NCBI RefSeq assembly: GCF_023913735.1
Contig: NZ_JAMXBH010000013.1
Coordinates: forward strand, 1-64,000
Direction: 5' to 3'
From: Pseudarthrobacter raffinosi
Lineage (GTDB): Bacteria; Actinomycetota; Actinomycetes; Actinomycetales; Micrococcaceae
DNA: 64,000 nt
The translations under genes were made by a program, and so were the position numbers. Below the pieces are notes generated by a model. It searched no databases, was not told where the DNA came from, and was given only the letters and a program-made list of their open reading frames with translations. Shown in pieces: positions 1 through 64,000 of the stretch (positions are counted from its first letter, which is position 1; every line of letters starts with the position of its first letter).

Positions 1-123
1 CTCCTGGGTGAATCGTCTGCGTGATGCGGTCATGCTGATCTCTACTTTCGATAGACCCTCATTTTAAGAGGGCCCACTGTCCGAGATCTTCACGGCAGCT
101 CAATCCATAAGAAGGAGGAAGAC

Positions 124-1341
124 ATGGGCATCCCGGCAACCAAGGTCAGCAAGGTCCGCATGACGGGGCCGTTGGCTCCGTTCGCGTCTGCTTTCAGATC
201 CAAGTTGAAGGATCTGGGCTATGCGCCGTTAACGATAGCCAGTGAGCTGAGGATGGCGGCCGACTGGAGCCGCTGGCTTCAGGAACGGTCATTGTCAGCA
301 GCGGACGTGACGAGCGTTCTGGTCGGCCAGTTCGTCTCGGAGAGACGCTCCGCAGGACGCATTTCCCCGTATCCGCCCCGCGTCTTCAACACAATGATCG
401 AGATCCTCGTGGAACGGGGCGTGGTCCAGGCCGGGACCGAGGCACCCGTGCCTGGCTCACCGGTCGATGTACTGCTTGGCTCGTTCGACAGGTTCCTGCT
501 TGCGGAGCGGGGGCTGGCCCGGTGCACGGCGACCGCTTATGTGTTGCGGGCCCGCCGTTTTCTGGCCCAGCAGGTGCCATCGGACGTCCTGGCTGATCTG
601 AAGGCCAAGGATGTGACCGATGCCGTGCGCGCCGAAGCAGCGATGGTCTCGGTCGGTTCCACCCAATTCTTCGTGGTGGCCGTGCGCTCGTTCCTGCGCT
701 TTTGTTTCATCGAGGGACTGATCCCGGCCGACCTTTCGGGAGCGGCCCTGACCATTACCGGACGCCGCCGCTCACCCTTGGCTGCGGGGATCACCACCGC
801 CGACACGCGGAGGCTCCTTGGTACCTGTGACCGGCGGGGACGTGATGGGCGCAGGGACTATGCCATCTTGCTCATCCTCCTCCGCCTGGGCCTGCGGGCC
901 AGTGAGGTCGCCGCGCTGAGCCTCGAAGACATCGACTGGCGCGCCGGGTTGATCGTGGTCCATGGCAAGGGCAGCCGTGATGACCGGCTGCCTCTTCCTG
1001 TTGATGTGGGCCAGGCGATCACCGGCTACCTCCAGCGGGGACGCCCGCGAACGCTTCATCGGGAAGTCTTCGTCAGGTCTTTGGCACCCCTTGAAGCGCT
1101 GGGCCGGGGCGGGATCTCCACAGTCGTCCGCCGCGCCTGCCAGCGGGCCGGACTCGCCCCGATCGGTGCCCACCGCCTGCGCCATACCCTTGCCTGTGAG
1201 ATGGTCAATTCCGGCGTTCCTCTGACCGAGATCGCCCAAGTGCTCCGCCACCGGAGCCTGGAGAGCGCCGCCCTCTACGCCCGTCTGGACATAGATGGTC
1301 TCCGTGCACTGGCCCGGCCATGGCCAGGAGGTGAGCGGTGA
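124..1341 (+). CDS. ritA: RIT tyrosine recombinase, first of trio (RitA-like)
   Basis: Site-specific recombinase of the phage-integrase (tyrosine) family, expected to cut and rejoin DNA at the element ends through a 3'-phosphotyrosine intermediate. The 405-residue protein has an N-terminal SAM-like DNA-binding region (about 20-200) and a C-terminal catalytic domain with all key residues: R258 in LGLRASEV, K282 in HGKGSRDD, H350 and R353 in HRLRHT, H376 in LRHRS, and nucleophile Y385. The start is supported by AAGGAGGAAGAC directly before ATG. The stop overlaps the next start, so the three recombinases are probably translationally coupled. It looks intact. RitA is assigned by position and length only. 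Confidence 0.85.
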   Translation: MGIPATKVSKVRMTGPLAPFASAFRSKLKDLGYAPLTIASELRMAADWSRWLQERSLSAADVTSVLVGQFVSERRSAGRISPYPPRVFNTMIEILVERGVVQAGTEAPVPGSPVDVLLGSFDRFLLAERGLARCTATAYVLRARRFLAQQVPSDVLADLKAKDVTDAVRAEAAMVSVGSTQFFVVAVRSFLRFCFIEGLIPADLSGAALTITGRRRSPLAAGITTADTRRLLGTCDRRGRDGRRDYAILLILLRLGLRASEVAALSLEDIDWRAGLIVVHGKGSRDDRLPLPVDVGQAITGYLQRGRPRTLHREVFVRSLAPLEALGRGGISTVVRRACQRAGLAPIGAHRLRHTLACEMVNSGVPLTEIAQVLRHRSLESAALYARLDIDGLRALARPWPGGER

Positions 1342-2261
1342 TGGTCGACCTCGTCGGCCACGTCCGGGACTATCTGGAACTGCGGCGCGCTCTGGGCTTC
1401 AAACTCGTTTTCGAAGGCTACGTTCTTCCCCGCTTGGCAAACTTCATCGAGGCCTCGGGTGCCGGCACCCTAACGACCGAGCTAGCCATCTCATGGGCGT
1501 GCCAGCCGGAGGATGTCCAACCCATCACCTTGGCCCACCGGCTCGGAGCGGCCCGCGGGTTCGCCCGCTATCTGAAGACCATCGACCCGGCAACGGAAAT
1601 CCCTCCGCTGGACGTTTTCGGGACGCACCGGCAACGTCCCACACCCTATCTGTGGTCCAAAGACGAGATCGCAGCACTACTTGAAGCGACCCTTCAGATC
1701 CGTCCGGAACTGCGGGCCCTCACCCACGAAACCCTGTTTGGCCTCATTGCTGTCACAGGGCTGCGGCTCGGGGAGGCAACCGGGCTCCTACGCGAGGACG
1801 TCAACCTCACCGACGGCATACTCACCGTCACGGAGGCAAAGTTCGACAGGACCAGATTGATCCCCCTTCATCCGAGTACGACGGCAGCCCTGGCCTCCTA
1901 CGCCCAACGCCGGGACAGGCTCTGTCCCGGACCACAGACGGCCGCGTTCTTCCTCTCGCACGCGGGGACCATGCTTCGCGTCAAAGGCGTTGATGCAACG
2001 TTCAATAACATCACGACCGGGATTGGGCTACGCACCGCCACCGTGAAGCCGCGCATCCACGATCTCAGACACACTTTCGCCGTCCAAACGCTCATCGATT
2101 GGCACCGGACCGGAGCTGATATCGGAGCCGGCGTGCCTGTCTTATCGACCTATCTCGGCCACGTCAGCCCGGCGGGCACCTACTGGTACCTCTCCGCCGC
2201 CCCAGAGCTCATGGCGTTAGCCGCCGAACGGCTCGACCGCCGATTCGGGGCCCAATCATGA
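1341..2261 (+). CDS. ritB: RIT tyrosine recombinase, second of trio (RitB-like)
   Basis: Second tyrosine recombinase of the trio, 306 residues from the chosen ATG. A GTG one codon earlier is equally possible, because both follow an AGGAGGTG site inside the end of the first gene. Catalytic residues are visible: R142 in TGLRLGEA, K167, H240 and R243 in HDLRHT, H274 in YLGHVS, and a tyrosine at 281 or 283 in TYWYLS. The spacing between the last histidine and the tyrosine is slightly unusual, as in the TnpB-like recombinases of Tn554-type elements. The reading frame is intact. It likely acts with its two neighbours in one recombination complex, but that is inference. Confidence 0.83.
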   Translation: MVDLVGHVRDYLELRRALGFKLVFEGYVLPRLANFIEASGAGTLTTELAISWACQPEDVQPITLAHRLGAARGFARYLKTIDPATEIPPLDVFGTHRQRPTPYLWSKDEIAALLEATLQIRPELRALTHETLFGLIAVTGLRLGEATGLLREDVNLTDGILTVTEAKFDRTRLIPLHPSTTAALASYAQRRDRLCPGPQTAAFFLSHAGTMLRVKGVDATFNNITTGIGLRTATVKPRIHDLRHTFAVQTLIDWHRTGADIGAGVPVLSTYLGHVSPAGTYWYLSAAPELMALAAERLDRRFGAQS

Positions 2262-3247
2262 CTGCCTTGGCTCCCACGCTTCAGGCATTCTTCACTGACC
2301 GACTCCTTGGCCAGCGTGGCGCCAGCCCGCACACGATCGATGCCTACCGGACCACCTTCCGACTCCTGCTCGGCTATGCCAGCGACAAACTACATAAGCC
2401 ACCCAGTGGACTCGATCTCGGTGAGCTCGACGCCCCTCTCGTCGCCGCTTTTCTGGCTCATCTTGAAACGGCCCGGCACAACACCGTGCGGACCCGCAAC
2501 AACCGGCTGGCTGCCATCCACTCGCTCTTCACCTACGCGGCCCTGCGCCACCCGGAACACGCGGCCTCGATCCAACGGGTGCTCTCCATCGGGCCCAAAC
2601 GCTTCGACACCAACCTCGTGACGTTCCTCAGCGAAGCCGAAGTCAACGCACTCCTGAACGCGTGCAACAAAGACACCTGGACCGGGCGGCGCGACCACAC
2701 CATGATCCTTCTGGCCATCCAGACCGGGTTGCGGATCTCGGAACTGACCGGGCTCACGTGCGCCGATGTGTCACTGGGACCCGGGGCTAACATCCACTGC
2801 ATCGGGAAGGGACGCAAGGAGCGCCGCACCCCGCTCACACCCTCCACCGTCGGTGTTCTTCGAGCATGGCTGCGTGAACGCGGTGGGTCACCAGAGGATC
2901 CGCTATTCCCCACAAGCACCGGCAAGAAACTCAGTCGTGACGCCATCGAACACCGGATCACCCACTACACCGCCACAGCAGGAGCAACCTGCCCATCAAT
3001 GAGAATCAAGCACGTCACCACCCACACCCTGCGCCATACAGCGGCGATGCGGCTTCTGCTCTCCGGGGTGGACGTGACGGTCATCGCGCTCTGGCTCGGG
3101 CATTCACAGATCTCCTCAACCAACGCCTATCTGCACGCAGACATGTCGCAAAAGGAACGAGCCATCGCCCGCGTCACACCTCCGGACACCGCCCCTGGCC
3201 GCTATCGTCCTCACGACCCGGTCCTGGCCTTCCTCGAGGCCCTGTGA
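2258..3247 (+). CDS. ritC: RIT tyrosine recombinase, third of trio (RitC-like)
   Basis: Third tyrosine recombinase of the trio, 329 residues, starting in an ATGA overlap with the preceding gene. An N-terminal SAM-like core-binding domain covers about 5-105. The catalytic domain contains R159 in TGLRISEL, K184 in GKGRKE, H256 and R259 in HTLRHT, H282 in WLGHSQ and Y291 in NAYLHADM. All residues for strand cleavage are present. Only about 80 bases separate its stop from the deduced right boundary of the element, so the repeats just downstream are likely its substrates. Confidence 0.85.
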   Translation: MTALAPTLQAFFTDRLLGQRGASPHTIDAYRTTFRLLLGYASDKLHKPPSGLDLGELDAPLVAAFLAHLETARHNTVRTRNNRLAAIHSLFTYAALRHPEHAASIQRVLSIGPKRFDTNLVTFLSEAEVNALLNACNKDTWTGRRDHTMILLAIQTGLRISELTGLTCADVSLGPGANIHCIGKGRKERRTPLTPSTVGVLRAWLRERGGSPEDPLFPTSTGKKLSRDAIEHRITHYTATAGATCPSMRIKHVTTHTLRHTAAMRLLLSGVDVTVIALWLGHSQISSTNAYLHADMSQKERAIARVTPPDTAPGRYRPHDPVLAFLEAL

Positions 3248-3329
3248 TTATGCCGACAAATCCGGTCCAAACAGCCCGCTGAGCAGGAGCCACGCGAAAA
3301 GGTCGGCATAACGCGAAGGTCGGCATAAT
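3248..3329. repeat. RIT right-end repeats
   Basis: A 10-bp word occurs three times between the last recombinase gene and the interrupted transposase: TTATGCCGAC at 3248-3257, and its reverse complement GTCGGCATAA at 3302-3311 and 3319-3328. The two right-hand copies are direct repeats 17 bp apart (start to start) and the left copy is inverted. This layout resembles multiple recombinase-binding sites at an element end. The left end needed for comparison lies outside the window. Confidence 0.6.
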
Positions 3330-4032
3330 CCGAATCGATCCCGAGGATCGGGAACGGGAACCGGGCCAGCGCGTACTCCAGCGCCAGGAGCACCCACTTC
3401 TGGGCCTTGTTCGGCACGGACCGGTTCACCGTCCACCCGGTGGCGATGTCAGTGACGGTCAGGGTGTGACAGAACTCCCCGGACGCGACCCCTCCTTCAT
3501 GGCCGACCAAGTCAATTTCCACGAACCCGGGCACCGCCTCGTCCCAGTCCGCCCAGGTCCGGACCGGGATCTGGGACTTCAGCAACGACCCCGGCTTGGT
3601 ATGGGACCGGCCCCGCAGCACCAGTTTCGCCCGCTCCGGAGCCAACCGCCGGTCGATGGTCGCCGCACTCATCCGCATCAGCAGCCCCGCATCCTCGTCC
3701 GTCAAGGCCAATTCCCCGTCCCGCCGCAGCAAAGGCACGAGTACCGGCAACATCGGCGCCAGCCGCTTGCCCGCCGGCGCCCTGAGCACCGCCCAGCACA
3801 CCACGAGCGCCTCGATGACCGCCGGCCCGTACACCGGGGCCCGCGGCGGACGGGAACGCACCGGCCGCAACTCCAGCGCCTGCCGCAGCGCCCGGCGGGC
3901 ATAATCACGGTTCCAGCCCGTCAGATCCACCAACTCATCCAGGATCCGCACCTTCCCGGCGCGATTCGCCCGGGCATAAGCCCGTGCCTTGATCACCGTG
4001 ACAGCCTGCCGCTGGCTCATCGTCAGTCCCAT
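3328..4032 (-). pseudogene. DDE transposase (rve-type), truncated by the RIT element
   Basis: The first 235 residues of an integrase-catalytic-domain transposase remain. An N-terminal helix-turn-helix region (LVDLTGWNRDYARRAL) is followed by the first catalytic aspartate in FVEIDLVGHEGG. The sequence is coherent up to GIDSD, where families of this type continue with NGSEF and later the catalytic glutamate. Immediately after that aspartate the reading enters the RIT right-end repeats and becomes meaningless until a stop near 3211. The gene is therefore cut inside its catalytic core by the RIT insertion, and the missing 3' half should lie beyond the left edge of the window. A second in-frame ATG at 4020 could be the original start. 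Confidence 0.8.
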
Positions 4033-4052
4033 CCCTCAAGGATGTCCGCGGA

Positions 4053-4109
4053 CGGACCTTCCCGGACCTTTTCAGATGAGGCAACGTATCCGTCGCCGCG
4101 GACCTTTCC
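4053..4109. repeat. Possible end of the interrupted insertion sequence
   Basis: CGGACCTT occurs at 4053-4060 and 4063-4070, and GCGGACCTTTCC at 4099-4109, just upstream of the truncated transposase start. Clustered short repeats in this position often form the terminal repeat of the host insertion sequence. The partner end is not in the window, so this is only a suggestion. Confidence 0.35.
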
Positions 4110-4204
4110 TACGAGTCAACGCGCACCCTAGCTTGGCGTCAGACTGCCACTTAAACTGTGGACTTCGGCGCTCTTTGGCGGTGTTCTGTGCTCGCTCTTT
4201 GTCG

Positions 4205-4582
4205 TTAATTGCCGATGACGAGCATGCTCGCGGCGGCTTCGATGACGTCGTTGGTGATGGTTTCGAGTTGGCTGATTTTCAGGACGCGGGTGATTTGCGG
4301 GAATAGCCGCTGGAGGAGCCGGAAATTGCATCGGGTGATCGCGGCGATTGCCTGGGCGTCGGTGAAGTCCTCGGGGTCGAGTGAGTGCCCCACGCGTTTC
4401 CAGTGCCGGTCGCGAACAAAGAGGCGTTCCTCGCGGCCGAGCGCGCGGTAGCGGTGGGAGAAGCCGAGGCGGCTGTAGAGCTGCGGGTAGTGGCGGAATC
4501 GTTGGTCAATACCGGGCATGCCGATGAGGATCATCGCAAGATGGGTGCGGTCGTGGTTGGCGCGGAGGAGCTCCAGGGCAAG
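4205..4582 (-). pseudogene. C-terminal remnant of an AAA ATPase transposition protein (TniB/IstB-like)
   Basis: About 126 residues are preserved, beginning LALELLRANHDRTHL and including ILIGMPGIDQRFRHYPQLYS, LDPEDFTDAQAIAAI and FRLLQRLFPQITRVLKI. They resemble the sensor and C-terminal part of AAA ATPases that act as target-selection partners of DDE transposases. The Walker A and B region is absent. Upstream of residue LALEL the same frame continues but reads as antisense of a different gene fragment. The ITRCNF stretch looks like a small internal deletion relative to what I recall of the family. The gene is a fragment, probably non-functional. It may have partnered the neighbouring truncated transposase, but that is inference. 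Confidence 0.65.
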
Positions 4583-4682
4583 GTCAGCGAACTTTGCTCT
4601 GAACTCGGGATTACCCGCCAGACACTCTATCGGGCACTTGTCTCCTACTGGGGAGCTGCGTCCGGACGGCCAAAAGCTCCTA
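4580..4682 (+). pseudogene. C-terminal HTH tail of a serine recombinase, frameshifted
   Basis: KVSELCSELGITRQTLYR in one frame joins HLSPTGELRPDGQKLL in the next after a single-base shift near 4632-4634. Together they give the helix-turn-helix tail typical of resolvase/invertase proteins. The fragment begins exactly where the minus-strand AAA remnant ends, so 4580-4582 marks a recombination junction. No catalytic domain is present. Nothing recognisable follows until the small gene ending at 4791. Confidence 0.6.
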
Positions 4683-4790
4683 TCCCGCTGGAGACCTTTA
4701 GGCATGGATGGGCCAGGGCAGAGGATTCTTTCCTGCACCAAGCATGGGACCAGTCTCCCGCGGCCAGGTTTGGGGAAACCCGAACGGGCG

Positions 4791-5033
4791 CTACGTACCG
4801 GTGTGGGTCTCGGAGTCCCACGCCCGCTGCTCGCGGGTCTGCCCGTATGGGACCTCACGACTGATTGCTACGGTGTAGTGCGTGAAGCTGTGCTGGGTGA
4901 CCATGATGCCGTTGCGGCGTTCCCGCATGGCGTGCCGGCGCACGGTTTCCACGGCGGTGTTGAGACCTGTTTCAAGACTTGTTTGGTCACGGGCGACAAC
5001 TTCCATGGCTCCGGGTTTAGGCCGCTGGTTCAT
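4791..5033 (-). CDS. Small conserved-looking hypothetical protein (80 aa)
   Basis: The start was chosen at the ATG preceded by AGAGAGG with six-base spacing; a longer reading to 5120 lacks such a site. The 80-residue protein has a basic helical middle (VETVRRHAMRERRNGI) followed by MVTQHSFTHYTVAIS and VPYGQTREQRAW, with no transmembrane segment, signal peptide or cysteine. It resembles small unannotated proteins I associate with Arthrobacter-type genomes, but I cannot assign a function. It stands alone between recombinase remnants and the GMC oxidoreductase gene. Confidence 0.55.
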   Translation of the reverse strand: MNQRPKPGAMEVVARDQTSLETGLNTAVETVRRHAMRERRNGIMVTQHSFTHYTVAISREVPYGQTREQRAWDSETHTGT

Positions 5034-5247
5034 TGATGACCTCTCTGTGCTGGCGCTTTCGGGATGTGGTGTGCGGGTCTGCGGAACGTTCCGGCATTCT
5101 CCGTCGGCCTTGTCAGGCACCCTGCGGTGCAGGGAAAGGACCGGAATCTGCCCCCAGCGCCCCGTTTATGAGGGACGTAGTGCTAAGCCCCGCGTCAGCC
5201 TCCATCCGGGTGGGCAGATGAAGGGGGATCCGTCTTTGCTGTGAGTA

Positions 5248-5282
5248 TTTGCCGGTCCCAGCTGGTGCCAGGGACCGGCAAA
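5248..5282. terminator. Perfect 12-bp hairpin downstream of the GMC oxidoreductase gene
   Basis: TTTGCCGGTCCC and GGGACCGGCAAA form a perfect stem around an 11-base loop. It lies about 100 bases after the stop of the minus-strand oxidoreductase gene. No T-run follows on either strand, as is common for actinobacterial terminators. The rest of the 5034-5382 gap shows nothing else I recognise. Confidence 0.5.
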
Positions 5283-5382
5283 GCGCCCTCCTGTTTCTCT
5301 TGGGGATTTCCTGAGGGCCTCTGGCTGGTCGAAGTTGCCGTCTTTCGGTGCGCTTGGTGGCGGCGACTTCGGTATTCGCTGT

Positions 5383-6924
5383 TTAGTGCCGGTGGCTGAC
5401 GTCGGTGACTTCGTGCGGGGCGACGCCGAGAATACCTGCGGCGATGCGCGCGCCGATCATTGCAGTGGGGAGGTTGATGTTGCCGCGCGTGATGGTGGGC
5501 ATGATCGAGGCGTCGGCGACGTACAGCCCGGGCACTCCGTGCACGGCGCCGTCGCTTCCAACGACGGCCATGGCGTCCGTGGCCGGTCCCATCTTGCAGG
5601 TTCCTGCCGGGTGGCAGTAATTGACGATGTCCTCAAGTGGGGCGGTTTTCCCGGGGACCCGGTCACCGAGGATGGTTGCGAGTTCGGGCTGGCGGACCAT
5701 TGATTCCATGAGGTCCAGTGCCTCGGACAGGACGGTCCTGTCGTACCCTTCCGGGTCTGTTCCGTAGCGGTGGTCGATCGCGGGGGTGTTGATGTCCAGG
5801 TCTGGGTTGAGGGTGACGGTTCCTTCCGAGCGGGCACGCATCGCGCCGCCGTAAAGGGTGATGGGCGGCAAACCTGGGTGGCCGCTGTTTGCTCCGGCGA
5901 CCATGAACACGTGGATGTCGTAGGGGCCGTCATCGCACACGCTGGATTTTGCCCTTCCCACGGTCTGCTCGTCGGGATTCCACGGGAGTTTGGCGAGTTC
6001 TTCGACCAGGCCTGGCTGGCCGGAAAAGTCGAGCTGCACGCAGGAATGGTCGAGGAGGTGTTTTCCGACGCCGGGAACATTGGCCTGGACCGCGATGCCA
6101 AGGGCGTTCAGTTCGTCTGCGGGTCCGACGCCGGAGCGCAGCAGCAGTGCCGGGGAGTGGTAGGCGCCTGCTGCGACCACGACCCGGCGGGCCGTGATGT
6201 AGCCCTCTCCTTCGGCGCTGCTGACGAATACGCCGCGGGCGAGGCCGTCAACGATGTTGATTCGTGTGACCTGGACGCCGCCGGCGATGGTCAGGTTCGG
6301 CCGGTCCCGGACTGGATCGAGGAATGCGAAGGCACTGTTCCAGCGGACGCCGTCCACGACGTTGACCGGCATGGGGCCGATGCCCTCGGCTGCTTCCAGA
6401 TCGTCCAGGTCATCGGCGAAGGGCAGCCCTGCCGCTACTCCTGCGTTGACGAAGGCGCGCTGGGGGGGCGTCAGTTCGTCCATGCTGTAGCGGCGGACCC
6501 GGAACCGGTCCCGGACCCAGTCCAGGAGCGGTTCGACTTCATCGGCCGACCAGCCGGGGTTGCCGGCGTGGGCCCACTCGTCGTATTCGTGGCGTGCCCC
6601 CACGGAAGCTGTGCAGCCGTTGTGGGAGGAACAGCCGCCCATGATGCGTGCCCGGGGCAGGTCCAGGACGCCTGCTCCGGAGGAGCGGCTGGCGTGCAGG
6701 TCGTAGTCGTGGGAGAGCGGAATTGACCGGGCGTCGAGCATGTCTTCGGGCCACTCGCCCGAGTCCCGGGTGCCGTAATCCGGTCCTGCTTCGAGCAGCA
6801 GGACGCTTTCGTCGCTGTGGGCTGCGAAGGTTCCGGCGAAAGCAGCTCCGCCGGTCCCGCCGCCGATGACGATGGTGTCCGCGAAGGAGGGAAGGCTGGC
6901 AAGGGGCTTGGTGGAGGTGTTCAT
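5383..6924 (-). CDS. GMC-family FAD oxidoreductase
   Basis: A glucose-methanol-choline family flavoprotein of 513 residues, normal for choline-dehydrogenase-like members; these oxidise an alcohol group to an aldehyde, ketone or lactone. The N terminus has the FAD-binding GGGTGGAAFAG (21-31) and LLLEAGPDY, then the GMC signature region MGGCSSHNGC. The C-terminal domain has CHPAGTCKMG, with the catalytic histidine region, and RGNINLPTAMIGARIA. No signal peptide is seen, so it is probably cytoplasmic. It lies 69 bases after the permease gene in the same direction, suggesting that it oxidises the imported compound or a derivative. The acceptor and substrate cannot be read from sequence. The start is supported by AGGACACC before ATG. 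Confidence 0.85.
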   Translation of the reverse strand: MNTSTKPLASLPSFADTIVIGGGTGGAAFAGTFAAHSDESVLLLEAGPDYGTRDSGEWPEDMLDARSIPLSHDYDLHASRSSGAGVLDLPRARIMGGCSSHNGCTASVGARHEYDEWAHAGNPGWSADEVEPLLDWVRDRFRVRRYSMDELTPPQRAFVNAGVAAGLPFADDLDDLEAAEGIGPMPVNVVDGVRWNSAFAFLDPVRDRPNLTIAGGVQVTRINIVDGLARGVFVSSAEGEGYITARRVVVAAGAYHSPALLLRSGVGPADELNALGIAVQANVPGVGKHLLDHSCVQLDFSGQPGLVEELAKLPWNPDEQTVGRAKSSVCDDGPYDIHVFMVAGANSGHPGLPPITLYGGAMRARSEGTVTLNPDLDINTPAIDHRYGTDPEGYDRTVLSEALDLMESMVRQPELATILGDRVPGKTAPLEDIVNYCHPAGTCKMGPATDAMAVVGSDGAVHGVPGLYVADASIMPTITRGNINLPTAMIGARIAAGILGVAPHEVTDVSHRH

Positions 6925-6993
6925 GGTGTCCTGGTTCCTGATGTTTTGCGGCTTGGCGGGAGCGGATTCCGTGCCAGGCCACGCTGTGCTTTG

Positions 6994-8472
6994 TTAAACG
7001 GAAGGTGTCGCTGACTTCGAGTAGACCTGATCGACGTCCGGGAGTTCTCCGGCCCGGGCCATCCAGGCCCGTTTACCGGGGCGCAGGTTGCGTCCGAACA
7101 GGACGGCAGCACCCAGGGCGACGTAGGTCAGTGCGAGGAAAGGGGCGAAGAATACGGGGTAGGCCGGGAGCGGGACGATGCTGTTGTACGCGATGGTGAG
7201 CAGCGCGGTGGTAGAGACGACGGGGGCGAGGACGTGGGCCCAGATGTTGAATTCGTTCGGGTGCTTGCGGCGGAAGAACATGAACGCGGCGATGTTCATC
7301 AGGATGAAGATCGGAATGTATACGAAGGTTCCGGTGGTGCCGAGCATGTTGAACAGGTTGTACGGTCCCAAGGGAAGCCCGACTGCCAGGCAAATGCCCA
7401 GGGCGACGGCTGATTGGACGTAGACGGCCGTGATTGGGGTGCGGTGCTTGGGCTGGGTGCGTGCGAAGAAGGCCGGGAGCGCGCCGGTCCGGGCGATGCC
7501 GTAGATCGTGCGGGTGGCACTGGTCGTGCAGGCGATGCAGACGCCCAGGCCCGAGTTCACGAGCGCAATGAGTACCAGGATCGAGGCTCCGCTCCACAAA
7601 CGGTCCGCGAGGACGAAGGCCGGTGCGGTGGGGGAAGCGGCCAGCGCGGCGATGTCGTTGGTGCCCCAGCCGATTTGGAGGCCCCATGCGGTGACGACGT
7701 AGAAGACACCGATCAGCACCAGTGAACCGAAGATCGCCTTCGGAACGATCCGCTTTGGATCTCGTGATTCCTCGCCGACCGCGGCGGCGCTTTCGAACCC
7801 GGTGAAGGCAAAGATCGAGAGCACGATGGCGAGGAAGAAACCTGAGGGGTTTTGGACGTTGGCGGGGTTGAATCCGTCCAGGTTCACACCCCCGGGGCCC
7901 GGGTTGAACATGCCGGTGACTGCGAGTCCGAGACCGACCGCCATCTCGAAAATGGTCATCACCACAAGGAATTTGATGGAGATGACGATGCCGCGGTAGG
8001 CGCAGGCGAAGCAGATGGCCAGGATCACGGTTGAGTAGATCCACCAGGGGATGCCGATCCCGTACTTGCCGCTGAGTTCGTCGGCGAGGACCGCACCGGT
8101 GAAGGCGGCCAGGGCTGCGGGGACGATGGTGACCATGATCGCGTACAGCCATCCGGTCATGAAGCCGGCCTTTGGCCCGATGCCCGCGGAAACATAGGTG
8201 TAGAAGCCTCCGGCGGAGGGCAGATGGCGTGCGAGGCCGAGCATCGGAACCGCAATCACCAGGCAAACGAGGAACGCGGAGAGGTAGGTCAGGGGCGCCG
8301 ATACCCCTGCCTGGCCGGTGGTGAAAGCGATCGTGTAGAAGATGCCCAAGGTCGGGGAGATTTGCGCGATCGACTGCATCAAGGTTCCGCCGAGGCCGAT
8401 GGAGCCTTTCTGCAACCCGGAGTCAAGGGCCTTGCCCTGCACCTCCGGGGACTCTGGCTGATTGGTCAACAT
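6994..8472 (-). CDS. APC-superfamily amino acid permease
   Basis: A 492-residue integral membrane transporter of the amino acid-polyamine-organocation superfamily. About twelve hydrophobic segments are visible, starting with the family-like IAQISPTLGIFYTIAF and including GFESAAAVGEESRDPKR, typical of the loop after the sixth helix. The ATG at 8472 was chosen because AAAGGAGAGCAG precedes it; the longer reading adds an unlikely segment. Substrates of this family are amino acids, amines and some sugar-amino acid conjugates such as fructoselysine. With a SIS-domain enzyme and a sugar kinase next door, a glycated or amino-sugar compound is a reasonable guess, not a demonstration. Confidence 0.85.
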   Translation of the reverse strand: MLTNQPESPEVQGKALDSGLQKGSIGLGGTLMQSIAQISPTLGIFYTIAFTTGQAGVSAPLTYLSAFLVCLVIAVPMLGLARHLPSAGGFYTYVSAGIGPKAGFMTGWLYAIMVTIVPAALAAFTGAVLADELSGKYGIGIPWWIYSTVILAICFACAYRGIVISIKFLVVMTIFEMAVGLGLAVTGMFNPGPGGVNLDGFNPANVQNPSGFFLAIVLSIFAFTGFESAAAVGEESRDPKRIVPKAIFGSLVLIGVFYVVTAWGLQIGWGTNDIAALAASPTAPAFVLADRLWSGASILVLIALVNSGLGVCIACTTSATRTIYGIARTGALPAFFARTQPKHRTPITAVYVQSAVALGICLAVGLPLGPYNLFNMLGTTGTFVYIPIFILMNIAAFMFFRRKHPNEFNIWAHVLAPVVSTTALLTIAYNSIVPLPAYPVFFAPFLALTYVALGAAVLFGRNLRPGKRAWMARAGELPDVDQVYSKSATPSV

Positions 8473-8492
8473 ACTGCTCTCCTTTGAACTGA

Positions 8493-8534
8493 TGAACGAA
8501 ACGGTAAAAAATAATCGAACATTCTGTACGTTCA
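8493..8534. promoter_or_regulatory. Candidate regulator half-sites before the permease gene
   Basis: The leader carries TGAACGA (8493-8499), TCGAACA (8515-8521) and CGTTCA (8529-8534). TCGAACA is the same arm as in the palindrome between the SIS and DeoR genes. Its recurrence suggests that the DeoR-type protein also controls the permease-oxidoreductase unit. Confidence 0.4.
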
Positions 8535-8640
8535 TTCTGACACGTTTAATGTTTATTAAGCTAATGATTGTTTGTTTTTCTGTTGCAATATTGTGAGCCC
8601 CGGGTCACTGCAAACGTTTGCCGCTTCCGGCGGGTGCGGC

Positions 8641-9588
8641 TCAGGAGTACACGGCGGGAACGTGGAGGAAGGCGGCGCCGATGGCTCCGCCGTAGTCATC
8701 GAGGCCGGTCTTGCTGAGCTGGGCGTAGTGGATCCATGGGCCGAGCCGTTGCAGAGATCGCTCGACCGTGTGGCTGTACATGTCGAAGTGTTGTGCGGCG
8801 CTGCCACCCAGCACAACGTTTTCCGGCCTGTAGGCGGCGAGCAGTGTCCCCAGGCCGTCGGCGATCGCGAGTCCGTAGTCCCTGAAAACGTCTGTTGCCT
8901 GCTTCTCGCCACGGCGGGCGCGTGCGGCCAGTTCGGCGATCGCTGTCCTGTGTGTGGGTCCTTTTCCAAGGAGATCTGCCGCGGAGCGCTGCAGGGTCTG
9001 GCGTGAGGCGTTTTGTTCCCAGCAGGCCTCGCGTCCGCAGTAACAGGCTGAGGTCGTGGCGACTGCGACGGTGATGTGGCCGGTTTCCGGATGCATTCCA
9101 TCGCCGCCGCGCAGGGGCTTGCCATCAATGAGCATGCAGGCGCCGATCCCGGTGCCCAACGTGACGTGGAGCAGGCTCCGTGAGTTCTTTGCCGCACCCA
9201 CGCGCTGCTCCGCCAGTGCGGCACACACAGCGTCGTTGTCGATCGCTACCGGCACGCCAAAGACTCCTGCGAGACTGGCCACGATCGGCTCTCCGGTAAA
9301 ACTCAGGAGGGTGTCAGGATTGCGGATGATCCCATCTGCATCCACCGGACCGCTCGCCCCGATTCCGATTGCCTCTATTGTCCGTCCGGGTGCGAGTCCG
9401 CCGATATGGTCAGCGAGGAATTCCGCCGCTGTTCCGTTGGTAAACGCACCGGGAGTGGTGGTGGCGAGCCGGGCGAGGACGTGGTTCTTTGCATCCAGGG
9501 CGACGAATCGTATGCCTGTTCCGCCGATATCAATTCCGACCCGGAGGCCTGGCGATCCTTCGTTCAGGTTCAAAGGTTCGGCGGACAT
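8641..9588 (-). CDS. ROK-family sugar kinase
   Basis: A 315-residue ROK protein (repressor/ORF/kinase family) without the N-terminal DNA-binding domain of ROK repressors, so a kinase is more likely. Visible features are the phosphate-binding GIDIGGTGIRFVALD (18-32), the catalytic aspartate region IDND (116-119), LGTGIGA (144-150), and a zinc site made of H171 in ETGHITV and the cysteines of CYCGREAC (182-189). Its ATG follows the stop codon of the upstream SIS gene without a gap, so the two are probably translationally coupled. The expected reaction is ATP-dependent phosphorylation of a hexose or amino sugar. The exact sugar is unknown. Confidence 0.85.
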   Translation of the reverse strand: MSAEPLNLNEGSPGLRVGIDIGGTGIRFVALDAKNHVLARLATTTPGAFTNGTAAEFLADHIGGLAPGRTIEAIGIGASGPVDADGIIRNPDTLLSFTGEPIVASLAGVFGVPVAIDNDAVCAALAEQRVGAAKNSRSLLHVTLGTGIGACMLIDGKPLRGGDGMHPETGHITVAVATTSACYCGREACWEQNASRQTLQRSAADLLGKGPTHRTAIAELAARARRGEKQATDVFRDYGLAIADGLGTLLAAYRPENVVLGGSAAQHFDMYSHTVERSLQRLGPWIHYAQLSKTGLDDYGGAIGAAFLHVPAVYS

Positions 9589-10623
9589 CTAGATCACCGT
9601 CGTGATTTTGGAGCCGTAGATGAAGGCGCCCGGAACGACGTTGTTGGCGCGCGCCAGACCGACTGCGAACAACTCTGCGATTACGGAGCTGGCCGAGAGC
9701 TGGGCCAGTGGACTGGTCCCGGTAACCGGTACCGTGAGCGCGCCAGGGATTTCGTCGTCGCCAACGATGAGTACCTGTGAACCGGTATCGACCAAGTCCG
9801 CGGCAAGCAGGCGCAGACTCTCATCCGGTGCCTGGGCTTGAAGGCCGAAAAGCACTACCGTCAGACCGTCACCGGCCAGTTCAAACGGGCCGTGCCGGAA
9901 CTGTCCGCCGATAAATCCCTCAGCAGGGACTTTGGATGATTCCTTGGTGATCAGGGCCGAGAACAGTGCGGTCGCGGATTCATCGCCCCTGCCCACGTAG
10001 GCCAAACGCCGCTGGGGATGGCTGGCGGTGGCAGCAGCGACGCCCGCTACGTCCACCGCGCCGATCAGGCTTTCGACGATATCGGCGGTGGACAGGATGT
10101 CCTCGTTGATCCGCTCCAGTGTTTCGCCGGCAAAGGCTCCTGACAACATGCGGTGCACGGCCAGAGAATTGAGGTAGCTCTTGGTGCTGACCGTGGCCTC
10201 TTTCCCACTGTGCAATGGCAGGAAGACATCCGAACCCAGGGCGAGTGGGCTTTCAGGGTCGTCAGCTATCCCGATCAGAAGGGCCGGTGAAATCACGCCC
10301 GAAGCCCTCCGGTTGAGAAGCTCGACAACTTCCCCACTCGCCCCGGACTGCGAGGTCACGACCAGGAGAGTGTTCGGGGTAACGGCCTTCGGGTTATCCA
10401 GGAGTTGTCCGATATCGATGCTCCATGCCGGCCGACCCAGCGCCGTCAGACGCCGCCAGCTCGGAATGCCCGCAAAATGCGATGAACCCATACCCGCGAA
10501 AACGATCCGGTCCCAGCTCGAGCCGGCCATCGCGCGCAGATCAGGCAGCGAAGCCGCCGCGAGTCGCCTCAGAGCCTCGGGTTGTTCAGCGATGTCGAGC
10601 TCGAATGGTGTCATCTCAGTCAT
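9589..10623 (-). CDS. SIS-domain sugar phosphate isomerase/deglycase-like protein
   Basis: A 344-residue protein with tandem SIS folds as in the isomerase half of GlmS, AgaS and FrlB. The first domain shows GMGSSHFAG (44-52) and VTSQSGASGEVVELL (89-103), the phosphosugar-binding loop; the second covers about 190-330. No glutaminase domain is present. Such proteins act on phosphorylated ketoses or amino sugars. Beside a ROK kinase and an APC permease, a deglycase or deaminating isomerase role is plausible. The chosen ATG follows AAAAAGGATC at a longish spacing, and a second ATG lies three codons later. This is the first gene of the minus-strand operon, divergent from the DeoR gene. Confidence 0.8.
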   Translation of the reverse strand: MTEMTPFELDIAEQPEALRRLAAASLPDLRAMAGSSWDRIVFAGMGSSHFAGIPSWRRLTALGRPAWSIDIGQLLDNPKAVTPNTLLVVTSQSGASGEVVELLNRRASGVISPALLIGIADDPESPLALGSDVFLPLHSGKEATVSTKSYLNSLAVHRMLSGAFAGETLERINEDILSTADIVESLIGAVDVAGVAAATASHPQRRLAYVGRGDESATALFSALITKESSKVPAEGFIGGQFRHGPFELAGDGLTVVLFGLQAQAPDESLRLLAADLVDTGSQVLIVGDDEIPGALTVPVTGTSPLAQLSASSVIAELFAVGLARANNVVPGAFIYGSKITTVI

Positions 10624-10804
10624 GGTCTGGTAGATCCTTTTTCTCGGAGGGTGCCCCAGGTCGTCCAAGTCGCCTTGGCTGCCTTGAACGGCGGTTTCAT
10701 GATCTCTATACACACGCCCGGTCCAGATGGCTCGACTCGGTGGGAATATCCGCGTACGCAACACGGCAACCCGGTGCAATCAAAAGTAATATGAACAGCA
10801 TTAG

Positions 10805-10829
10805 TGTTCGATTAACGATATTTCGAACA
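10805..10829. promoter_or_regulatory. Palindromic candidate operator between SIS and DeoR genes
   Basis: TGTTCGA-N11-TCGAACA forms a perfect 7-bp-arm palindrome centred in the divergent intergenic region. Related half-sites recur before the permease gene. DeoR/GlpR proteins usually bind such sites as dimers or tetramers and are released by a phosphorylated sugar. Confidence 0.55.
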
Positions 10830-10904
10830 AATCAGATTGTCAATGGTGTCGGTTCAATGTTTGAATGAACGGACAGAAGGTAAGGTCCGCGAGAGGGGTA
10901 GTAG

Positions 10905-11672
10905 ATGGTTAGCGCGAAGCAGCGGCGCCACCAACAGGTTCTGGAGATACTCCAGGAAACCGGTACGGCCACCGTGGGAGAGATGGGCACCCGGTTGGGT
11001 GTGACCGAGATGACGATCCGCCGCGATCTGGAACTCCTGGAGGCAGACGGGGTCCTCAAACGGTTTCATGGCGGAGCCAAACTGGACTTCGGCAGCAGCT
11101 ACGAACCGCCGTTCCCGGTACGGGAGAAGACCAACGCCGAACAGAAACGCCTCATCGGCCAGCGGGTGGCATCCCTCATAGATGACGGTGACACCATCAT
11201 CCTGGATGGTGGCTCTACCGGACTCGCTGTCGCCGAGTACCTTCTCGACCGCCAACTGACCATCTGCCCGCTGTCCCTGCGAGTGGCTTGGGCCTTCGCA
11301 AGATCCACCTCGGTAAAACTCATCATCCCGGGCGGTTCCGTCCGCCCAGGGGAACTTAGCCTCAGCGGCGCGGACACCATCGACTATCTCCGCGGACGCC
11401 ACTTCGACACCTACGTCATGACAGCAAGCGGCCTTTCGCTAAACGAGGGCTTCACCGAGTGGAACCCGGAAGACGCAGCCGTCAAAAAGACCGCCGTGAG
11501 CGTCGCGGACAAAACCATCACAGCTGTGGACTCAAGCAAATTCAACCGCGTCGGATTCGTCAAAATCTGCCCAACGCAGGTACCCGCAGCGATCGTAACC
11601 GATGGCGGCGCCACCAGCGAGAACCTGGAAAAGCTCCGGCGCCAGTCCCAGGGAGTCATCGTGGCCGAGTGA
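10905..11672 (+). CDS. DeoR/GlpR-family transcriptional regulator
   Basis: A 255-residue regulator. The N-terminal DeoR helix-turn-helix (1-57) contains VGEMGTRLGVTEMTIRRDLE and KRFHGGAKL, the usual family landmarks. The C-terminal DeoRC sensor domain has DDGDTIILDGGSTG and a later region with SVADKTITAVDSSKF, which in relatives binds a sugar phosphate. GAGAGGGG precedes the ATG. It is divergent from the SIS-ROK-permease-GMC genes and most likely represses them until the phosphorylated intermediate accumulates. The following bases up to the IS element show no further gene. Confidence 0.88.
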   Translation: MVSAKQRRHQQVLEILQETGTATVGEMGTRLGVTEMTIRRDLELLEADGVLKRFHGGAKLDFGSSYEPPFPVREKTNAEQKRLIGQRVASLIDDGDTIILDGGSTGLAVAEYLLDRQLTICPLSLRVAWAFARSTSVKLIIPGGSVRPGELSLSGADTIDYLRGRHFDTYVMTASGLSLNEGFTEWNPEDAAVKKTAVSVADKTITAVDSSKFNRVGFVKICPTQVPAAIVTDGGATSENLEKLRRQSQGVIVAE

Positions 11673-11894
11673 GAGATGGCAACGGAACCAGGGGCAAAAC
11701 AACTGAACAACGCGGCCCGTCTCCAGCAGACAGTGAACGCAGCTCGGGTTCCGGGTTGGAGTTCCTGATTCCCAGCTGAAACTATCGCAACCCAGATCAC
11801 GGTCCGCTGCAGCCATGGAACAAACACCCGGCAGATGCACGGGCCCGGGCGCGCACTAGAGCAGTGCAGCCAACTTCGGACGGTGGGACAACTT

Positions 11895-13640
11895 CTAGGT
11901 GCGTGGGTCAGTAGTGAGGTGCCCGGTTTTTAAAACGCCGGCGGATTAGCCAGGTCCTGGCTCTGGTGGCTGGAAGAATCGGGGGCATGGATACCGGTTC
12001 TTCCGCGCAGGATGGTTTGTTCGACGAGTCGCTCGTGGAGCGGGTCGAGCAGCCCACCGATGTGCCGATGGATGCCAATGGCGGGATCAACAAGCGCTTC
12101 AAGGCGTTCGAGCCCGATGCGGTGATGCTGGTCCCGCCGTCGCTGGAGGAATGGTTGCCGCAGGGTCATCTGGCCCGGTTCATCGGCGAACTCGTCGACG
12201 GGGAACTGGATCTGGCCCGGTTCTACTCCTCCTACGCCAAGGCCAAGGGCCAGCCGCCGTATGACCCGCGGCTGATGCTGCGGATCCTGCTTTACGGGTA
12301 CTGCGTGGGGGTGCGGTCCTCGCGGGAACTGGAAAGAGCCTGCACGGACGTGGTCGCGTTCCGTTGGTTGTGCGCCCAGCAGGCCCCGGACTTCCGGTCG
12401 ATCGGGCGGTTCCGCGAACGCCACCTCGCCGCGCTGGCCAACGTGTTCCTCCAGGCGCTGGAACTCTGCCGGGCCGCGGGCATGGTCTCGCTGGGCCATG
12501 TCGCACTGGACGGGACGAAGGTCCGGGCCAACGCCTCCCGGCATAAGGCCATGAGCTATGCCCGGTTGACGGAGAAGCAGAAAGTCCTGGCCGATGAGAT
12601 CAGCGACCTGATGGCGGAGGCCAAGAGTGTGGACGCGGCCGAGGACGCCCGCTACGGGCCGGGCAAACGCGGCGATGAATTGCCGGCCGAGTTGGCTAAC
12701 CGGGCCCGGCGCGCCGAGGCGATGAAGACTGCCCGGGCGTCCATCGAGGCCGAGGCCGCGGACAAGGCACGCCGTGAGGCCGAAGAGAAGGCCCGGGCCC
12801 GCGGGGACGACGACGAGGATGTCTCCGGCAGGGGCGATGCCGCCGCTGCCGCGGCGGTCCCCAAGCCCACCGCCCAGCGGAACTTCACCGACCCCGACGC
12901 GAGGATCATGAAGACCGCGGACGGTTCCTACCACTACTGCTACAACGGCCAGGGCGTCGTTGATAAAGATCACCAGGTCATCGTTGCCACTGAACTGAAC
13001 AACACCGCGGTGGACGTGCAGCAACTGGTCCCGATGGTCCAGAACACCCAGGACACCCTGGAAGCCATGCCCCGCAAATGGAGCGCCGACGCCGGGTACT
13101 GCTCGGCGGCGAACCTGAAACACGTCAGGGACCTTGAAGCCGGTGGCGGCAGCGAATTCTTCATCTCCACACGGCGGATGAAACACAACCAACCGGTCCC
13201 GGAATCGCCACGGGGAAGGATCCCGGCGGATGCGACCCTGGCCGAGCGGATGGCCCGGAAACTGAAAACGAAGAAGGGCCGGGCGGTCTACGCCCGGCGC
13301 AAAGCCATCGTGGAACCGGTCTTCGGACAGATCAAAACGCGGCAGGGCAAGCATGTCCTGTTGCGCGGGCTGGAGAAGGCATCCGCGGAGTGGAAGTTGA
13401 TGGCCGGCTGCCACAACCTGCTCAAACTCTTCAGCTACCGCACCGCCACCGCCTGAACACCGCCGGGACGCGCCCCGCGACGCGCCTTCAGCACACGAAC
13501 TCCACACCGCAGGGACATGCCACGCCTCCTTCCGCGAAAATGCCAAGAGGCCGGCCTCTTCCCGGAAAAGGAGACCGACCTCGGGCCATCACGGCTCAAA
13601 CCTGCCGAACCGTCAAACCATTACTGACCCACGCACCTAG
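11895..13640 (+). mobile_element. IS1182-family insertion sequence, apparently complete
   Basis: The element is bounded by CTAGGTGCGTGGGTCAGTA at the left (11895-11913) and its exact reverse complement at the right (13622-13640). It encloses one intact transposase gene. The outermost CTAG is self-complementary, so it may be part of the inverted repeat or a 4-bp target duplication. Length is about 1.75 kb, ordinary for the family. Confidence 0.85.
11987..13456 (+). CDS. IS1182-family transposase
   Basis: A DDE transposase of 489 residues from the chosen ATG. The N-terminal DUF772-type domain contains PPYDPRLMLRILLYGYCVG and the dimer region FRSIGRFRERHL. The catalytic part shows the first aspartate in VALDGTKVRANAS, then a charged, alanine-rich insertion (about 200-285). 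A second catalytic region lies around SADAGYCSAANL, and the C-terminal segment is ARRKAIVEPVFGQIKTRQG with the family glutamate. No frameshift or stop is seen, so it is probably active. A start eight codons upstream is possible. Confidence 0.9.
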   Translation: MDTGSSAQDGLFDESLVERVEQPTDVPMDANGGINKRFKAFEPDAVMLVPPSLEEWLPQGHLARFIGELVDGELDLARFYSSYAKAKGQPPYDPRLMLRILLYGYCVGVRSSRELERACTDVVAFRWLCAQQAPDFRSIGRFRERHLAALANVFLQALELCRAAGMVSLGHVALDGTKVRANASRHKAMSYARLTEKQKVLADEISDLMAEAKSVDAAEDARYGPGKRGDELPAELANRARRAEAMKTARASIEAEAADKARREAEEKARARGDDDEDVSGRGDAAAAAAVPKPTAQRNFTDPDARIMKTADGSYHYCYNGQGVVDKDHQVIVATELNNTAVDVQQLVPMVQNTQDTLEAMPRKWSADAGYCSAANLKHVRDLEAGGGSEFFISTRRMKHNQPVPESPRGRIPADATLAERMARKLKTKKGRAVYARRKAIVEPVFGQIKTRQGKHVLLRGLEKASAEWKLMAGCHNLLKLFSYRTATA

Positions 13641-13659
13641 TACGAAAATAGACGCAAGA

Positions 13660-14892
13660 TCATGCAGCCGCCGGTGTGAGGTTGACATCGTAGCCGAGGG
13701 TTTTGAGCTGACGGATGGCCTTTGGCTTTGGTCTGTCCAGGTTCCCTCTTCAGGTAGAAGTCCGCGCCAGGATCCTTGTAAACCTCACCGTTGGCAGCAT
13801 GTGCCAGGTCGCGGTCAGGATGACGTGTTCGATGGCGACGATGGCTTTGACCCGGCCGCGCCGGATGGCGATCCGTTTGTATTTGACGCTGACGTAGGTG
13901 CTTCTGCCGCGGGACGCGGCCATCGCGGCGATGCCCAGCGCGCCCTTGAGATATTTGTTGCCGGGCATGATTCTTGTCGATTTGACCCGGCCGGCGGATT
14001 CGTTGGATCCCGGGCAGACACCGGCCCAGGATGCCAAGTGCGCGGCCGTGGGAAATGCGCTCATGTCGCCACCCGTCTCGGCGATGATCACGTCAGCGAC
14101 GAGTGTTGAGACACCAGGGATCGTGCTCAGCGCTTCCCTGGCCGCACGAAAGGGCTCCATCGCCGTGTCGATCTGTTCCGTCAGTACGGTGATGGTCCGG
14201 GCAAGCTGATCGATGCGGTCCAGATGCAGCCGGACCATGAAGGCATGATGCTCGCCAAACATGCCGGTGAGCGCTTCGGTTAGTGCCGGGATCTTTGACC
14301 TCATGCTGGCCCGGGCAAACTGCGCGAGTACCTGCGGATCCGTTCCCCACGGATCAACGCCTCGAGCATCGCCCGGGACGATACCCCGGTGAGTTCACTG
14401 ACTATGCCCGAAAGCTTAATTCCCGTGCTCTCGAGGAACTTCTCCAGGCGGTGAAGCTCCCGGGTTCTGTCCTGGACGGTGACGGCACGGGCCCGCGTCA
14501 GATCCCGCAATTCGCGGACAGGCCCGGGCGGAACGAACGAGGCCCGCAACAGCCCGTGCGCCAAGCTGCGCCAGCCATGCCGCGTCGGAAACGTCGGTTT
14601 TGCGCCCGGGCAGGTTCCTTGCATGTCTGGCGTTGACCAGCATGACCGGCAGGGACTCCTCAAGCAGGTAGTAGAACGGCTTCCAGTAATCGCTGGTCGC
14701 CTCCATCACTACGACCGTGACGTTCTGTTCTTCCAGAAACCTCCGTAACTCCAGGATCTGGTTTGTGGTGGATCCCCAGGTGGTGACTGTCGAGGTGAAC
14801 TGGCCCAGGCGCTTGCCCGGGACTCTGATACATACTTTTGCGTCGCGTTTGGATATATCCATCCCGACGGACCGCTCATGGACGATGTCCAT
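13660..14892 (-). pseudogene. IS110-family transposase with multiple frameshifts
   Basis: The N-terminal DEDD domain starts MDIVHERSVGMDISKRDA, with VVVMEATSDYWKPFYYLL and KTDVSDAAWLAQLGA. The frame is lost near 14555 and resumes as HGLLRASFVPPGP. It shifts again near 14305, after ALIRGER, before MRSKIPALTEALTGM. The transposase_20 domain (STIPGVSTLVADVIIAETGG, WAGVCPGSNESAG) is readable. A third shift lies near 13801 before GEVYKDPGADFYLKREPG, and a fourth near 13730 before IRQLKTLGYDVNLTPAA. Four small indels mean it is inactive. The gene would be about 400 residues if repaired, normal for the family. The end lies 20 bases from the IS1182 right repeat. Confidence 0.82.
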
Positions 14893-15664
14893 TGCCGTGG
14901 CACTTTCTGAAATTGAAGGGATATGGGTATGTGACTGCCGCGGAGAGGGCAGGGAGTAAATCAGGAATTTAGCACTCGTGCTCGAAGCAACAATCCACGG
15001 TTCCCGTGGAAGCCCTCCACACCACGCTGAAAAACGGGCTCAACTACGGCACCAAGAAGTCACGGCGTTCACCGCAGCAGACGTCAACATCATGCAGCCG
15101 TCCCCGCCGTCAAGCTACAGCCGGTAAGCCGGCCGCCCCCTATTTTCGACCCCGACGGCGCGGCAGCGCCCCTGGACCGCTGAAAACGACAGCCGAGCTC
15201 GTGTAGCGCGCCGGCAGCGGTGTCCCAAAAGCCGTCCTTGCCCGTGATTACGGGATCAGCAGGGAGACGGTCTACCAGTACCTGCGCCATGCCAACTTGG
15301 GTTGATGCCCCTCCCCTGCCGGTTCGGCCGCACGGCCACAGCCGAAGCGGCGATAACTTGACTGAAGGTCCATTATCGGCGTTCAAACATAGGCGGGGAG
15401 TGCCCGCAAAAGAAGCTGGGTCGAAGCGTCAACTGTCGAGAAGCGCACCCGTCGGTCTTGGCAGTTTGTGAAGCATCGGGGCATGGCGGTGGGAGCCGGG
15501 TACGGCGCCTTCGCCCTCGCCAACGTCTGCTCACCTCTTTGCAGGTAATACGGCGATCGACAACAGCTCTAGGAGCAGTAAAACCTGACCATGGGCTGGC
15601 CCCAAACGCCGACGTCGGGCGGCCCAGGGTGTCCGGCCAGCGTCGTAGATTCCCGCATTTGGGG
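14893..15664. other. Gene-poor stretch between IS110 remnant and aminotransferase gene
   Basis: Apart from the short serine-recombinase tail listed separately, I see no convincing coding sequence, repeat or RNA gene. The composition is less regular than in the flanking genes, consistent with eroded mobile DNA. The minus-strand aminotransferase gene ends at its right edge. Confidence 0.5.
15222..15305 (+). pseudogene. C-terminal HTH tail of a second serine recombinase
   Basis: One frame reads VPKAVLARDYGISRETVYQY then LRHANLG and a stop, the classic end of a resolvase-type serine recombinase. Nothing upstream in frame resembles the catalytic domain. The sequence differs from the tail at 4580-4682, so the two come from different recombinases. 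Confidence 0.55.
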
Positions 15665-16993
15665 TCAGCTAACTGCGGTGAGTGCTTCGTCGTAGATCTT
15701 CAGTGCTTTGCGGACTTCCTCGGGGGTCACTACTGCAGGCGGGACAACGTGGATGCGGTTGTCGGCGATGAAGGGCAGAAGTCCGCGGGTCAGGAGTTCG
15801 GATTTGATGCGGCCCATGAAGGCAGGGGTGACGGGTTGGCGGGTCTGCTGGTCCTGGACAAGCTCGAGTGCCCAGAACACGCCGCGTCCCCGCACCTCGC
15901 CGATGACCGGGTGGCGGAGCGCGAGGGCAGCCAGGCCCGGCGCGAGGTGGTCCCGGCCGATGTGTTCGGCGTTTTCGACGATGCGTTCGTCTTCGAAGGC
16001 TTCTATGGAGGCCACGATGGATGCCGCGGCGAGGGGGTGGCCGGAGTAGGTCAGGCCGCCCGGGAACACCCGTTCGTCGAAGGTTGCTGAAATTTCTTCG
16101 GAGATGATGACGCCGCCCACCGGCACGTATCCGGAGTTGACGCCCTTGGCGAAAGTGATCAGGTCCGGCTTCGCGTTGTAGGCATCCAGGGCGAACCAGT
16201 CGCCGGTGCGGCCGAACCCGGCCATGACTTCATCCAGGATCAGGATGATTCCGTGCTGGTCGCAGAGCGCCCGAACGCCTTCGAGGTACCCGGGCGGCGG
16301 GAGCAGGATGCCGGCGGTGCCGGGGACGGTTTCGAGCAGGATGGCCGCCACGGACTGCGGTCCTTCAGCCTCGATGGTCCGGCGCAGGTGCTGCAGCGCG
16401 CGTTCCGCTTCCTGCTGCGGGGTTTCGGACCAGAACTCCGAGCGGTACAGGTAGGGCCCGAAGACGTGGACGTGGCCGCGGGAGTATTCGTTGGGGATCC
16501 GGCGCCAGTCGCCGGTGGCGGCGATCGCGGCTCCGGTGTTGCCGTGGTAGGAGCGGTACCGGGAGATGACCTTGTCCCGGCCGGTGTGCAGGCGTGCCAT
16601 CCGGATGGCGTTCTCGTTGGCGTCGGCGCCGCCGTTGGTGAAGAAGATTTTGTTCATCCCGGCAGGGGCGTGGGCCAGGATTTTTTCAGCGGCCAGGCCG
16701 CGGGTGTGGTTGGCATGGGCAGGGGCGACCGTCACTAGGGCGTCGGCCTGCTGCTTGATCGCTTCGATCACGCGCGGGTGCTGGTGGCCGATGTTGGTGT
16801 TGACCAGTTGGCTGGAGAAGTCCAGGTAGGTCCGGCCGTCGTGGTCCCAGACGGTGCTGCCCGAGCCGCCGGCGATGACCATGGGGTTGAGAGCTCCCTG
16901 GGCCGACCAGGAATGGAAGACGTTCGCCCGGTCCAGGGCGACCACTTCGGAATTCGTGACGGGTGCGGCCAAGGCGGTCCGGCTGTGGGCCAT
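15665..16993 (-). CDS. Class III omega-amino acid:pyruvate aminotransferase
   Basis: A PLP-dependent aminotransferase of 442 residues, normal for the class III (omega-aminotransferase) family. Landmarks are NGGADANENAIRMAR (120-134), SYHGNTGAAIAATGD, the cofactor aspartate D254 in ILILDEVMAGFGRTGDW, and the Schiff-base lysine K283 in ITFAKGVNSGYVPVGG. Known relatives use beta-alanine, taurine, GABA or putrescine with pyruvate or 2-oxoglutarate. With a methylmalonate/malonate semialdehyde dehydrogenase two genes away, beta-alanine or beta-aminoisobutyrate is the best guess. GAGAGGAACC precedes the ATG. It is divergent from the PucR-type regulator. Confidence 0.85.
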   Translation of the reverse strand: MAHSRTALAAPVTNSEVVALDRANVFHSWSAQGALNPMVIAGGSGSTVWDHDGRTYLDFSSQLVNTNIGHQHPRVIEAIKQQADALVTVAPAHANHTRGLAAEKILAHAPAGMNKIFFTNGGADANENAIRMARLHTGRDKVISRYRSYHGNTGAAIAATGDWRRIPNEYSRGHVHVFGPYLYRSEFWSETPQQEAERALQHLRRTIEAEGPQSVAAILLETVPGTAGILLPPPGYLEGVRALCDQHGIILILDEVMAGFGRTGDWFALDAYNAKPDLITFAKGVNSGYVPVGGVIISEEISATFDERVFPGGLTYSGHPLAAASIVASIEAFEDERIVENAEHIGRDHLAPGLAALALRHPVIGEVRGRGVFWALELVQDQQTRQPVTPAFMGRIKSELLTRGLLPFIADNRIHVVPPAVVTPEEVRKALKIYDEALTAVS

Positions 16994-17117
16994 GATGGTT
17001 CCTCTCGGGGACGGTGCAATGCGTTCCCTTCATAATCAGCCCGGACGCACGTCTGCGTCCTTAGACATTTGTATACTGAAGACCATGAAGATCGACGCTT
17101 TGGCATCGGTAGATTAA

Positions 17118-18665
17118 ATGCTGCCCACCATCAACGCCCTGCTTCACACCAAAGCCCTGAATCTGAGGCTCGTGGTCCCCGAACCGGACAGCAAAGCCCT
17201 GGACACAACCGTCGCCTGGGTGCACAGCTCGGACCTCGATGACCCCACCCCCTTCCTCGACCCCGGGCAGTTACTCCTGACCGACGGGACGCAGTTCCCC
17301 GTCAACCATGCCGGGACGGAAAAGTACGAGAACTACGTCAAACGGCTCGTGGAGCACGGGATCTGCGGCCTGGGTTTTGCCACCCAAGTGATCCATGGAG
17401 TCCTGCCGGAGGGGCTGGAGACGGCCTGCCGCGAACAGGGCCTGCCCCTCCTCGAAGTGCCGGACCGTACCCCGTTCATTGCCATCATCCGCTGCGTAGC
17501 GGACTGGCTGGCCAAGGAACAGAACGCCAGGTCCGAGTGGTCACTCCAAGCCCAGCGGTCCATCGCCCGGGCAGCGCTGCGCCCCGATGGGCTGCGGTCG
17601 ATTCTTGCCGAGCTGGAGCGGCAACTCCAGTGCTGGGTGGCCCTCTTTGATGCGGCCGGAAATCACATCCTGATGCCCAGCAGCCGCCCGGTGCCGTCGG
17701 ACCTGATGCCGGTAGTGGAGGCAGCTGTCCTGCGGGCGTTGGAGCAGGGCGCCCGGTCCGTGGCGCAGCTGACCGTGGAGGATCAGCAGATCACATTGCA
17801 GACCCTGGGACGCCGACACAATCTCCGCGGCGTGCTGGCCCTGGGCGCCATTGAGCCGCTGGATCCGGCCAGGACTGACATCATCAACAGCGTCATCGCC
17901 CTGGCCAGCCTCGCGCTGGAACAGACCCGCACGCTGGACACCGCCCGCCGCCACCTTCGTTCTGGCGTCTTTGAGCAGATGCTCTCGGGCAACACCGACG
18001 TGGCCGCACGGACGGCGCGGCAGGTGTGGGGCCGTTTGCCCAGCGAACCGGTGATCGTTACCGTGGCGCGGCCGCCGCAGCAGGGACAGAACCTGCTCGA
18101 GGCCCTCGAACTGCTCTCCGATGACCACCGCGGCGCGGTGTTCTACGCCCAGCGGGGCGAGAACGTCGTCGTCCTCGCGAACCACGTCCACCAGAAGAAA
18201 GTGGAGGCGGTGCTGGGGCGGTACGGCGCGACGGCCGGAACCTCGGCGCAGACCGATTTTGAGGCCCTGCCGCGGGGTCTCAAGGAAGGCGAGCGGTCCC
18301 TGGCGAGGGCGAATGAACTGTCCCGGCCGGTAGTGGCGTTCGCGGAAGTAGCCGGGGGCGGCATGCTGGGGCTGCTCCAGCGGCAGGAAGCGGAATCGGT
18401 GGCACGCCGCCTCGTTGAACCCCTTTTAAGGCACGACGACGTTGAACAGTCCCAGCTGCTGCCAACGGTGGCTGCGTGGCTGGAAAACAATTGCGTGTGG
18501 GACCGTACCGCCCGCCAGCTGGGCGTGCACCGGCACACGCTGCGGAACCGGATCGACGCCGCCGGCAGCATCCTGGGCCTTAACCTGGACGGGCTGCGGG
18601 ACCGGCTGGAACTGTTCACAGCGCTGCAGTTCCTGGACGTGGCAGAGGGGCACCCGGAGCGCTGA
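17118..18665 (+). CDS. PucR-family transcriptional regulator
   Basis: A 515-residue regulator. The N-terminal PucR ligand domain (about 5-125) includes DPGQLLLTDG and HGICGLGFATQVIHG. A middle GGDEF-like region (about 280-380) follows. The C-terminal PucR helix-turn-helix holds LENNCVWDRTARQLGVHRHT and LRNRIDAAGSILGLNL. PucR proteins typically activate purine, amine or amino acid catabolic genes when a nitrogen compound binds. It is divergent from the aminotransferase gene and convergent with the semialdehyde dehydrogenase gene, and probably controls both. No strong ribosome site precedes the ATG. The gene's last codons form one arm of a terminator hairpin. Confidence 0.85.
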   Translation: MLPTINALLHTKALNLRLVVPEPDSKALDTTVAWVHSSDLDDPTPFLDPGQLLLTDGTQFPVNHAGTEKYENYVKRLVEHGICGLGFATQVIHGVLPEGLETACREQGLPLLEVPDRTPFIAIIRCVADWLAKEQNARSEWSLQAQRSIARAALRPDGLRSILAELERQLQCWVALFDAAGNHILMPSSRPVPSDLMPVVEAAVLRALEQGARSVAQLTVEDQQITLQTLGRRHNLRGVLALGAIEPLDPARTDIINSVIALASLALEQTRTLDTARRHLRSGVFEQMLSGNTDVAARTARQVWGRLPSEPVIVTVARPPQQGQNLLEALELLSDDHRGAVFYAQRGENVVVLANHVHQKKVEAVLGRYGATAGTSAQTDFEALPRGLKEGERSLARANELSRPVVAFAEVAGGGMLGLLQRQEAESVARRLVEPLLRHDDVEQSQLLPTVAAWLENNCVWDRTARQLGVHRHTLRNRIDAAGSILGLNLDGLRDRLELFTALQFLDVAEGHPER

Positions 18666-18686
18666 ACGCACCTGGTGCCCCTCTGC
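18642..18686. terminator. Bidirectional terminator overlapping the end of the PucR gene
   Basis: GCAGAGGGGCACC (18642-18654) and GGTGCCCCTCTGC (18674-18686) form a perfect 13-bp stem around a 19-base loop. The left arm lies within the last coding codons of the regulator. The gene converging from the other side ends 28 bases later, so one hairpin can serve both transcripts. Confidence 0.75.
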
Positions 18687-18713
18687 ACACGATTCAGAAA
18701 ACGACGCCGGGAG

Positions 18714-20219
18714 TCAGTTCTGGGGAAAGCCCAGGTTGATTCCACCATGGCTGGGATCGAGCCATCGTGAAGTGATTGCTTTTTCCTGGGTGAAGAACTG
18801 GAAGCCCTGGATGCCGTAGGCCTTGGAGCTTCCGAAGATGGAGTCTTTGAAGCCGCCGAAGGAGTAGTAGGCCACCGGGACGGGGATGGGCACGTTGATG
18901 CCCACCATGCCCACCTGGACTTCGTTCTGGAAGCGCCGGGCCGCGCCGCCGTCGTTGGTGAAGATGGCTGTGCCGTTGCCGAAGGCGCCAGAGTTGATCA
19001 GTTCCAGGCCTTCCTCGTAGGAGCTGACTCGGACCACGGCCAGGACCGGCCCGAAGATCTCCTCCTGGTACACGCGCGAGGTCACGGGCACGTCGTCGAT
19101 CAGGGTCGGGCCAAGCCAGAAGCCGTTCTCGTCGCCATCGACCTTGATGTTCCGTCCGTCGACCACTACCTTGGCGCCGTCGGCCTGTGCGATGTCGATG
19201 TAGGAGGCCACCTTGTCCCGGTGCTGCTTGGTCACGAGCGGGCCCATGTCGCAGTTGCGCCTCCCGTCGCCGACTTTCAGCGTTGCCATGCGCGTGGTGA
19301 TCTTTTCAATCAGTTCGTCGGCCACGGGCTCCACGGCGACAACGACGCTGATGGCCATGCATCGTTCGCCTGCCGAGCCGAATCCGGCGTTGATGGCGGC
19401 GTCGGCGGTCAGGTCAAGATCCGCGTCGGGGAGGACCAACATGTGGTTTTTGGCGCCGCCGAGGGCTTGGACGCGCTTACCGTGACGGGCTGCGGACTCG
19501 TAGATGTACTGGGCGATGGGCGTGGAGCCGACGAAGGAGATGGCACGGACATCCGGGTGCTCCAGCAAGCCATCCACCGCTTCCTTGTCACCGTGCAGGA
19601 CGTTAAAGACGCCGTCCGGAAGCCCGGCCTCGGTGAACAGTGCGGCCAGCCAGTTCGCGGCGGACGGATCCTTCTCGCTGGGCTTCAGGATAACGGTGTT
19701 GCCGGCCGCGATGGCGATGGGGAAGAACCAGAGCGGAACCATGGCGGGGAAGTTGAAAGGACTGATGATGCCAACGACGCCGAGCGGGGATTTGGTGGAG
19801 TAGACGTCCACGCCGCTGGAGACGTTCTCGGAGTGTTCGCCCTTGATCAGGTGCGGGAAGCCGGTGGCCAGTTCCGCAACTTCCAGGCCGCGGCTGATTT
19901 CACCGAGGGCGTCGGAGACGACCTTGCCGTGCTCGGAGGTGATGATTTCGGCGAGTTCGCCCTTGCGCTCGTTGAGGAGCTCACGGAAGCGGAACATGAT
20001 CTGCTGGCGCTTGGTGATGGACAGGTCACGCCAGGCCGGGAATGCCTTGTGCGCGGAGGAGATCGCAGTCTCGATGTCCGCCTTGGAACCCAGGCTGACG
20101 GACTTTGTCTCCCTGCCAAGGGCGGGATCAAACACCGGAGCCACGCGGTCACCGGAGGACGGCGCCTCCTGGCCATTGATCCAGTGTGGGACAACCTGCA
20201 GTGCGGTGTTATCAGGCAC
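18714..20219 (-). CDS. mmsA: CoA-acylating (methyl)malonate-semialdehyde dehydrogenase
   Basis: An aldehyde dehydrogenase-fold enzyme of 501 residues, the normal MmsA length. It oxidises malonate or methylmalonate semialdehyde to acetyl-CoA or propionyl-CoA with NAD, CoA and loss of CO2. Cys287 in GSAGERCMAI is the nucleophile and SPFNFPAM holds the conserved asparagine. The position of the usual general-base glutamate reads LGGAKNH, as expected for CoA-acylating rather than hydrolytic members. Start is GTG. It can finish the pathway begun by the class III aminotransferase (beta-alanine to acetyl-CoA). Valine or thymine breakdown is an alternative role. Confidence 0.92.
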   Translation of the reverse strand: MPDNTALQVVPHWINGQEAPSSGDRVAPVFDPALGRETKSVSLGSKADIETAISSAHKAFPAWRDLSITKRQQIMFRFRELLNERKGELAEIITSEHGKVVSDALGEISRGLEVAELATGFPHLIKGEHSENVSSGVDVYSTKSPLGVVGIISPFNFPAMVPLWFFPIAIAAGNTVILKPSEKDPSAANWLAALFTEAGLPDGVFNVLHGDKEAVDGLLEHPDVRAISFVGSTPIAQYIYESAARHGKRVQALGGAKNHMLVLPDADLDLTADAAINAGFGSAGERCMAISVVVAVEPVADELIEKITTRMATLKVGDGRRNCDMGPLVTKQHRDKVASYIDIAQADGAKVVVDGRNIKVDGDENGFWLGPTLIDDVPVTSRVYQEEIFGPVLAVVRVSSYEEGLELINSGAFGNGTAIFTNDGGAARRFQNEVQVGMVGINVPIPVPVAYYSFGGFKDSIFGSSKAYGIQGFQFFTQEKAITSRWLDPSHGGINLGFPQN

Positions 20220-20410
20220 AGTCTTCTCTTTCTTTGGTCATGGGGCGATGGAAATCATCTGTTTCCAACCTACGGCCGCACAGGCCTGGCCGAGGCTATA
20301 CATATGTTGATTTGCACAGCATCCGAACAACAAACGTCCACGAGCATTTACGTTGCCTGCCGTCCTAGCATGAGGTACTGCCGCCAACACATTTATCGTT
20401 AGGGAAGACC

Positions 20411-20671
20411 ATGAAACGCCGGGAACTCATCTCCAGGCCACGCCTCGCGTCCCGCGCCGTCACCGGCGCTAAGGTCAAGACGGCGACAGGCGAACACTGC
20501 CCCACAACCGGCTGGTGGATTCCTCAGGGAACTACCGAATCCCGGCAGTACCTCAGCGAGGGCAACCTCATGCCGGCAATCAAAGGGCAACCCACGATTT
20601 GGGTCGCTGCGTCAATTGAGGACAGCGCTACCCGACACCCAGGGAAGATTGCTGTTCAAGGCGCGCTCTGA
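20411..20671 (+). CDS. Small CPxTGWW-motif hypothetical protein
   Basis: An 86-residue protein preceded by an AGGGA site. It begins MKRRELISRPRLASRA, then TGEHCPTTGWWIPQG, and ends its core with YLSEGNLMPAIKGQPTIWV. The CPxTGWW motif followed by an EGxxMP motif is one I associate with small, uncharacterised actinobacterial proteins. A single cysteine is present and no membrane segment. The function is unknown. It faces the DUF202 genes tail to tail. Confidence 0.6.
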   Translation: MKRRELISRPRLASRAVTGAKVKTATGEHCPTTGWWIPQGTTESRQYLSEGNLMPAIKGQPTIWVAASIEDSATRHPGKIAVQGAL

Positions 20672-20753
20672 CTCAATCGGGCGAAACGGGGAAGTTGTTT
20701 CGTTCAGAGGAATCCGGTGCCGCCACGTGCTTCGGGCAAGGCCTACCTTTCCG

Positions 20754-21092
20754 TCATTCGCTGGCCACAATGAGGAGCCCCAGTGCGCCCAAGGCAACCC
20801 CCGCCAATGCCGTCCACAGCACCGCGTTGACATCCGCCTCGACCTTCTCCCGCTCAATTCCTTCAGAGGCAGTTCTATAGCGCCTCTTCTGCGTGAGGTA
20901 AATGGCCACGGCCGCGCCGAAGGACACAACAATCAGCACCAAAATGAGCAAGCCGTACCGCGGCAGCCATCGCAAGAAGATTGCGCTGGCTGTCACGAGT
21001 GCCATCATCGTTCGACCCCAGGCAAGAGTGGTCCGTTCAGGCTGCAAGCCCGGGTCCCCGTGCATGCAGTCCGGCCCACCGGTAGAAGACAT
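20754..21092 (-). CDS. DUF202 membrane protein
   Basis: A 112-residue protein with the DUF202 landmarks LQPERTTLAWGRTMMALV near the N terminus and three hydrophobic segments (about 25-42, 48-66 and 90-110). It is the last gene of the run starting at the sulfatase-modifying enzyme, only two bases after the related gene before it. DUF202 proteins are small membrane proteins of unknown function, and paired copies are common. Confidence 0.75.
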   Translation of the reverse strand: MSSTGGPDCMHGDPGLQPERTTLAWGRTMMALVTASAIFLRWLPRYGLLILVLIVVSFGAAVAIYLTQKRRYRTASEGIEREKVEADVNAVLWTALAGVALGALGLLIVASE

Positions 21093-21094
21093 GT

Positions 21095-21487
21095 TCAGCG
21101 CCAGAGAACAAAGACCACGACGACGGCCGCGACCAACGCACCTGCCCCGGCAAGCAACGGCACAATCAAAGGTATCGGCAGCGGCGCCTTGTTGCGCATG
21201 CTTCGCTCCACGCGGACCCAGCGCACGGCGGCACCAGCGCTGAGCAGCATCCCGAGCAGGAGCAGAATCACCGCAAGTCCCTTGCGCACCGGCTCAAGGA
21301 AGAGATCCGAGGTGAACGCCTCGATGGCGATGCCGCCCGCCAAGAGTGCCAACGAAGTGCGAACCCAGGCCAGGAAAGTCCGCTCGTTGGCCAAGGTGAA
21401 GCGCGGGTCGGGTTCGGTCCCCTCTGGCAGCAACCACTCCGCCATTCGGCCTCGTGCCGGCGGGCCCTGACCGTCAGGCTTGCTCAC
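21095..21487 (-). CDS. YidH-like DUF202 membrane protein
   Basis: A 130-residue protein, GTG start overlapping the stop of the formylglycine-generating enzyme gene by four bases. DPRFTLANERTFLAWVRTSL (about 27-46) is the DUF202/YidH signature. It is followed by three membrane segments around 46-60, 70-90 and 105-128. Its job is unknown. Tight coupling to the FGE gene may be functional or accidental. Confidence 0.78.
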   Translation of the reverse strand: MSKPDGQGPPARGRMAEWLLPEGTEPDPRFTLANERTFLAWVRTSLALLAGGIAIEAFTSDLFLEPVRKGLAVILLLLGMLLSAGAAVRWVRVERSMRNKAPLPIPLIVPLLAGAGALVAAVVVVFVLWR

Positions 21488-22467
21488 GCTGTTTCACCGG
21501 AGGCCTGGATAGTGGCGTTCCTAACGGCGGAGAGATGGACGGTCCTAAAACCGCAGTTGCCGCTGGAGGATTCGGGGGTGTTGGAGGTGCGTGCGGCGAC
21601 CCGGTAGCGGTTGCAGTACGAGTCATGGCACAGGTACGAACCGCCGCGCATCACCCTGCCGGCACCGATGGTCGGTCCTGGAGGGTCGTCTCTGGGTGAA
21701 TTGCGGTAATACTTGGGAAGGAACCAGTCATTGCACCATTCCCAAACGTTTCCAGCCATCTCGTACAGCCCGTAGCCGTTCGGCTGAAATGACTTTGTTG
21801 GGGCCGTGCCCAGATAACCGTCGGCGCGGGTATTGGTCTTCGGGAAAGACCCCTGCCAGATGTTGCAGCGGTGTTCATCGCTGGGCGTGAGGTCGTTTCC
21901 CCAGGCATACCGCATTCCCGGAAGACCGCCCCGGGCCGCATACTCCCACTCTGCCTCGGTCGGCAACCGGCGGCCGGCCCAGCGGCAGTATGCCAAGGCG
22001 TCATTGTGTGACACATGCACGACCGGGTGCGTGGCGACGTCCTCCCAGCGGGAACGTGGGCCGGTCGGGTGTGCCCAGTTCGCGCCGCGGATATTCAGCC
22101 ACCAGGGAGCACCGGCAGCGGTGCCGAGGACATCGGCCCCGGTTGCCGTGGATAGCAGATGAAAAACGGCGGAGGAACCGTAATGTTCGGCCTCTGTCAC
22201 ATAGCCAGTGCCCTTGATGAATTCCGTAAACATGATATTTGTGACCGGCGTTGAATCGATCTCAAACGGGTTTAGTTGCACTTCATGTACCGGTATTTCG
22301 CCGTCGGAGGGGTAACCCTCGCCGAAGGCGTCACCCATCTCGAATAGGCCACCCGCCAACTGGACATCATCATGCAGAGAGGAGCCTCGACGAGGTAGAG
22401 CATTCAGGCTGTCTGAGCCTCCGGAACCTGCTGACAAGGGCTTGCGCGAGGGCGTACAGCAGGGCAT
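21484..22467 (-). CDS. Formylglycine-generating enzyme (sulfatase-modifying factor)
   Basis: A 327-residue FGE-sulfatase family protein that oxidises the active-site cysteine of type I sulfatases to C-alpha-formylglycine. Key signs are GRRLPTEAEWEYAARGG, GNVWEWCNDWF and the C-terminal active site GGSYLCHDSYCNRYRVAAR, with the copper-binding cysteine pair C280 and C285, then NTPESSSGNCGFR. This agrees with the aerobic FGE consensus. The start was moved to the ATG preceded by AAGGGA. The next gene upstream encodes a sulfatase with the matching CxPxR target, so that protein is the obvious client. Confidence 0.9.
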   Translation of the reverse strand: MPCCTPSRKPLSAGSGGSDSLNALPRRGSSLHDDVQLAGGLFEMGDAFGEGYPSDGEIPVHEVQLNPFEIDSTPVTNIMFTEFIKGTGYVTEAEHYGSSAVFHLLSTATGADVLGTAAGAPWWLNIRGANWAHPTGPRSRWEDVATHPVVHVSHNDALAYCRWAGRRLPTEAEWEYAARGGLPGMRYAWGNDLTPSDEHRCNIWQGSFPKTNTRADGYLGTAPTKSFQPNGYGLYEMAGNVWEWCNDWFLPKYYRNSPRDDPPGPTIGAGRVMRGGSYLCHDSYCNRYRVAARTSNTPESSSGNCGFRTVHLSAVRNATIQASGETA

Positions 22468-22663
22468 GCCATTCCCTTGATTTGAAAGGCCAGCGGACTT
22501 CACTTGATTCCTTGCTTCAGCTTGTTGGGTTAATGGGCAGGTTGTCCTCTGGACATCAGGCCACGCGAAGACCCTGCGCAGCATGAGGACGGGCCTACTG
22601 CTTCCCTCGGGCGTGGGCCGATGCTGTTCGTCTCACGCCCCAGGGAACGCCGGTGTTAGGGAT

Positions 22664-24232
22664 TTAGGAGGCGGAGTGGGAGTGTGATGGTTTGCCGGCT
22701 TCCCTAGTGACGTATCCGCGTCGCTCGACATCGGGGAATGCATCGCCCGTGAGCACGAAACGCGAGGAGGCGTCGATAGTCGAACCCACCTTCCAATTCT
22801 GCGTTATTCCTAGGGAAAGGGCTTGGGTGACAAGTCGGCGGTCGTTCTGGCTGGCGATGATCTTCTCCCGCAAACCTTTGACATCGAAGCGTTCGAAGAT
22901 CAGGTTCCGAAGGTGGTTCTCGATCTCGCTGTGCGCTATCTGCCCTGCGAGGTTCTCGAGCTCGAGGGGATCATTGCGAAGGTTGAACAGCATCGTGGGG
23001 TATGCCTCGCAGTAGACGAGTTTGTGGTCCCCGTCCCGGACCATGAACCGGGGCGCGACGGTGGCGTTGTCGTGTCCTTCGACAAATGCAATGGTCGAGA
23101 TGGCAGCCTGCGTGGGGTCGAGCAGGCCCGGTGCGAGTGAGGACCCGTCCAAGGCGCTGCGGCTTTCACCGTCGGCGCCGGTCAGATCAAGCAGGGTGGG
23201 GAGTACGTCCACCAAGGAAACAGGCCCCGTGGTGGCGCGTGGCTGGATGCGTCCGGGATGGGAGAACAAAAGTGGTACGCGCACCGAGGGCTCAAAGAAC
23301 GTCTTCTTGAACCACATCCCGCGTTCGCCCAGCATCTCGCCGTGATCCGAGGTGAAGACCACGACGGTGTTTTCCGTCTCCCCGGTCTCCTCCACTGCCT
23401 GGAGCACTTTGCCGATCTGGGCATCGACATAACTGATCATGGCGAAGTAGGCATGGCGGGCCCGGCGGGTCTCCTCCTCTTGGATGGTGTACTTGCCCAT
23501 GCCGTTGACCTGGTAGACGAGCTTGCTGTGTTCGTCCAGGTCATCGAATTTGAGTGCCGGAACCGTTGGCATCGGGATCTGGGCCTCGTGGTAAAGATCG
23601 AGGTATTCCTGCGAGATGACAAAGGGGTCATGAGGTGAGGTGAAGGAAGTTGTCATCATCCACGGCCTCCCCTCCCGGGAACGGGCAGCATTAAGAATTT
23701 GCTGGCGTGCCAACAGAGCTACTTCTTCATCATGCTCCATCTGCATCGTCCAGACTGCGGCTCCCGAGTCCAAGACAGTGCCGACGTCGGAATTTCCAGC
23801 ACCTGTTTCGTAGGCGTAGCGCGGAGCTTCCCGGTCCCAGCGGGGCGTCCAGGAAAAGTCGCATGGATACAGCTCGGGGGTGAGACGGTTTTCGAACCCA
23901 TGCAATTGGTCGGGGCCCAGGAAGTGCATCTTACCGACGAGTTTGGTGTCATAGCCGGCGTTGCGTAGGTAATGCGCGATGGTCGGGACCGCGGCCGGAA
24001 ACTCCGCACCGTTGTCGTAGGCCCCGATGTTGCTCGGCAGCCGGCCACTCATGAGCGACGCTCTCGATGGAGAGCACAAAGGGTACGCGCAATATGCCTC
24101 GGAGAAGCTCACGGACCGTTCGATCAAACCTGCCAGGTTTGGCGCCACGATCACACCTTGGGCGATTAGATCAATGCTCGCGGACGTCATTTGGTCCGCC
24201 ATCAGGATCAGGACGTTCGGTCTAGTGGTCAT
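22664..24232 (-). CDS. Choline-sulfatase-like type I sulfatase
   Basis: A 522-residue alkaline-phosphatase-superfamily sulfatase. After the GAGGAG-preceded start come PNVLILMADQ with metal ligand D13 and then CSPSRAS, whose C53 is the residue converted to formylglycine. TSFTSPHDPF and TSDHGEMLGERGMWFKKTFF supply further metal and sulfate ligands. The C-terminal part resembles choline-sulfatase (BetC). No signal peptide is seen, so it acts in the cytoplasm on an imported sulfate ester. It overlaps the racemase-like gene by 11 bases. Substrate specificity cannot be read: the importer here is of the tricarboxylate type, which does not obviously suit choline sulfate. Confidence 0.88.
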   Translation of the reverse strand: MTTRPNVLILMADQMTSASIDLIAQGVIVAPNLAGLIERSVSFSEAYCAYPLCSPSRASLMSGRLPSNIGAYDNGAEFPAAVPTIAHYLRNAGYDTKLVGKMHFLGPDQLHGFENRLTPELYPCDFSWTPRWDREAPRYAYETGAGNSDVGTVLDSGAAVWTMQMEHDEEVALLARQQILNAARSREGRPWMMTTSFTSPHDPFVISQEYLDLYHEAQIPMPTVPALKFDDLDEHSKLVYQVNGMGKYTIQEEETRRARHAYFAMISYVDAQIGKVLQAVEETGETENTVVVFTSDHGEMLGERGMWFKKTFFEPSVRVPLLFSHPGRIQPRATTGPVSLVDVLPTLLDLTGADGESRSALDGSSLAPGLLDPTQAAISTIAFVEGHDNATVAPRFMVRDGDHKLVYCEAYPTMLFNLRNDPLELENLAGQIAHSEIENHLRNLIFERFDVKGLREKIIASQNDRRLVTQALSLGITQNWKVGSTIDASSRFVLTGDAFPDVERRGYVTREAGKPSHSHSAS

Positions 24233-25016
24233 GTTGCTCCTCAGGTAGATGGGGTCGAAAGGCCGGCGGCAGGCAAGCCCGGTGCACCATGGCGGCCATG
24301 GCAGTGAAGTCGAAGACAGGGAGGCCCGTTTCTTTGGCAAGGCGCCGGGCGTAGGGCGGGATATCGGAGCATTCGAGGACTAAGGCGCCGATGTCCGGGT
24401 GCTCTCTGAGCATGGAATTGACTTCGCCGAGCAGTTGATCCTCGAATGCCCGCGAGTCGAGGGCCGGCTTCTGCTGGGTCCGAATAACGTCGAGGAATTC
24501 AGGGCAGGCGTCGACGGCTGCGACTGCAATTCGCGTCGTGTCGCTGACGCCTGAGCGCGCGAGGAAACCGTGCTCAAAAATCCTTTCCCCGGCTGCAGTA
24601 ACCACCCCCACACGGCGGCGGGGCCCAATCATCGCGGCGACCATCGGGATGAGCATAAGGGGAGATGTAAACACCGGCACATCCAGCTCTGCGGTCGCTT
24701 CTTCCTGAAAAATTGCGAAGAGCCCGCATGTCGTGGTGATGGCAGCCACACCTTGGTCCTGTAGTTCCCGCCCCGCTGCCAGAAACGCCTGAAGCGTATT
24801 GTCGTCGGGGCCGCCGACGTCAAGCCACCATCCAGGTTTTATCCGGGCAGTGGCGTAGCGCACGGGGAAGTCGAAGGTGGAAGGATTTGCCATGTTACCT
24901 TCGGCCTTGGGATAGCTCGAGTCAAGCTCGATGATGCCCAGCACGGGGGTGTCCGTTGGGTCAACCGCGGCGAGGACTGCCTGGGTTGCCTCCGTCGCAT
25001 GACTGTTTATCCGCAT
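24222..25016 (-). CDS. Aspartate/glutamate racemase-superfamily protein
   Basis: A 264-residue protein with the two half-site cysteines of the Asp/Glu/hydantoin racemase superfamily: TTTCGLFAIF (around 96) and VLECSDIPPY (around 215). The family includes racemases, maleate isomerases and arylmalonate decarboxylases. Its ATG overlaps the stop of the TctA gene by one base and its end overlaps the sulfatase start, so it belongs to this operon. A role in isomerising or decarboxylating the acid released by the sulfatase is possible. No specific reaction can be assigned. Confidence 0.75.
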   Translation of the reverse strand: MRINSHATEATQAVLAAVDPTDTPVLGIIELDSSYPKAEGNMANPSTFDFPVRYATARIKPGWWLDVGGPDDNTLQAFLAAGRELQDQGVAAITTTCGLFAIFQEEATAELDVPVFTSPLMLIPMVAAMIGPRRRVGVVTAAGERIFEHGFLARSGVSDTTRIAVAAVDACPEFLDVIRTQQKPALDSRAFEDQLLGEVNSMLREHPDIGALVLECSDIPPYARRLAKETGLPVFDFTAMAAMVHRACLPPAFRPHLPEEQHDH

Positions 25017-26545
25017 CAGGAGTCACCTCCCCTTGTTGTGCTGAGTTCGGCGTCTTTGCGTCGCTGCGACGTTGCGCGGCGTCGGCGCAAGATGCGGAAT
25101 CCCCAGTACGCGAACCCAAGAGCCATGAGCGCACAAATTGTTCCTGAAATGGGACGTGTCACGAACACTGAGAGGTCGCCGCGGGAGAGCAGGAGTGACT
25201 GACGCACGGCGGGCTCCAGAATAGTTCCGAAGACGAAACCGAGCACCAGAGGGCCTGCTTCGAATCCGGCCTGCCGCAGCAGGAACCCGATGATGCCGGC
25301 AGCGATTGCGATCCAGATATTGAACACATCGTTGGCTGCCGAGAAGGCACCCACCAGCAGTACCAGCATCGTGCCGGTGCTCATCAGCGAGGCCGGGACC
25401 TTGGCAACCTTCACCCAGACGCGTACGAGGGGGAGATTGAGGATCAGCAGGACGACGTTGCCAATGAACATCGAGGCTATGACGCCCCAGAAGATTTCCG
25501 GGTGCTCCGAGACAAGCGCGGGTCCCGGCGTGATGCCCTGGATCAACAGGGCACCAAAGATGACAGCCAAGATGGGGTTGGGAGGCAACCCCAGGGTCAG
25601 GAGGGGAATGAAGGTTGCCACCGCTCCGGCGTTGTTTGCAGTTTCGGGGCCGGCGACGCCTTCGATGGCCCCCCGGCCGAAGCGGCGTGGTTCCTTGGAC
25701 AGGCGGCGCTCGAGCGCATATGAGGTCACCGCGGGCAGGTCCCCGCCGCCGCCCGGGATGGTTCCCAGGATGCTGCCGAGGACGCTGCCCCTGGCGATGG
25801 GTCCGGCAGAGCGGCGGAAGTCGTCTCGGGTGGGCATGACCTTCCCGACGCGCTCTGTCGCGGCCGTCGGGTTCTTTGTGATGAGGCCGTGCAGCATCTC
25901 GCTGATGCCGTAAACGCCGATGATGACGACGACGAGATTCAGTCCGTCGTACAGCTGGGTGACGCCGAAGTCGAACCTGGGGACGGCGTCGACGGGGTCA
26001 AGGCCCACGGTGGCCGCGAGCAGTCCAATGCCCGCTGAAATTACACCCTTGATGAGCGGGCCCTGGGTCATCGCGCTGACCATAAGGAGGCCCCCCACGG
26101 CGATTACGGCATACTCGGGCGGACCGATCTTGAGGCCGAATTCGGCAAGAAGCGGTGCGATGAGGACAAGGGCGCAGGTGGCCACAAGTCCGCCGATGAA
26201 GGAGCCGATCGCTGCGATACCAAGCGCTGCGCCAGCCCTCCCCTGACGGGCCATTTGGTACCCATCAAAGGTTGTCACCACGGAGGCCGATTCGCCTGGC
26301 AGTTTGAGAAGCACTGCAGTGATGGTGCCGCCGTACATGGCGCCGTAGTAAACCCCCGCCAGCATAATGATTGCCGTTGAGGGTTCCAGCGAAAACGTGA
26401 GCGGCAAAAGAAGTGCGACCGTGGGTCCCGGCCCTAATCCCGGTAGTACGCCGATCAGCATCCCGATGATGACGCCGATCAGGACGAAGAGCAGATTCAC
26501 GGGAGTGAACGCAACAGCGAACCCACCCAAGAGTCCATCGATCAC
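25016..26545 (-). CDS. tctA: Tripartite tricarboxylate transporter, large membrane subunit TctA
   Basis: A 509-residue polytopic protein with about 12 membrane segments and the TctA landmarks GVLPGLGPGPTVALLLPLTF near the N terminus, GVYYGAMYGGTITAVLL, and GSILGTIPGGGGDLPAVTSY in the middle. It forms the main translocation path of secondary tripartite importers that use a binding protein and are driven by ion gradients. GTG start, overlapping the TctB stop by four bases. Known substrates are citrate and other carboxylates. Confidence 0.92.
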   Translation of the reverse strand: MIDGLLGGFAVAFTPVNLLFVLIGVIIGMLIGVLPGLGPGPTVALLLPLTFSLEPSTAIIMLAGVYYGAMYGGTITAVLLKLPGESASVVTTFDGYQMARQGRAGAALGIAAIGSFIGGLVATCALVLIAPLLAEFGLKIGPPEYAVIAVGGLLMVSAMTQGPLIKGVISAGIGLLAATVGLDPVDAVPRFDFGVTQLYDGLNLVVVIIGVYGISEMLHGLITKNPTAATERVGKVMPTRDDFRRSAGPIARGSVLGSILGTIPGGGGDLPAVTSYALERRLSKEPRRFGRGAIEGVAGPETANNAGAVATFIPLLTLGLPPNPILAVIFGALLIQGITPGPALVSEHPEIFWGVIASMFIGNVVLLILNLPLVRVWVKVAKVPASLMSTGTMLVLLVGAFSAANDVFNIWIAIAAGIIGFLLRQAGFEAGPLVLGFVFGTILEPAVRQSLLLSRGDLSVFVTRPISGTICALMALGFAYWGFRILRRRRATSQRRKDAELSTTRGGDS

Positions 26546-27048
26546 GCCACACCTCCGAATACCAAACCGGCCGGCAGATCTATGCCCAGACCCAGGATGA
26601 ATATGAGGTTAACGGCAACAGTAAAAATAGCTGCCCAGATCAGAGAGTAGCGAATAGAGCACCTGTGGAGAACCTTCAACCAGTAAAAGGCCAGCAGCGC
26701 AGCCGCAACAGAAGTGCCAGCCATTACCATCAGCGGAGCAAAGAGCAGCAAAGGGATGACCGCAAAGGCCAGGGTTCGCCACTGCTGCCATGTTGTCACC
26801 GCTTCATGGCTTTCCATCTCAGCATCGAGACCCGGGACCAAGATAAGGACGACGCAGAGAATCATCACAACGACAGCCAGCGTTGCCGGCCAGAGGCCAC
26901 TTCCCGGCTGCACAAGGCTACCCAGGTTATATCCAAGGGAAATGACCAGGACAGCACCAGCAACGGCCATGATCCCCAGTGTCACCGCGTGCTTCGCTAT
27001 GAAGGTTCCCTTGCGCCGGGCAGGTGCGGAACTTTGGCTTTCATCCAC
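26542..27048 (-). CDS. tctB: Tripartite tricarboxylate transporter, small membrane subunit TctB
   Basis: A 168-residue protein with four hydrophobic segments (about 20-38, 48-66, 85-110, 130-160), typical of TctB. The GTG at 27048 was chosen because AAGGAGG precedes it by five bases; a longer reading begins at a GTG at 27111. It is the second of three transporter genes and needs TctA and the binding protein to function. Confidence 0.85.
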   Translation of the reverse strand: MDESQSSAPARRKGTFIAKHAVTLGIMAVAGAVLVISLGYNLGSLVQPGSGLWPATLAVVVMILCVVLILVPGLDAEMESHEAVTTWQQWRTLAFAVIPLLLFAPLMVMAGTSVAAALLAFYWLKVLHRCSIRYSLIWAAIFTVAVNLIFILGLGIDLPAGLVFGGVA

Positions 27049-27113
27049 AACATCCTCCTTAACACCCCTGGCGGCGTCTGCGAATAGACCGCTCAGGGTT
27101 TCAGGATGCACCC

Positions 27114-28100
27114 TCAGCCCTCGATCTTGATATTGAGACGCTCAATCATGCCCGTCACGGTCGTGGTGGCATCGGCAATCTGCTTGTCCAGCTCCGCCCC
27201 GCTGGTAACACCGGCCTTGTACACGCTGTTCTCCAGGAACGAGGTGAACTCCGTTGAGGCCACAGCCTTCTTAGCGGCACCCTCAAGGAGCTTGGCTACA
27301 TCATCAGGGATCCCGGCTGGTGCAAGAAGCACTTCGCTCGCGGTGATGCTGGCCTGGGGGTATCCGGCCTCCTCGACAGTCGGCACGTCGGGAAGCTGCT
27401 TCACGCGCTCCGGCGTCGTAACGCTCAGGGCCTTCAGCTGGCCTGACTTGATATACGGCAGAGCCACGCCCACTTCAGCGGCCGTGGTATCCACCTGTCC
27501 GCCCAGCAGAGCTGTCACTGAGGGTGCCGAACCGTCGAACGGAACACCCTGAGCGTCGGTACCACCGGCGTCAAAAAGCGCAGCCTCCGCCAACTGAACC
27601 ATGCCGCCGACACCTGGGTGGGCATACGTGAGCTTGTCGGCATCAAGCATGTCCTTCACCGAGTTCCATGGCGAGTCCGCACGAACAACCTGAACGAGAC
27701 CGTAGGAAGTCTCCTCGGCAATGGGCTTGAAATCCGCCGAGGTGTAACTCGTTTTGCGCAGCTTCTGCTGTGCGGTAAACGCAAAACTGTTCGTCGAAAG
27801 CAGTGTGTATCCGTCAGCCTTTGCCTTGCTCACACCGTCGGTGCCAAGAACACCAGCGGCGCCGGGCTTGTTGTCGACGATGAAGGTGCCGCCCAGTTCC
27901 TTCTCGAGCTGGGACGCCATCTGGCGCGCGACGGCGTCACTGCCGCCGCCCGCACCGAAGGGCACCACGATTTTCACCGGGCTTTTCGGAAAGTCTGCAC
28001 CGGCACCACCGCTGCCTTGGGTGGACGGGGTGCTGCAGCCCGCGGCCGCAAGAGCAGTGAGTACAAGTGCTGCAAGAGAGGGGATCAGGCGCTTTTTCAA
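27114..28100 (-). CDS. tctC: TctC/Bug-family substrate-binding lipoprotein
   Basis: A 328-residue extracellular solute-binding protein of the tripartite tricarboxylate (Bug) family. The start is taken at TTG, because AGGAG lies about five bases before it; the next upstream ATG (28121) lacks such a site. MKKRLIPSLAALVLTALAAAGC is a lipoprotein signal with the lipobox AAGC. The mature part shows KIVVPFGAGGGSDAVARQ and NKPGAAGVLGTDGV, Bug-family ligand-loop landmarks. It is the first gene of the transporter-sulfatase operon, so its ligand probably is or resembles the sulfatase substrate. Confidence 0.87.
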   Translation of the reverse strand: MKKRLIPSLAALVLTALAAAGCSTPSTQGSGGAGADFPKSPVKIVVPFGAGGGSDAVARQMASQLEKELGGTFIVDNKPGAAGVLGTDGVSKAKADGYTLLSTNSFAFTAQQKLRKTSYTSADFKPIAEETSYGLVQVVRADSPWNSVKDMLDADKLTYAHPGVGGMVQLAEAALFDAGGTDAQGVPFDGSAPSVTALLGGQVDTTAAEVGVALPYIKSGQLKALSVTTPERVKQLPDVPTVEEAGYPQASITASEVLLAPAGIPDDVAKLLEGAAKKAVASTEFTSFLENSVYKAGVTSGAELDKQIADATTTVTGMIERLNIKIEG

Positions 28101-28108
28101 GATGACTC

Positions 28109-28156
28109 CTAGTATGCGCATCGACTGATTGTCAGATGATCTGCATCTCATACTAG
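28109..28156. promoter_or_regulatory. Inverted repeats before the TctC gene
   Basis: CTAGTATG (28109-28116) and CATACTAG (28149-28156) are perfect inverted 8-mers. Between them AGATG-ATCTG-CATCT (28134-28148) is a smaller palindrome. They cover the likely promoter of the minus-strand operon and face the divergent FCD-type regulator gene, so they are candidate operators. Confidence 0.45.
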
Positions 28157-28399
28157 AGATGTTGATCACACGCAACAAGGGGTAAGGCAAAATTTGTTGT
28201 TCTAGGTTTCTTCGGCCAAGCCACACTGTGCACGATCGGGCTTCGTAAATCTGACGCGAACCAATCGGGCTGCGGTTCGGTTCGGCCTTACGCAGTAAGC
28301 GCGGGAGCCACGGGACGTTGTCCTATGGCTTTTTGGGCGTCCGGGCGGCTAGTCTATGGATGTACTTCGTCTGGCAATCAGCGAAGGAGTGCTTTGCGG

Positions 28400-29143
28400 T
28401 TGAAGCGGAATCGATCAAGAAATGAGCCCTCTGTGAGCATAGGAATCCCTCTTTCCACGCCTGGTGGCGTCGGGGGCCTCTCCCCCGTTGCATCTATCTC
28501 CCGCCGTGACGCCGTGATGAACGAAATCCGCCGGGGCATCGTCTCTGGGTCGATACGGCCGGGAGACAAGCTGACCGAGGTGAAACTGGCGACCATGCTG
28601 AGCGTCAGTCGACCGACCATCCGTGAGGCCCTGACCCAGCTGGCGCAGGAAGGACTGCTCGTCCAGGAACCATACCGCGGCCTAAGGGTCGCGACCCTGG
28701 ATACAGGGGCCATCATGGACATCGCCAGGACACGCATGGCCTTAGACATGCTTGCGGTGACATCGATCCTGGACGATACAACAGGCCGGCGGATGAAGCA
28801 TGTAGAAGCCAGCTGGGAAGCCTACGACAAGGTCGCTTTCGACCCGGACCCTGTCGTTCAACACGAAGCCCATATCGCTTTTCACCGTAGCCTCTGGGCA
28901 GCCTCCGAAAACTCGTTGTTGTTGCGGCTCTGGCCCGCCACCGAAGCCCACCTGACCATTGTTCTTGCCCAGGACCAGGCCAAGCGTGCAGATCCCGTCA
29001 GGGCCCACGAGGTACACGAACAACTTGTCAAAACGTTGAGAACAGGCGAGATCAAAGCAATTGAAGCAGCATTCGCCACCCACACGATCGACAGCGCGCT
29101 AGGTCTGATCGCACTGCTACAAAGCGAGGAACGGCAAGGATGA
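28400..29143 (+). CDS. GntR-family regulator, FCD (FadR) subclass
   Basis: A winged-helix GntR domain covers about residues 30-95, with NEIRRGIVSGSIRPGDKLTE, LATMLSVSRPTIREALTQLA and GLLVQEPYRGLRV. An alpha-helical FCD ligand domain follows, with DIARTRMALDMLA and FHRSLWAASENSLLLRLW. The start is uncertain: TTG at 28400 has AAGGAG 11 bases upstream, GTG at 28433 is an alternative, and ATG at 28325 lacks a good site. FCD regulators usually sense organic acids. Divergent orientation suggests control of the TctCBA-sulfatase operon. The gene overlaps the SDR gene by four bases. Confidence 0.8.
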   Translation: MKRNRSRNEPSVSIGIPLSTPGGVGGLSPVASISRRDAVMNEIRRGIVSGSIRPGDKLTEVKLATMLSVSRPTIREALTQLAQEGLLVQEPYRGLRVATLDTGAIMDIARTRMALDMLAVTSILDDTTGRRMKHVEASWEAYDKVAFDPDPVVQHEAHIAFHRSLWAASENSLLLRLWPATEAHLTIVLAQDQAKRADPVRAHEVHEQLVKTLRTGEIKAIEAAFATHTIDSALGLIALLQSEERQG

Positions 29144-29733
29144 AAGTTCTGGTAATCGGAGCCAGCGGACGACTAGGCGCGGCAGCAGCCAGTGCCTTGT
29201 CTCAACACCACGAAGTCATCGAAGCCTCACGGTCAGGCGAGGTCCAGGTCGACCTTTCAGACACTGCCTCCATCGCCAGCATGTTTGAACGGATCGGAAG
29301 AGTTGATGCGGTCATAGCGTGCACTGGAGCAGTCCCGTTCAAACCTCTCGCGGGCCTGTCGCCGGACGATTTCCGAGCCGGGATCAACGACAAGGTTCTA
29401 GGCCAGGTAAACCTTGTCCAAACGGGCACACCTTACGTGAACGACGGCGGCTCGTTCACACTGACGACCGGTGTCCTAGCGCGTGAGCCGATCGTCACGG
29501 GAGTCGTAGCCTCCTTAGCCAACGGCGCCCTTGAATCGTTCGTAATGGCGGCCGCTGCCGAACTTCCCCGCGGGATCCGCATAAATGCTGTCAGTCCCTC
29601 AGTCTTGGAAGAAGCAACGGACTATCACTCTTACTTCCCTGGCTTTGTCCGCATTTCGAGTGAGGACGCAGGCCAGGCATATGTGAAGTCCGTGGATGGT
29701 ATCCAGACCGGACGCGTCATCCCGCTCGGCTGA
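29140..29733 (+). CDS. Short-chain dehydrogenase-like protein with atypical active site
   Basis: A 197-residue Rossmann-fold protein with the NAD(P)-binding GASGRLG (7-13) and VDLSDTASI; the loop after the fourth strand reads IACTGAVPF. The classical YxxxK catalytic pair is missing: the expected region reads ASLANGALESFV. This short SDR subtype with an NGALE motif is one I recall as uncharacterised. It is co-transcribed with the FCD regulator through an ATGA overlap. Oxidoreductase activity is therefore uncertain, and a regulatory or binding role is possible. Confidence 0.75.
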   Translation: MKVLVIGASGRLGAAAASALSQHHEVIEASRSGEVQVDLSDTASIASMFERIGRVDAVIACTGAVPFKPLAGLSPDDFRAGINDKVLGQVNLVQTGTPYVNDGGSFTLTTGVLAREPIVTGVVASLANGALESFVMAAAAELPRGIRINAVSPSVLEEATDYHSYFPGFVRISSEDAGQAYVKSVDGIQTGRVIPLG

Positions 29734-30438
29734 TTCCCGCAGCGCTCCGCCGATGTTTGCTGGGTGTAGCCGGGCCAAAGCCATACGCTCGGTTGGTCAG
29801 CTGTTGGGTTGCCACCAGCGACAAGCTTCCGGTGGCTAGTACAGCGGACACCGGCTCAGTGCCCGCTGCCGACGGAGTTGTCGGAGCTGGCGTCCATTGG
29901 GCCGCCTGACGGGGCTCGGGAGGACACAGGCCGGCCACTTCACGGAATCCCGCCTTTGTTGTTGCTTTCATGCGCAGGGAACTACTTCACGACCGCCCGC
30001 GCGTCAAGAACGGGAATCGTGAAAGCAGCCTCAGATCCGGCCCTTTGGCTGGTCGCGTCTCCGTCGACGGCAATCGGTGTCATTGGATTTAGCGTCAGCA
30101 ACCATCTCGGGACAACTGTTGGGCGCGGTTTGGCGCAGGATCCGCCCGACGGCCCGCAGCGCTCGGCCGCCGACATTTTATTTCAGGGAGCCTGAGAAGC
30201 ATATCCGGGTCCGCCAGGGACTCGAGCCACACGTCGTGGCCGTCTGTGTAGTCGCCTGGCCGCACCCTGCCGAAAACCGACCCCCGGTTAATTTAGGGGG
30301 TAGACGCGGAGCGCAAATTGCCTGACAATAAAACGAACGGCGTATTTCGCTGTCACGGCACAAGGGAGCGCGTGCGCCTGAATTCGCTCCCTAAGCCGGG
30401 TTGACCGCCTGATGAAAACAGCTCAGAAAGGACCAAGT
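29734..30438. other. Long non-coding stretch
   Basis: About 700 bases without a gene I can support. A plus-strand frame (about 29990-30195) contains PALWLVASPSTAIGVIGFSV and ends in a stop, but I do not recognise it and no start or ribosome site fits. Small inverted repeats occur, including ACCCCC/GGGGGT at 30280-30301. It may hold decayed coding DNA plus the promoter of the next operon. Confidence 0.4.
30363..30392. terminator. Hairpin in the leader of the D-amino acid dehydrogenase gene
   Basis: AGGGAGCG and CGCTCCCT form a perfect 8-bp stem around 14 bases, ending 46 bases before the GTG start. It could be a terminator of the upstream region or a leader structure. No T-run follows. Confidence 0.4.
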
Positions 30439-31704
30439 GTGCATACCGTTGTAATCGGAGGTGGCGTCATTGGTTTGACCACGGCCTACCATCTGGCCCG
30501 GGAAGGTGAGTCCGTTACCCTGATCGACGCCCGCGGGACTGGCCTCGGCGCCTCCGAGGTTAATGCGGGATGGATCGTTCCCGCCGAAGCAGCCCCCGTG
30601 CCTGGCCCTGGCGTGGTCCTGCAGTCCATGAAATGGATGCTTCGCCCGGACAGCCCGCTCTATATCCGCCCTTCGCTGCGTCCTTCTTTTGTGAAGTTCA
30701 TGCTGGGCATGTGGAGCAAATCCAATGCCCGCGACCAGCGGGCAGGCTACGAGGCGCATCTCAGGCTGGCCCAGCACACCATCGAGACGTTCGACGAGTA
30801 CCGTGCCGATGGCATCGACTTCGAGATGCATAACAACGGCCTGCTCATGGCGTTTACCCAGAAGGAGAACCTTGAGCACCACCGGGCCAATCTGGATTTG
30901 GTGCGCAAGTTCGATCTCGACCCGCAGGTTCTCGTTGGTGACGATGTCAGGAGCCACGAACCGCTTCTCTCTGACAACGTCTATGGCGGCATCTATTTCC
31001 CGAAGGAACGTCACGTTGACCCAGGAGCGCTGTGCCGTTCCCTGCACCGTCGACTCGGCGACATGGGCGTAGAGATTGTGGAGAACTCCCCTATCGATCT
31101 AGTCGACAAGTCCGACTCCAGCGTCACTGCCGTCCACAGCGGTGCCAGAACGTTCAAAGGCGACAAGTACATCGTCGCCGCCGGAGCCTGGACCGGTCCA
31201 GTGTCCAGGCTCTTCGGGGAGCCGCTCCCGGTCAGGCCGGGCAAGGGTTACAGTGTGGAAGTTGCGCCTTACGGCCTGCGTGGTGCCATTAACCTCTCCG
31301 ACGCCAAGGTGGCCATCACCCCGTTTGATGAGCGGCTGCGGCTCGCCGGCACGATGGAATTCGGTGGCCTCGACGAGAAAATCAACCAGGTCCGCGTCGA
31401 CGCTATCCTCCGGGCACCCAAGACCTACTTCCGCGGCTGGGAACCACCCACCGGGCCGGTTGAAGCCAAAGCAGGAATCCGCCCCATGACCCCGGACGGC
31501 ATGCCCATCATCGGGAGCCTCGGCCGGCTGGCCAACACCTACGTTTCCACCGGACATGGCATGCTCGGCGTCACCCTCGCGCCCGGCACCGCCGCAGCCC
31601 TGACGGACCTGGTGCTGCGCGGCAAGCAGTCCACCGCCCTTGCTCCGTTCACAGCCGCCCGCTTCAGGGGCGGCCCGCGGCCGGCGCCACAGCCCGTCGC
31701 CTGA
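30439..31704 (+). CDS. FAD-dependent D-amino acid dehydrogenase (DadA-like)
   Basis: A 421-residue DAO-fold flavoenzyme. The dinucleotide motif VVIGGGVIGLTTAYHLARE starts just after the N terminus and ERHVDPGALCRSL sits mid-protein. The C terminus has GIRPMTPDGMPIIGS and YVSTGHGMLGVTLAPG, typical of the DadA/glycine oxidase group. The start is the GTG preceded by AAAGGA at six bases; an upstream ATG at 30412 lacks a site. It removes hydride from a D-amino or imino acid. Followed by a DapA-family lyase and an aldehyde dehydrogenase, it fits cis-4-hydroxy-D-proline dehydrogenase in hydroxyproline breakdown, though the epimerase gene is not in the window. Confidence 0.82.
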   Translation: MHTVVIGGGVIGLTTAYHLAREGESVTLIDARGTGLGASEVNAGWIVPAEAAPVPGPGVVLQSMKWMLRPDSPLYIRPSLRPSFVKFMLGMWSKSNARDQRAGYEAHLRLAQHTIETFDEYRADGIDFEMHNNGLLMAFTQKENLEHHRANLDLVRKFDLDPQVLVGDDVRSHEPLLSDNVYGGIYFPKERHVDPGALCRSLHRRLGDMGVEIVENSPIDLVDKSDSSVTAVHSGARTFKGDKYIVAAGAWTGPVSRLFGEPLPVRPGKGYSVEVAPYGLRGAINLSDAKVAITPFDERLRLAGTMEFGGLDEKINQVRVDAILRAPKTYFRGWEPPTGPVEAKAGIRPMTPDGMPIIGSLGRLANTYVSTGHGMLGVTLAPGTAAALTDLVLRGKQSTALAPFTAARFRGGPRPAPQPVA

Positions 31705-31741
31705 CGCCCCAAATATCTCAAACCTCCCGAAAGGAACCATC

Positions 31742-32653
31742 ATGTCCACACGCACCAAAGTCGAGCTCCGCGGAATCCTCGCCGCCGTCACCACCCCCTT
31801 CACTGCCGACGCAACAGCAATCGATGAAACTGCTCTGCGCAGCCAAGCGGAACGGCTGATTGCCGCAGGCATCCATGGCCTGGTGCCCACCGGCACTACG
31901 GGCGAGTTCACCACTTTGTCTCCGGAGGAATACCGCCGCGTCATCGAACTGTACGTCCAGAGCTCAGCAGGCCGCGTACCCGTCGTCGCAGGCATCGGGG
32001 CGCTCTCCACCCAAGGCGCCATAGACCTGGCGCAGCACGCAGAGAAGGTCGGAGCCGACGCCATCATGCTCGTCCCACCGTTCTACGATCCGCTGGACTT
32101 CGAAACCCTGCAGGCCTTTCTGACCACCGTAGCCGGCGCCATCTCCATCCCTGTCGTTTACTACAACGTCCCCGGTGCCACCGGCATCCGCCTCTCGGCC
32201 GCGGAGCTGGCAGAACTGGGAGAGATCGAAGGCATCGACTACATCAAGAACACTTCCGATGACGCGGTTGCCTTGGCGGACCTGCTCGCCTCCCGCACCG
32301 ACAACATCAAAGCATTCAACGGCTGGGACACCCTGACCTTCTTCGGAATTGCCAGCGGAGCCGAAGCATCCGTGTGGGGAACGGCCAGCGTCGTGCCTGA
32401 ACTCGCCGTCGAATTCTGGGAAACCCTCGCCGAGAAGGGCGATCTGGTCCGTGCCCGGGAACAGTGGAAGCACCTGTGGGCCATCAGCGACTTCCTGGAG
32501 TCCGTCAACTACGTTGCCGGGATCAAGGCCGGCCTCGAACTCATCGGCCACCCCGCCGGTCCCGCCCGCTTCCCCATCCAGCCGCTTCCCCAGGCAGAGC
32601 GCGACCGCTTCGCCAACATTCTGCGCGAAGCCGGAGTCATCCCGGCATCATGA
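31742..32653 (+). CDS. DapA-family aldolase/lyase (dihydrodipicolinate synthase-like)
   Basis: A 303-residue TIM-barrel class I aldolase family member. The Schiff-base lysine is K169 in IDYIKNTSDD, the tyrosine lies in PVVYYNVPGATG (Y140/Y141), and GTTGEFTTLS (51-60) supplies the phosphate/carboxylate-binding loop. AAAGGA precedes the ATG. Housekeeping DapA is unlikely because the operon is catabolic. By neighbourhood it could be 1-pyrroline-4-hydroxy-2-carboxylate deaminase, which yields 2-oxoglutarate semialdehyde. Other DapA-family lyases, such as sugar-acid dehydratases, remain possible. Confidence 0.82.
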   Translation: MSTRTKVELRGILAAVTTPFTADATAIDETALRSQAERLIAAGIHGLVPTGTTGEFTTLSPEEYRRVIELYVQSSAGRVPVVAGIGALSTQGAIDLAQHAEKVGADAIMLVPPFYDPLDFETLQAFLTTVAGAISIPVVYYNVPGATGIRLSAAELAELGEIEGIDYIKNTSDDAVALADLLASRTDNIKAFNGWDTLTFFGIASGAEASVWGTASVVPELAVEFWETLAEKGDLVRAREQWKHLWAISDFLESVNYVAGIKAGLELIGHPAGPARFPIQPLPQAERDRFANILREAGVIPAS

Positions 32654-32814
32654 CCAACAAGCTGTGGCCCGACGCCATCGAGCCGCAGGTCGAAGATGAG
32701 CCCGGACGGATCCTGAGATCCGCCACCGGGCTCGTCTTAGGCGGTTGCTTCCAGCCCGGATACATCCGCGGCGACATGGGCACCCCAGAAGGCTTCACCC
32801 GATTCGACCACTGA
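32650..32814 (+). CDS. 54-residue unrecognised protein inside the operon
   Basis: ATG overlaps the stop of the DapA-family gene (ATGA), and the stop is followed 12 bases later by the aldehyde dehydrogenase start. This makes a translationally coupled small gene likely. The protein reads MTNKLWPDAIEPQVEDEPGR, then a short hydrophobic ATGLVLGGCFQPG with one cysteine, and ends GTPEGFTRFDH. It is acidic and has no clear membrane helix. I do not recognise a family. It may be a small accessory subunit or the start of a lost gene. Confidence 0.5.
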   Translation: MTNKLWPDAIEPQVEDEPGRILRSATGLVLGGCFQPGYIRGDMGTPEGFTRFDH

Positions 32815-32826
32815 AAGCAGGAACCT

Positions 32827-34302
32827 ATGAGCCAGTTCATCAACGGCATCCACCGAGAGAGCGTCTCAGGGGAGAAATCAGACATCATAGATCCATCCAC
32901 CGGCTCGACCGTCGCAACCGTGACCCTCGCAGGAAGCGACGACGTCAAACTCGCCGTACTGGCAGCCCGCGAGGCCTTCCCGGCATGGTCAAGGGCAACG
33001 CCCGGCGAACGCTCGGGGCTTCTCACCAAATTCGCCACAGTTCTGGAAGGCCGCGCTGAGGAAATCGCGCAGCTTGAAAGCCGGCAAGCCGGAAAGCCAA
33101 TCCGCCTCACCCGCGAATTTGATGTCCCGGGGACCATCGACAACGTCTCCTTCTTCGCCGGCGCCGCACGGAACCTCGAAGGCAAAGCCACGGGTGAATA
33201 CTCCCCGGACCACACCTCCTCCATCCGCCGCGAGGCCATCGGGGTCATCGGTTCCATTTCGCCGTGGAACTACCCGCTGCAGATGGCTGCCTGGAAAATC
33301 CTGCCCGCCATCGCGGCAGGCAACACCATTGTTCTCAAGCCCGCAGAAATCACCCCGCTGACCAGCATCCTCTTCGCCGAGGCCGCCAAGGAAGCAGGGA
33401 TTCCGGACGGCGTCATCAACATCATCACCGGCCGCGGTTCTACCGCCGGTGCCGAACTGATGCGCCACCCCGACGTCGACATGCTCTCCTTCACCGGGTC
33501 CACAGCGGTCGGGCGGCTCGTCATGGAAGCGGCAGCCACCACCGCCAAGAGGCTCCATCTGGAACTGGGCGGCAAGGCCCCCTTCGTCGTATTCGATGAC
33601 GCCGATCTCGAGGCCGCCATCCACGGCGCCGTCGCCGGCAGCCTGATCAACACTGGCCAGGACTGCACCGCCGCCACCCGCGCCATCATTCACCGGTCCC
33701 TGTACAAGGACTTCGTGGACGGGGTGGCCGAGCTCTATTCGAAGGTCCGGCTCGGCCCCACCCTGGATCCGGCCACCGACCTCGGACCACTAATCTCAAT
33801 GGACCACCGCGACAAGGTGGCCGGCATGGTGGACCGGGCCCACGGCTACGCCCGAGTCCTGGGCGGCGGAATCCCCGGCGGCGAACTGGCGGCCGGGTCC
33901 TACTACGCCCCCACGCTCGTCGCTGACGCACCGGCTGACAGTGAAATCGTCCGAGACGAAGTCTTCGGCCCCGTCCTCGCCGCCATGCCTTTCGACGACG
34001 ACAACGAAGCCATCCGGCTGGCCAATGACACGCCATACGGCCTCGCCGCTTCCGCCTGGACCAAGGACATCTACCGAGCCCTGCGCGCAACCAGCGAAAT
34101 CCGCTCTGGCTGCGTGTGGGTCAACGACCACATCCCAATCATCAGCGAAATGCCCCACGGCGGAATGAAGGAATCCGGCTTCGGCAAGGACATGTCCACC
34201 TACTCAATGGACGAATACACCGTGGTAAAGCACGTCATGTACGACCGCACCGGCATCGCCGCGAAAGACTGGCACCGCACCATCTTCACCGCCACCCAGT
34301 AA
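32827..34302 (+). CDS. Aldehyde dehydrogenase (NAD(P)-dependent)
   Basis: A 491-residue classical aldehyde dehydrogenase: N148 in SPWNYPLQ, general base E246 in LHLELGGKAP, and nucleophile C280 in NTGQDCTAATR. KPAEITPLTS and the NAD-binding FTGSTAVGR are also present. AGCAGGAACC precedes the ATG. Overall it resembles aminobutyraldehyde/betaine-aldehyde dehydrogenases. In this operon it most simply oxidises the semialdehyde made by the DapA-family enzyme, for example 2-oxoglutarate semialdehyde to 2-oxoglutarate. Substrate choice is inferred from context only. Confidence 0.87.
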   Translation: MSQFINGIHRESVSGEKSDIIDPSTGSTVATVTLAGSDDVKLAVLAAREAFPAWSRATPGERSGLLTKFATVLEGRAEEIAQLESRQAGKPIRLTREFDVPGTIDNVSFFAGAARNLEGKATGEYSPDHTSSIRREAIGVIGSISPWNYPLQMAAWKILPAIAAGNTIVLKPAEITPLTSILFAEAAKEAGIPDGVINIITGRGSTAGAELMRHPDVDMLSFTGSTAVGRLVMEAAATTAKRLHLELGGKAPFVVFDDADLEAAIHGAVAGSLINTGQDCTAATRAIIHRSLYKDFVDGVAELYSKVRLGPTLDPATDLGPLISMDHRDKVAGMVDRAHGYARVLGGGIPGGELAAGSYYAPTLVADAPADSEIVRDEVFGPVLAAMPFDDDNEAIRLANDTPYGLAASAWTKDIYRALRATSEIRSGCVWVNDHIPIISEMPHGGMKESGFGKDMSTYSMDEYTVVKHVMYDRTGIAAKDWHRTIFTATQ

Positions 34303-34563
34303 GGCCCTCCCTCCGAGATCACCTGTCCGAGGGTGAATTAATCTCTCAACTCGCTTGCTGTGCCAGCCCCAATGGTTGTTCGTCGAGAGCAGGCTCGGAA
34401 CCAAACAACAGTTCTATGGCCTCACCGATCGTCCGGGAGGGCCAATGCGGCAAAGGCCCGCCCCGGACGAACCCCGCTGCCGGCGCCCTAGTCGTGAGCA
34501 CAGACCGGCGAACAACAACACACGACATCGGCCTGGCCGGATTTAGTGGAAGGAGAATTTACT

Positions 34564-34779
34564 ATGTACTCCAGCCCTCGACGGAAGGCACTTTGGACAT
34601 CCGTGCAACCCGGGGACATACTCACACTCAGCCGTCTCGGCATTCCCCTCCACCACGGCATCGTCGAGGACCGGACCGAGGATGGTGTGATCATCTGGAT
34701 CAAGGATGACCTAGGTGACCGACGCTTGTTTCATATGGACGACGAGTACAGCTTCGAAGTTTCCAGTAGCGTCTACTAG
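34564..34779 (+). CDS. Small conserved-looking hypothetical protein (71 aa)
   Basis: The ATG is preceded by AAGGAG at eight bases. The protein reads MYSSPRRKALWTSVQPGDIL, then LSRLGIPLHHGIVEDRTEDG, VIIWIKDDLGDRRLFHMDD and a short tail. It is mostly beta-strand by eye, with an SH3-like pattern of GD, HHGIVE and DRRLFH. I recall similar short proteins from Arthrobacter-type genomes but no known function. The flanking 34303-34563 and 34780-35024 stretches show no other gene I can support. Confidence 0.6.
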   Translation: MYSSPRRKALWTSVQPGDILTLSRLGIPLHHGIVEDRTEDGVIIWIKDDLGDRRLFHMDDEYSFEVSSSVY

Positions 34780-35024
34780 TAATGCCGCACCAAGTAATGC
34801 TGACAGTGGCGAACCCCAACGGTCAAAGCTTCAAAGTTCCGTTACACAAAGAACGGCCGTCACAAACGACAGTCGACTCCATGCCTTCTCAGCAACAGTG
34901 GCACCTCTGCGACTCTAGCTTCCATAAGGTCCGTTATCGGCCAGTCGAAAACCGGCCGAGGGAGAGGCTTCAAAAGGCAACGCGTTACCGCCTGTCCGCT
35001 TGCATCTAACTTGACGCAGAGTCA

Positions 35025-35303
35025 CTACATCTGACGCATTCTCATCGATTGTTCATTACATCTGTCTATGGTTCGGGCCGTGCGGCTGACCTGAAGTGAA
35101 GTACCTGCTACCTCGCAGAGCTGCATTGCACCAAGGTCCTGGCTGATCAACCGGCCTCGAAACTCGTCGACGTCCCGCGCCTTGGCGTCCAGCGGCACAA
35201 ACGCTGTGTTCACGGCTTCCCGCCAAGCATCAAACTGTTTCCTTGACGCCAGTTCACTTCCGTCAAAAAACGGCGGACGGCTGATAATCATTGCTTCGGA
35301 CAT
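35025..35303 (-). pseudogene. N-terminal fragment of an AraC-family regulator
   Basis: A GGAGG site precedes the ATG. The 92 residues contain FDAWREAVNTAFVPLDAKA and FRGRLISQDLGAMQLCEVAG followed by LQVSRTARTID, as in the AraC_binding_2 ligand domain. After that the sequence diverges and stops, and the AraC helix-turn-helix half is absent. This is a truncated gene with an intact expression start, probably non-functional. Confidence 0.6.
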
Positions 35304-35703
35304 CTAAATCCTCCACCTAAAGATTCGTGCCAGCTCCGCTGTCATGTCCCGGTTCACTGTTGGGGACTGCAGGTTGATTGTCTGGAACCGCGCGTTCAAC
35401 CACGCGCAAAAAGAGCACTTACAAGGTGCCACCGCCTGCGAGCTCATTGTCTGCCCTAATCCAGAAGCCTTGGTTCGCTCGCCCTGGGCCTGCTGGACAC
35501 CGCGCAGACGGTCATTTGGCCCTTCATCAAGACGCCGGCAATCTTTTTAGCCCAGCGAACCCGGGACCCAACCGGCAAGAAATGCCAGCCAGCGACGCTG
35601 TGAATCATGGTTCACGCTCATCCGGCAACTTGGTCAAGAGAAATTCAACGCCCCCTCTGCCAGAGGCGTGAGGATCGCTCAAGACAGTAGAAGGAAATCT
35701 ATA
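35304..35703. other. Gene-free stretch
   Basis: Four hundred bases between the AraC fragment and the MFS transporter gene with no coding frame, repeat or RNA gene that I can support. Short open frames on the plus strand have no ribosome sites or familiar motifs. Confidence 0.45.
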
Positions 35704-37077
35704 TCACCGGAGTCTGTGAGTCCCGACATTCGAGGGCAAGGCCTCAGTGGTGGCTCTGACGCCGAGCGGGTTGCCCTTTGTCTCCTTGGCCAGCAAAACC
35801 CCGACAGCCGAAATGACGCACAGGATCATGATGTAGATGCCGATGGATCCGGTCCATTTGGTGCTTTGCAGCAGAGTCTCGGCAATGGTTGCGGCGAAGG
35901 CACCACCGAGGATGGCACCGAAGGCGTACCCGATGGAGATGCCCGAGTAGCGGACATTGGCCGGGAACATTTCGGCGTACATCGCCGACATGGGGCCGTA
36001 GGAAAGGCCGAGGCCGATGGTCAGGACGAAGAGCGCCACACCGTAGAGCCAGATGTTCCTGGTGTCGATCAGGGCGAACATGGGGATCATCCAGGCGAAG
36101 ATGATCGCGTAACCGATCAGGAACGTCTTGACCCGGCCGATCCGGTCTGAGAGCCAGCCGCCGGCGAGCGTGAAGATCAGCCAGCCGAAGGAGGCGAGGG
36201 TGGTGGCTAGCAGGATTTCCGGGACCGGCATCTTCAACGTCCTGGTGGCGTAGGAGATGAAGAAGGCAATCAACAGGTAACCGGCAGCGTTGTTGCCGAT
36301 GAAGATCATTGTCGAGTACAGAACGGGCAGCTTGTGGTTCCGAATGAGCACGCCGAGCGGCGCCTTGCTTTCTTCCTTGCGGGCCGCCATTTCCTTGAAG
36401 ACCGGGCTCTCGGCAACAGCGCGGCGGATGAGGTAGCCGACGGCGATCAGCACGATGGACAGCAGGAACGGCACCCGCCAGCCCCAGGATGCGAAGTCCT
36501 CCCTGGACATGTTCGAGTTGAGCACGAACAGCAGGCCCGTGGCGAGAATCATGCCGATCGGAACACCGATCTGCGGGTACGCGCCAAACAGGCCGCGCTT
36601 GCTCTTGGGCGCGTGCTCCACGGCCATGAGTGCCGCTCCGCCCCATTCACCCCCGGCTGAGAAGCCTTGGATGATGCGAAGGAGGATCAGCAGGACCGGT
36701 GCCCAGAAGCCGATCTGTGCGTAAGTGGGCAGCATGCCGATCAGTGCCGTGGCGGCACCCATCATGATGAGCGTGAAGACCAGCATTGCCTTGCGCCCCA
36801 GGCGGTCACCCAAGTGGCCGGCGACGATGGCGCCGAGCGGGCGGAACAGGAAACTGATGCCGATCAGGGCGAAGGACAGGATCTGCGCCAGGCCCGGGTT
36901 GGAGTCATTCAGCGGGGCAAGGAACAGCGGCGACAACAGCGTCCCCGTCAGCTGGGCAAAAATGAAGAAGTCATACCACTCGATGGTGGTGCCCACCAGG
37001 GTCCCTGCGAGGACTTTTCGTTCCTCGTGCTTGCTGCTGGGGCCCATCTCTGAGTCGACGCGTGAAGTTGCGGTCAT
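35704..37077 (-). CDS. MFS transporter, metabolite:H+ symporter family
   Basis: A 457-residue transporter with twelve membrane segments. Landmarks are GTTIEWYDFFIFAQLTG after the first helix start, HLGDRLGRKAMLV in the first cytoplasmic loop and RIIQGFSAGGEWGGAALM, all typical of MHS symporters such as ProP, ShiA and aromatic acid carriers. GGAG lies before the ATG. A PaaR-like palindrome sits 56 bases upstream of the start, matching those at the paa promoters, so it is a good candidate for a phenylacetate (or related aromatic acid) importer. The substrate is inferred from regulation and position only. Confidence 0.88.
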   Translation of the reverse strand: MTATSRVDSEMGPSSKHEERKVLAGTLVGTTIEWYDFFIFAQLTGTLLSPLFLAPLNDSNPGLAQILSFALIGISFLFRPLGAIVAGHLGDRLGRKAMLVFTLIMMGAATALIGMLPTYAQIGFWAPVLLILLRIIQGFSAGGEWGGAALMAVEHAPKSKRGLFGAYPQIGVPIGMILATGLLFVLNSNMSREDFASWGWRVPFLLSIVLIAVGYLIRRAVAESPVFKEMAARKEESKAPLGVLIRNHKLPVLYSTMIFIGNNAAGYLLIAFFISYATRTLKMPVPEILLATTLASFGWLIFTLAGGWLSDRIGRVKTFLIGYAIIFAWMIPMFALIDTRNIWLYGVALFVLTIGLGLSYGPMSAMYAEMFPANVRYSGISIGYAFGAILGGAFAATIAETLLQSTKWTGSIGIYIMILCVISAVGVLLAKETKGNPLGVRATTEALPSNVGTHRLR

Positions 37078-37132
37078 TGGAACTCCATGGCTGGGGGCAG
37101 CGGTGCTGCCAAGGGGTGATGTGAAGCTATTT

Positions 37133-37150
37133 ACTGATCGAACGTTCAGT
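37133..37150. promoter_or_regulatory. PaaR-like box before the MFS transporter gene
   Basis: ACTGATCGAACGTTCAGT is a near-perfect palindrome (arms ACTGA/TCAGT) and matches the boxes at the other paa promoters. It lies 56 bases before the transporter start. Confidence 0.65.
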
Positions 37151-37235
37151 TACTTCAAAATAGTACTACGGATGTGTCGTGGAACACACCTATAACTTTT
37201 CGCGCTTGGGCCGTCGCCTAAACCGCTCATACCCG

Positions 37236-38027
37236 CTAGTGCGCGGCCACTCCGTTGAAAACCGGCGCCCGCTTTTCCTGGAACGCGCGGAAGCCCTCGG
37301 CGTAGTCATCACTCTTGCAGAGCCGCGCCTGCTCGGCGTTCTCCTCTGCCATGGCGTCCCAGAGGCCCAGGCGCTGGTCGCGGATGTGCGCCACCAACTC
37401 CTTACTGGCGTTGAACGCCCCGGTGGCACCCGAGGCCACGTTGGACACAATCTCCCGTGTGCTCGGCAGAAGGTCATCCGCCGGCATGGCTCGGCTGAAC
37501 ATCCCCCGCGCCACGGCCTCCGCCCCCGATATCAGCTCGGCCGTGTAGATCAGGTCCAGCGTCCGGTGCATGCCCAGCCGCTCGGTGAAGTACCAATGCC
37601 CGCCCGAATCCAGGGTGGCGCCCAGCTTGGCGAACGGCGAGCCGAACTTGGCGTTCTCCGCTACGTACACGACGTCCGTGGCCAGCAGCAGGCCCAGTCC
37701 GACGCCGAGGCACGCACCCTGGGCCGCGGTGAACGTGGGGACCGGGAAGGCACTCATCTTCTTCAGCAGCGGCTGCACCAGCCCGGCCAGATAAGCTTCG
37801 GCGTCGTCACTTTCCGGGGTGACGTTCTGAATGTCCCGGCCGGCACAGAAGGCGCGGCCCTCTCCCCTGAGCAGCAGCGCCCGCACCTCACCTCGGGAGG
37901 CGGCAGCAGCGGCGTCGTCGTACGCCTGTGCTAAATCCGCGAGTGCGTGCTCGTCCAGCGAATTCAGCTTGTGCGGCGCGTCCAGGACCACTTCGGCGAC
38001 GTTGTTGGCGATGGAGAGGGAGATCAT
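37236..38027 (-). CDS. paaG: Enoyl-CoA hydratase/isomerase PaaG
   Basis: A 263-residue crotonase-fold enzyme. LLLRGEGRAFCAGRDIQN and AAQGACLGVGLGLLLATDV hold the oxyanion-hole glycines; FAKLGATLDSGGHWYFTERLG carries the acidic region used by PaaG. PaaG isomerises ring-1,2-epoxyphenylacetyl-CoA to the oxepin-CoA that PaaZ opens. It is the last gene after paaABCDE, 20 bases beyond paaE. Assignment as PaaG rather than PaaF is from order and sequence style, the PaaF type being encoded at 48958. Confidence 0.88.
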   Translation of the reverse strand: MISLSIANNVAEVVLDAPHKLNSLDEHALADLAQAYDDAAAAASRGEVRALLLRGEGRAFCAGRDIQNVTPESDDAEAYLAGLVQPLLKKMSAFPVPTFTAAQGACLGVGLGLLLATDVVYVAENAKFGSPFAKLGATLDSGGHWYFTERLGMHRTLDLIYTAELISGAEAVARGMFSRAMPADDLLPSTREIVSNVASGATGAFNASKELVAHIRDQRLGLWDAMAEENAEQARLCKSDDYAEGFRAFQEKRAPVFNGVAAH

Positions 38028-38047
38028 GGGGCTCCTTAGTTAGGAAT

Positions 38048-39289
38048 CTAAACGTCGAAGTCGACGGTGACTTCCTTGCTGGTGGGGTGGCTCTGGCAGG
38101 TCAGCACGTATCCCTTGTCCAGTTCATCCTGCTCCAGGGCGTAGTTCTCGTCCATGGTCACGGTGCCGGTGACCACCTTGGCCCGGCAGGTGCCGCACAC
38201 TCCCCCGGCGCACGCGAACGGCACATCCGGCCGGACGCGCAGCGCAGCGTTCAGGATGGACTCGCGGGCGTGGGTGGGGCTGGCCACGTCGCCCTGCAGG
38301 CCGTCCAGTTTAAACGTGATCTTGTACGTCTCCTTGGACTCGTCAACCATCACGGGCCGGCCGGCGTGGCCCTCCGGACGGTCCGGCTTACCCGAGGTAA
38401 ACAGCTCAAACCGGATGGTGTCCGGGCTGACGCCGCGCTCGGCCAGGGTGTCCCGGCACAGCTGCACCAGCTCGAACGGGCCACACAGGAACCACTCGTC
38501 CACATCATCAGCGTGGATGGCGGTGCCCAGCAGCTGCCGGAGCTTTTCGGCGTCGATCCGGCCGCTGAGCAGCGGCGCGATCCGCTGTTCGCGGGACAGC
38601 ACGTGGTGGATGGCGAGGCGCTGCGGATACTTGTCCTTCAGGTCCGCCAGCTCCTCCAGGAACATCACGTCCATGGCGGCCTTGTTGGCGTAGATCAGGT
38701 CGAACCTGCTCTCCGGGTTGGCCGCCAGCAGCGTCCGGGCGATGGCGATCACCGGGGTGATGCCCGAGCCCGCGGCAATGGCGACGAAGCTGGCCTCACC
38801 GGTCGACGCGATTTCCCCCGCAAGTTCCTCCGGGTGGTTCATGGAGTTCATACGGTTTTGCTCCACCGCCTTGCCATCCCGGCCGTGCTTGGACACAAAC
38901 GCGCCCATCGGGCTCATAACGTCCAGGGTGTCCCCCGCCTTCAGCTCCGCGTTGGCCCACGTGGAGAACAGCCCGCCCAGGTCCTTCTTCACCGCTACCC
39001 GGATCTCGCTGCTGCCGTCCGCGAAGCTGCGCGGTTCCGCGCAGATGGAGTAGCTGCGCCGCACCTCGTGCAGCTCGCCCGTCTCATCCGGCAATTTGGT
39101 GCGCAGGGCCACGTACTGGCCGGGCAGGTAGTCGAACTGGCCGGCGAGCTCTTGGGGTACACCGAACATCACCTCGATGGCGTCCTCGGTCAGCCGGCGC
39201 ACCTCCGCCACGGCGAGGGTATGGAAGGACGGACGACGGCGGCCGCTGGCTAGCGCCGATTCGGCGGCGGTCTGGCGGACAACAGGCAT
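38048..39289 (-). CDS. paaE: Phenylacetyl-CoA epoxidase reductase subunit PaaE
   Basis: A 413-residue electron-transfer subunit. An N-terminal FAD-binding region contains RRSYSICAEPRS, an NAD(P)H domain contains AIAAGSGITPVIAIARTLL, and a C-terminal plant-type [2Fe-2S] domain has CAGGVCGTCRAKV and LTCQSHP. It passes electrons from NADPH to the PaaA diiron centre. It lies nine bases after paaD. Length is a little over the usual 350-360 because of a longer N terminus (SALASGRRRPSFHTLAV). Confidence 0.93.
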   Translation of the reverse strand: MPVVRQTAAESALASGRRRPSFHTLAVAEVRRLTEDAIEVMFGVPQELAGQFDYLPGQYVALRTKLPDETGELHEVRRSYSICAEPRSFADGSSEIRVAVKKDLGGLFSTWANAELKAGDTLDVMSPMGAFVSKHGRDGKAVEQNRMNSMNHPEELAGEIASTGEASFVAIAAGSGITPVIAIARTLLAANPESRFDLIYANKAAMDVMFLEELADLKDKYPQRLAIHHVLSREQRIAPLLSGRIDAEKLRQLLGTAIHADDVDEWFLCGPFELVQLCRDTLAERGVSPDTIRFELFTSGKPDRPEGHAGRPVMVDESKETYKITFKLDGLQGDVASPTHARESILNAALRVRPDVPFACAGGVCGTCRAKVVTGTVTMDENYALEQDELDKGYVLTCQSHPTSKEVTVDFDV

Positions 39290-39298
39290 GGGGCTTCC

Positions 39299-39829
39299 TT
39301 ACAGGACTTTGAAGTAGTCGAACGGTTCCAGGCAGTCCTTGCACACGTACAGCGCCTTGCAGGAGGTGGATCCGAAACGGGTGAGTTCCTTGGTGTTCAG
39401 GCTGGAGCACTGCGGGCATTTGACCGCCAGGCTCAACCGGACAGGGCCCGAGCGGCCGCCGGCGGCGGCGCGTCCGCTCGGGGCGGCTATGCCGTATTCC
39501 TGCAGCTTGGCCTTGCCTGCGTCCGTCATCCAGTCGGTGGTCCACGCCGGGGCGAGCACCAGCTCCACCTCGACGCTGGCGTAGCCTTCCTTTGCGAACG
39601 CGGCTTTCAGGTCATCCCGGATGGCGTCCATGGCCGGGCAGCCTGAGTACGTGGGCGTAATGGTGACACGGACGGCGTCACCAGTGTTGTGTTCCTGCGT
39701 CACCCGTACGTGGCGGAGGATCCCCAGATCGGCGATGGTCAGCACGGGGATCTCCGGATCGCACACTGTGGCGGCGATGTCCCAGGCCCGCTGCCGCGCG
39801 GTGACCTTTTCAGTGATCACGGCAGTCAC
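39299..39829 (-). CDS. paaD: Phenylacetyl-CoA epoxidase assembly protein PaaD
   Basis: A 176-residue protein with an N-terminal DUF59/MIP18-type domain (AATVCDPEIPVLTIADLGIL, TPTYSGCPAMDAI) and a C-terminal cysteine-rich region (CPQCSS, CKALYVCKDC) that likely binds zinc. PaaD is needed for maturation of the epoxidase, probably for iron-sulfur or diiron assembly. The start is GTG within a GTGA overlap with the paaC stop. Confidence 0.9.
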   Translation of the reverse strand: MTAVITEKVTARQRAWDIAATVCDPEIPVLTIADLGILRHVRVTQEHNTGDAVRVTITPTYSGCPAMDAIRDDLKAAFAKEGYASVEVELVLAPAWTTDWMTDAGKAKLQEYGIAAPSGRAAAGGRSGPVRLSLAVKCPQCSSLNTKELTRFGSTSCKALYVCKDCLEPFDYFKVL

Positions 39830-40767
39830 CAGCTTGCTCCGGGATACTCGCGGGCCAGCACCTGCATCTCGGCGAGGATGTAGCCCAGGTGCTCGGAGTG
39901 CTTGCCCTGCCGGCCTCCGCCGGGGGCGGCCGGCATGTCCGGCACCTCCAGTTCAGCTTCCGCCAAAATTTCCCCGGTGAGGCGGTCAAAGTCCTCCCTG
40001 ATGCTGGAAGGCGCGACGGCGGCGCCTGACTCCGCGAGGCGGGTCACCAGGGCATCGTCCTCGAAGAGTTCGCCGACGTAGGGCCAGACGAGCTTCAGGC
40101 CGTGGATCATCCTCTTGCGGGATTCGTCGGTGCCGCCGGCCAGGCGCAGCACCCACTGGGCGCTGTGGTCCCGGTGGTAGTCCACCTCTTTCACAGCCTT
40201 GGCGGCGATGGCCGCCAGCGTGGCATCCTTTGATTCGGCCAGGCGGCGGTAGAGCTCGAACTGGTAGTAGCTCACCACGAATTGCCGGGCGATGGTCACC
40301 GCGAAGTCGCTGTTGGGCTGCTCAAAGAGGTGGGCGGAGCGGAACTCGTGCTCGCGCCGGAAGTAGGCGAGCTCATCCTCGGTCTTGGCGCCGCCGTTTT
40401 CGCCGAGGGCGCCGCCGGCGTAGGTGAGGAAGGACCGGGCATGGCCCAGCTGATCGAGGCCGATGTTGCCCAGGGCCACATCCTCTTCCAGCTCGGGGGC
40501 CCGGGAGATCCAATGCCCCAGCCGCTGCGCGAGGATCAGGGCGTCATCGCCCAGGCGCAGCGCGTACTCGGCCACATCCTCTGTGGGTTTGGCGAGGCCG
40601 GAGCGGACCTCGAGGGCAATGTCCTCCGGGCGGAGGGCATTGCCAGGGGTGATGCGGGTGGCGCTGGCGTTACTGTCGCCACTTCCCGTTGGGGCTGCCA
40701 CACCGGTGGAGATATCACCGTGGCCGTGCGTCTCTGTTGCTTCGGTGTTTGCTCCGGGGGTGCTCAC
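39826..40767 (-). CDS. paaC: Phenylacetyl-CoA epoxidase structural subunit PaaC
   Basis: A ferritin-like four-helix protein that pairs with PaaA but lacks a working diiron site. RLGHWISRAPELEEDVALGN and NIGLDQLGHARSFLTYAG are characteristic, as is EVDYHRDHSAQWVLRLAGG. At 313 residues it is about 55 longer than typical PaaC, owing to a low-complexity N-terminal stretch rich in Thr, Gly, Ala and Ser (TEATETHGHGDIS). GTG start in a GTGA overlap with paaB. The alternative is that the real start lies downstream, near LRPEDIALE, but no ATG/GTG with a clear ribosome site is evident there. Confidence 0.9.
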   Translation of the reverse strand: MSTPGANTEATETHGHGDISTGVAAPTGSGDSNASATRITPGNALRPEDIALEVRSGLAKPTEDVAEYALRLGDDALILAQRLGHWISRAPELEEDVALGNIGLDQLGHARSFLTYAGGALGENGGAKTEDELAYFRREHEFRSAHLFEQPNSDFAVTIARQFVVSYYQFELYRRLAESKDATLAAIAAKAVKEVDYHRDHSAQWVLRLAGGTDESRKRMIHGLKLVWPYVGELFEDDALVTRLAESGAAVAPSSIREDFDRLTGEILAEAELEVPDMPAAPGGGRQGKHSEHLGYILAEMQVLAREYPGASW

Positions 40768-41201
40768 AGGTGCTTCACCCCTTCGCTCTTGGTGTAATAC
40801 GTGGCGTGCCGGTAGTCCTTACCCTGCGGGGACTCGAAGAAGGAGCCCTTGGAGTCCGGATCGCTGGCGGCAATCGCGTCGGCCGGGACCACCCAGATGG
40901 ATACACCCTCGTTGCGGCGGGTGTAGAGGTCTCGGGCGTTGCGCAAGGCCATGGCCGCGTCCGGCGCATGCAGGGAACCGGCGTGGACGTGGCTCAGGCC
41001 GCGGCTCGACCTGACGAAGACCTCCCACAAGCCCCACCCGGTGCGCCCGGTTGGCTGGGTTTCGACAGGCTTGGTTTCGACAGGCGCTGGGGAGTCGGTG
41101 GGGACCGAAGCTGTCTCAACGACCGGACTCGCCTTGGGCGCCTCGCGGTTGATTTCCGTGGCTGCGCTGGCCGGGACTTCCGGGTTGCCGTGGGGACTCA
41201 T
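40764..41201 (-). CDS. paaB: Phenylacetyl-CoA epoxidase subunit PaaB with N-terminal extension
   Basis: The C-terminal 95 residues are ordinary Paa[41 protein letters not shown] and [20 protein letters not shown]. The first 50 residues are an Ala/Pro/Val-rich, probably disordered extension with a short [10 protein letters not shown] repeat. The ATG lies in an ATGA overlap with the paaA stop, which supports the long form. PaaB is a small, essential bridging subunit of the epoxidase. The extension is unusual, and what it does is not known. Confidence 0.9.
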
Positions 41202-42211
41202 GCTGCGTATTCCTTCTGCTTGTTAACCTGCTTGGCTGCATACGCGGCCGCTGACTCGCGGACCCATGCGCCGTCGTCGTGCGCTTCCCTCCGGCGCTCA
41301 AGGCGCTGGGCGTTGCAGGGGCCGCGGCCGGCGAGGACTTCCTTGAACTCGTTCCAGTCCAGCGGGCCGTGCTCCCACTTCTTGGTGTCCTCGTTGAAGC
41401 GGATCTCGCTGTCCGGGAGGGTGAGGCCCAACACGCGGACCTGCTCCACCATCATGCCCACGAAGCGGCTGCGGAGTTCATCGTTGCTGAAGCGCTTGAT
41501 GTTCCAGGCCATGGACTCGCGGGAGTTGGGCGAATCGTCATCCGGCGGGCCGAACATCATCAGCGCCGGGGCGTACCAGCGGTTCACGGCGTCCTGGGCC
41601 ATCTGCTTCTGCTCCGCGGTGCCGTTAGCCAGTTCGAGGAGAATCTCGAAGCCCTGCCGCTGGTGGAAGGACTCTTCCTTGCAGACGCGGACCATGGCGC
41701 GGCCGTAGGGGCCGTAGGAGGCGCGGCACAGCGGCACCTGGTTACAGATCGCGGCACCGTCCACCAGCCAGCCGATGGCACCCATGTCCGCCCACGTCCG
41801 GGCCGGGTAGTTGAAGATGGACGAGTAGCGGGCCTTGCCGGCGATCAGCGCGTCCATCATCTCGTCGCGGGACTGGCCCAGAGTCTCCGCGGCCGAGTAA
41901 AGGTACAGCCCATGGCCGGCCTCGTCCTGGACCTTGGCCATCAGGATGGCCTTGCGCTTCAGGCTCGGTGCCCGGGAAATCCAGTTGGCCTCCGGCTGCA
42001 TCCCGATGATCTCCGAATGCGCGTGCTGAGAAATCTGGCGCAGGAGGCTCTTGCGGTAGTCGGCCGGCATCCAGTCCCGCGGCTCGATCCGCGAATCCTC
42101 CGCCATCACGCGGTCAAAGTTCGCCTGGCCGTCTGCGTCGCGCTGGGCTGCGGCTTCCAGTTCTTCCGGGGACAGCTCAGCGGGCACTGACTGCAGATTC
42201 TGCACTGCCAT
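41198..42211 (-). CDS. paaA: Phenylacetyl-CoA 1,2-epoxidase catalytic subunit PaaA
   Basis: A 337-residue diiron monooxygenase subunit that epoxidises the ring of phenylacetyl-CoA with O2. Diiron-ligand helices include [19 protein letters not shown] and [17 protein letters not shown], then [38 protein letters not shown]-like sequence near the C terminus is typical. GAGGAG lies before the ATG. It is the first gene of paaABCDEG, with a PaaR-like box 45 bases upstream. Confidence 0.95.
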
Positions 42212-42255
42212 GGTTGCTCCTCTTGCAAAGGCCTTTCAAAGGCACTCAATTATTT

Positions 42256-42273
42256 ACCGACCGTTCGTTCAGT
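42256..42273. promoter_or_regulatory. PaaR-like box before paaA
   Basis: ACCGACCGTTCGTTCAGT, the reverse complement of which nearly equals the site before paaJ (16 of 18 bases). It lies between the paaZ stop and the paaA start and would control paaABCDEG. Confidence 0.75.
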
Positions 42274-42320
42274 ATATTGGCCGATGAGGGATGGGGGCAA
42301 GTAACGCGGGCTTCTTTTCT

Positions 42321-44432
42321 TCAGCGCTTGGCTACGAGCGTGAGCACGTCGTAGGTGGCCACGATTTCGTCTTTCTGGTTGGTCAACACTGCGTCCCAGG
42401 CCACCTCGCCGTACTCGTCCGTCTCGCGCGGGGTGATCTTCTTGGCCGTCAGGGTTACCCGGATGGAATCGCCGGCGGCCACGGGCGTAATGAACCTGAG
42501 GTTTTCCAGCCCGTAATTGGCCAGGACCGGGCCCGGTGCAGGCTCCACGAACAGCCCCGCACCCCAGGCCAGCAGCAGGTAGCCGTGTGCCACGATGCCC
42601 GGGAAGAAGGGGTTGGCCTCGGCCGCTTCATGGTTGGTGTGCGCGTAGAAGGTGTCGCCGGTGGAGTTGGCGAAGGCCGTAATGTCCTCGAGGGTCACCT
42701 GGCGCAGGTCGGAACGGACGGCGTCGCCGAGGCGGAGGGTCTCCAGCGATTTCCTGAACGGGTGCGTCCCCTCGGTGTCCACCGTGAGGTTGCGGTCTGC
42801 GCCGGCATGCCACACCCCGGTGACTGCGGTGAGCATGTTGGGTGAGCCCTGGATGGCGGTGCGCTGCATGTGGTGCATGACAGAGCGGATGCCACCGAGT
42901 TCCTCGCCGCCGCCGGCCCGCCCGGGGCCGCCGTGGACCAGGTGCGGGACGGGGGAGCCGTGGCCGGTGGAGCTGCGGGCGTCCTCGCGGTTAAGCATCA
43001 GGACGCGGCCGTGATGGGCGGCGATCCCGGTGACGAGTTCGCGGGCTACGGCAGGATCATTGGTGCACACTGTGGCCACGAGGGAGCCGCCGCCCCGGGC
43101 GGCGAGGCGGACGGCGTCGGGCAGGTCCTTGTATCCGATCACGGAGGCCACCGGGCCGAATGCCTCCAGCGAATGCAGCGCCTCGGCCTCAGCGTCGCCC
43201 CAGCCCAGCAGGACCGGTGACATAAACGCGCCATCCTCCACTACGCCGGTGGTGCCGTCCGCAGCGGTGGACGACGGCGAATCGAGGGTTCCGTACGCAA
43301 GCTCACCGCCGGCGTCGAGCATGGACTGCACTGCGGCGCGGACGTCGGCGACCTGCTCCAGGGATGCCAGGGCGCCCATGGTGACACCATCGGCGCGCGG
43401 GTCACCGAGGACAACGCGCTCCTGGATGCGCTTACCAACGGCGGCAATTACCGCCTGGACCAGCTCCTGCGGAACGATGGCGCGGCGGATGGACGTGCAC
43501 TTCTGGCCCGCCTTGACCGTGATTTCGGTGACCACGGACTTGACGAAGGCGTCGAACTCCGGGGTGTCCTCCACCGCGTCCGGACCCAGGATGGCGGCGT
43601 TGAGGGAGTCCGTTTCGGACGTGAACCGGACGCCGCCCTGCACCACATTGGGATGCGATTTCAGGGACAGCGCGGTGGAGGCGGATCCAGTGAAAGCCAC
43701 CAGGTCGCGGTAGTCCAAAACGTCCAGGAGGCCGCGGACCGAGCCTGAAATGAGCTGCAGCGAGCCCGCGGGCAGGATGTTGGATTCGATGATGGCCTTC
43801 ACCACGGCCGCGGCCACATACCCGGTGGGGGTGGCGGGCTTGACGATGGTGGGGACCCCGGCGATGAAGGCGGGCGCGAGTTTCTCGAGCATGCCCCAGA
43901 CCGGGAAGTTGAACGCGTTGATCTGCACCGCGACGCCAGGGATGCGCGTGTAGATGTGCTCGGCCACAAACGAACCGTCCTTGGACAGCACCTCCATGGG
44001 ACCGTCCACCACCACCTGCGAATTGGGCAGCTCGCGCCGGCCCTTGGAGCCGAACGTGAAGAGGACGCCGATGCCGCCGTCGATGTCGATCATCGAGTCG
44101 ATCTTGGTGGCACCGGTCTGCGTCGAAAACGTGTAGAAATGCTCGCGCCGGGCGTTCAGGTACTGCGCCAGCTCCTTGAGTTTCAGCGCGCGCTGGTGGA
44201 ACGTCAGCTTGCCCAGTTCCGCCTGGCCGGTGGTGCGGCCGTACTCTACGACGGCGGCCAGGTCCAGGCCGTCCGCGCTCACCCTGGCCAGGACTTCGCC
44301 GGTGCTCGCATCCCGCACGGGGACAGCGGAAGCTGCCGCATCGGCGTCGGGCGTCCACCACGAATCCTGCACAAAACTGGGAACTGTCTCGACGGTATTG
44401 ACTGCGGCTTCAGCTGTTGCGGTGGTGGTCAT
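42321..44432 (-). CDS. paaZ: Bifunctional oxepin-CoA hydrolase/semialdehyde dehydrogenase PaaZ
   Basis: A 703-residue fusion. The N-terminal aldehyde dehydrogenase domain (about 1-525) has FPVWGMLEKLAPAFIAG and the nucleophile cysteine in AGQKCTSIRRAIV. The C-terminal MaoC-like hotdog domain (about 555-703) has FYAHTNHEAAEANPFFPGIV with the catalytic Asp/His-type region. It hydrolyses oxepin-CoA and oxidises the resulting semialdehyde to 3-oxo-5,6-dehydrosuberyl-CoA. The start is the ATG at 44432, with AAGGA ten bases upstream. It is transcribed toward paaA but has its own PaaR-like box. Confidence 0.94.
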   Translation of the reverse strand: MTTTATAEAAVNTVETVPSFVQDSWWTPDADAAASAVPVRDASTGEVLARVSADGLDLAAVVEYGRTTGQAELGKLTFHQRALKLKELAQYLNARREHFYTFSTQTGATKIDSMIDIDGGIGVLFTFGSKGRRELPNSQVVVDGPMEVLSKDGSFVAEHIYTRIPGVAVQINAFNFPVWGMLEKLAPAFIAGVPTIVKPATPTGYVAAAVVKAIIESNILPAGSLQLISGSVRGLLDVLDYRDLVAFTGSASTALSLKSHPNVVQGGVRFTSETDSLNAAILGPDAVEDTPEFDAFVKSVVTEITVKAGQKCTSIRRAIVPQELVQAVIAAVGKRIQERVVLGDPRADGVTMGALASLEQVADVRAAVQSMLDAGGELAYGTLDSPSSTAADGTTGVVEDGAFMSPVLLGWGDAEAEALHSLEAFGPVASVIGYKDLPDAVRLAARGGGSLVATVCTNDPAVARELVTGIAAHHGRVLMLNREDARSSTGHGSPVPHLVHGGPGRAGGGEELGGIRSVMHHMQRTAIQGSPNMLTAVTGVWHAGADRNLTVDTEGTHPFRKSLETLRLGDAVRSDLRQVTLEDITAFANSTGDTFYAHTNHEAAEANPFFPGIVAHGYLLLAWGAGLFVEPAPGPVLANYGLENLRFITPVAAGDSIRVTLTAKKITPRETDEYGEVAWDAVLTNQKDEIVATYDVLTLVAKR

Positions 44433-44483
44433 CGTTGACGGGTCCTTCCAACACGGGGACAAAACGGCAGGGGCAGATCATTT

Positions 44484-44501
44484 ACTGACCGTCCGTTCGG
44501 T
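44484..44501. promoter_or_regulatory. PaaR-like box between paaZ and thioesterase gene
   Basis: ACTGACCGTCCGTTCGGT is almost palindromic and lies 52 bases before paaZ and 68 before the divergent thioesterase gene, so one site may regulate both directions. Confidence 0.75.
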
Positions 44502-44569
44502 AATATAACTACAGTACATGAATGATCTGTCCTGCACACTGCAGATCAACGCCCCACCAAGGAGAGCCG

Positions 44570-45037
44570 ATGAACGCAGCATCCAAGCACAGCCCCGGGT
44601 TGGCACCGGAGCTCGCCGAACACGAACTCTGGAAAATCACCCTGGGTGAGCTCGACGAGAAGATGGGCGTGAAGATCGTCGAGGAGTCGGTGGAGCGGGT
44701 GGTGGCCACGATGCCGGTGGAGGGGAACAGGCAGTCGCTCGGGCTGCTCCACGGAGGGGCCTCCCTGGCCGTCGGCGAGGCCGTGGGCTCCTGGGCGGCC
44801 GTTATCCACGCCAGCACGCTGGGCAAGACCGCGGTGGGCGTGGACGTTTCGGCCACCCACCACCGCTCGGCACGCGAGGGCCTGATTACCATCACCGCCA
44901 CACCCATCCATCTCGGCGGCACGCTGACCACCCACGAGGTCCTGATCACCAACGACGCCGGCCAGCGGCTCTGCACCCTCCGTATCACCAACCTGCTGAT
45001 GAAGCGGAAGCACCAGCCGGCGACGCCCACCCCTTGA
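44570..45037 (+). CDS. Hotdog-fold thioesterase
   Basis: A 155-residue PaaI/YdiI-type thioesterase. The core has MPVEGNRQSLGLLHGGASLA and then VGEAVGSWAA, the usual catalytic helix with an acidic residue (Glu in GEAVGS). VGVDVSATHHRSAREG follows. The ATG is preceded by CAAGGAGAG. It resembles 1,4-dihydroxy-2-naphthoyl-CoA hydrolases, but its place in the paa cluster, divergent from paaZ with a shared PaaR-like box, suggests release of CoA from aromatic or dead-end CoA esters. It is distinct from the paaI gene next to it. Confidence 0.82.
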   Translation: MNAASKHSPGLAPELAEHELWKITLGELDEKMGVKIVEESVERVVATMPVEGNRQSLGLLHGGASLAVGEAVGSWAAVIHASTLGKTAVGVDVSATHHRSAREGLITITATPIHLGGTLTTHEVLITNDAGQRLCTLRITNLLMKRKHQPATPTP

Positions 45038-45059
45038 CACCGGCCACACATCTGGGTTT

Positions 45060-45077
45060 ACCTAATGAACATTCGGT
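45060..45077. promoter_or_regulatory. Weaker PaaR-like box before paaI
   Basis: ACCTAATGAACATTCGGT keeps the outer ACC/GGT arms and the TTCGGT half of the other boxes. It is 24 bases before paaI. Confidence 0.5.
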
Positions 45078-45101
45078 AAATAAAGCTGGAGGCAATGACG
45101 C

Positions 45102-45578
45102 ATGACTGAAGCAGCCCTCTCCGGGGTCACTCATCCGATCCTGGAAAACGACTACGCCTCCGAGTGGATGGGCATCGAAGTCCTCGCCGTCAGCGACGGC
45201 CACGCCACCATCCGCATGACCCTTCGGCAGGAAATGCTCAACGGGTTCGGCATGGCCCACGGCGGAATGATCTTCGCCTTCGCCGATACCGCCTTCGCCC
45301 TCGCCTGCAACCCTGTGAACCCGGGACCCGGGGACATGGACAGCATCACCGTGGCCGCCGGCGTGGACATCAACTTCCTTAAGCCTGCCTACCGCGGCCA
45401 GGTGATCACGGCCATCGCGGACCGCCGCTCCAGCGCAGGCCGCAGCGGACTGTATGACATTCAAATTTTCGCCGCAGATCCCGGACAAACGGGCTCTTCG
45501 CCCGATTCCCCGCTTGGCGCCGGCCAGCCGGGTGAACTCATCGCCGAGTTCCGCGGCCGCACCATCCTTAAGAAGTAG
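45102..45578 (+). CDS. paaI: Phenylacetate-pathway thioesterase PaaI
   Basis: A 158-residue hotdog thioesterase. MLNGFGMAHGGMIFAFADTA, with the active-site aspartate in ADTAFALAC, and GVDINFLKPAYRGQVITAIA are typical of PaaI, which hydrolyses ring-hydroxylated phenylacetyl-CoA side products to recover CoA. A GGAGG site lies nine bases before the ATG. Six bases separate it from paaK, so the two are co-transcribed. Confidence 0.9.
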   Translation: MTEAALSGVTHPILENDYASEWMGIEVLAVSDGHATIRMTLRQEMLNGFGMAHGGMIFAFADTAFALACNPVNPGPGDMDSITVAAGVDINFLKPAYRGQVITAIADRRSSAGRSGLYDIQIFAADPGQTGSSPDSPLGAGQPGELIAEFRGRTILKK

Positions 45579-45584
45579 GAAACC

Positions 45585-46961
45585 ATGAGCCTCCACGTCC
45601 CCGAAACGCCCACCTCCCAGTCCACCAAGGCTGGCGCCGCCGCAGGCGCCGATGCCGTGCTGGACCGCGAGGAAACCATGTCCCGCGACGAGCTCGAGGC
45701 CCTCCAGCTGGGCCGCCTGCAGCACACCGTGGCCTACGCCTATGACCGCGTCCCGCTGTACAAGCGCAAGTTCGACGACGCAGGCATCCACCCCAGCGAC
45801 CTGCGGGAGCTCAGCGACCTGGGCAACTTCCCGTTCACCACCAAGGACGACCTGCGGGAGGAATACCCCTTCGGCATGTTCGCCGTGCCGCAGCACGAAG
45901 TAGCCCGCGTGCATGCCAGCTCCGGCACCACAGGCCGGCCAACCGTCGTCGGATATACGAAACAGGACCTGGCCGACTGGGCGAAGCTGGTGGCCCGTTC
46001 GCTGCGCGCCTCCGGCGTCCGCCCCGGCATGAAGGTCCACAACGCCTACGGCTACGGCCTGTTCACCGGCGGCCTGGGCGCCCACGCCGGCGCCGAGGCG
46101 CTGGGCTGCACCGTCATCCCCATTTCCGGCGGCCAGACGGAACGCCAGATCCAGCTGATCCAGGACTTCAAGCCGGACGCCATTCTGGCCACGCCCACAT
46201 ACCTGCTCACGATCGCCGACGCTATGGCGCACATGGGTATCGACCCGACGTCGACCTCCTTGAAGTACGCAGTCCTGGGCGCGGAGCCGTGGACCGAGGA
46301 GATGCGGCATGAGCTCGAGGTCACCATGAACATCAAGGCCTGCGACATCTACGGCCTCTCAGAAGTGATGGGCCCGGGCGTCGCCGGCGAGGCCGTGGAA
46401 ACCCAGGACGGCAGCCACATCTGGGAGGACCACTTCCGCCCCGAGATCATCGACGCCTTCAACCCCGCAGTGGGTAAGGAAAACGTGTTGCGCGACGGCG
46501 AACACGGCGAACTCGTGTTCACGTCCCTGACCAAGGAAGCGTTGCCGATCATCCGGTACCGCACCAAGGACCTCACCCGCCTGCTCCCCGGCACAGCCCG
46601 CCCCGCACACCGCCGGATGGGACGCATCACCGGGCGCAGCGACGACATGATCATCCTTCGCGGCGTGAACGTCTTTCCGTCCCAGATCGAGGAAATCGCG
46701 CTCCGCATTCCGGAGTTAAGCCCGCACTTCCAGCTCGAACTCACCCGCCCGGAGGGCCAGCGGATGGACCAGATGACCGTCAAGATCGAACGCCGTGAGG
46801 CTGTGTCGTTTGAACAGAGCACGACGGCGGCCCGCACCTTGCAGGAGCAGATCAAGATTCATGTGGGTTCTTCGTGCAGGGTGGACGTTGTGGAGCCCGG
46901 GTCCCTTGAACGGTCCAACGGCAAGCTGCGCCGGATCTACGACCTGCGGCCACAGCAGTAA
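45585..46961 (+). CDS. paaK: Phenylacetate-CoA ligase
   Basis: A 458-residue adenylate-forming enzyme that activates phenylacetate to phenylacetyl-CoA with ATP and CoA, the entry step of the pathway. The ATP-binding loop is HASSGTTGRPTVVGYTKQ, followed by GYGLFTGGLGAHAGAEALG. YGLSEVMGPGVAGE, RTKDLTRLLPG and GRSDDMIILRGVNVFPSQ are further family landmarks, and the C-terminal lysine region is SNGKLRRIYD. Length is normal. It is second in the paaI-paaK unit and ends just before a strong terminator. Confidence 0.95.
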   Translation: MSLHVPETPTSQSTKAGAAAGADAVLDREETMSRDELEALQLGRLQHTVAYAYDRVPLYKRKFDDAGIHPSDLRELSDLGNFPFTTKDDLREEYPFGMFAVPQHEVARVHASSGTTGRPTVVGYTKQDLADWAKLVARSLRASGVRPGMKVHNAYGYGLFTGGLGAHAGAEALGCTVIPISGGQTERQIQLIQDFKPDAILATPTYLLTIADAMAHMGIDPTSTSLKYAVLGAEPWTEEMRHELEVTMNIKACDIYGLSEVMGPGVAGEAVETQDGSHIWEDHFRPEIIDAFNPAVGKENVLRDGEHGELVFTSLTKEALPIIRYRTKDLTRLLPGTARPAHRRMGRITGRSDDMIILRGVNVFPSQIEEIALRIPELSPHFQLELTRPEGQRMDQMTVKIERREAVSFEQSTTAARTLQEQIKIHVGSSCRVDVVEPGSLERSNGKLRRIYDLRPQQ

Positions 46962-46968
46962 GACGCCT

Positions 46969-46996
46969 GGCGGTGCAGCCTCCCGGCTGCGCCGCC
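46969..46996 (+). terminator. Terminator after paaK
   Basis: GGCGGTGCAGCC and GGCTGCGCCGCC form a 12-bp stem with one G-T wobble around TCCC. It ends inside the PaaR-like box of the paaR gene. Confidence 0.75.
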
Positions 46997-47012
46997 TGAC
47001 CGACCGTTCGTG
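46995..47012. promoter_or_regulatory. PaaR-like box before paaR
   Basis: CCTGACCGACCGTTCGTG matches 15 of 18 bases of the site between paaZ and the thioesterase gene. It lies 14 bases before the regulator start, suggesting autoregulation. Confidence 0.65.
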
Positions 47013-47026
47013 AGAAACTAGGCACC

Positions 47027-47647
47027 ATGCCCAGCACCACCGATACCGCCAGCACCGCGGCCGCGAAACGCGGCCGTCCCGGTTACGACCAGCAGTCTGT
47101 GCTGCTCATCGCCGTCGACGTCTTCAACCGTCACGGCTATGACGCCACTTCCATGGGCATCCTGGCCGAGAACCTGGGCATCTCCAAGTCAGCCATCTAC
47201 CACCACGTGCCCTCCAAGGGGGACCTCCTCAAGCTGGCGCTGGACCATGCACTCGGCGGCCTCGAGGCCATCCTGGAACAGCCCGAAGCCACCTCCGGCC
47301 CGGCCGACTCCCGGCTCGAGTTTGTGCTCCGGCAGACCGTCGCCGTGCTCGTGGAGCGTCTGCCTTTTGTCACACTACTCCTGCGCCTGCGCGGCAACAC
47401 GGAGATTGAACGCGATGCCCTCGAGCGCCGCCGCGCTTTTGACCATGAGGTGGCGGGGCTCATCTCTGCTGCCCGCGACGAAGGATCGCTGCGCCAGGAC
47501 ATCGACCCGCGCACCGTGACCCGACTGCTGTTCGGCACCATCAACTCAATCGTGGAGTGGTACAAACCGGGCGGCACCCTCTCCCCCGAAAAGCTTGCCG
47601 ACGACGTCATCACCATCGCCTTCGACGGGCTTCACGCGGCCCGCTAG
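47027..47647 (+). CDS. paaR: TetR-family repressor of phenylacetate genes PaaR
   Basis: A 206-residue TetR regulator. The N-terminal helix-turn-helix (about 20-65) has MGILAENLGISKSAIYHHVP and SKGDLLKLALDHALGG; a helical ligand domain follows. Its location inside the paa cluster and the six related palindromes in the surrounding promoters make it the likely repressor, released by phenylacetyl-CoA as in known PaaR proteins. A site in its own promoter suggests self-control. Confidence 0.88.
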   Translation: MPSTTDTASTAAAKRGRPGYDQQSVLLIAVDVFNRHGYDATSMGILAENLGISKSAIYHHVPSKGDLLKLALDHALGGLEAILEQPEATSGPADSRLEFVLRQTVAVLVERLPFVTLLLRLRGNTEIERDALERRRAFDHEVAGLISAARDEGSLRQDIDPRTVTRLLFGTINSIVEWYKPGGTLSPEKLADDVITIAFDGLHAAR

Positions 47648-47680
47648 CAGTTGACCCCTCCGGCAGGGCATGTCATCTTT

Positions 47681-47698
47681 ATAGAACGAACGGTCGGT
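47681..47698. promoter_or_regulatory. PaaR-like box before paaJ
   Basis: ATAGAACGAACGGTCGGT agrees with the paaA box in reverse at 16 of 18 positions. It would control the paaJ-paaF-paaH unit. Confidence 0.75.
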
Positions 47699-47746
47699 AA
47701 CTAAATCCAGTCCGGCCCATTTCACTGGCGAAAAGGACCTGTTCTT

Positions 47747-48958
47747 ATGGTTGAGGCATTTCTTGTTGGCGGCGTACGGACGCCGGTTGGCCGTTACGGA
47801 GGCGCACTGTCCTCGGTCCGCCCCGACGATCTGGCCGCGCTGGTGGTCCGTGAGGCCGTCTCCCGCGCCGGCCTGGATCCGGACAGCATCGAGGAAGTCA
47901 TCCTCGGGAACGCCAACGGCGCCGGTGAGGAAAACCGTAACGTGGCCCGGATGGCAACCCTACTGGCGGGACTCCCCCTCCACATCCCCGGGATCACGGT
48001 CAACCGGCTGTGCGCTTCCGGGCTGAGCGCCATCATCCAGGCCAGCCAGATGATCAAGTCCGGCGCTGCGGATGTGGTGATCGCCGGCGGCGTGGAGTCC
48101 ATGAGCCGCGCACCCTGGGTCCAGGAAAAGCCGGCCACCGCCTTTGCAAAGCCCGGCGCGATCTTCGACACCTCCATCGGCTGGCGGTTCGACAACCCGA
48201 AGTTCCAAAAGGGTGAGCTGTCGCGCGATGGCAAGATGACCTACTCCATGCCGGAAACTGCGGAAGAAGTGGCGCGGGTGGACAGCATCTCCCGCGAAGA
48301 CGCGGACGCCTTCGCCGTCCAGTCCCACGAACGCGCCCTGGCCGCCATCGCCGAGGGCCGGTTTAGGGACGAAATCGTCCCGGTGACGGTCAAAACGCGC
48401 AAATCCGAAACCGTGGTGGACACGGATGAGGGCCCCCGCGCGGGCACCACCCTGGACGTGCTCGCTGCCCTGCGCCCGGTGGTCCCGGGCGGCTCGGTGG
48501 TCACAGCCGGAAACTCTTCCACCCTGAACGACGGCGCTTCGGCCATCATTGTGGCCTCCGAAGCCGCGATCGCACGCTTGGGCCTGACTCCCCGCGCACG
48601 CATCATCGACGGCGCCTCGGCCGGTTGCGAACCGGAGATCATGGGCATCGGGCCCGTTCCCGCCACCCAGAAGGTACTCAAGCGGACAGGTTTCAGCGTC
48701 GGTGATCTTGGCGCTGTGGAGCTTAACGAAGCGTTCGCCACCCAGTCCTTGGCGAGCATGCGCCGGCTCGGGCTGGACCCGGAGATTGTGAATAACGACG
48801 GCGGCGCCATCAGTTTGGGGCATCCGCTGGGTTCCAGCGGATCGCGGATAGCCATCACCCTGCTGGGGCGGATGGAGCGCGAGGACGCGAAGATTGGCCT
48901 GGCCACCATGTGCATCGGCGTGGGCCAGGGCACCGCGATGCTGCTGGAGCGCGTCTAG
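47747..48958 (+). CDS. paaJ: 3-oxoadipyl-CoA/3-oxo-5,6-dehydrosuberyl-CoA thiolase
   Basis: A 403-residue thiolase. The nucleophile is C89 in ITVNRLCASGLSAI, the catalytic histidine lies in GGAISLGHPLGSSGS, and the second cysteine in MCIGVGQGTAM. It cleaves 3-oxo-5,6-dehydrosuberyl-CoA and 3-oxoadipyl-CoA, giving acetyl-CoA and succinyl-CoA at the end of the pathway. AAAAGGACC precedes the ATG. It starts the paaJ-F-H unit. Confidence 0.94.
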   Translation: MVEAFLVGGVRTPVGRYGGALSSVRPDDLAALVVREAVSRAGLDPDSIEEVILGNANGAGEENRNVARMATLLAGLPLHIPGITVNRLCASGLSAIIQASQMIKSGAADVVIAGGVESMSRAPWVQEKPATAFAKPGAIFDTSIGWRFDNPKFQKGELSRDGKMTYSMPETAEEVARVDSISREDADAFAVQSHERALAAIAEGRFRDEIVPVTVKTRKSETVVDTDEGPRAGTTLDVLAALRPVVPGGSVVTAGNSSTLNDGASAIIVASEAAIARLGLTPRARIIDGASAGCEPEIMGIGPVPATQKVLKRTGFSVGDLGAVELNEAFATQSLASMRRLGLDPEIVNNDGGAISLGHPLGSSGSRIAITLLGRMEREDAKIGLATMCIGVGQGTAMLLERV

Positions 48959-49758
48959 TGGCTGCGCCGGACCTCGCCAACGAACACTTCAGCACGCTCC
49001 TGGTCGAGGAGCGCGAGGACCGCGTGGTGGTCCTTCTCAACCGCCCGGAAGTCCGGAACGCCATTGACCAGCAGATGGTGGATGAACTGCACGTGGTTTG
49101 CGCTGCGCTGGAACAGAATGCCAAAGTCCTGATCATCGCCGGCGTGGACGGCGTTTTCGCCTCCGGGGCGGATATTGCCCAGCTGCGCGGGCGGCGCCGG
49201 GACGACGCGCTGCAGGGCATCAATTCCACCATCTTCGTGCGGATCGCCAAGCTGCCCATGCCCGTCATTGCCGCACTTGATGGCTACTGCCTGGGCGGCG
49301 GTGCCGAGCTTGCCTGCGCCGCGGACTTCCGGATCGGAACGCCCAGCGTGCGGATCGGCAACCCCGAGACCGGGCTGGGCATCCTCGCCGCGGCCGGCGC
49401 CAGCTGGCGGCTGAAGGAACTGGTGGGCGAACCCTTGGCCAAGCAGATCCTGCTTGCCGGCTTGGTGCTCCGGGCAGAGGACGCCCTGGCTGCGGGCCTC
49501 ATCACGGAAATCCACGAGGCGCCGGAACTGATGGACGCCGCCCACAACCTCGCGGACCGGATCGGCCGCCAGGACCCGCTGGCGGTGCGCATTACGAAGT
49601 CCGTCTTCCACGCTCCCGCAGAAGCGCACCCGTTGATTGACCAGCTGGCACAGGGGATCCTCTTTGAATCCCAGGCCAAGTTCGACCGCATGCAGGCTTT
49701 CCTGGACAAAAAAGCAGGCACGAAATCTGGCGACAAGAAGACAGAGAAGAAGTCATGA
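48958..49758 (+). CDS. paaF: 2,3-dehydroadipyl-CoA hydratase PaaF
   Basis: A 266-residue crotonase-fold enoyl-CoA hydratase. GVDGVFASGADIAQLRG and ALDGYCLGGGAELACAADFR supply the oxyanion hole; the second glutamate region is GNPETGLGILAAAGASWRLK. Start is GTG overlapping the paaJ stop by one base, since no ATG near the paaJ end gives a sensible N terminus. It hydrates 2,3-dehydroadipyl-CoA to 3-hydroxyadipyl-CoA. A lysine/serine-rich tail ends the protein. Confidence 0.9.
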   Translation: MAAPDLANEHFSTLLVEEREDRVVVLLNRPEVRNAIDQQMVDELHVVCAALEQNAKVLIIAGVDGVFASGADIAQLRGRRRDDALQGINSTIFVRIAKLPMPVIAALDGYCLGGGAELACAADFRIGTPSVRIGNPETGLGILAAAGASWRLKELVGEPLAKQILLAGLVLRAEDALAAGLITEIHEAPELMDAAHNLADRIGRQDPLAVRITKSVFHAPAEAHPLIDQLAQGILFESQAKFDRMQAFLDKKAGTKSGDKKTEKKS

Positions 49759-50612
49759 CAAACTCGGACCTTCCTTCCACTATCGGCGTCCTCGGCGGAG
49801 GCCGCATGGGTGCTGGCATCGCCCACGCCTTCCTCATTAACGGGGCCAACGTCCTGGTGGTGGAGCGCGACGAAGCCTCCGCCGAAGCCGCCCGGGAACG
49901 GGTGGAATCCGCTGCCGCCAAGAGCATCGAACGCGGCGCCACCGACGCCAACCTGGATGAAATGGTCTCCCGTCTCGCCGTCACGGTGGATTACGAGGAC
50001 TTCAAGGACCGCCAGCTGGTGGTAGAGGCCGTCCCCGAGGACTGGGACCTGAAGATCACCTCGCTGCGGGGCATCGAAGAGCGGTTGGCCGAGGACGCGT
50101 TCCTTGCATCCAATACGTCCTCACTGTCTGTCAACGGGCTGGCCCGGGAGCTGAAGCGGCCGCAAAACTTCCTCGGTCTGCATTTCTTCAACCCGGTCCC
50201 CGCGTCCACCCTCATTGAAGTGGTGCTTGGCGAGCAAACCTCCCCGGACCTGGCATCGGCGGCGAAAAGGTGGGTTGAGGCACTCGGCAAGACCGCCGTC
50301 GTTGTTAATGATGCACCCGGCTTTGCCTCCTCGCGGCTGGGCGTGGCCATCGCCCTGGAGGCGATGCGCATGGTGGAGGAAGGGGTGGCGTCCGCGGAGG
50401 ACATCGACGCCGCCATGGTCCTCGGCTACAAACACCCCACCGGTCCGCTCAGAACCACGGACATCGTGGGCCTGGACGTCCGGCTGGGGATCGCCGAATA
50501 CCTGCATTCCACGCTCGGGGACCGGTTCGCCCCGCCGCAGATCCTCAAGGACAAAGTGGCCCGCGGCGAGCTGGGCCGCAAGACAAGTAAGGGATTTTTC
50601 GACTGGTCTTGA
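49755..50612 (+). CDS. paaH: 3-hydroxyadipyl-CoA dehydrogenase PaaH
   Basis: A 285-residue 3-hydroxyacyl-CoA dehydrogenase. The NAD motif GVLGGGRMGAGIAHAF is near the N terminus, LGLHFFNPVP holds the catalytic histidine, and the C-terminal domain has APGFASSRLGVAIALEAMRM and YKHPTGPLRTTDIVGLDV. It oxidises 3-hydroxyadipyl-CoA to the 3-oxo compound used by PaaJ. The ATGA overlap with paaF shows translational coupling. It is the last gene of the cluster. Confidence 0.93.
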   Translation: MTNSDLPSTIGVLGGGRMGAGIAHAFLINGANVLVVERDEASAEAARERVESAAAKSIERGATDANLDEMVSRLAVTVDYEDFKDRQLVVEAVPEDWDLKITSLRGIEERLAEDAFLASNTSSLSVNGLARELKRPQNFLGLHFFNPVPASTLIEVVLGEQTSPDLASAAKRWVEALGKTAVVVNDAPGFASSRLGVAIALEAMRMVEEGVASAEDIDAAMVLGYKHPTGPLRTTDIVGLDVRLGIAEYLHSTLGDRFAPPQILKDKVARGELGRKTSKGFFDWS

Positions 50613-51180
50613 TCGCACGGCCACTACAGCAGCAAAGGACTGCCTGACCGTAATGGCTCGCGGCCGGTCTAAAGCGTTCGAGCCCCTAGACGCCTGCTTC
50701 GAGCAGCTTCAACAGCTTGCCGTGAGAGCTAAGGCATTCTCGTAGCAAGAAGAAGTGCAGGCCGATTTACGGTGGAACAGTGTGTGGCCGTTCCCTACGG
50801 ACTAACCCTTGAATCAACGAACGACGGCGACCTCAGCTGACAAACTTCCCGGCCCACCGACGTGCAGGCATTAGATCTCGATACCGTGTTGCCCAGGTTG
50901 GCTGCAGAACTGGCCTTTATCGCTTGCTTGCACCAGATCAGACCCAGTACCCCTGGTACTTAGGTGCGGAAGTTAGGTCCTGGGCATGACCGAGAGCGTT
51001 TCTGAATCTTTGCGAACTCTCGCTTTGCATCTTGATAAGAGTGGCAGGGGGAAATCTGGCATGGCCCCCTCAAAAAATTCACTACGACGGATTTGGATGT
51101 CTTGAAACGCAACCCGCTCTCCGAGGTTCTTTATCGGATAGTGTCGGTGCAATCTGTGGAATTCGATTGGGGACACGTAC
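50613..51180. other. Long gene-free stretch after the paa cluster
   Basis: No gene is supported. A 30-codon frame from 50653 lacks a ribosome site. AGTACC-CCT-GGTACT around 50946-50960 is a small perfect inverted repeat. The right part holds the leader of the Lrp/AsnC gene, with GGGGAC before its ATG. Confidence 0.45.
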
Positions 51181-51636
51181 ATGGCTGACGACGAAGCGGA
51201 AACGCCCCTTGACCGCGTCGATCGCGCTATCTTGGCTGAGCTGATCCGGGATGGCCGGATGTCTGTGACCCAGGTTGCCGATAATGTGCACATCTCCCGG
51301 GCTCATGCCTATGCAAGGATCACGCGTCTCACTGACGAGGGTGTGCTCACCAAATTTACCGCTTTAGTTGATCCGATAAAGACCGGCCGGAAATCGTCTG
51401 CTTACGTGACGTTGAAGGTGAAGCAGCAGTCTTGGCGGGAATTGAGAGAGCAACTTCGCTCTGTTCCCGAAATTGAGCATATTGCGCTAGTAGGCGGGGA
51501 CTTCGACGTAATACTGCTCGTGCGGGGGATCGATAACTTGGACCTCCGTCGCCTCATTTTCGACCAGTTGCAGTCAATGCCGGGCGTGCTGGACACCCAG
51601 ACGTTCTTGGTGTTTGAAGATTTGGACACCCGCTAG
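51181..51636 (+). CDS. Lrp/AsnC-family transcriptional regulator
   Basis: A 151-residue regulator. The N-terminal AsnC helix-turn-helix (about 8-60) has LDRVDRAILAELIRDGRMSV and DNVHISRAHAYARITRLTDE. The C-terminal RAM domain, about 70-145, contains SVPEIEHIALVGGDFDVILL and MPGVLDTQTFLVFED. It precedes the 2-oxoacid dehydrogenase genes in the same direction, recalling BkdR of Pseudomonas, an Lrp-type activator of branched-chain dehydrogenase genes. That role is inference from position. Confidence 0.87.
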   Translation: MADDEAETPLDRVDRAILAELIRDGRMSVTQVADNVHISRAHAYARITRLTDEGVLTKFTALVDPIKTGRKSSAYVTLKVKQQSWRELREQLRSVPEIEHIALVGGDFDVILLVRGIDNLDLRRLIFDQLQSMPGVLDTQTFLVFEDLDTR

Positions 51637-52073
51637 ACGCCTTGCCGGGCCAAACGCCTGTTCGATCACTGTCCGTTCGCTGCCCCACAGGTGACCAGGA
51701 AAAAGTAGCCCCCGGGCTAACTCGACTTCATGAGTGGTGAAGGCCTCCTTGGCTGCGCTGTTCAGCATCAATCAGTTCTTGTCGGCTCTTTTACGGACGG
51801 GCCTCGGTCGTTACCTGACCCTGTTTGATCACTAGACGGCACGTGTTAGGTAACTGTCCAACTTCCTGCTTTGCCTGATCCTGACGGCCCGTCATCAATG
51901 GGTCTAGACACGCCAAACGTCCATCAGCAGGCGCGCTAGATGCCTCACTCTAACAATATGTCTCTGAATGCGGCGTTGTGCCTATCAAAATTCCACAGTT
52001 TCCCAGTACCCATGGATGCGAGCTGACCATTCCAGCATAATTGGTGGAAATAATGATCTCCGAGGACGGAACA
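51637..52073. other. Gene-free leader of the 2-oxoacid dehydrogenase operon
   Basis: No gene is supported in these 437 bases. They should contain the promoter and any Lrp sites for the downstream operon. AT-rich tracts such as CTAACAATATG occur near 51950, but I cannot define an operator. Confidence 0.45.
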
Positions 52074-53276
52074 ATGATGATCTCCGCAAACCGTGTGGCA
52101 CCACCAAAATCTGAAGACAAGCCCGCTGGCACCATTGCCGGGTCTCTTCGCAGGTTCGGCATCAGCGAGGAGGACTACATGCTCCCCGCCCGCCATCAGA
52201 TTCAGATGGTGAGCCCCGATGGCGCTCTGGTCCCGCTGGACGAGCAGGGCACCCAACCTGGTCACGAATACCCCATTCCGGCGGACCAAGAACTTGCTAC
52301 TGCCTACGAACAGCTGGTCATAGGGCGCCGTGTGAATGATCAGAACTCGGCTCTGGTCCGTCAGGGGCGGATGGCTGTCTACCCTTCGAGCCACGGTCAG
52401 GAAGCCTGTCAGGTCGCAGCGGCGCTCTGCCTCTCCGGCGGGGATTGGATGTTTCCGACCTACCGGGACTCTGTGGCCATCATGGCCCGCGGTGTTGACC
52501 CCGTGCAGGTCATGACTTTGTTTCGGGGTGACTGGCACGGGGGTTACAACCCCAACGAACGCAACGTCGGCATCCAGTCCACTCCTCTGACTACGCAACT
52601 GCTGCATGCTGTCGGCGTGGCTCACGCGGCGAAGTTGCGCGGTGAGGAGACCGTAGTCCTGGCTATGTGCGGGGACGGCGCGACCAGTGAAGGAGACTTC
52701 CACGAAGCGCTAAATTTCGCAGCAGTCTTCAAACTCCCTGTCATCTTTTTTGTACAAAACAACAAGTACGCCATCTCCGTCCCGCTGGCGCATCAGTCCG
52801 TCGCCCCGTCCCTCGCCCACAAGGCGGTGGGCTACGGCATGGCCGGGGAACGTGTGGACGGCAATGACCTTGTCGCACTGCTCGCCGTGCTCGGCCGGGC
52901 AGTGAAACTGGCCCGCGAAGGTTCCGGTCCGCTCCTCGTGGAGGCGCATACCTACCGGATGCAGGCGCACACCAATGCCGATGACGCTACCCGCTACCGT
53001 GAGGACAGCGAGGTCGTCGAATGGCAAGCCAAAGACCCTTTGGCTCGGATGAGAACCTATCTCACTGACAGGGGACTGCTGGATGACGCGGTTGAATCGC
53101 GGATAGCCGAAAGGGCCGAAGTGGTTGCTGCGCAGCTTCGAGAGGGGCTCAGTGAGGACCTTTCCGTGGACCCGCAGGACCTCTTCAAATACGTGTTCTC
53201 CTCCCCCACTCGCCAACTCGAAGAACAGTCCGCATTGCTCGCCGATGAGCTCTCCCGGGAAGAGGCAACAAAATGA
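52074..53276 (+). CDS. Branched-chain-type 2-oxoacid dehydrogenase E1 alpha subunit
   Basis: A 400-residue thiamine-diphosphate enzyme subunit. The TPP motif is MCGDGATSEGDFHEALNFAA, ending with FFVQNNKYAISVP. VYPSSHGQEACQVAAALCLS and TYRMQAHTNADDATRYR are typical of E1 alpha. GAGGA lies seven bases before the chosen ATG. It decarboxylates a 2-oxoacid and passes the acyl group to E2. Sequence alone does not separate pyruvate from branched-chain dehydrogenase; the Lrp gene and branched-chain aminotransferase nearby favour branched-chain substrates. Confidence 0.87.
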   Translation: MMISANRVAPPKSEDKPAGTIAGSLRRFGISEEDYMLPARHQIQMVSPDGALVPLDEQGTQPGHEYPIPADQELATAYEQLVIGRRVNDQNSALVRQGRMAVYPSSHGQEACQVAAALCLSGGDWMFPTYRDSVAIMARGVDPVQVMTLFRGDWHGGYNPNERNVGIQSTPLTTQLLHAVGVAHAAKLRGEETVVLAMCGDGATSEGDFHEALNFAAVFKLPVIFFVQNNKYAISVPLAHQSVAPSLAHKAVGYGMAGERVDGNDLVALLAVLGRAVKLAREGSGPLLVEAHTYRMQAHTNADDATRYREDSEVVEWQAKDPLARMRTYLTDRGLLDDAVESRIAERAEVVAAQLREGLSEDLSVDPQDLFKYVFSSPTRQLEEQSALLADELSREEATK

Positions 53277-54379
53277 GCGCCACCATTACGACTTCCTCCG
53301 AAGCCAACGGCAACGTCAGCGCCGCGACGGCCAAAGCTGCTGCCCGCGCGGCCGCATCCGAGGGCGGACCTCAGTCGGTCACACTCGCCAGAGCGATCAA
53401 CGCGGCCATGGTCGATGCCATGGAAACGGATAGAGCAGTCATTGTGTTCGGCGAAGACGTCGGATTGCTGGGCGGCGTCTTCCGAATCACCGATGGCCTT
53501 ACCAAAACATTTGGTGATCAGAGGTGCTTCGACACGCCCTTGGCCGAGTCCGGCATTGTCGGGATGGCAGTGGGTATGGCCATGAACGGCATGCGACCAG
53601 TTATCGAGATGCAGTTCGATGCTTTTGCATACCCCGCGTTCGAGCAGATTGTCAGCCATGTTGCCAAAATGCATAACCGAACTAAAGGCGCCGTGAAGCT
53701 GCCGATGGTGATCCGTATTCCTTATGCGGGCGGCATCGGGGGAGTTGAACACCATTGCGATTCCTCGGAGGCCTACTATGCTCATACGGCCGGCCTGAAG
53801 GTATATGCACCGGCTACAGTGGCTGACGGTTACCGCATGCTCCGCGAAGCCATTGATTCCGATGACCCCGTTATCTTCTTGGAACCTAAGAAGCTCTATT
53901 GGTCCAAGGACCTGGTGGACCTGGAGGTGCTGCGCGCACAGCACGCTGACAACGTTGAGGCAGGGACCTCAAGTGAGGGCCGCGCGGCCGTCGCCCGTCC
54001 CGGGACTGACGCGACCTTGATCGCCTATGGTCCGTCCGTATCAACGGCGTTGGCTGCCGCTGCCGCGGCCGCAGAAGAAGGGCGGTCCTTGGAAGTCATT
54101 GACGTCCGCTCCATCGTCCCCTTCGACGATGAAACCGTCGTCGCGTCAGTCCGTAAGACCGGCCGGGCAGTGGTGATCGCCGAAGCGCACGGTTTCGCCT
54201 CCGTGGCCTCGGAGATCGTGGCCCGGGTTCAGGAACGCTGTTTCCACTCCCTCGCTGCGCCAATTCGCCGGGTTACCGGATTCGACGTTCCGTACCCGGC
54301 ACCGAAGCTTGAGCACTTCTACCTGCCCGGCGTGGACCGAATCCTCGACGCTGTAGACGACCTCCAATGGGAAGACTAA
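53273..54379 (+). CDS. Branched-chain-type 2-oxoacid dehydrogenase E1 beta subunit
   Basis: A 368-residue E1 beta subunit. After an Ala-rich start come VIVFGEDVGLLGGVFRITDG, FDTPLAESGIVGMAVGMAM, MPVEMQFDAF-type sequence and HHCDSSEAYYAHTAGLKVYA. The C-terminal transketolase domain has LEVIDVRSIVPFDDETVVAS. ATGA overlap with E1 alpha. It forms the alpha2beta2 decarboxylase with the preceding protein. Confidence 0.89.
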   Translation: MSATITTSSEANGNVSAATAKAAARAAASEGGPQSVTLARAINAAMVDAMETDRAVIVFGEDVGLLGGVFRITDGLTKTFGDQRCFDTPLAESGIVGMAVGMAMNGMRPVIEMQFDAFAYPAFEQIVSHVAKMHNRTKGAVKLPMVIRIPYAGGIGGVEHHCDSSEAYYAHTAGLKVYAPATVADGYRMLREAIDSDDPVIFLEPKKLYWSKDLVDLEVLRAQHADNVEAGTSSEGRAAVARPGTDATLIAYGPSVSTALAAAAAAAEEGRSLEVIDVRSIVPFDDETVVASVRKTGRAVVIAEAHGFASVASEIVARVQERCFHSLAAPIRRVTGFDVPYPAPKLEHFYLPGVDRILDAVDDLQWED

Positions 54380-54381
54380 TC

Positions 54382-55812
54382 ATGAGTGCACCAAACGTAT
54401 TCCTCCTCCCTGACCTTGGAGAAGGGCTCACCGAAGCGGAACTGGTCAATTGGCTGGTGTCCGTTGGCGATGAAATTCGCGTCGACCAGCCTATCGCCGA
54501 AGTTGAGACGGCGAAATCCATGGTCGAAGTACCTTCGCCCTACGCCGGTACGGTGGCCATCCTTCACGGAGAACCAGGGCAAACGCTCGATGTCGGCAAG
54601 CCGCTCATCTCCGTCACGCCTGCTGGTACCGCCGGTGCCCCTACTGTGCCGTTGTCCGATAAAAACGCCGCACTAACGGCGGACGCCGCAGCAACAGCCT
54701 ACCGAGAAGAGGAGAAGGCGGGTTCGGGGAACGTCCTGATTGGATACGGCACGCCAGGAGGGCATGGTCAGGCACGCCGCAATCGACCGCGCAAGCCACT
54801 CGCGGCCCCAATCTCGACGTCGCCGGCGTCCACTGGACCCACACCAGGCAAGCCTGGAGCCGTCAGTTCCCCGCTTGTGCGCAGGATGGCCAGAGATCAT
54901 GGTGTCGACCTGAGATCGATCACGGGGACGGGAGCAGCCGGTCTGATAACCCGTCGTGACGTGGAGGCGGCCCTCTCAGCACCGTGCACCCGGACTGGGC
55001 CTGACACTGCAGAAAACCCCCAGGCGCCGGCCACCTCGATGGCCACTGCCAATCAAACGGCCGGCGGCACGGACGTGGATGCCCGTACCGGACTTCGTAT
55101 TGCAGCAAGAACGCCGGTGAAGGGGGTGCGCAAGGCCGTCGCGGCCAATATGTCACGCAGTCGGACAGAGATTCCCGAGGCAACTGTCTGGGTTGACGTG
55201 GATGCCACTGCTCTTGTTGAACTGCGGGCAAGCATGAAGAAGCGAAATCCTGACAACACCCCGGGACTGCTGGCATTCATTGCCCGGTTCGTTACATCCG
55301 GCCTCAAGAGGTACCCGCAGTTGAACACCCGCTTTCAAACCGCCCAGGACGCGGGGGAAAGTGAGATGAAAGAAATCATTGGCTTCGACGGGATTAACCT
55401 AGGATTCGCGGCACAGACGGACCGGGGACTCGTGGTGCCGTCCATCCGCAACGCCGACACGCTCAGCGCCCGGGAACTGGATGCCGAAATCCGCCGTCTC
55501 AGCAAGGTCGCCCGCGAGGGTAAGGCCACACCCGCGGAACTGGGCAGCGGCACCTTTACCTTGAACAACTACGGGGTATTTGGAGTCGACGGCTCAGCCG
55601 CGATCATCAATTACCCGGAAGCCGCAATCCTCGGTGTCGGGCGGATCATTGACCGGCCCTGGGTGGTAGCTGGCGAAATAGCCGTCCGTAAAATCGTCGA
55701 GCTGACACTGGTATTCGACCACCGCGTCTGCGACGGCGGAACGGCGGGCGGATTCCTGCGCCACGTCGCAGACGCCATCGAGAACCCGGCCTCAGCATTG
55801 GCCGACCTGTAA
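54382..55812 (+). CDS. Dihydrolipoamide acyltransferase (E2) of 2-oxoacid dehydrogenase
   Basis: A 476-residue E2. The N-terminal lipoyl domain (1-78) has the lipoylated lysine in EVETAKSMVEVPS. After a Gly/Pro/Ala linker the peripheral-subunit-binding domain starts at SSPLVRRMARDHGVDLRSIT, and the C-terminal catalytic domain ends with VFDHRVCDGGTAGGFLRHVA, carrying the HxxxD motif. A single lipoyl domain is typical of branched-chain E2. ATG two bases after the E1 beta stop. No E3 gene is nearby, so E3 must be shared from elsewhere. Confidence 0.9.
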   Translation: MSAPNVFLLPDLGEGLTEAELVNWLVSVGDEIRVDQPIAEVETAKSMVEVPSPYAGTVAILHGEPGQTLDVGKPLISVTPAGTAGAPTVPLSDKNAALTADAAATAYREEEKAGSGNVLIGYGTPGGHGQARRNRPRKPLAAPISTSPASTGPTPGKPGAVSSPLVRRMARDHGVDLRSITGTGAAGLITRRDVEAALSAPCTRTGPDTAENPQAPATSMATANQTAGGTDVDARTGLRIAARTPVKGVRKAVAANMSRSRTEIPEATVWVDVDATALVELRASMKKRNPDNTPGLLAFIARFVTSGLKRYPQLNTRFQTAQDAGESEMKEIIGFDGINLGFAAQTDRGLVVPSIRNADTLSARELDAEIRRLSKVAREGKATPAELGSGTFTLNNYGVFGVDGSAAIINYPEAAILGVGRIIDRPWVVAGEIAVRKIVELTLVFDHRVCDGGTAGGFLRHVADAIENPASALADL

Positions 55813-55845
55813 ACCTGAAAAGCCCAACCTAGGGCCAACGGGAAG

Positions 55846-55982
55846 CCCTCTGAAGAGGGTTCAGCAAATCGTGAGCACCCCAAGACGGCGACCCCTAAGG
55901 AGGCCAATTGCGCCTCCTGTCCAAGAGCAGGAGAAACCTCCTGGCTCGCTTCTTCCTTGCCAAAAACGGCAAGGAAGAAGCG
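55846..55982 (+). promoter_or_regulatory. Four consecutive hairpins before the isocitrate lyase gene
   Basis: Stems are CCCTC/GAGGG (55846-55859), AGGAGGC/GCCTCCT (55898-55918), CAGGAG/CTCCTG (55928-55943) and a perfect 15-bp stem CGCTTCTTCCTTGCC with GGCAAGGAAGAAGCG (55947-55982). The first may terminate the E2 transcript. The last is followed by A-rich sequence rather than a T-run, so it is not a simple terminator, and may be a leader structure of the isocitrate lyase mRNA. Confidence 0.55.
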
Positions 55983-56056
55983 AAAACACGACCCACATCC
56001 AAACGACTTGGTCCCCTGCGCCGAAGCAGAACAACCCTCATCAAAGGAGATAACAA

Positions 56057-57373
56057 ATGACTGCAGCATTTGAGCCCACCCAGCAGACGCCCGAAGAGCA
56101 GGCCGCCGCCCTGGAGCTTGAGTGGGCCGCCAATCCCCGCTGGGAAGGTGTGACCCGTGACTACAAGGCATCGGACGTGGTCAAGCTCCGCGGCCGTGTC
56201 TCCGAGGAACACACGCTGGCACGCCGCGGTTCCGAGAAGCTGTGGAAGCAGCTCACCGACGAGCACAAGACCGGCGGGTACACCAACGCTTTGGGCGCCC
56301 TGACCGGCAACCAGGCCGTACAGCAGGTCAAAGCGGGCCTGCGCGCCATCTACCTTTCCGGCTGGCAGGTTGCCGCCGACGCCAACAACTCCGGCCACAC
56401 CTACCCGGACCAGTCCCTGTACCCGGCCAACTCGGTTCCGACGGTGGTGCGCCGGATCAACAACGCACTCCTGCGGGCAGACCAGATCGAATTCTCCGAA
56501 GGCATCCAGACGGTTGAGGACTGGATGGTCCCGATCGTCGCTGACGCCGAGGCCGGCTTCGGTGGCCCGCTGAACGCCTACGAGCTGATGAAGTCCATGA
56601 TCCAGGCCGGCGCGTCAGGGGTGCACTGGGAAGACCAGCTCGCCTCGGAGAAGAAGTGCGGCCACCTCGGCGGCAAGGTGCTCATCCCCACCCAGCAGCA
56701 CGTCCGGACCCTGAACGCCGCCCGCCTGGCCGCCGACGTCGCTGGCACCCCCTCGGTGGTCATCGCCCGCACCGACGCCGAGGCCGCCACCCTGATCACC
56801 TCCGACGTCGATCCCCGCGACCAGGAATTCGTCACCGGCGAACGCACCCCGGAAGGCTTCTACAAGGTCCGCAACGGCATCGAACCCTGCATCGCCCGCG
56901 CCAAGGCCTACGCCCCGTACTCTGACCTCATCTGGATGGAGACGGGCACCCCGGACCTCGAGCTGGCCCGCAAGTTCGCCGAAGCCGTCAAAGCCGACTT
57001 CCCGGACCAGATGCTCTCCTACAACTGCTCACCCTCGTTCAACTGGCGCAAGCACCTGGACGACGCCACCATCGCCAAGTTCCAGCGTGAACTCGGCGCC
57101 ATGGGCTTCACGTTCCAGTTCATCACCCTGGCCGGCTTCCACGCCCTGAACTACTCGATGTTCGATCTCGCCCACGGCTACGCCCGTGAAGGCATGAGCG
57201 CCTACGTCGAGCTCCAGGAGAAGGAATTCGCCTCCGAGTCCCGCGGCTACACCGCGACCAAGCACCAGCGCGAAGTCGGCACCGGCTACTTCGACGACAT
57301 CGCAACTGCGCTCAACCCGAACGCATCAACCCTGGCACTGGTGGGATCCACCGAAGAAGGCCAGTTCCACTAA
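56057..57373 (+). CDS. aceA: Isocitrate lyase
   Basis: A 438-residue enzyme of the glyoxylate shunt that splits isocitrate into succinate and glyoxylate. The catalytic signature [17 protein letters not shown] is present, with [39 protein letters not shown] and [29 protein letters not shown] precedes the ATG. Length is that of short bacterial AceA. With the malate synthase gene next it gives net C4 synthesis from acetyl-CoA delivered by the surrounding catabolic genes. Confidence 0.96.
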
Positions 57374-57440
57374 CACTTACCGTTCGACGGCGGCGCTTGC
57401 GTCCGCCGGTGAACCGGCGATCCTCTGCCTGCTATCCCCA

Positions 57441-57482
57441 TGCCCGCCCCATGACCTCGTAGAACTCGGTCGGGGGCGGGCA
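57441..57482 (+). terminator. Terminator-like hairpin between aceA and aceB
   Basis: TGCCCGCCCC and GGGGCGGGCA form a perfect 10-bp stem around 22 bases, followed within about ten bases by TTTT. It probably ends or attenuates the aceA transcript. Confidence 0.65.
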
Positions 57483-57583
57483 CAGGGCCCCTTTTACGCA
57501 CGCTGCCGGATGTCCGGTTTACCACCTATTTAGGTACGTCACCACCCGCCGTCGAACTTCCTTCCTGCTTCGGAGCAAATGAC

Positions 57584-59206
57584 ATGAACAGCTTTACTGA
57601 CAACTTCACGATCAACGGAATCCAACTAATAGCCCACCCGGTCCGGCGAGAGAGCGAAATCCTTACTCCCGAGGCGTTGGAATTTATCTCGACATTGCAT
57701 TGGGCAACGGAAGAGCGGCGGCAGGAACTCCTCAAAGCAAGGCAGAGCAGGCGTACCGCCATTCGAGCCGGGCAGGATCCCCGGTTCCTGTCCGAGACTG
57801 CATACATTCGCAATGATCCATCGTGGCGGGTCGCTCCCCCGGCCCCGGGCCTGGAGGACCGCCGGGTGGAGATCACCGGGCCGGTGGATCAGAAAATGAC
57901 CATCAACGCCCTGAACTCCGGCGCGAAGGTCTGGCTCGCTGACATGGAGGACTCCTCCACGCCCACATGGCGGAACGTGATCAAGGGCCAGCTGAACCTC
58001 ACCGACGCCCTGGAACGCCGGATCGATTTCACCACCGAGGAAGGCAAGGAATACAAGCTCCGCCCGGCCGGGGAACTGCCCACCATCGTGGTCCGCCCCC
58101 GCGGCTGGCACCTGCCCGAAAAGCACATGCTCATCGACGGCGCCCCCGTGGCCGGCGGGATCGTGGACTTCGGCCTGTTCTTCTTCCACAACGCCCGCCG
58201 GCTCCTGGCCCAGGGCAAAGGCCCGTACTTCTACCTGCCCAAAATCGAGAACCACCTCGAAGCACGCCTGTGGAATGACATCTTCATCCTCGCCCAGGAC
58301 CTGCTGGGCATCCCGCAGGGCACCATCCGCGCCACCGTGCTGATCGAGACCATCACCGCGGCGTTCGAAATGGAGGAAATCCTCTATGAACTGCGTGATC
58401 ACGCGTCCGGCCTGAACGCCGGCCGCTGGGACTACATCTTCTCCCTGATCAAGAACTTCCGGACCCGCGGCCCCCGGTTCATCCTGCCGGACCGCGCCCA
58501 GGTAACCATGACGCAGCCATTCATGCGCGCCTACACCGAACAGCTGGTCCGTGCCTGCCACAAGCGCGGCGCCATGGCCATCGGCGGTATGGCCGCTGCC
58601 GTCCCCAACCGCAAGGACGAGGCCGCCAACACGAACGCGTTCGAGAAGGTCCGTGCAGACAAAACCCGCGAGGCCAACGACGGCTTCGACGGCTCCTGGG
58701 TGGCCCACCCGGACCTCGTGCCCGTCTGCCGCGAAGTGTTCGACGCAACCCTCGGCGAACGCCCCAACCAGCTGGACCGCACCCGCGAGGACGTCATCCC
58801 CGACGACCGCGCCCTCATCAACGTGGCCGCCACGACAGGGACCATCACCGAGCAGGGCATCCGGAACAACATCGAGGTAGGCATCCGCTACATCGAGTCC
58901 TGGCTCCGCGGAAATGGCGCAGTCGCCATCCACAACCTCATGGAAGACGCCGCCACGGCCGAAATCTCCCGGTCACAGCTGTGGCAGTGGATCTACTCCC
59001 GCGCCATCACTGATGAAGGGGAAATCATCACCCGTGACTGGGTGGAGGACCTCCTCGACGACGAATTTGAGAGCCTGGAGCGTTTTGACGGGGACCGCTT
59101 TGACGACGCCCGCGACATCTTCGAAGAAGTCACCCTCGCCCGGGACTTCCCAACCTTCCTCACCTTGCCCGCCTACACCAGGTACCTGACCGAGTCCAGT
59201 GAGTGA
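57584..59206 (+). CDS. aceB: Malate synthase A
   Basis: A 540-residue malate synthase of the A type that condenses glyoxylate with acetyl-CoA. Landmarks are LADMEDSSTPTWRNVIKGQ, PTIVVRPRGWHLPEKHM, LIETITAAFEMEEILYELRD with GLNAGRWDYIFSLIK, and GGMAAAVPNRKDE. The C-terminal domain has EDAATAEISRSQLWQWI with the catalytic aspartate. GGAG lies eight bases before the ATG. It follows aceA after a terminator-like hairpin and may have its own promoter. Confidence 0.95.
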   Translation: MNSFTDNFTINGIQLIAHPVRRESEILTPEALEFISTLHWATEERRQELLKARQSRRTAIRAGQDPRFLSETAYIRNDPSWRVAPPAPGLEDRRVEITGPVDQKMTINALNSGAKVWLADMEDSSTPTWRNVIKGQLNLTDALERRIDFTTEEGKEYKLRPAGELPTIVVRPRGWHLPEKHMLIDGAPVAGGIVDFGLFFFHNARRLLAQGKGPYFYLPKIENHLEARLWNDIFILAQDLLGIPQGTIRATVLIETITAAFEMEEILYELRDHASGLNAGRWDYIFSLIKNFRTRGPRFILPDRAQVTMTQPFMRAYTEQLVRACHKRGAMAIGGMAAAVPNRKDEAANTNAFEKVRADKTREANDGFDGSWVAHPDLVPVCREVFDATLGERPNQLDRTREDVIPDDRALINVAATTGTITEQGIRNNIEVGIRYIESWLRGNGAVAIHNLMEDAATAEISRSQLWQWIYSRAITDEGEIITRDWVEDLLDDEFESLERFDGDRFDDARDIFEEVTLARDFPTFLTLPAYTRYLTESSE

Positions 59207-59270
59207 GGCATCGCAGTTACTGCAAGAAGTATGTAGCGGTTTGTTCCGGCCCTTGATAGGAGAGAAGAAC

Positions 59271-60350
59271 ATGAACATAGATATTCACCCGTCCCCATCG
59301 CCCGTACCCCCACACGTGCTGGCCGATTATTTGGCTGACCCGGGGTTCGGAAAGTACTTCACCGATCACATGGTGGTGATCGAGTGGACCCCGGAATCGG
59401 GGTGGCATTCGGCTCGGGTGCAGCCTTATGCCCCCTTCGTCCTTGATCCTGCCGCCGCTGTTTTACATTACGGACAGGAAATCTATGAGGGGATGAAGGC
59501 GTTCAGGCACCCGGACGGCTCTGTCTGGACGTTCCGCCCGCGGTCAAATGCCGCCCGGCTGAATGCTTCAGCCCGTCGAATGGCCATGCCGGAAATGGAT
59601 GAAGAGCTCTTCGTAGCCGCCACCGATGCTTTGATTCGTGAGGATAGCGACTGGGTGCCGTCATCCTCAGGGCACCGTTCTTTATATCTTCGGCCCTTCA
59701 TGTTTGCTTCGGAACCCTTTTTGGGGATGAGACCGGCCCGCCATCTGACGTTCGCGGTCATCGCAACGCCGGCGGCTCCTTACTTTCCCGGTGACCTGAG
59801 CCCGGTCAGCATCTGGGTCAGCGAACACTTCACCCGGGCCGGGGAAGGCGGGACGGGCGCAGCAAAAACCGGGGGAAATTACGCCGCCTCCTTCATCGCC
59901 CAAACCGAGGGACAACAAAACAACTGTGACCAGGTCGTTTTCCTGGACAGCGTCCAGCGTAGATGGGTTGAAGAGCTCGGTGGAATGAATCTTTTCTTTG
60001 TCCTGAATGACGGCTCCGTCGTCACCCCAGAGCTCACCGGCACCATACTCGAGGGAATCACCCGGGGATCAATCATAGAGCTGCTCAAATCCTGGTCAAT
60101 CCCTGTCACGGAGCGACGCATCAGCATTGACGAATGGCGGGAGGGCGTCGCGAATGGGCGGATCCAAGAGGTTTTCGCTTGCGGCACCGCAGCCGTGGTT
60201 GCACCCGTCGGACGACTCGTCTGGTCCGGCGGAGAGCTGGATTGGGCCACACAGGCAGGAGAACTGACCCGAAAGGTCAGGGACGCTCTCACCGATATCC
60301 AGTACGGACACCGCGAGGACAGCTTTGGATGGCTTCACCACGTGAAGTGA
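59271..60350 (+). CDS. ilvE: Branched-chain amino acid aminotransferase
   Basis: A 359-residue class IV PLP aminotransferase. The Schiff-base lysine is in GAAKTGGNYAASF; HYGQEIYEGMKAFRHPDGS, FRPRSNAARLNASARRMAMP and VFACGTAAVVAPVG are typical of type II branched-chain enzymes. The ATG follows AGGAGAGAAGAAC, so the longer reading to 59199 is unlikely. It converts Leu, Ile and Val to 2-oxoacids, the substrates of a branched-chain 2-oxoacid dehydrogenase such as the one encoded at 52-56 kb. A catabolic role is inferred; biosynthesis is the alternative. Confidence 0.92.
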   Translation: MNIDIHPSPSPVPPHVLADYLADPGFGKYFTDHMVVIEWTPESGWHSARVQPYAPFVLDPAAAVLHYGQEIYEGMKAFRHPDGSVWTFRPRSNAARLNASARRMAMPEMDEELFVAATDALIREDSDWVPSSSGHRSLYLRPFMFASEPFLGMRPARHLTFAVIATPAAPYFPGDLSPVSIWVSEHFTRAGEGGTGAAKTGGNYAASFIAQTEGQQNNCDQVVFLDSVQRRWVEELGGMNLFFVLNDGSVVTPELTGTILEGITRGSIIELLKSWSIPVTERRISIDEWREGVANGRIQEVFACGTAAVVAPVGRLVWSGGELDWATQAGELTRKVRDALTDIQYGHREDSFGWLHHVK

Positions 60351-60499
60351 TTCAGTTCCCACCCTCTTCTCCCCCACCCCGGGAACAAAGAACCATGCCA
60401 ATTCGCCAGCACTGACCGGAGGCCGCCGGGGCCGGGCAGGAGGTCCATCCCTGCCTGGGCCTGCATGGCGTCAAACATACAGAACCGGAGTGTACCGTC

Positions 60500-61141
60500 G
60501 TGCGCACCCATCGGGGCCAAACCCCAGAATCGCGGAGAAACCAGTCATCCTCATTGCCTCATCGGCCGTTCGAGGACGCTGGCGCACTGATCATCGGATC
60601 GCTCATCCTCTCATTCGGAGTGGTTCTTTTAGGAAAAGTCGGTGCCGTCACCGGTGGCCTGGCGGGATTGGCATTCCTTCTGACCTACTCCACTGGGTGG
60701 TCCTTCGGGATCATGTTCTTCCTGATCAACCTGCCCTTCTACGTGCTGTCGCTCTTGAGGATGGGCTGGCTCTTCACCCTGAAGACGTTCCTGGTGGTAG
60801 GCCTGATCTCCGTGCTGGCCGACTTCCACTTGACCCAGTTCGCCCTCAGCAGCATCGGGACTCTCTACGCTTGCCTACTTGCCGGTGTACTAATGGGGAT
60901 CGGTTTCCTGGTCCTGTTTCGGCATCGCGCCAGCGCAGGTGGCATGGGCATTATGGCACTCTACTTACAGGAACGGTTCGGCCCCAGCGCCGGGATAGTG
61001 CAACTGGGATTCGACGCGCTGATCGTTCTGGCTTCTCTTTTTATCGGCAATTCCGATGTCATGCTGCCCTCAATCACGGGCGTAGTGGTTCTCAACCTGA
61101 TACTCGCCGTTAACCACCGGCCAGGGCGCTACCAGGCCTGA
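60500..61141 (+). CDS. YitT-family membrane protein, short form
   Basis: A 213-residue protein with five or six membrane segments. Segments include ALIIGSLILSFGVVLLGKVG, WSFGIMFFLINLPFYVLSLL and GTLYACLLAGVLMGIGFLVL; GGMGIMALYLQERFG and VQLGFDALIVLASLFIG follow. It matches the YitT/DUF161 membrane half but lacks the cytosolic DUF2179 domain present in longer members. GTG start with GGAG nine bases before. No operon partner is evident. Function unknown. Confidence 0.75.
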   Translation: MRTHRGQTPESRRNQSSSLPHRPFEDAGALIIGSLILSFGVVLLGKVGAVTGGLAGLAFLLTYSTGWSFGIMFFLINLPFYVLSLLRMGWLFTLKTFLVVGLISVLADFHLTQFALSSIGTLYACLLAGVLMGIGFLVLFRHRASAGGMGIMALYLQERFGPSAGIVQLGFDALIVLASLFIGNSDVMLPSITGVVVLNLILAVNHRPGRYQA

Positions 61142-61646
61142 GTACGCTGCTGCCCCCGGGTTCCGGCTGACGCAACGCCGCCTCCTCTATGTGGGCTGAT
61201 ACCGCCCCTGCTGGGTTCCTTTGGCGCCGGGAAAACATCTGCGGTGCCGACCAGGTACTCCCCCACGCAGGGAGAGGTGTACGTTATCTACTTCTGCGTC
61301 CCGGCGCTGGAGGGGGGGCACCCAGAGAGAAGGCTGGCTCGTCCGCAGCGGAAGATCTCGGTCTCAACTGCTTTGGCTTGGGTGAGCAGGCCCCGTGCAG
61401 TTCCGTTTCAGAAGTTCTGCGGCAGAGACGAAAGAGGCCGCCCACTCGGATCCGAGGTGGGCGGCCTCTCTGATGACGACGACTGGTTACAAGCTGATGA
61501 CAATCGCGGGTCGAAAAACCGGATCGTCAGCAGCGTTCGTTGGCGATGTGAGCTAGCCGTTTCCGGGCTGGGGGCTTCCTGTTTCGTGTGGCAGGTTACC
61601 TCTTCTGCTCAGCGCTCGAGGAAGGGTGGCCGAGGCTCGGATTGGA
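61142..61646. other. Intergenic stretch holding one strong hairpin
   Basis: No gene is supported in these 505 bases. AGAGGCCGCCCAC (61433-61445) and GTGGGCGGCCTCT (61457-61469) form a perfect 13-bp stem whose loop, TCGGATCCGA, is itself palindromic, so almost the whole 37 bases can pair. No T-run follows. It may be a terminator between the YitT gene and the converging VOC gene. Confidence 0.6.
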
Positions 61647-62108
61647 TTACTTCTGCTCCGCAGGCGCGAAGTTGGCATACAGACGAAGGATGATTCCATC
61701 CGGTGTGAAGAAGTCCAGGGCATTCCCGGCCTTCCTTCTGGATATTGGGGAGTGCTTCACGGCGCATGAATCGAGGTGCCTGAGCCAGGCGTTGAGTGCG
61801 TCCACATCGGCTACCTCGAAGGTAATGGGGTCATAACCCTTCTGCACGTGGAGTTGGTCGGTCGCCTGGCGGAGCTGGATGACCCCGATGAGACCGGGAA
61901 TCTTGAGGATGACGGCATACTTGATGCCGCGGTCATCGTAGTGGTCCAGGTTTTCCAGGTGGGACGCGCCCAGAACCCGCCCAAACCAGCCCCGGCTGGC
62001 CTCCAGGTCATCGACATCCAGGGTCAGGTGGTGAAGGCCGGCGATGGCAGGAGGTACCGACCTGTTTCCTTCCTGGGTGTCCAGGACCGTGTCAGGGGTT
62101 GTGGTCAC
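61647..62108 (-). CDS. VOC-family (glyoxalase-fold) protein
   Basis: A 153-residue vicinal-oxygen-chelate protein with two betaalphabetabetabeta modules: IAGLHHLTLDVDDLEASRGW begins the first and PITFEVADVDALNAWLRHLD the second, which ends FFTPDGIILRLYA. Possible metal ligands are H26 or H27 near the start and a glutamate/aspartate in the second module. The GTG start overlaps the ABC ATPase stop by four bases (GTGA), so it is expressed with the importer. It may be an isomerase, lyase or dioxygenase acting on the imported compound. No reaction can be named. Confidence 0.78.
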   Translation of the reverse strand: MTTTPDTVLDTQEGNRSVPPAIAGLHHLTLDVDDLEASRGWFGRVLGASHLENLDHYDDRGIKYAVILKIPGLIGVIQLRQATDQLHVQKGYDPITFEVADVDALNAWLRHLDSCAVKHSPISRRKAGNALDFFTPDGIILRLYANFAPAEQK

Positions 62109-62977
62109 TTGCTTCCTCCTTTTTGACCCATCGATCGCGAGGCTTCCTGGATGAGGGTGTGGACCGTTTTCCGCAGTTCCGCGAATTCTGGCAGTGATTT
62201 GGTGTTGATCTGGTCACGGTTTGAGCCCAGCGGCACAGTCAGCTCAGCTATCACCGACGCCGGTGATCCACCGAGGACTATGATCCGGTCTGCCAGATAG
62301 ATTGACTCGTCGATGTCGTGGGTGATGAGAATGACTGCTTGTCCGCTGTCTTCACGAACCCGCAGGGACAGGTCCTCCAGTTCTGCCCGGGTCTGGGCAT
62401 CAACGGAGGCAAAGGGCTCATCCATCAGGAGCAGGGGGGCACCGAAGGCCAGGGCCCTGGCGATGGCTACTCTCTGTTGCATACCCCCTGAAAGCTGCCA
62501 AGGCTTTGATTCGGTGTGTTGGTCGAGGCCGACTTCACGGAGGGCTGCGGTTACCCGACGTTCCCTTTCCACCCGGGTGAGCCGCTTGCGCAGTGGTAGA
62601 GCGACGTTGTCGGTGACGCTCATCCATGGCATGAGTGAGCGGCTGTAGTCCTGGAAGACCAGTCCAACGTCAGAACTGGGGCCGGTGAGTACCCGCCCGT
62701 TGACTTTGACTTCGCCTCGGGTGGAGGGCTGCAGTCCGGCGATGCATCGCAGGATGGTTGTCTTTCCGACGCCGGATGGACCGACGATGCAGATGAATTC
62801 TCCGGGGTTAACGTCGAAGCTGACTTTGTCCAGTACGGTGCGGTGGCCGTCGCGGGTGGGGTAGTCGTGTCCGACGTCCCTGATGGTCACCAGTTTGTGG
62901 GGAGCTCCCGTTGCTGGTTCTGGGTTCGCAGACGCTCCTGCATGGGTGGACATTTCGTCACTTCCGGTTATAGTCAT
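62105..62977 (-). CDS. ABC importer ATP-binding protein (SsuB/TauB-like)
   Basis: A 290-residue ATPase with Walker A GPSGVGKTTILRCIAGL, Q-loop VFQDYSRSLMPWMSVTDN, signature LSGGMQQRVAIARAL, Walker B LLLMDEPFASVD and the switch histidine in VILITHDIDES. This is the nitrate/sulfonate/taurine (NrtD/SsuB/TauB) subgroup. The chosen ATG lies four bases after the permease stop; an ATG eight codons later is also possible. It powers the permease pair encoded upstream. Confidence 0.9.
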   Translation of the reverse strand: MTITGSDEMSTHAGASANPEPATGAPHKLVTIRDVGHDYPTRDGHRTVLDKVSFDVNPGEFICIVGPSGVGKTTILRCIAGLQPSTRGEVKVNGRVLTGPSSDVGLVFQDYSRSLMPWMSVTDNVALPLRKRLTRVERERRVTAALREVGLDQHTESKPWQLSGGMQQRVAIARALAFGAPLLLMDEPFASVDAQTRAELEDLSLRVREDSGQAVILITHDIDESIYLADRIIVLGGSPASVIAELTVPLGSNRDQINTKSLPEFAELRKTVHTLIQEASRSMGQKGGSK

Positions 62978-62981
62978 GGTC

Positions 62982-63749
62982 TTACTTTCCGGTCCGTTGT
63001 GGCGGATAGTTTCTAAGAAGTGCAGCTTCGCCTGCACGGAACGCGAGCTGGAGCAGGTATCCGATGACTCCAAGAACGATCACGCCGCTCCACATGTCGA
63101 CCACGGCGTAGTCGCGCTGGGAGGCAAGGATAAAGTGTCCGATGCCTTGTCCTGCCCCTTGCATCTCACTGATGACGAGCAACGCAATGGAGATGTACAG
63201 CGAAATTCGGGCTCCGGACAGGATCTGAGGCAGCGCCGCCGGGAGCCGGATCCTGAGATATCGGCTGACGCGATCAATCCCGAAAGCGGATTCGACGTCC
63301 CGGACCGTTGGGTCTATTCCCCGAACGGCGGCGGTGGTGTTCAGAAGAACGGGCCAAACGGCGCCCAGGGTGATGACGAAAACGCGCATGTTGTCCCCGA
63401 GTCCCAGTACGAGAATCGCGATGGGAAGGATTGCGACCGCCGGAAGTGCGCGGGCGAATTCAAGTTCAGGTTCTATCGCGTCCAGGAGCCGGGGCAGACT
63501 TCCCAAGATGAGCCCGAGGGTCACCCCGATGGCTACGGCGAGGACGAACCCGGTGAGCATGTTCCTCATGCTGGGAAGCAGGTCACTGACGGCGTGCTCG
63601 AAAAGCCACAACCTGCCTACGGCGTCAAGGATGTCGCTCAGCGCGGGGAAGTACAGGGAGGTGCTGCCCACGGACAGGAACCACCAGAGGGAAATAAGGA
63701 GAACCGGCAGCCACAGCTGAAGCAGCGCTGTCCGTGCAGACCGAATCAT
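62982..63749 (-). CDS. ABC importer permease (SsuC/TauC-like)
   Basis: A 255-residue inner-membrane permease with six segments and the EAA-type loop VESAFGIDRVSRYLRIRLPA followed by LPQILSGARISLYISIALL, typical of SsuC/TauC/NrtB proteins. Starts in an ATGA overlap with the upstream permease gene, so two different permeases probably form a heterodimer. Substrates of this subgroup are sulfonates, nitrate, pyrimidine precursors and aromatic acids. None can be chosen here. Confidence 0.9.
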   Translation of the reverse strand: MIRSARTALLQLWLPVLLISLWWFLSVGSTSLYFPALSDILDAVGRLWLFEHAVSDLLPSMRNMLTGFVLAVAIGVTLGLILGSLPRLLDAIEPELEFARALPAVAILPIAILVLGLGDNMRVFVITLGAVWPVLLNTTAAVRGIDPTVRDVESAFGIDRVSRYLRIRLPAALPQILSGARISLYISIALLVISEMQGAGQGIGHFILASQRDYAVVDMWSGVIVLGVIGYLLQLAFRAGEAALLRNYPPQRTGK

Positions 63750-64000
63750 GATTTTCCTTTCGTCCTGATGGAGGGATGCCAGCTGATCAGGAGGCGTTCG
63801 GAGGCCCGCATCGCCAGGTTGAACGCGAGTCCCATAACGGCGGCAGTCACCGCGTATGCCTGGACGTCTGCCGCCCGGCCGTCGACCTGGGCCCGCAGGA
63901 GCTCTCCCCCCACGCCAGGTGCTCCGCCCACGTATTCGGTTCCGACTGAGAGCAGGAGTGCGATGGTCAGCGAGACCCGGATGCCGACGAGGATCCCGGG
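63746..64000 (-). CDS. Second ABC permease, 5' part outside the window
   Basis: The C-terminal 84 residues are visible, reading GILVGIRVSLTIALLLSVGT, EYVGGAPGVGGELLRAQ, AYAVTAAVMGLAFNLAMRAS and ending SWHPSIRTKGKS. They match the end of an SsuC-like permease, partner of the next gene. The gene start and probably a binding-protein gene lie to the right of the window. Confidence 0.82.
   Translation of the reverse strand, partial: PGILVGIRVSLTIALLLSVGTEYVGGAPGVGGELLRAQVDGRAADVQAYAVTAAVMGLAFNLAMRASERLLISWHPSIRTKGKS

Follow-up and report, generated by a model that had tools for sequence, protein, structure and literature searches.

Which compound is handled by a gene cluster in which a SIS-domain protein stands beside a kinase, a permease and a flavin oxidoreductase? 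We addressed this question for Pseudarthrobacter raffinosi in the window, by which we mean the whole 64,000-nucleotide stretch of DNA that was analysed. Four genes form a SIS-ROK-APC-GMC operon on the minus strand (10623 to 5383), with the SIS and ROK genes abutting (9589/9588), and a DeoR regulator gene is divergent from them (10905-11672, plus strand). The features of the locus are:

124..3247, plus strand: left-flank genes for three tyrosine recombinases, overlapping one another (PF00589 in all three)
5383..6924, minus strand: GMC oxidoreductase, choline-oxidase-like (PF00732/PF05199; best PDB match choline oxidase)
6994..8535, minus strand: APC-family permease (PF00324/PF13520; homologues)
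8641..9588, minus strand: ROK-family sugar kinase, 315 aa (PF00480; best PDB match 3vgk)
9589..10623, minus strand: GlmS-isomerase-like SIS protein of 344 aa, predicted to act as an amino-sugar-phosphate deaminase/isomerase (PF01380, alignment, fold comparison)
10624..10904, no strand: intergenic control region (alignment of the window, L009 and L036)
10905..11672, plus strand: DeoR-family regulator (PF00455, PF08220; nearest NCBIfam model AgaR)
11966..13456, plus strand: DDE transposase, right flank (PF05598, PF01609, PF13751)
13750..14892, minus strand: right-flank IS110-type transposase, split into two pieces (PF02371, PF01548 in separate ORFs)

The original prediction described SIS, ROK, APC and GMC genes under a DeoR regulator with mobile remnants on both sides, and this description holds. 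The gene content is borne out by the open reading frames, by recurrence in other loci and by Pfam searches (SIS: PF01380, 1e-15; ROK: PF00480, 5.4e-56, 190.7 bits; APC: PF00324, 3.3e-41, and PF13520; GMC: PF00732, 2.5e-32, and PF05199, 3.5e-26; DeoR: PF00455, 1.2e-39, and PF08220, 1.7e-16). Tyrosine recombinase genes, overlapping at 1338-1341 and 2258-2261, lie to the left, and the IS110-type transposase lies to the right together with the DDE transposase, which we take to be of the IS1182 type. Two left-side ORFs (3211-4032 and 4205-4858) gave no Pfam match, no island boundary was seen in the base composition of the window, and neither an Rfam family nor a tRNA was found when the window was scanned for them. 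The full set of five genes is found again at seven further loci of actinobacteria (L009, L011, L012, L036, L049, L050 and L051) and, with a different GMC type, in a Paraburkholderia locus (L017). The cluster is therefore a conserved, patchily spread, real gene set and not a chance grouping. Variants of it are present in Deinococcus, Paraburkholderia, Shinella, Ensifer and Aminobacter.

The SIS open reading frame begins at a TTG (10779), and the start that matches homologues is the ATG at 10623, which is preceded by a AAAAAGGA-like ribosome site. In the alignment, E228, H244 and K339 correspond to the GlmS triad, including its C-terminal lysine. The equivalents of E. coli GlmS E488, H504 and K603, presumably catalytic in that enzyme, are kept in 24/24 non-outgroup rows of the alignment made for the SIS tree (23 SIS from module loci, variants and GMC-free relatives plus that of S. 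meliloti, with three outgroups; FrlB, AgaS and S. meliloti form long branches whose placement is unsure). At the lysine position, E. coli FrlB has Gly and E. coli AgaS has Thr (FraB was left out of the alignment); in the structure model of the window SIS, K339 sits in a low-confidence tail. Fold comparison of this model ranked GlmS isomerase domains first (Z 34-37). Glucosamine-6-phosphate deaminases (7kqa, 34.4; 2cb0, 33.6) and AgaS-type entries (3i0z, 34.9; 3odp, 34.6; E. coli 3c3j, 32.8) scored about alike, and Shewanella NagB-II (27.0-30.4) came out near FrlB (8glr, 26.8), all within one superfamily fold. A structural comparison with FrlB, AgaS and GlmS had been suggested as a check; it places GlmS ahead of FrlB and does not separate the window SIS from the AgaS-type entries (32.8-34.9), so that, judged on a predicted model, the fold by itself is not decisive.

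Family models do not claim the protein either. It scores far below the cut-offs for GlmS (83.7 bits, cut-off 381) and for the NagB-II equivalog NF046059 (58.1 bits, cut-off 430), and it consists of SIS domains only, lacking the N-terminal glutaminase domain of the GlmS synthase. Identity is 25.5% over 247 aa to E. coli AgaS and about 26% to the S. meliloti SIS. SIS-type glucosamine-6-phosphate deaminases (NagB-II, GlmD) share the fold group with the window SIS, which differs from them in falling below their cut-offs and in being coupled to GMC and ROK, and no deacetylase was recognised in the window cluster. Genes of the nagA and nagB types are present at other places in the host genome (further sugar-phosphate enzymes belong to the nagB family as well). 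Hence the cluster does not look like a standard GlcNAc route, which we set aside on these genes and on the family scores.

The ROK kinase carries CYCGREACWEQ, which fits CxCGxxxCxE and which we take to be the ROK zinc-type motif; its best PDB match is a glucokinase. However, the ROK family includes fructokinases (the window kinase scores 93 bits against PRK09557), so the family is no proof of an aldose substrate. The APC open reading frame probably starts at about 8472 (the homologue has 482 aa), and APC permeases 48-90% identical to it occur in Arthrobacter and Specibacter, in other actinobacteria and in Paraburkholderia. Members of the APC family mostly transport amino acids or amines, a point against the pathway favoured below. 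The DeoR regulator, 78% identical in A. terricola, is closest to AgaR (NCBIfam 159.3 bits, cut-off 260) and other sugar regulators. Alignment of the control region revealed the blocks GATTGTCAATGG and TGTTTGAAT common to the window, L009 and L036, and an inverted repeat, TGTTCGA-N11-TCGAACA, that is not kept in L009 and L036. The E. coli Aga (galactosamine) system resembles the cluster in this regulator and in having a SIS family enzyme, but AgaS is without the GlmS-type lysine, and no PTS or aldolase gene is among the five of the window cluster.

In the GMC protein, H101 occupies the covalent-FAD histidine position (H99 in choline oxidase) and H438/N482 form the His/Asn pair; we assume that these residues keep their roles in FAD linkage and in the active site. 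They are found in 11/11 GMC-A rows, the partly unread Phytoactinopolyspora GMC having been left out. In the same 11/11 rows, however, Cys295 stands at the position of choline oxidase Glu312, the residue that binds the trimethylammonium group of choline, which makes the choline analogy partial. An aldehyde dehydrogenase was not found in 17/18 loci (one query, E ≤ 1e-10), and that of the window is 8 kb from SIS, beyond the transposases. Choline use was set aside on the loss of Glu312 and on the missing close-by aldehyde dehydrogenase. The latter observation also suggests that the GMC product is retained as a carbonyl.

We then asked how firmly the oxidoreductase belongs to the cluster. Of 396 genomes of the order, the 6 that have a GMC of 66% identity or more are also the 6 that have SIS (in this search and in the phylum search below, the best 3 to 7 candidates per genome were scored, and misses are possible). 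Another GMC subfamily, with about 30% identity to the window GMC, clusters with SIS and ROK in the 6 plasmid records that matched best (Paraburkholderia, Shinella PSBB067, Shinella HZN7, Ensifer and Aminobacter) and is present in the Shinella zoogloeoides cluster (BLAST on an unannotated record); its distribution on the SIS tree needs two separate changes, either gains or losses. In Specibacter, a single reading frame, uninterrupted by a stop, spans GMC and SIS. Taken together, the shared genomes, the two distant subfamilies and the shared frame suggest that GMC is tied to the SIS-ROK core and does not look incidental. More distant relatives show other arrangements. A phylum search found five SIS homologues (34-38%), all from one other taxonomic family; GMC was absent from the 3 neighbourhoods examined of these 5, and at about 5.5 kb from one homologue lies a ROK-like ORF (29%). 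Six GMC homologues (39-42% identity) belong to genomes without SIS at the threshold used, and the 4 neighbourhoods examined of these 6 gave no BLAST match to the module SIS, ROK or APC. The one examined 51% relative of the second GMC subfamily adjoins an aldehyde dehydrogenase and is without a SIS or ROK gene.

Elsewhere, the transporter that accompanies the SIS-ROK core is an ABC importer for sugars or a sugar porter of the MFS type, which suggests that the substrate is sugar-like. In Erwinia, the importer next to the SIS-ROK pair has a binding protein that shares 57% identity over 407 aa with the one from a S. meliloti operon encoding a SIS and a PfkB kinase. A domain search of S. meliloti pSymB gave six SIS matches, the only frame with two of them was taken as SIS, and the operon fits SM_b21221-21216, locus tags that we assign from gene order. 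One study concludes from fitness data that the kinase of this operon is a glucosamine kinase (PMC11378808), and another predicts galactosamine as a substrate for the same genes (PMC4961836). Like the window cluster, the operon has a sugar kinase, a sugar importer and a SIS of the GlmS type in which the lysine is kept; unlike it, the kinase is PfkB rather than ROK, the importer is ABC rather than APC, and GMC was not seen among the ORFs examined.

This parallel raises the possibility of plain glucosamine or galactosamine use, in which ROK would serve as another hexosamine kinase, SIS as another hexosamine deaminase, and GMC would be an oxidase with no more than a loose link to them. Such use would agree with the Erwinia importer, which resembles that of the S. 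meliloti locus assigned to glucosamine, and with the enterobacterial SIS-ROK versions examined, in which GMC was not seen. The co-occurrence of GMC with SIS, its origin from two distant subfamilies and the shared frame speak against a loose link, and plain glucosamine-6-phosphate deamination would be redundant given the nagA- and nagB-type genes elsewhere. We regard this explanation as improbable.

We favour instead a pathway in which GMC has a defined part. Gene content, conservation, co-occurrence, aligned catalytic residues and the link from the core to a glucosamine-type importer form its basis, and from these we infer all reactions, their order and the substrate. APC would import an amino sugar or amino polyol, and GMC would oxidise an alcohol near the amine to a carbonyl (aldose or ketose) form, for example at C1 in a 2-amino-2-deoxyhexitol, which, like choline, is a beta-amino alcohol. 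ROK would phosphorylate the resulting hexosamine, the GlmS-like SIS would release the amine and a ketose-6-phosphate (fructose-6-phosphate or an epimer), and DeoR may sense a sugar phosphate. We put the chances at about even that the cluster is a transferable catabolic operon joining oxidation, a kinase and hexosamine-type SIS deamination of an amino sugar or amino polyol. More tentatively, and with the balance leaning against it, it could represent an undescribed mobile oxidise-phosphorylate-deaminate route whose substrates are free amino polyols or sugar alcohols of the N-linked kind. In this route GMC, in one species on the reading frame of the deaminase, would create the hexosamine, and SIS-ROK cores would have been combined with GMC proteins of two distant subfamilies. 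A 2-amino-2-deoxyhexitol as the specific substrate is somewhat more doubtful again. Natural free hexosaminitols are, to our knowledge, rare, and no bacterial use of them was found in the accessible portions of the open-licence PMC literature.

Such an operon would indicate that soil and plant bacteria of several phyla exchange genes in order to feed on a naturally occurring amino sugar or amino polyol, and flavin oxidation is not the first step in any other amino-sugar route considered in this comparison. With few genes in the set, and with the GMC-SIS frame and versions lacking GMC available as comparisons, the substrate is directly testable.

The original prediction had likened the island to fructosamine (Frl) use. 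Its broader part survives: the set is scattered, apparently acquired and suited to an amino-sugar-type compound, and no description of a GMC-SIS-ROK pathway was found in those parts of the open-licence PMC literature that could be consulted. The FrlB/fructosamine analogy itself is weakened. Frl/Fra catabolism (FrlA APC, FrlB SIS, FrlD PfkB) likewise uses an APC permease, a dual-SIS-domain enzyme and a kinase. However, the FrlB-type active site (Glu and His without the C-terminal lysine) differs from that of the window SIS, the window kinase belongs to ROK and not to the PfkB type of the fructosamine kinase FrlD, a GMC is present, and the permease shares just 25% identity with FrlA across 343 aa.

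Two related routes start from glycated compounds. In the first, the substrate would be a Heyns product of fructation, an N-(2-deoxyglucos-2-yl) amino acid imported by APC; ROK would phosphorylate the aldose, SIS would yield fructose-6-phosphate and the amino acid, and the target of GMC would be a side group or the liberated amine. The GlmS-type lysine suits such C2-amine chemistry, the permease is of the APC family, many ROK kinases phosphorylate aldoses, and the earlier idea of a glycated amino acid would be kept. Yet homologous cores use sugar ABC importers or MFS sugar porters, the GMC step is left without a clear job, and such a deglycase did not stand out in the available sections of the open-licence PMC literature, so we give this route a low probability. 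The second would use a reduced Amadori compound (mannopine or an N-alkylglucamine): GMC would oxidise C2 of the N-linked hexitol to the Amadori compound, ROK would phosphorylate it, and SIS would deglycate it to glucose-6-phosphate and an amine. Here GMC has a natural role, as in the oxidation of mannopine to santhopine, the APC permease is as in Frl, and opines fit plant and soil hosts. We nevertheless consider this route hardly probable, given the lysine that E. coli FrlB lacks, the rank of FrlB below GlmS in the fold comparison, the PfkB and not ROK identity of FrlD, and a search of the open-licence PMC literature that found nothing on it.

Returning to the distribution of the favoured SIS-ROK-GMC set, two candidate rearrangements were discarded. 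A GMC-SIS fusion in one further genome (G761, L047) was rejected, as the GMC frame there stops short of the SIS match, and the truncated GMC of Phytoactinopolyspora (L010) is not claimed as a loss, as part of that stretch reads N. Separately, Klebsiella plasmids carry a related SIS: they account for 100 of the 111 matching plasmid records, with the same identity among the matches listed, and a ROK gene adjoins this SIS in most of the annotated records among the matches listed.

Open reading frames and Pfam matches bear out the original prediction that SIS, ROK, APC and GMC genes are grouped under a DeoR regulator, with mobile genes on both sides:

5383-10623, minus strand: genes for the SIS, ROK, APC and GMC proteins (ORFs and Pfam)
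10905-11672, divergent from these four genes: DeoR regulator gene (ORFs and Pfam)
124-3247, left flank: three consecutive tyrosine recombinase genes, each overlapping the next
Right flank: DDE transposase and two-piece IS110-type transposase

From the window sequence, the SIS start was revised to ATG 10623; the SIS and ROK genes directly abut. The three consecutive recombinase genes form what we take to be the arrangement of a RIT element (recombinases in trio). Two left-flank ORFs (3211-4032 and 4205-4858) have no Pfam match and by eye resemble putative remnants of transposase and transposition-ATPase genes. Base composition across the window does not mark the module boundary. The SIS-DeoR intergenic region aligns in sequence blocks common to three Arthrobacter-type loci. 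Genes of the nagA and nagB type are present elsewhere in the host genome.

We found SIS at E ≤ 1e–20 in the P. raffinosi genome alone among 99 searched, and at E ≤ 1e–55, P. raffinosi included, in 6 of the 396 genomes searched in its order; a scan of the genome contigs with the listed SIS ORF gave six loci. A GMC search of the genus returned 3/198 genomes, again counting P. raffinosi, one being apparently A. terricola over again. All five module genes occur together in the window, in A. terricola (locus L009), Specibacter (L011), an actinobacterial MAG (L012) and genomes G586 (L036), G769 (L049), G753 (L050) and G666 (L051). There are variants: the short contig L047 carries APC, GMC, SIS and ROK; L048, which lies at the end of its contig, has SIS, GMC and a sugar-binding protein; and in Phytoactinopolyspora (L010) DeoR, SIS and GMC are accompanied by a sugar ABC importer and a distant ROK. 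The latter version is adjoined by the importer, a Gfo/Idh/MocA oxidoreductase and a NanE epimerase (L010 2145-7074). For a Deinococcus plasmid (L015), the incomplete gene table gives DeoR, GMC and SIS only. Since this spread is patchy and partly plasmid-borne, horizontal transfer is its simplest explanation.

GMC proteins at least 66% identical to that of the window occur in the same 6/396 genomes as SIS; six further genomes have GMC relatives of 39-42% only and no SIS at the threshold used. In Specibacter, GMC and SIS share a single open frame with no intervening stop, within which SIS may be translated from an internal GTG or TTG start. A second GMC subfamily (∼30% identical to the window GMC, 59-78% to its Paraburkholderia member), which does not have the FAD-linking histidine, clusters with SIS and ROK on Paraburkholderia, two Shinella, Ensifer and Aminobacter plasmids, and by BLAST only on a third, unannotated Shinella plasmid; these are the six best matches among 1,089 plasmid records. 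On the SIS tree this subfamily requires two separate changes (gains or losses). In Paraburkholderia, SIS and ROK resemble those of Enterobacteria, GMC resembles that of Shinella, and APC shares 48% identity with the window protein, so parts have been swapped while the combination was retained.

Equivalents of the GlmS catalytic residues E488, H504 and K603 are present in all 24 non-outgroup rows of the SIS tree, S. meliloti included (outgroups FrlB, AgaS and GlmS; the third Shinella and phylum-search homologues left out). FrlB and AgaS do not have the GlmS-type lysine in the alignment, on which the lysine placement is based. In the AlphaFold model (pLDDT 88.3, pTM 0.90), residues 336-344, K339 among them, fall below 50. 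Fold comparison gave Z 34-37 for GlmS isomerase domains, 32.8-34.9 for AgaS-type entries, 34.4, 33.6 and 31.2 for the GlcN-6-P deaminases 7kqa, 2cb0 and 1j5x, 27.0-30.4 for Shewanella NagB-II, and 26.8 for FrlB 8glr. The modelled fold thus favours GlmS over FrlB, with AgaS still compatible. Together with the lysine that FrlB does not have, this weakens the suggested fructosamine analogy. Family scores are far under the cut-offs for GlmS and NagB-II, so we class the protein as a GlmS-like enzyme and assign it no substrate.

A SIS-ROK core also occurs with other transporters. In Erwinia L013 and L014, SIS and ROK stand with a sugar ABC importer; L013 has a DeoR match and no GMC among ten further neighbours scanned, and L014 was assigned from its matches to SIS and ROK and from ORFs equal in size to those of L013. 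SIS is present in 4/149 Erwinia-family genomes, the Erwinia query genome included; the three others (one ABC type, two MFS type) have no GMC match in their neighbourhoods. A Klebsiella plasmid (L016, NZ_MT810366.1, 8012-12336) bears a cassette of DeoR, SIS, ROK and an MFS sugar porter, and 100 of the 111 SIS-matching plasmid records are from Klebsiella. The binding protein of the Erwinia importer shares 57% identity over 407 aa with that of an S. meliloti pSymB operon encoding a binding protein, two permeases, SIS, a PfkB kinase and an ATPase (permeases and ATPase identified by eye and from match names). Its gene order fits SM_b21221-21216, in a record without locus tags. On the basis of fitness data, PMC11378808 concludes that glucosamine is the substrate of the kinase SM_b21217, and PMC4961836 predicts galactosamine use for SM_b21221-21216. 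This likeness and these roles tie the SIS-ROK core to hexosamines, through a locus assigned by gene order whose kinase is PfkB, whereas that of the module is ROK. The earlier guess of an amino sugar gains support.

The best PDB match of the window GMC is choline oxidase. Eleven aligned proteins of the window type keep H101, presumably the FAD-linking histidine, and the H438/N482 pair, but have Cys in place of choline oxidase Glu312; we take the roles of these positions from choline oxidase. With one query, aldehyde dehydrogenase matches were absent in 17/18 loci; in the window a match lies 8 kb away, past the transposases. The GMC product is therefore probably spared further oxidation and serves as a carbonyl compound; a sugar aldehyde or ketone, later processed by ROK and SIS, would fit this. 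Overall, the module most likely encodes a transferable oxidise-phosphorylate-deaminate pathway whose substrate is an amino polyol or an unusual amino sugar. GMC would oxidise this compound to a carbonyl, ROK would then phosphorylate it and SIS would deaminate it; here we infer which compound is used, which way the GMC reaction runs and which step follows which.

A class III aminotransferase gene (NCBIfam PRK06062, 746.5 bits, above the cut-off of 472) is divergent from a PucR-type regulator gene at 15665-18665, with the aldehyde dehydrogenase-like match at 18789-19997; this region is an amine or amino acid locus distinct from the module. In L079 and L080, two further loci, ∼40% identical GMC relatives adjoin proteins that by eye are phosphotriesterase-type hydrolase-like, which suggests another GMC pathway.
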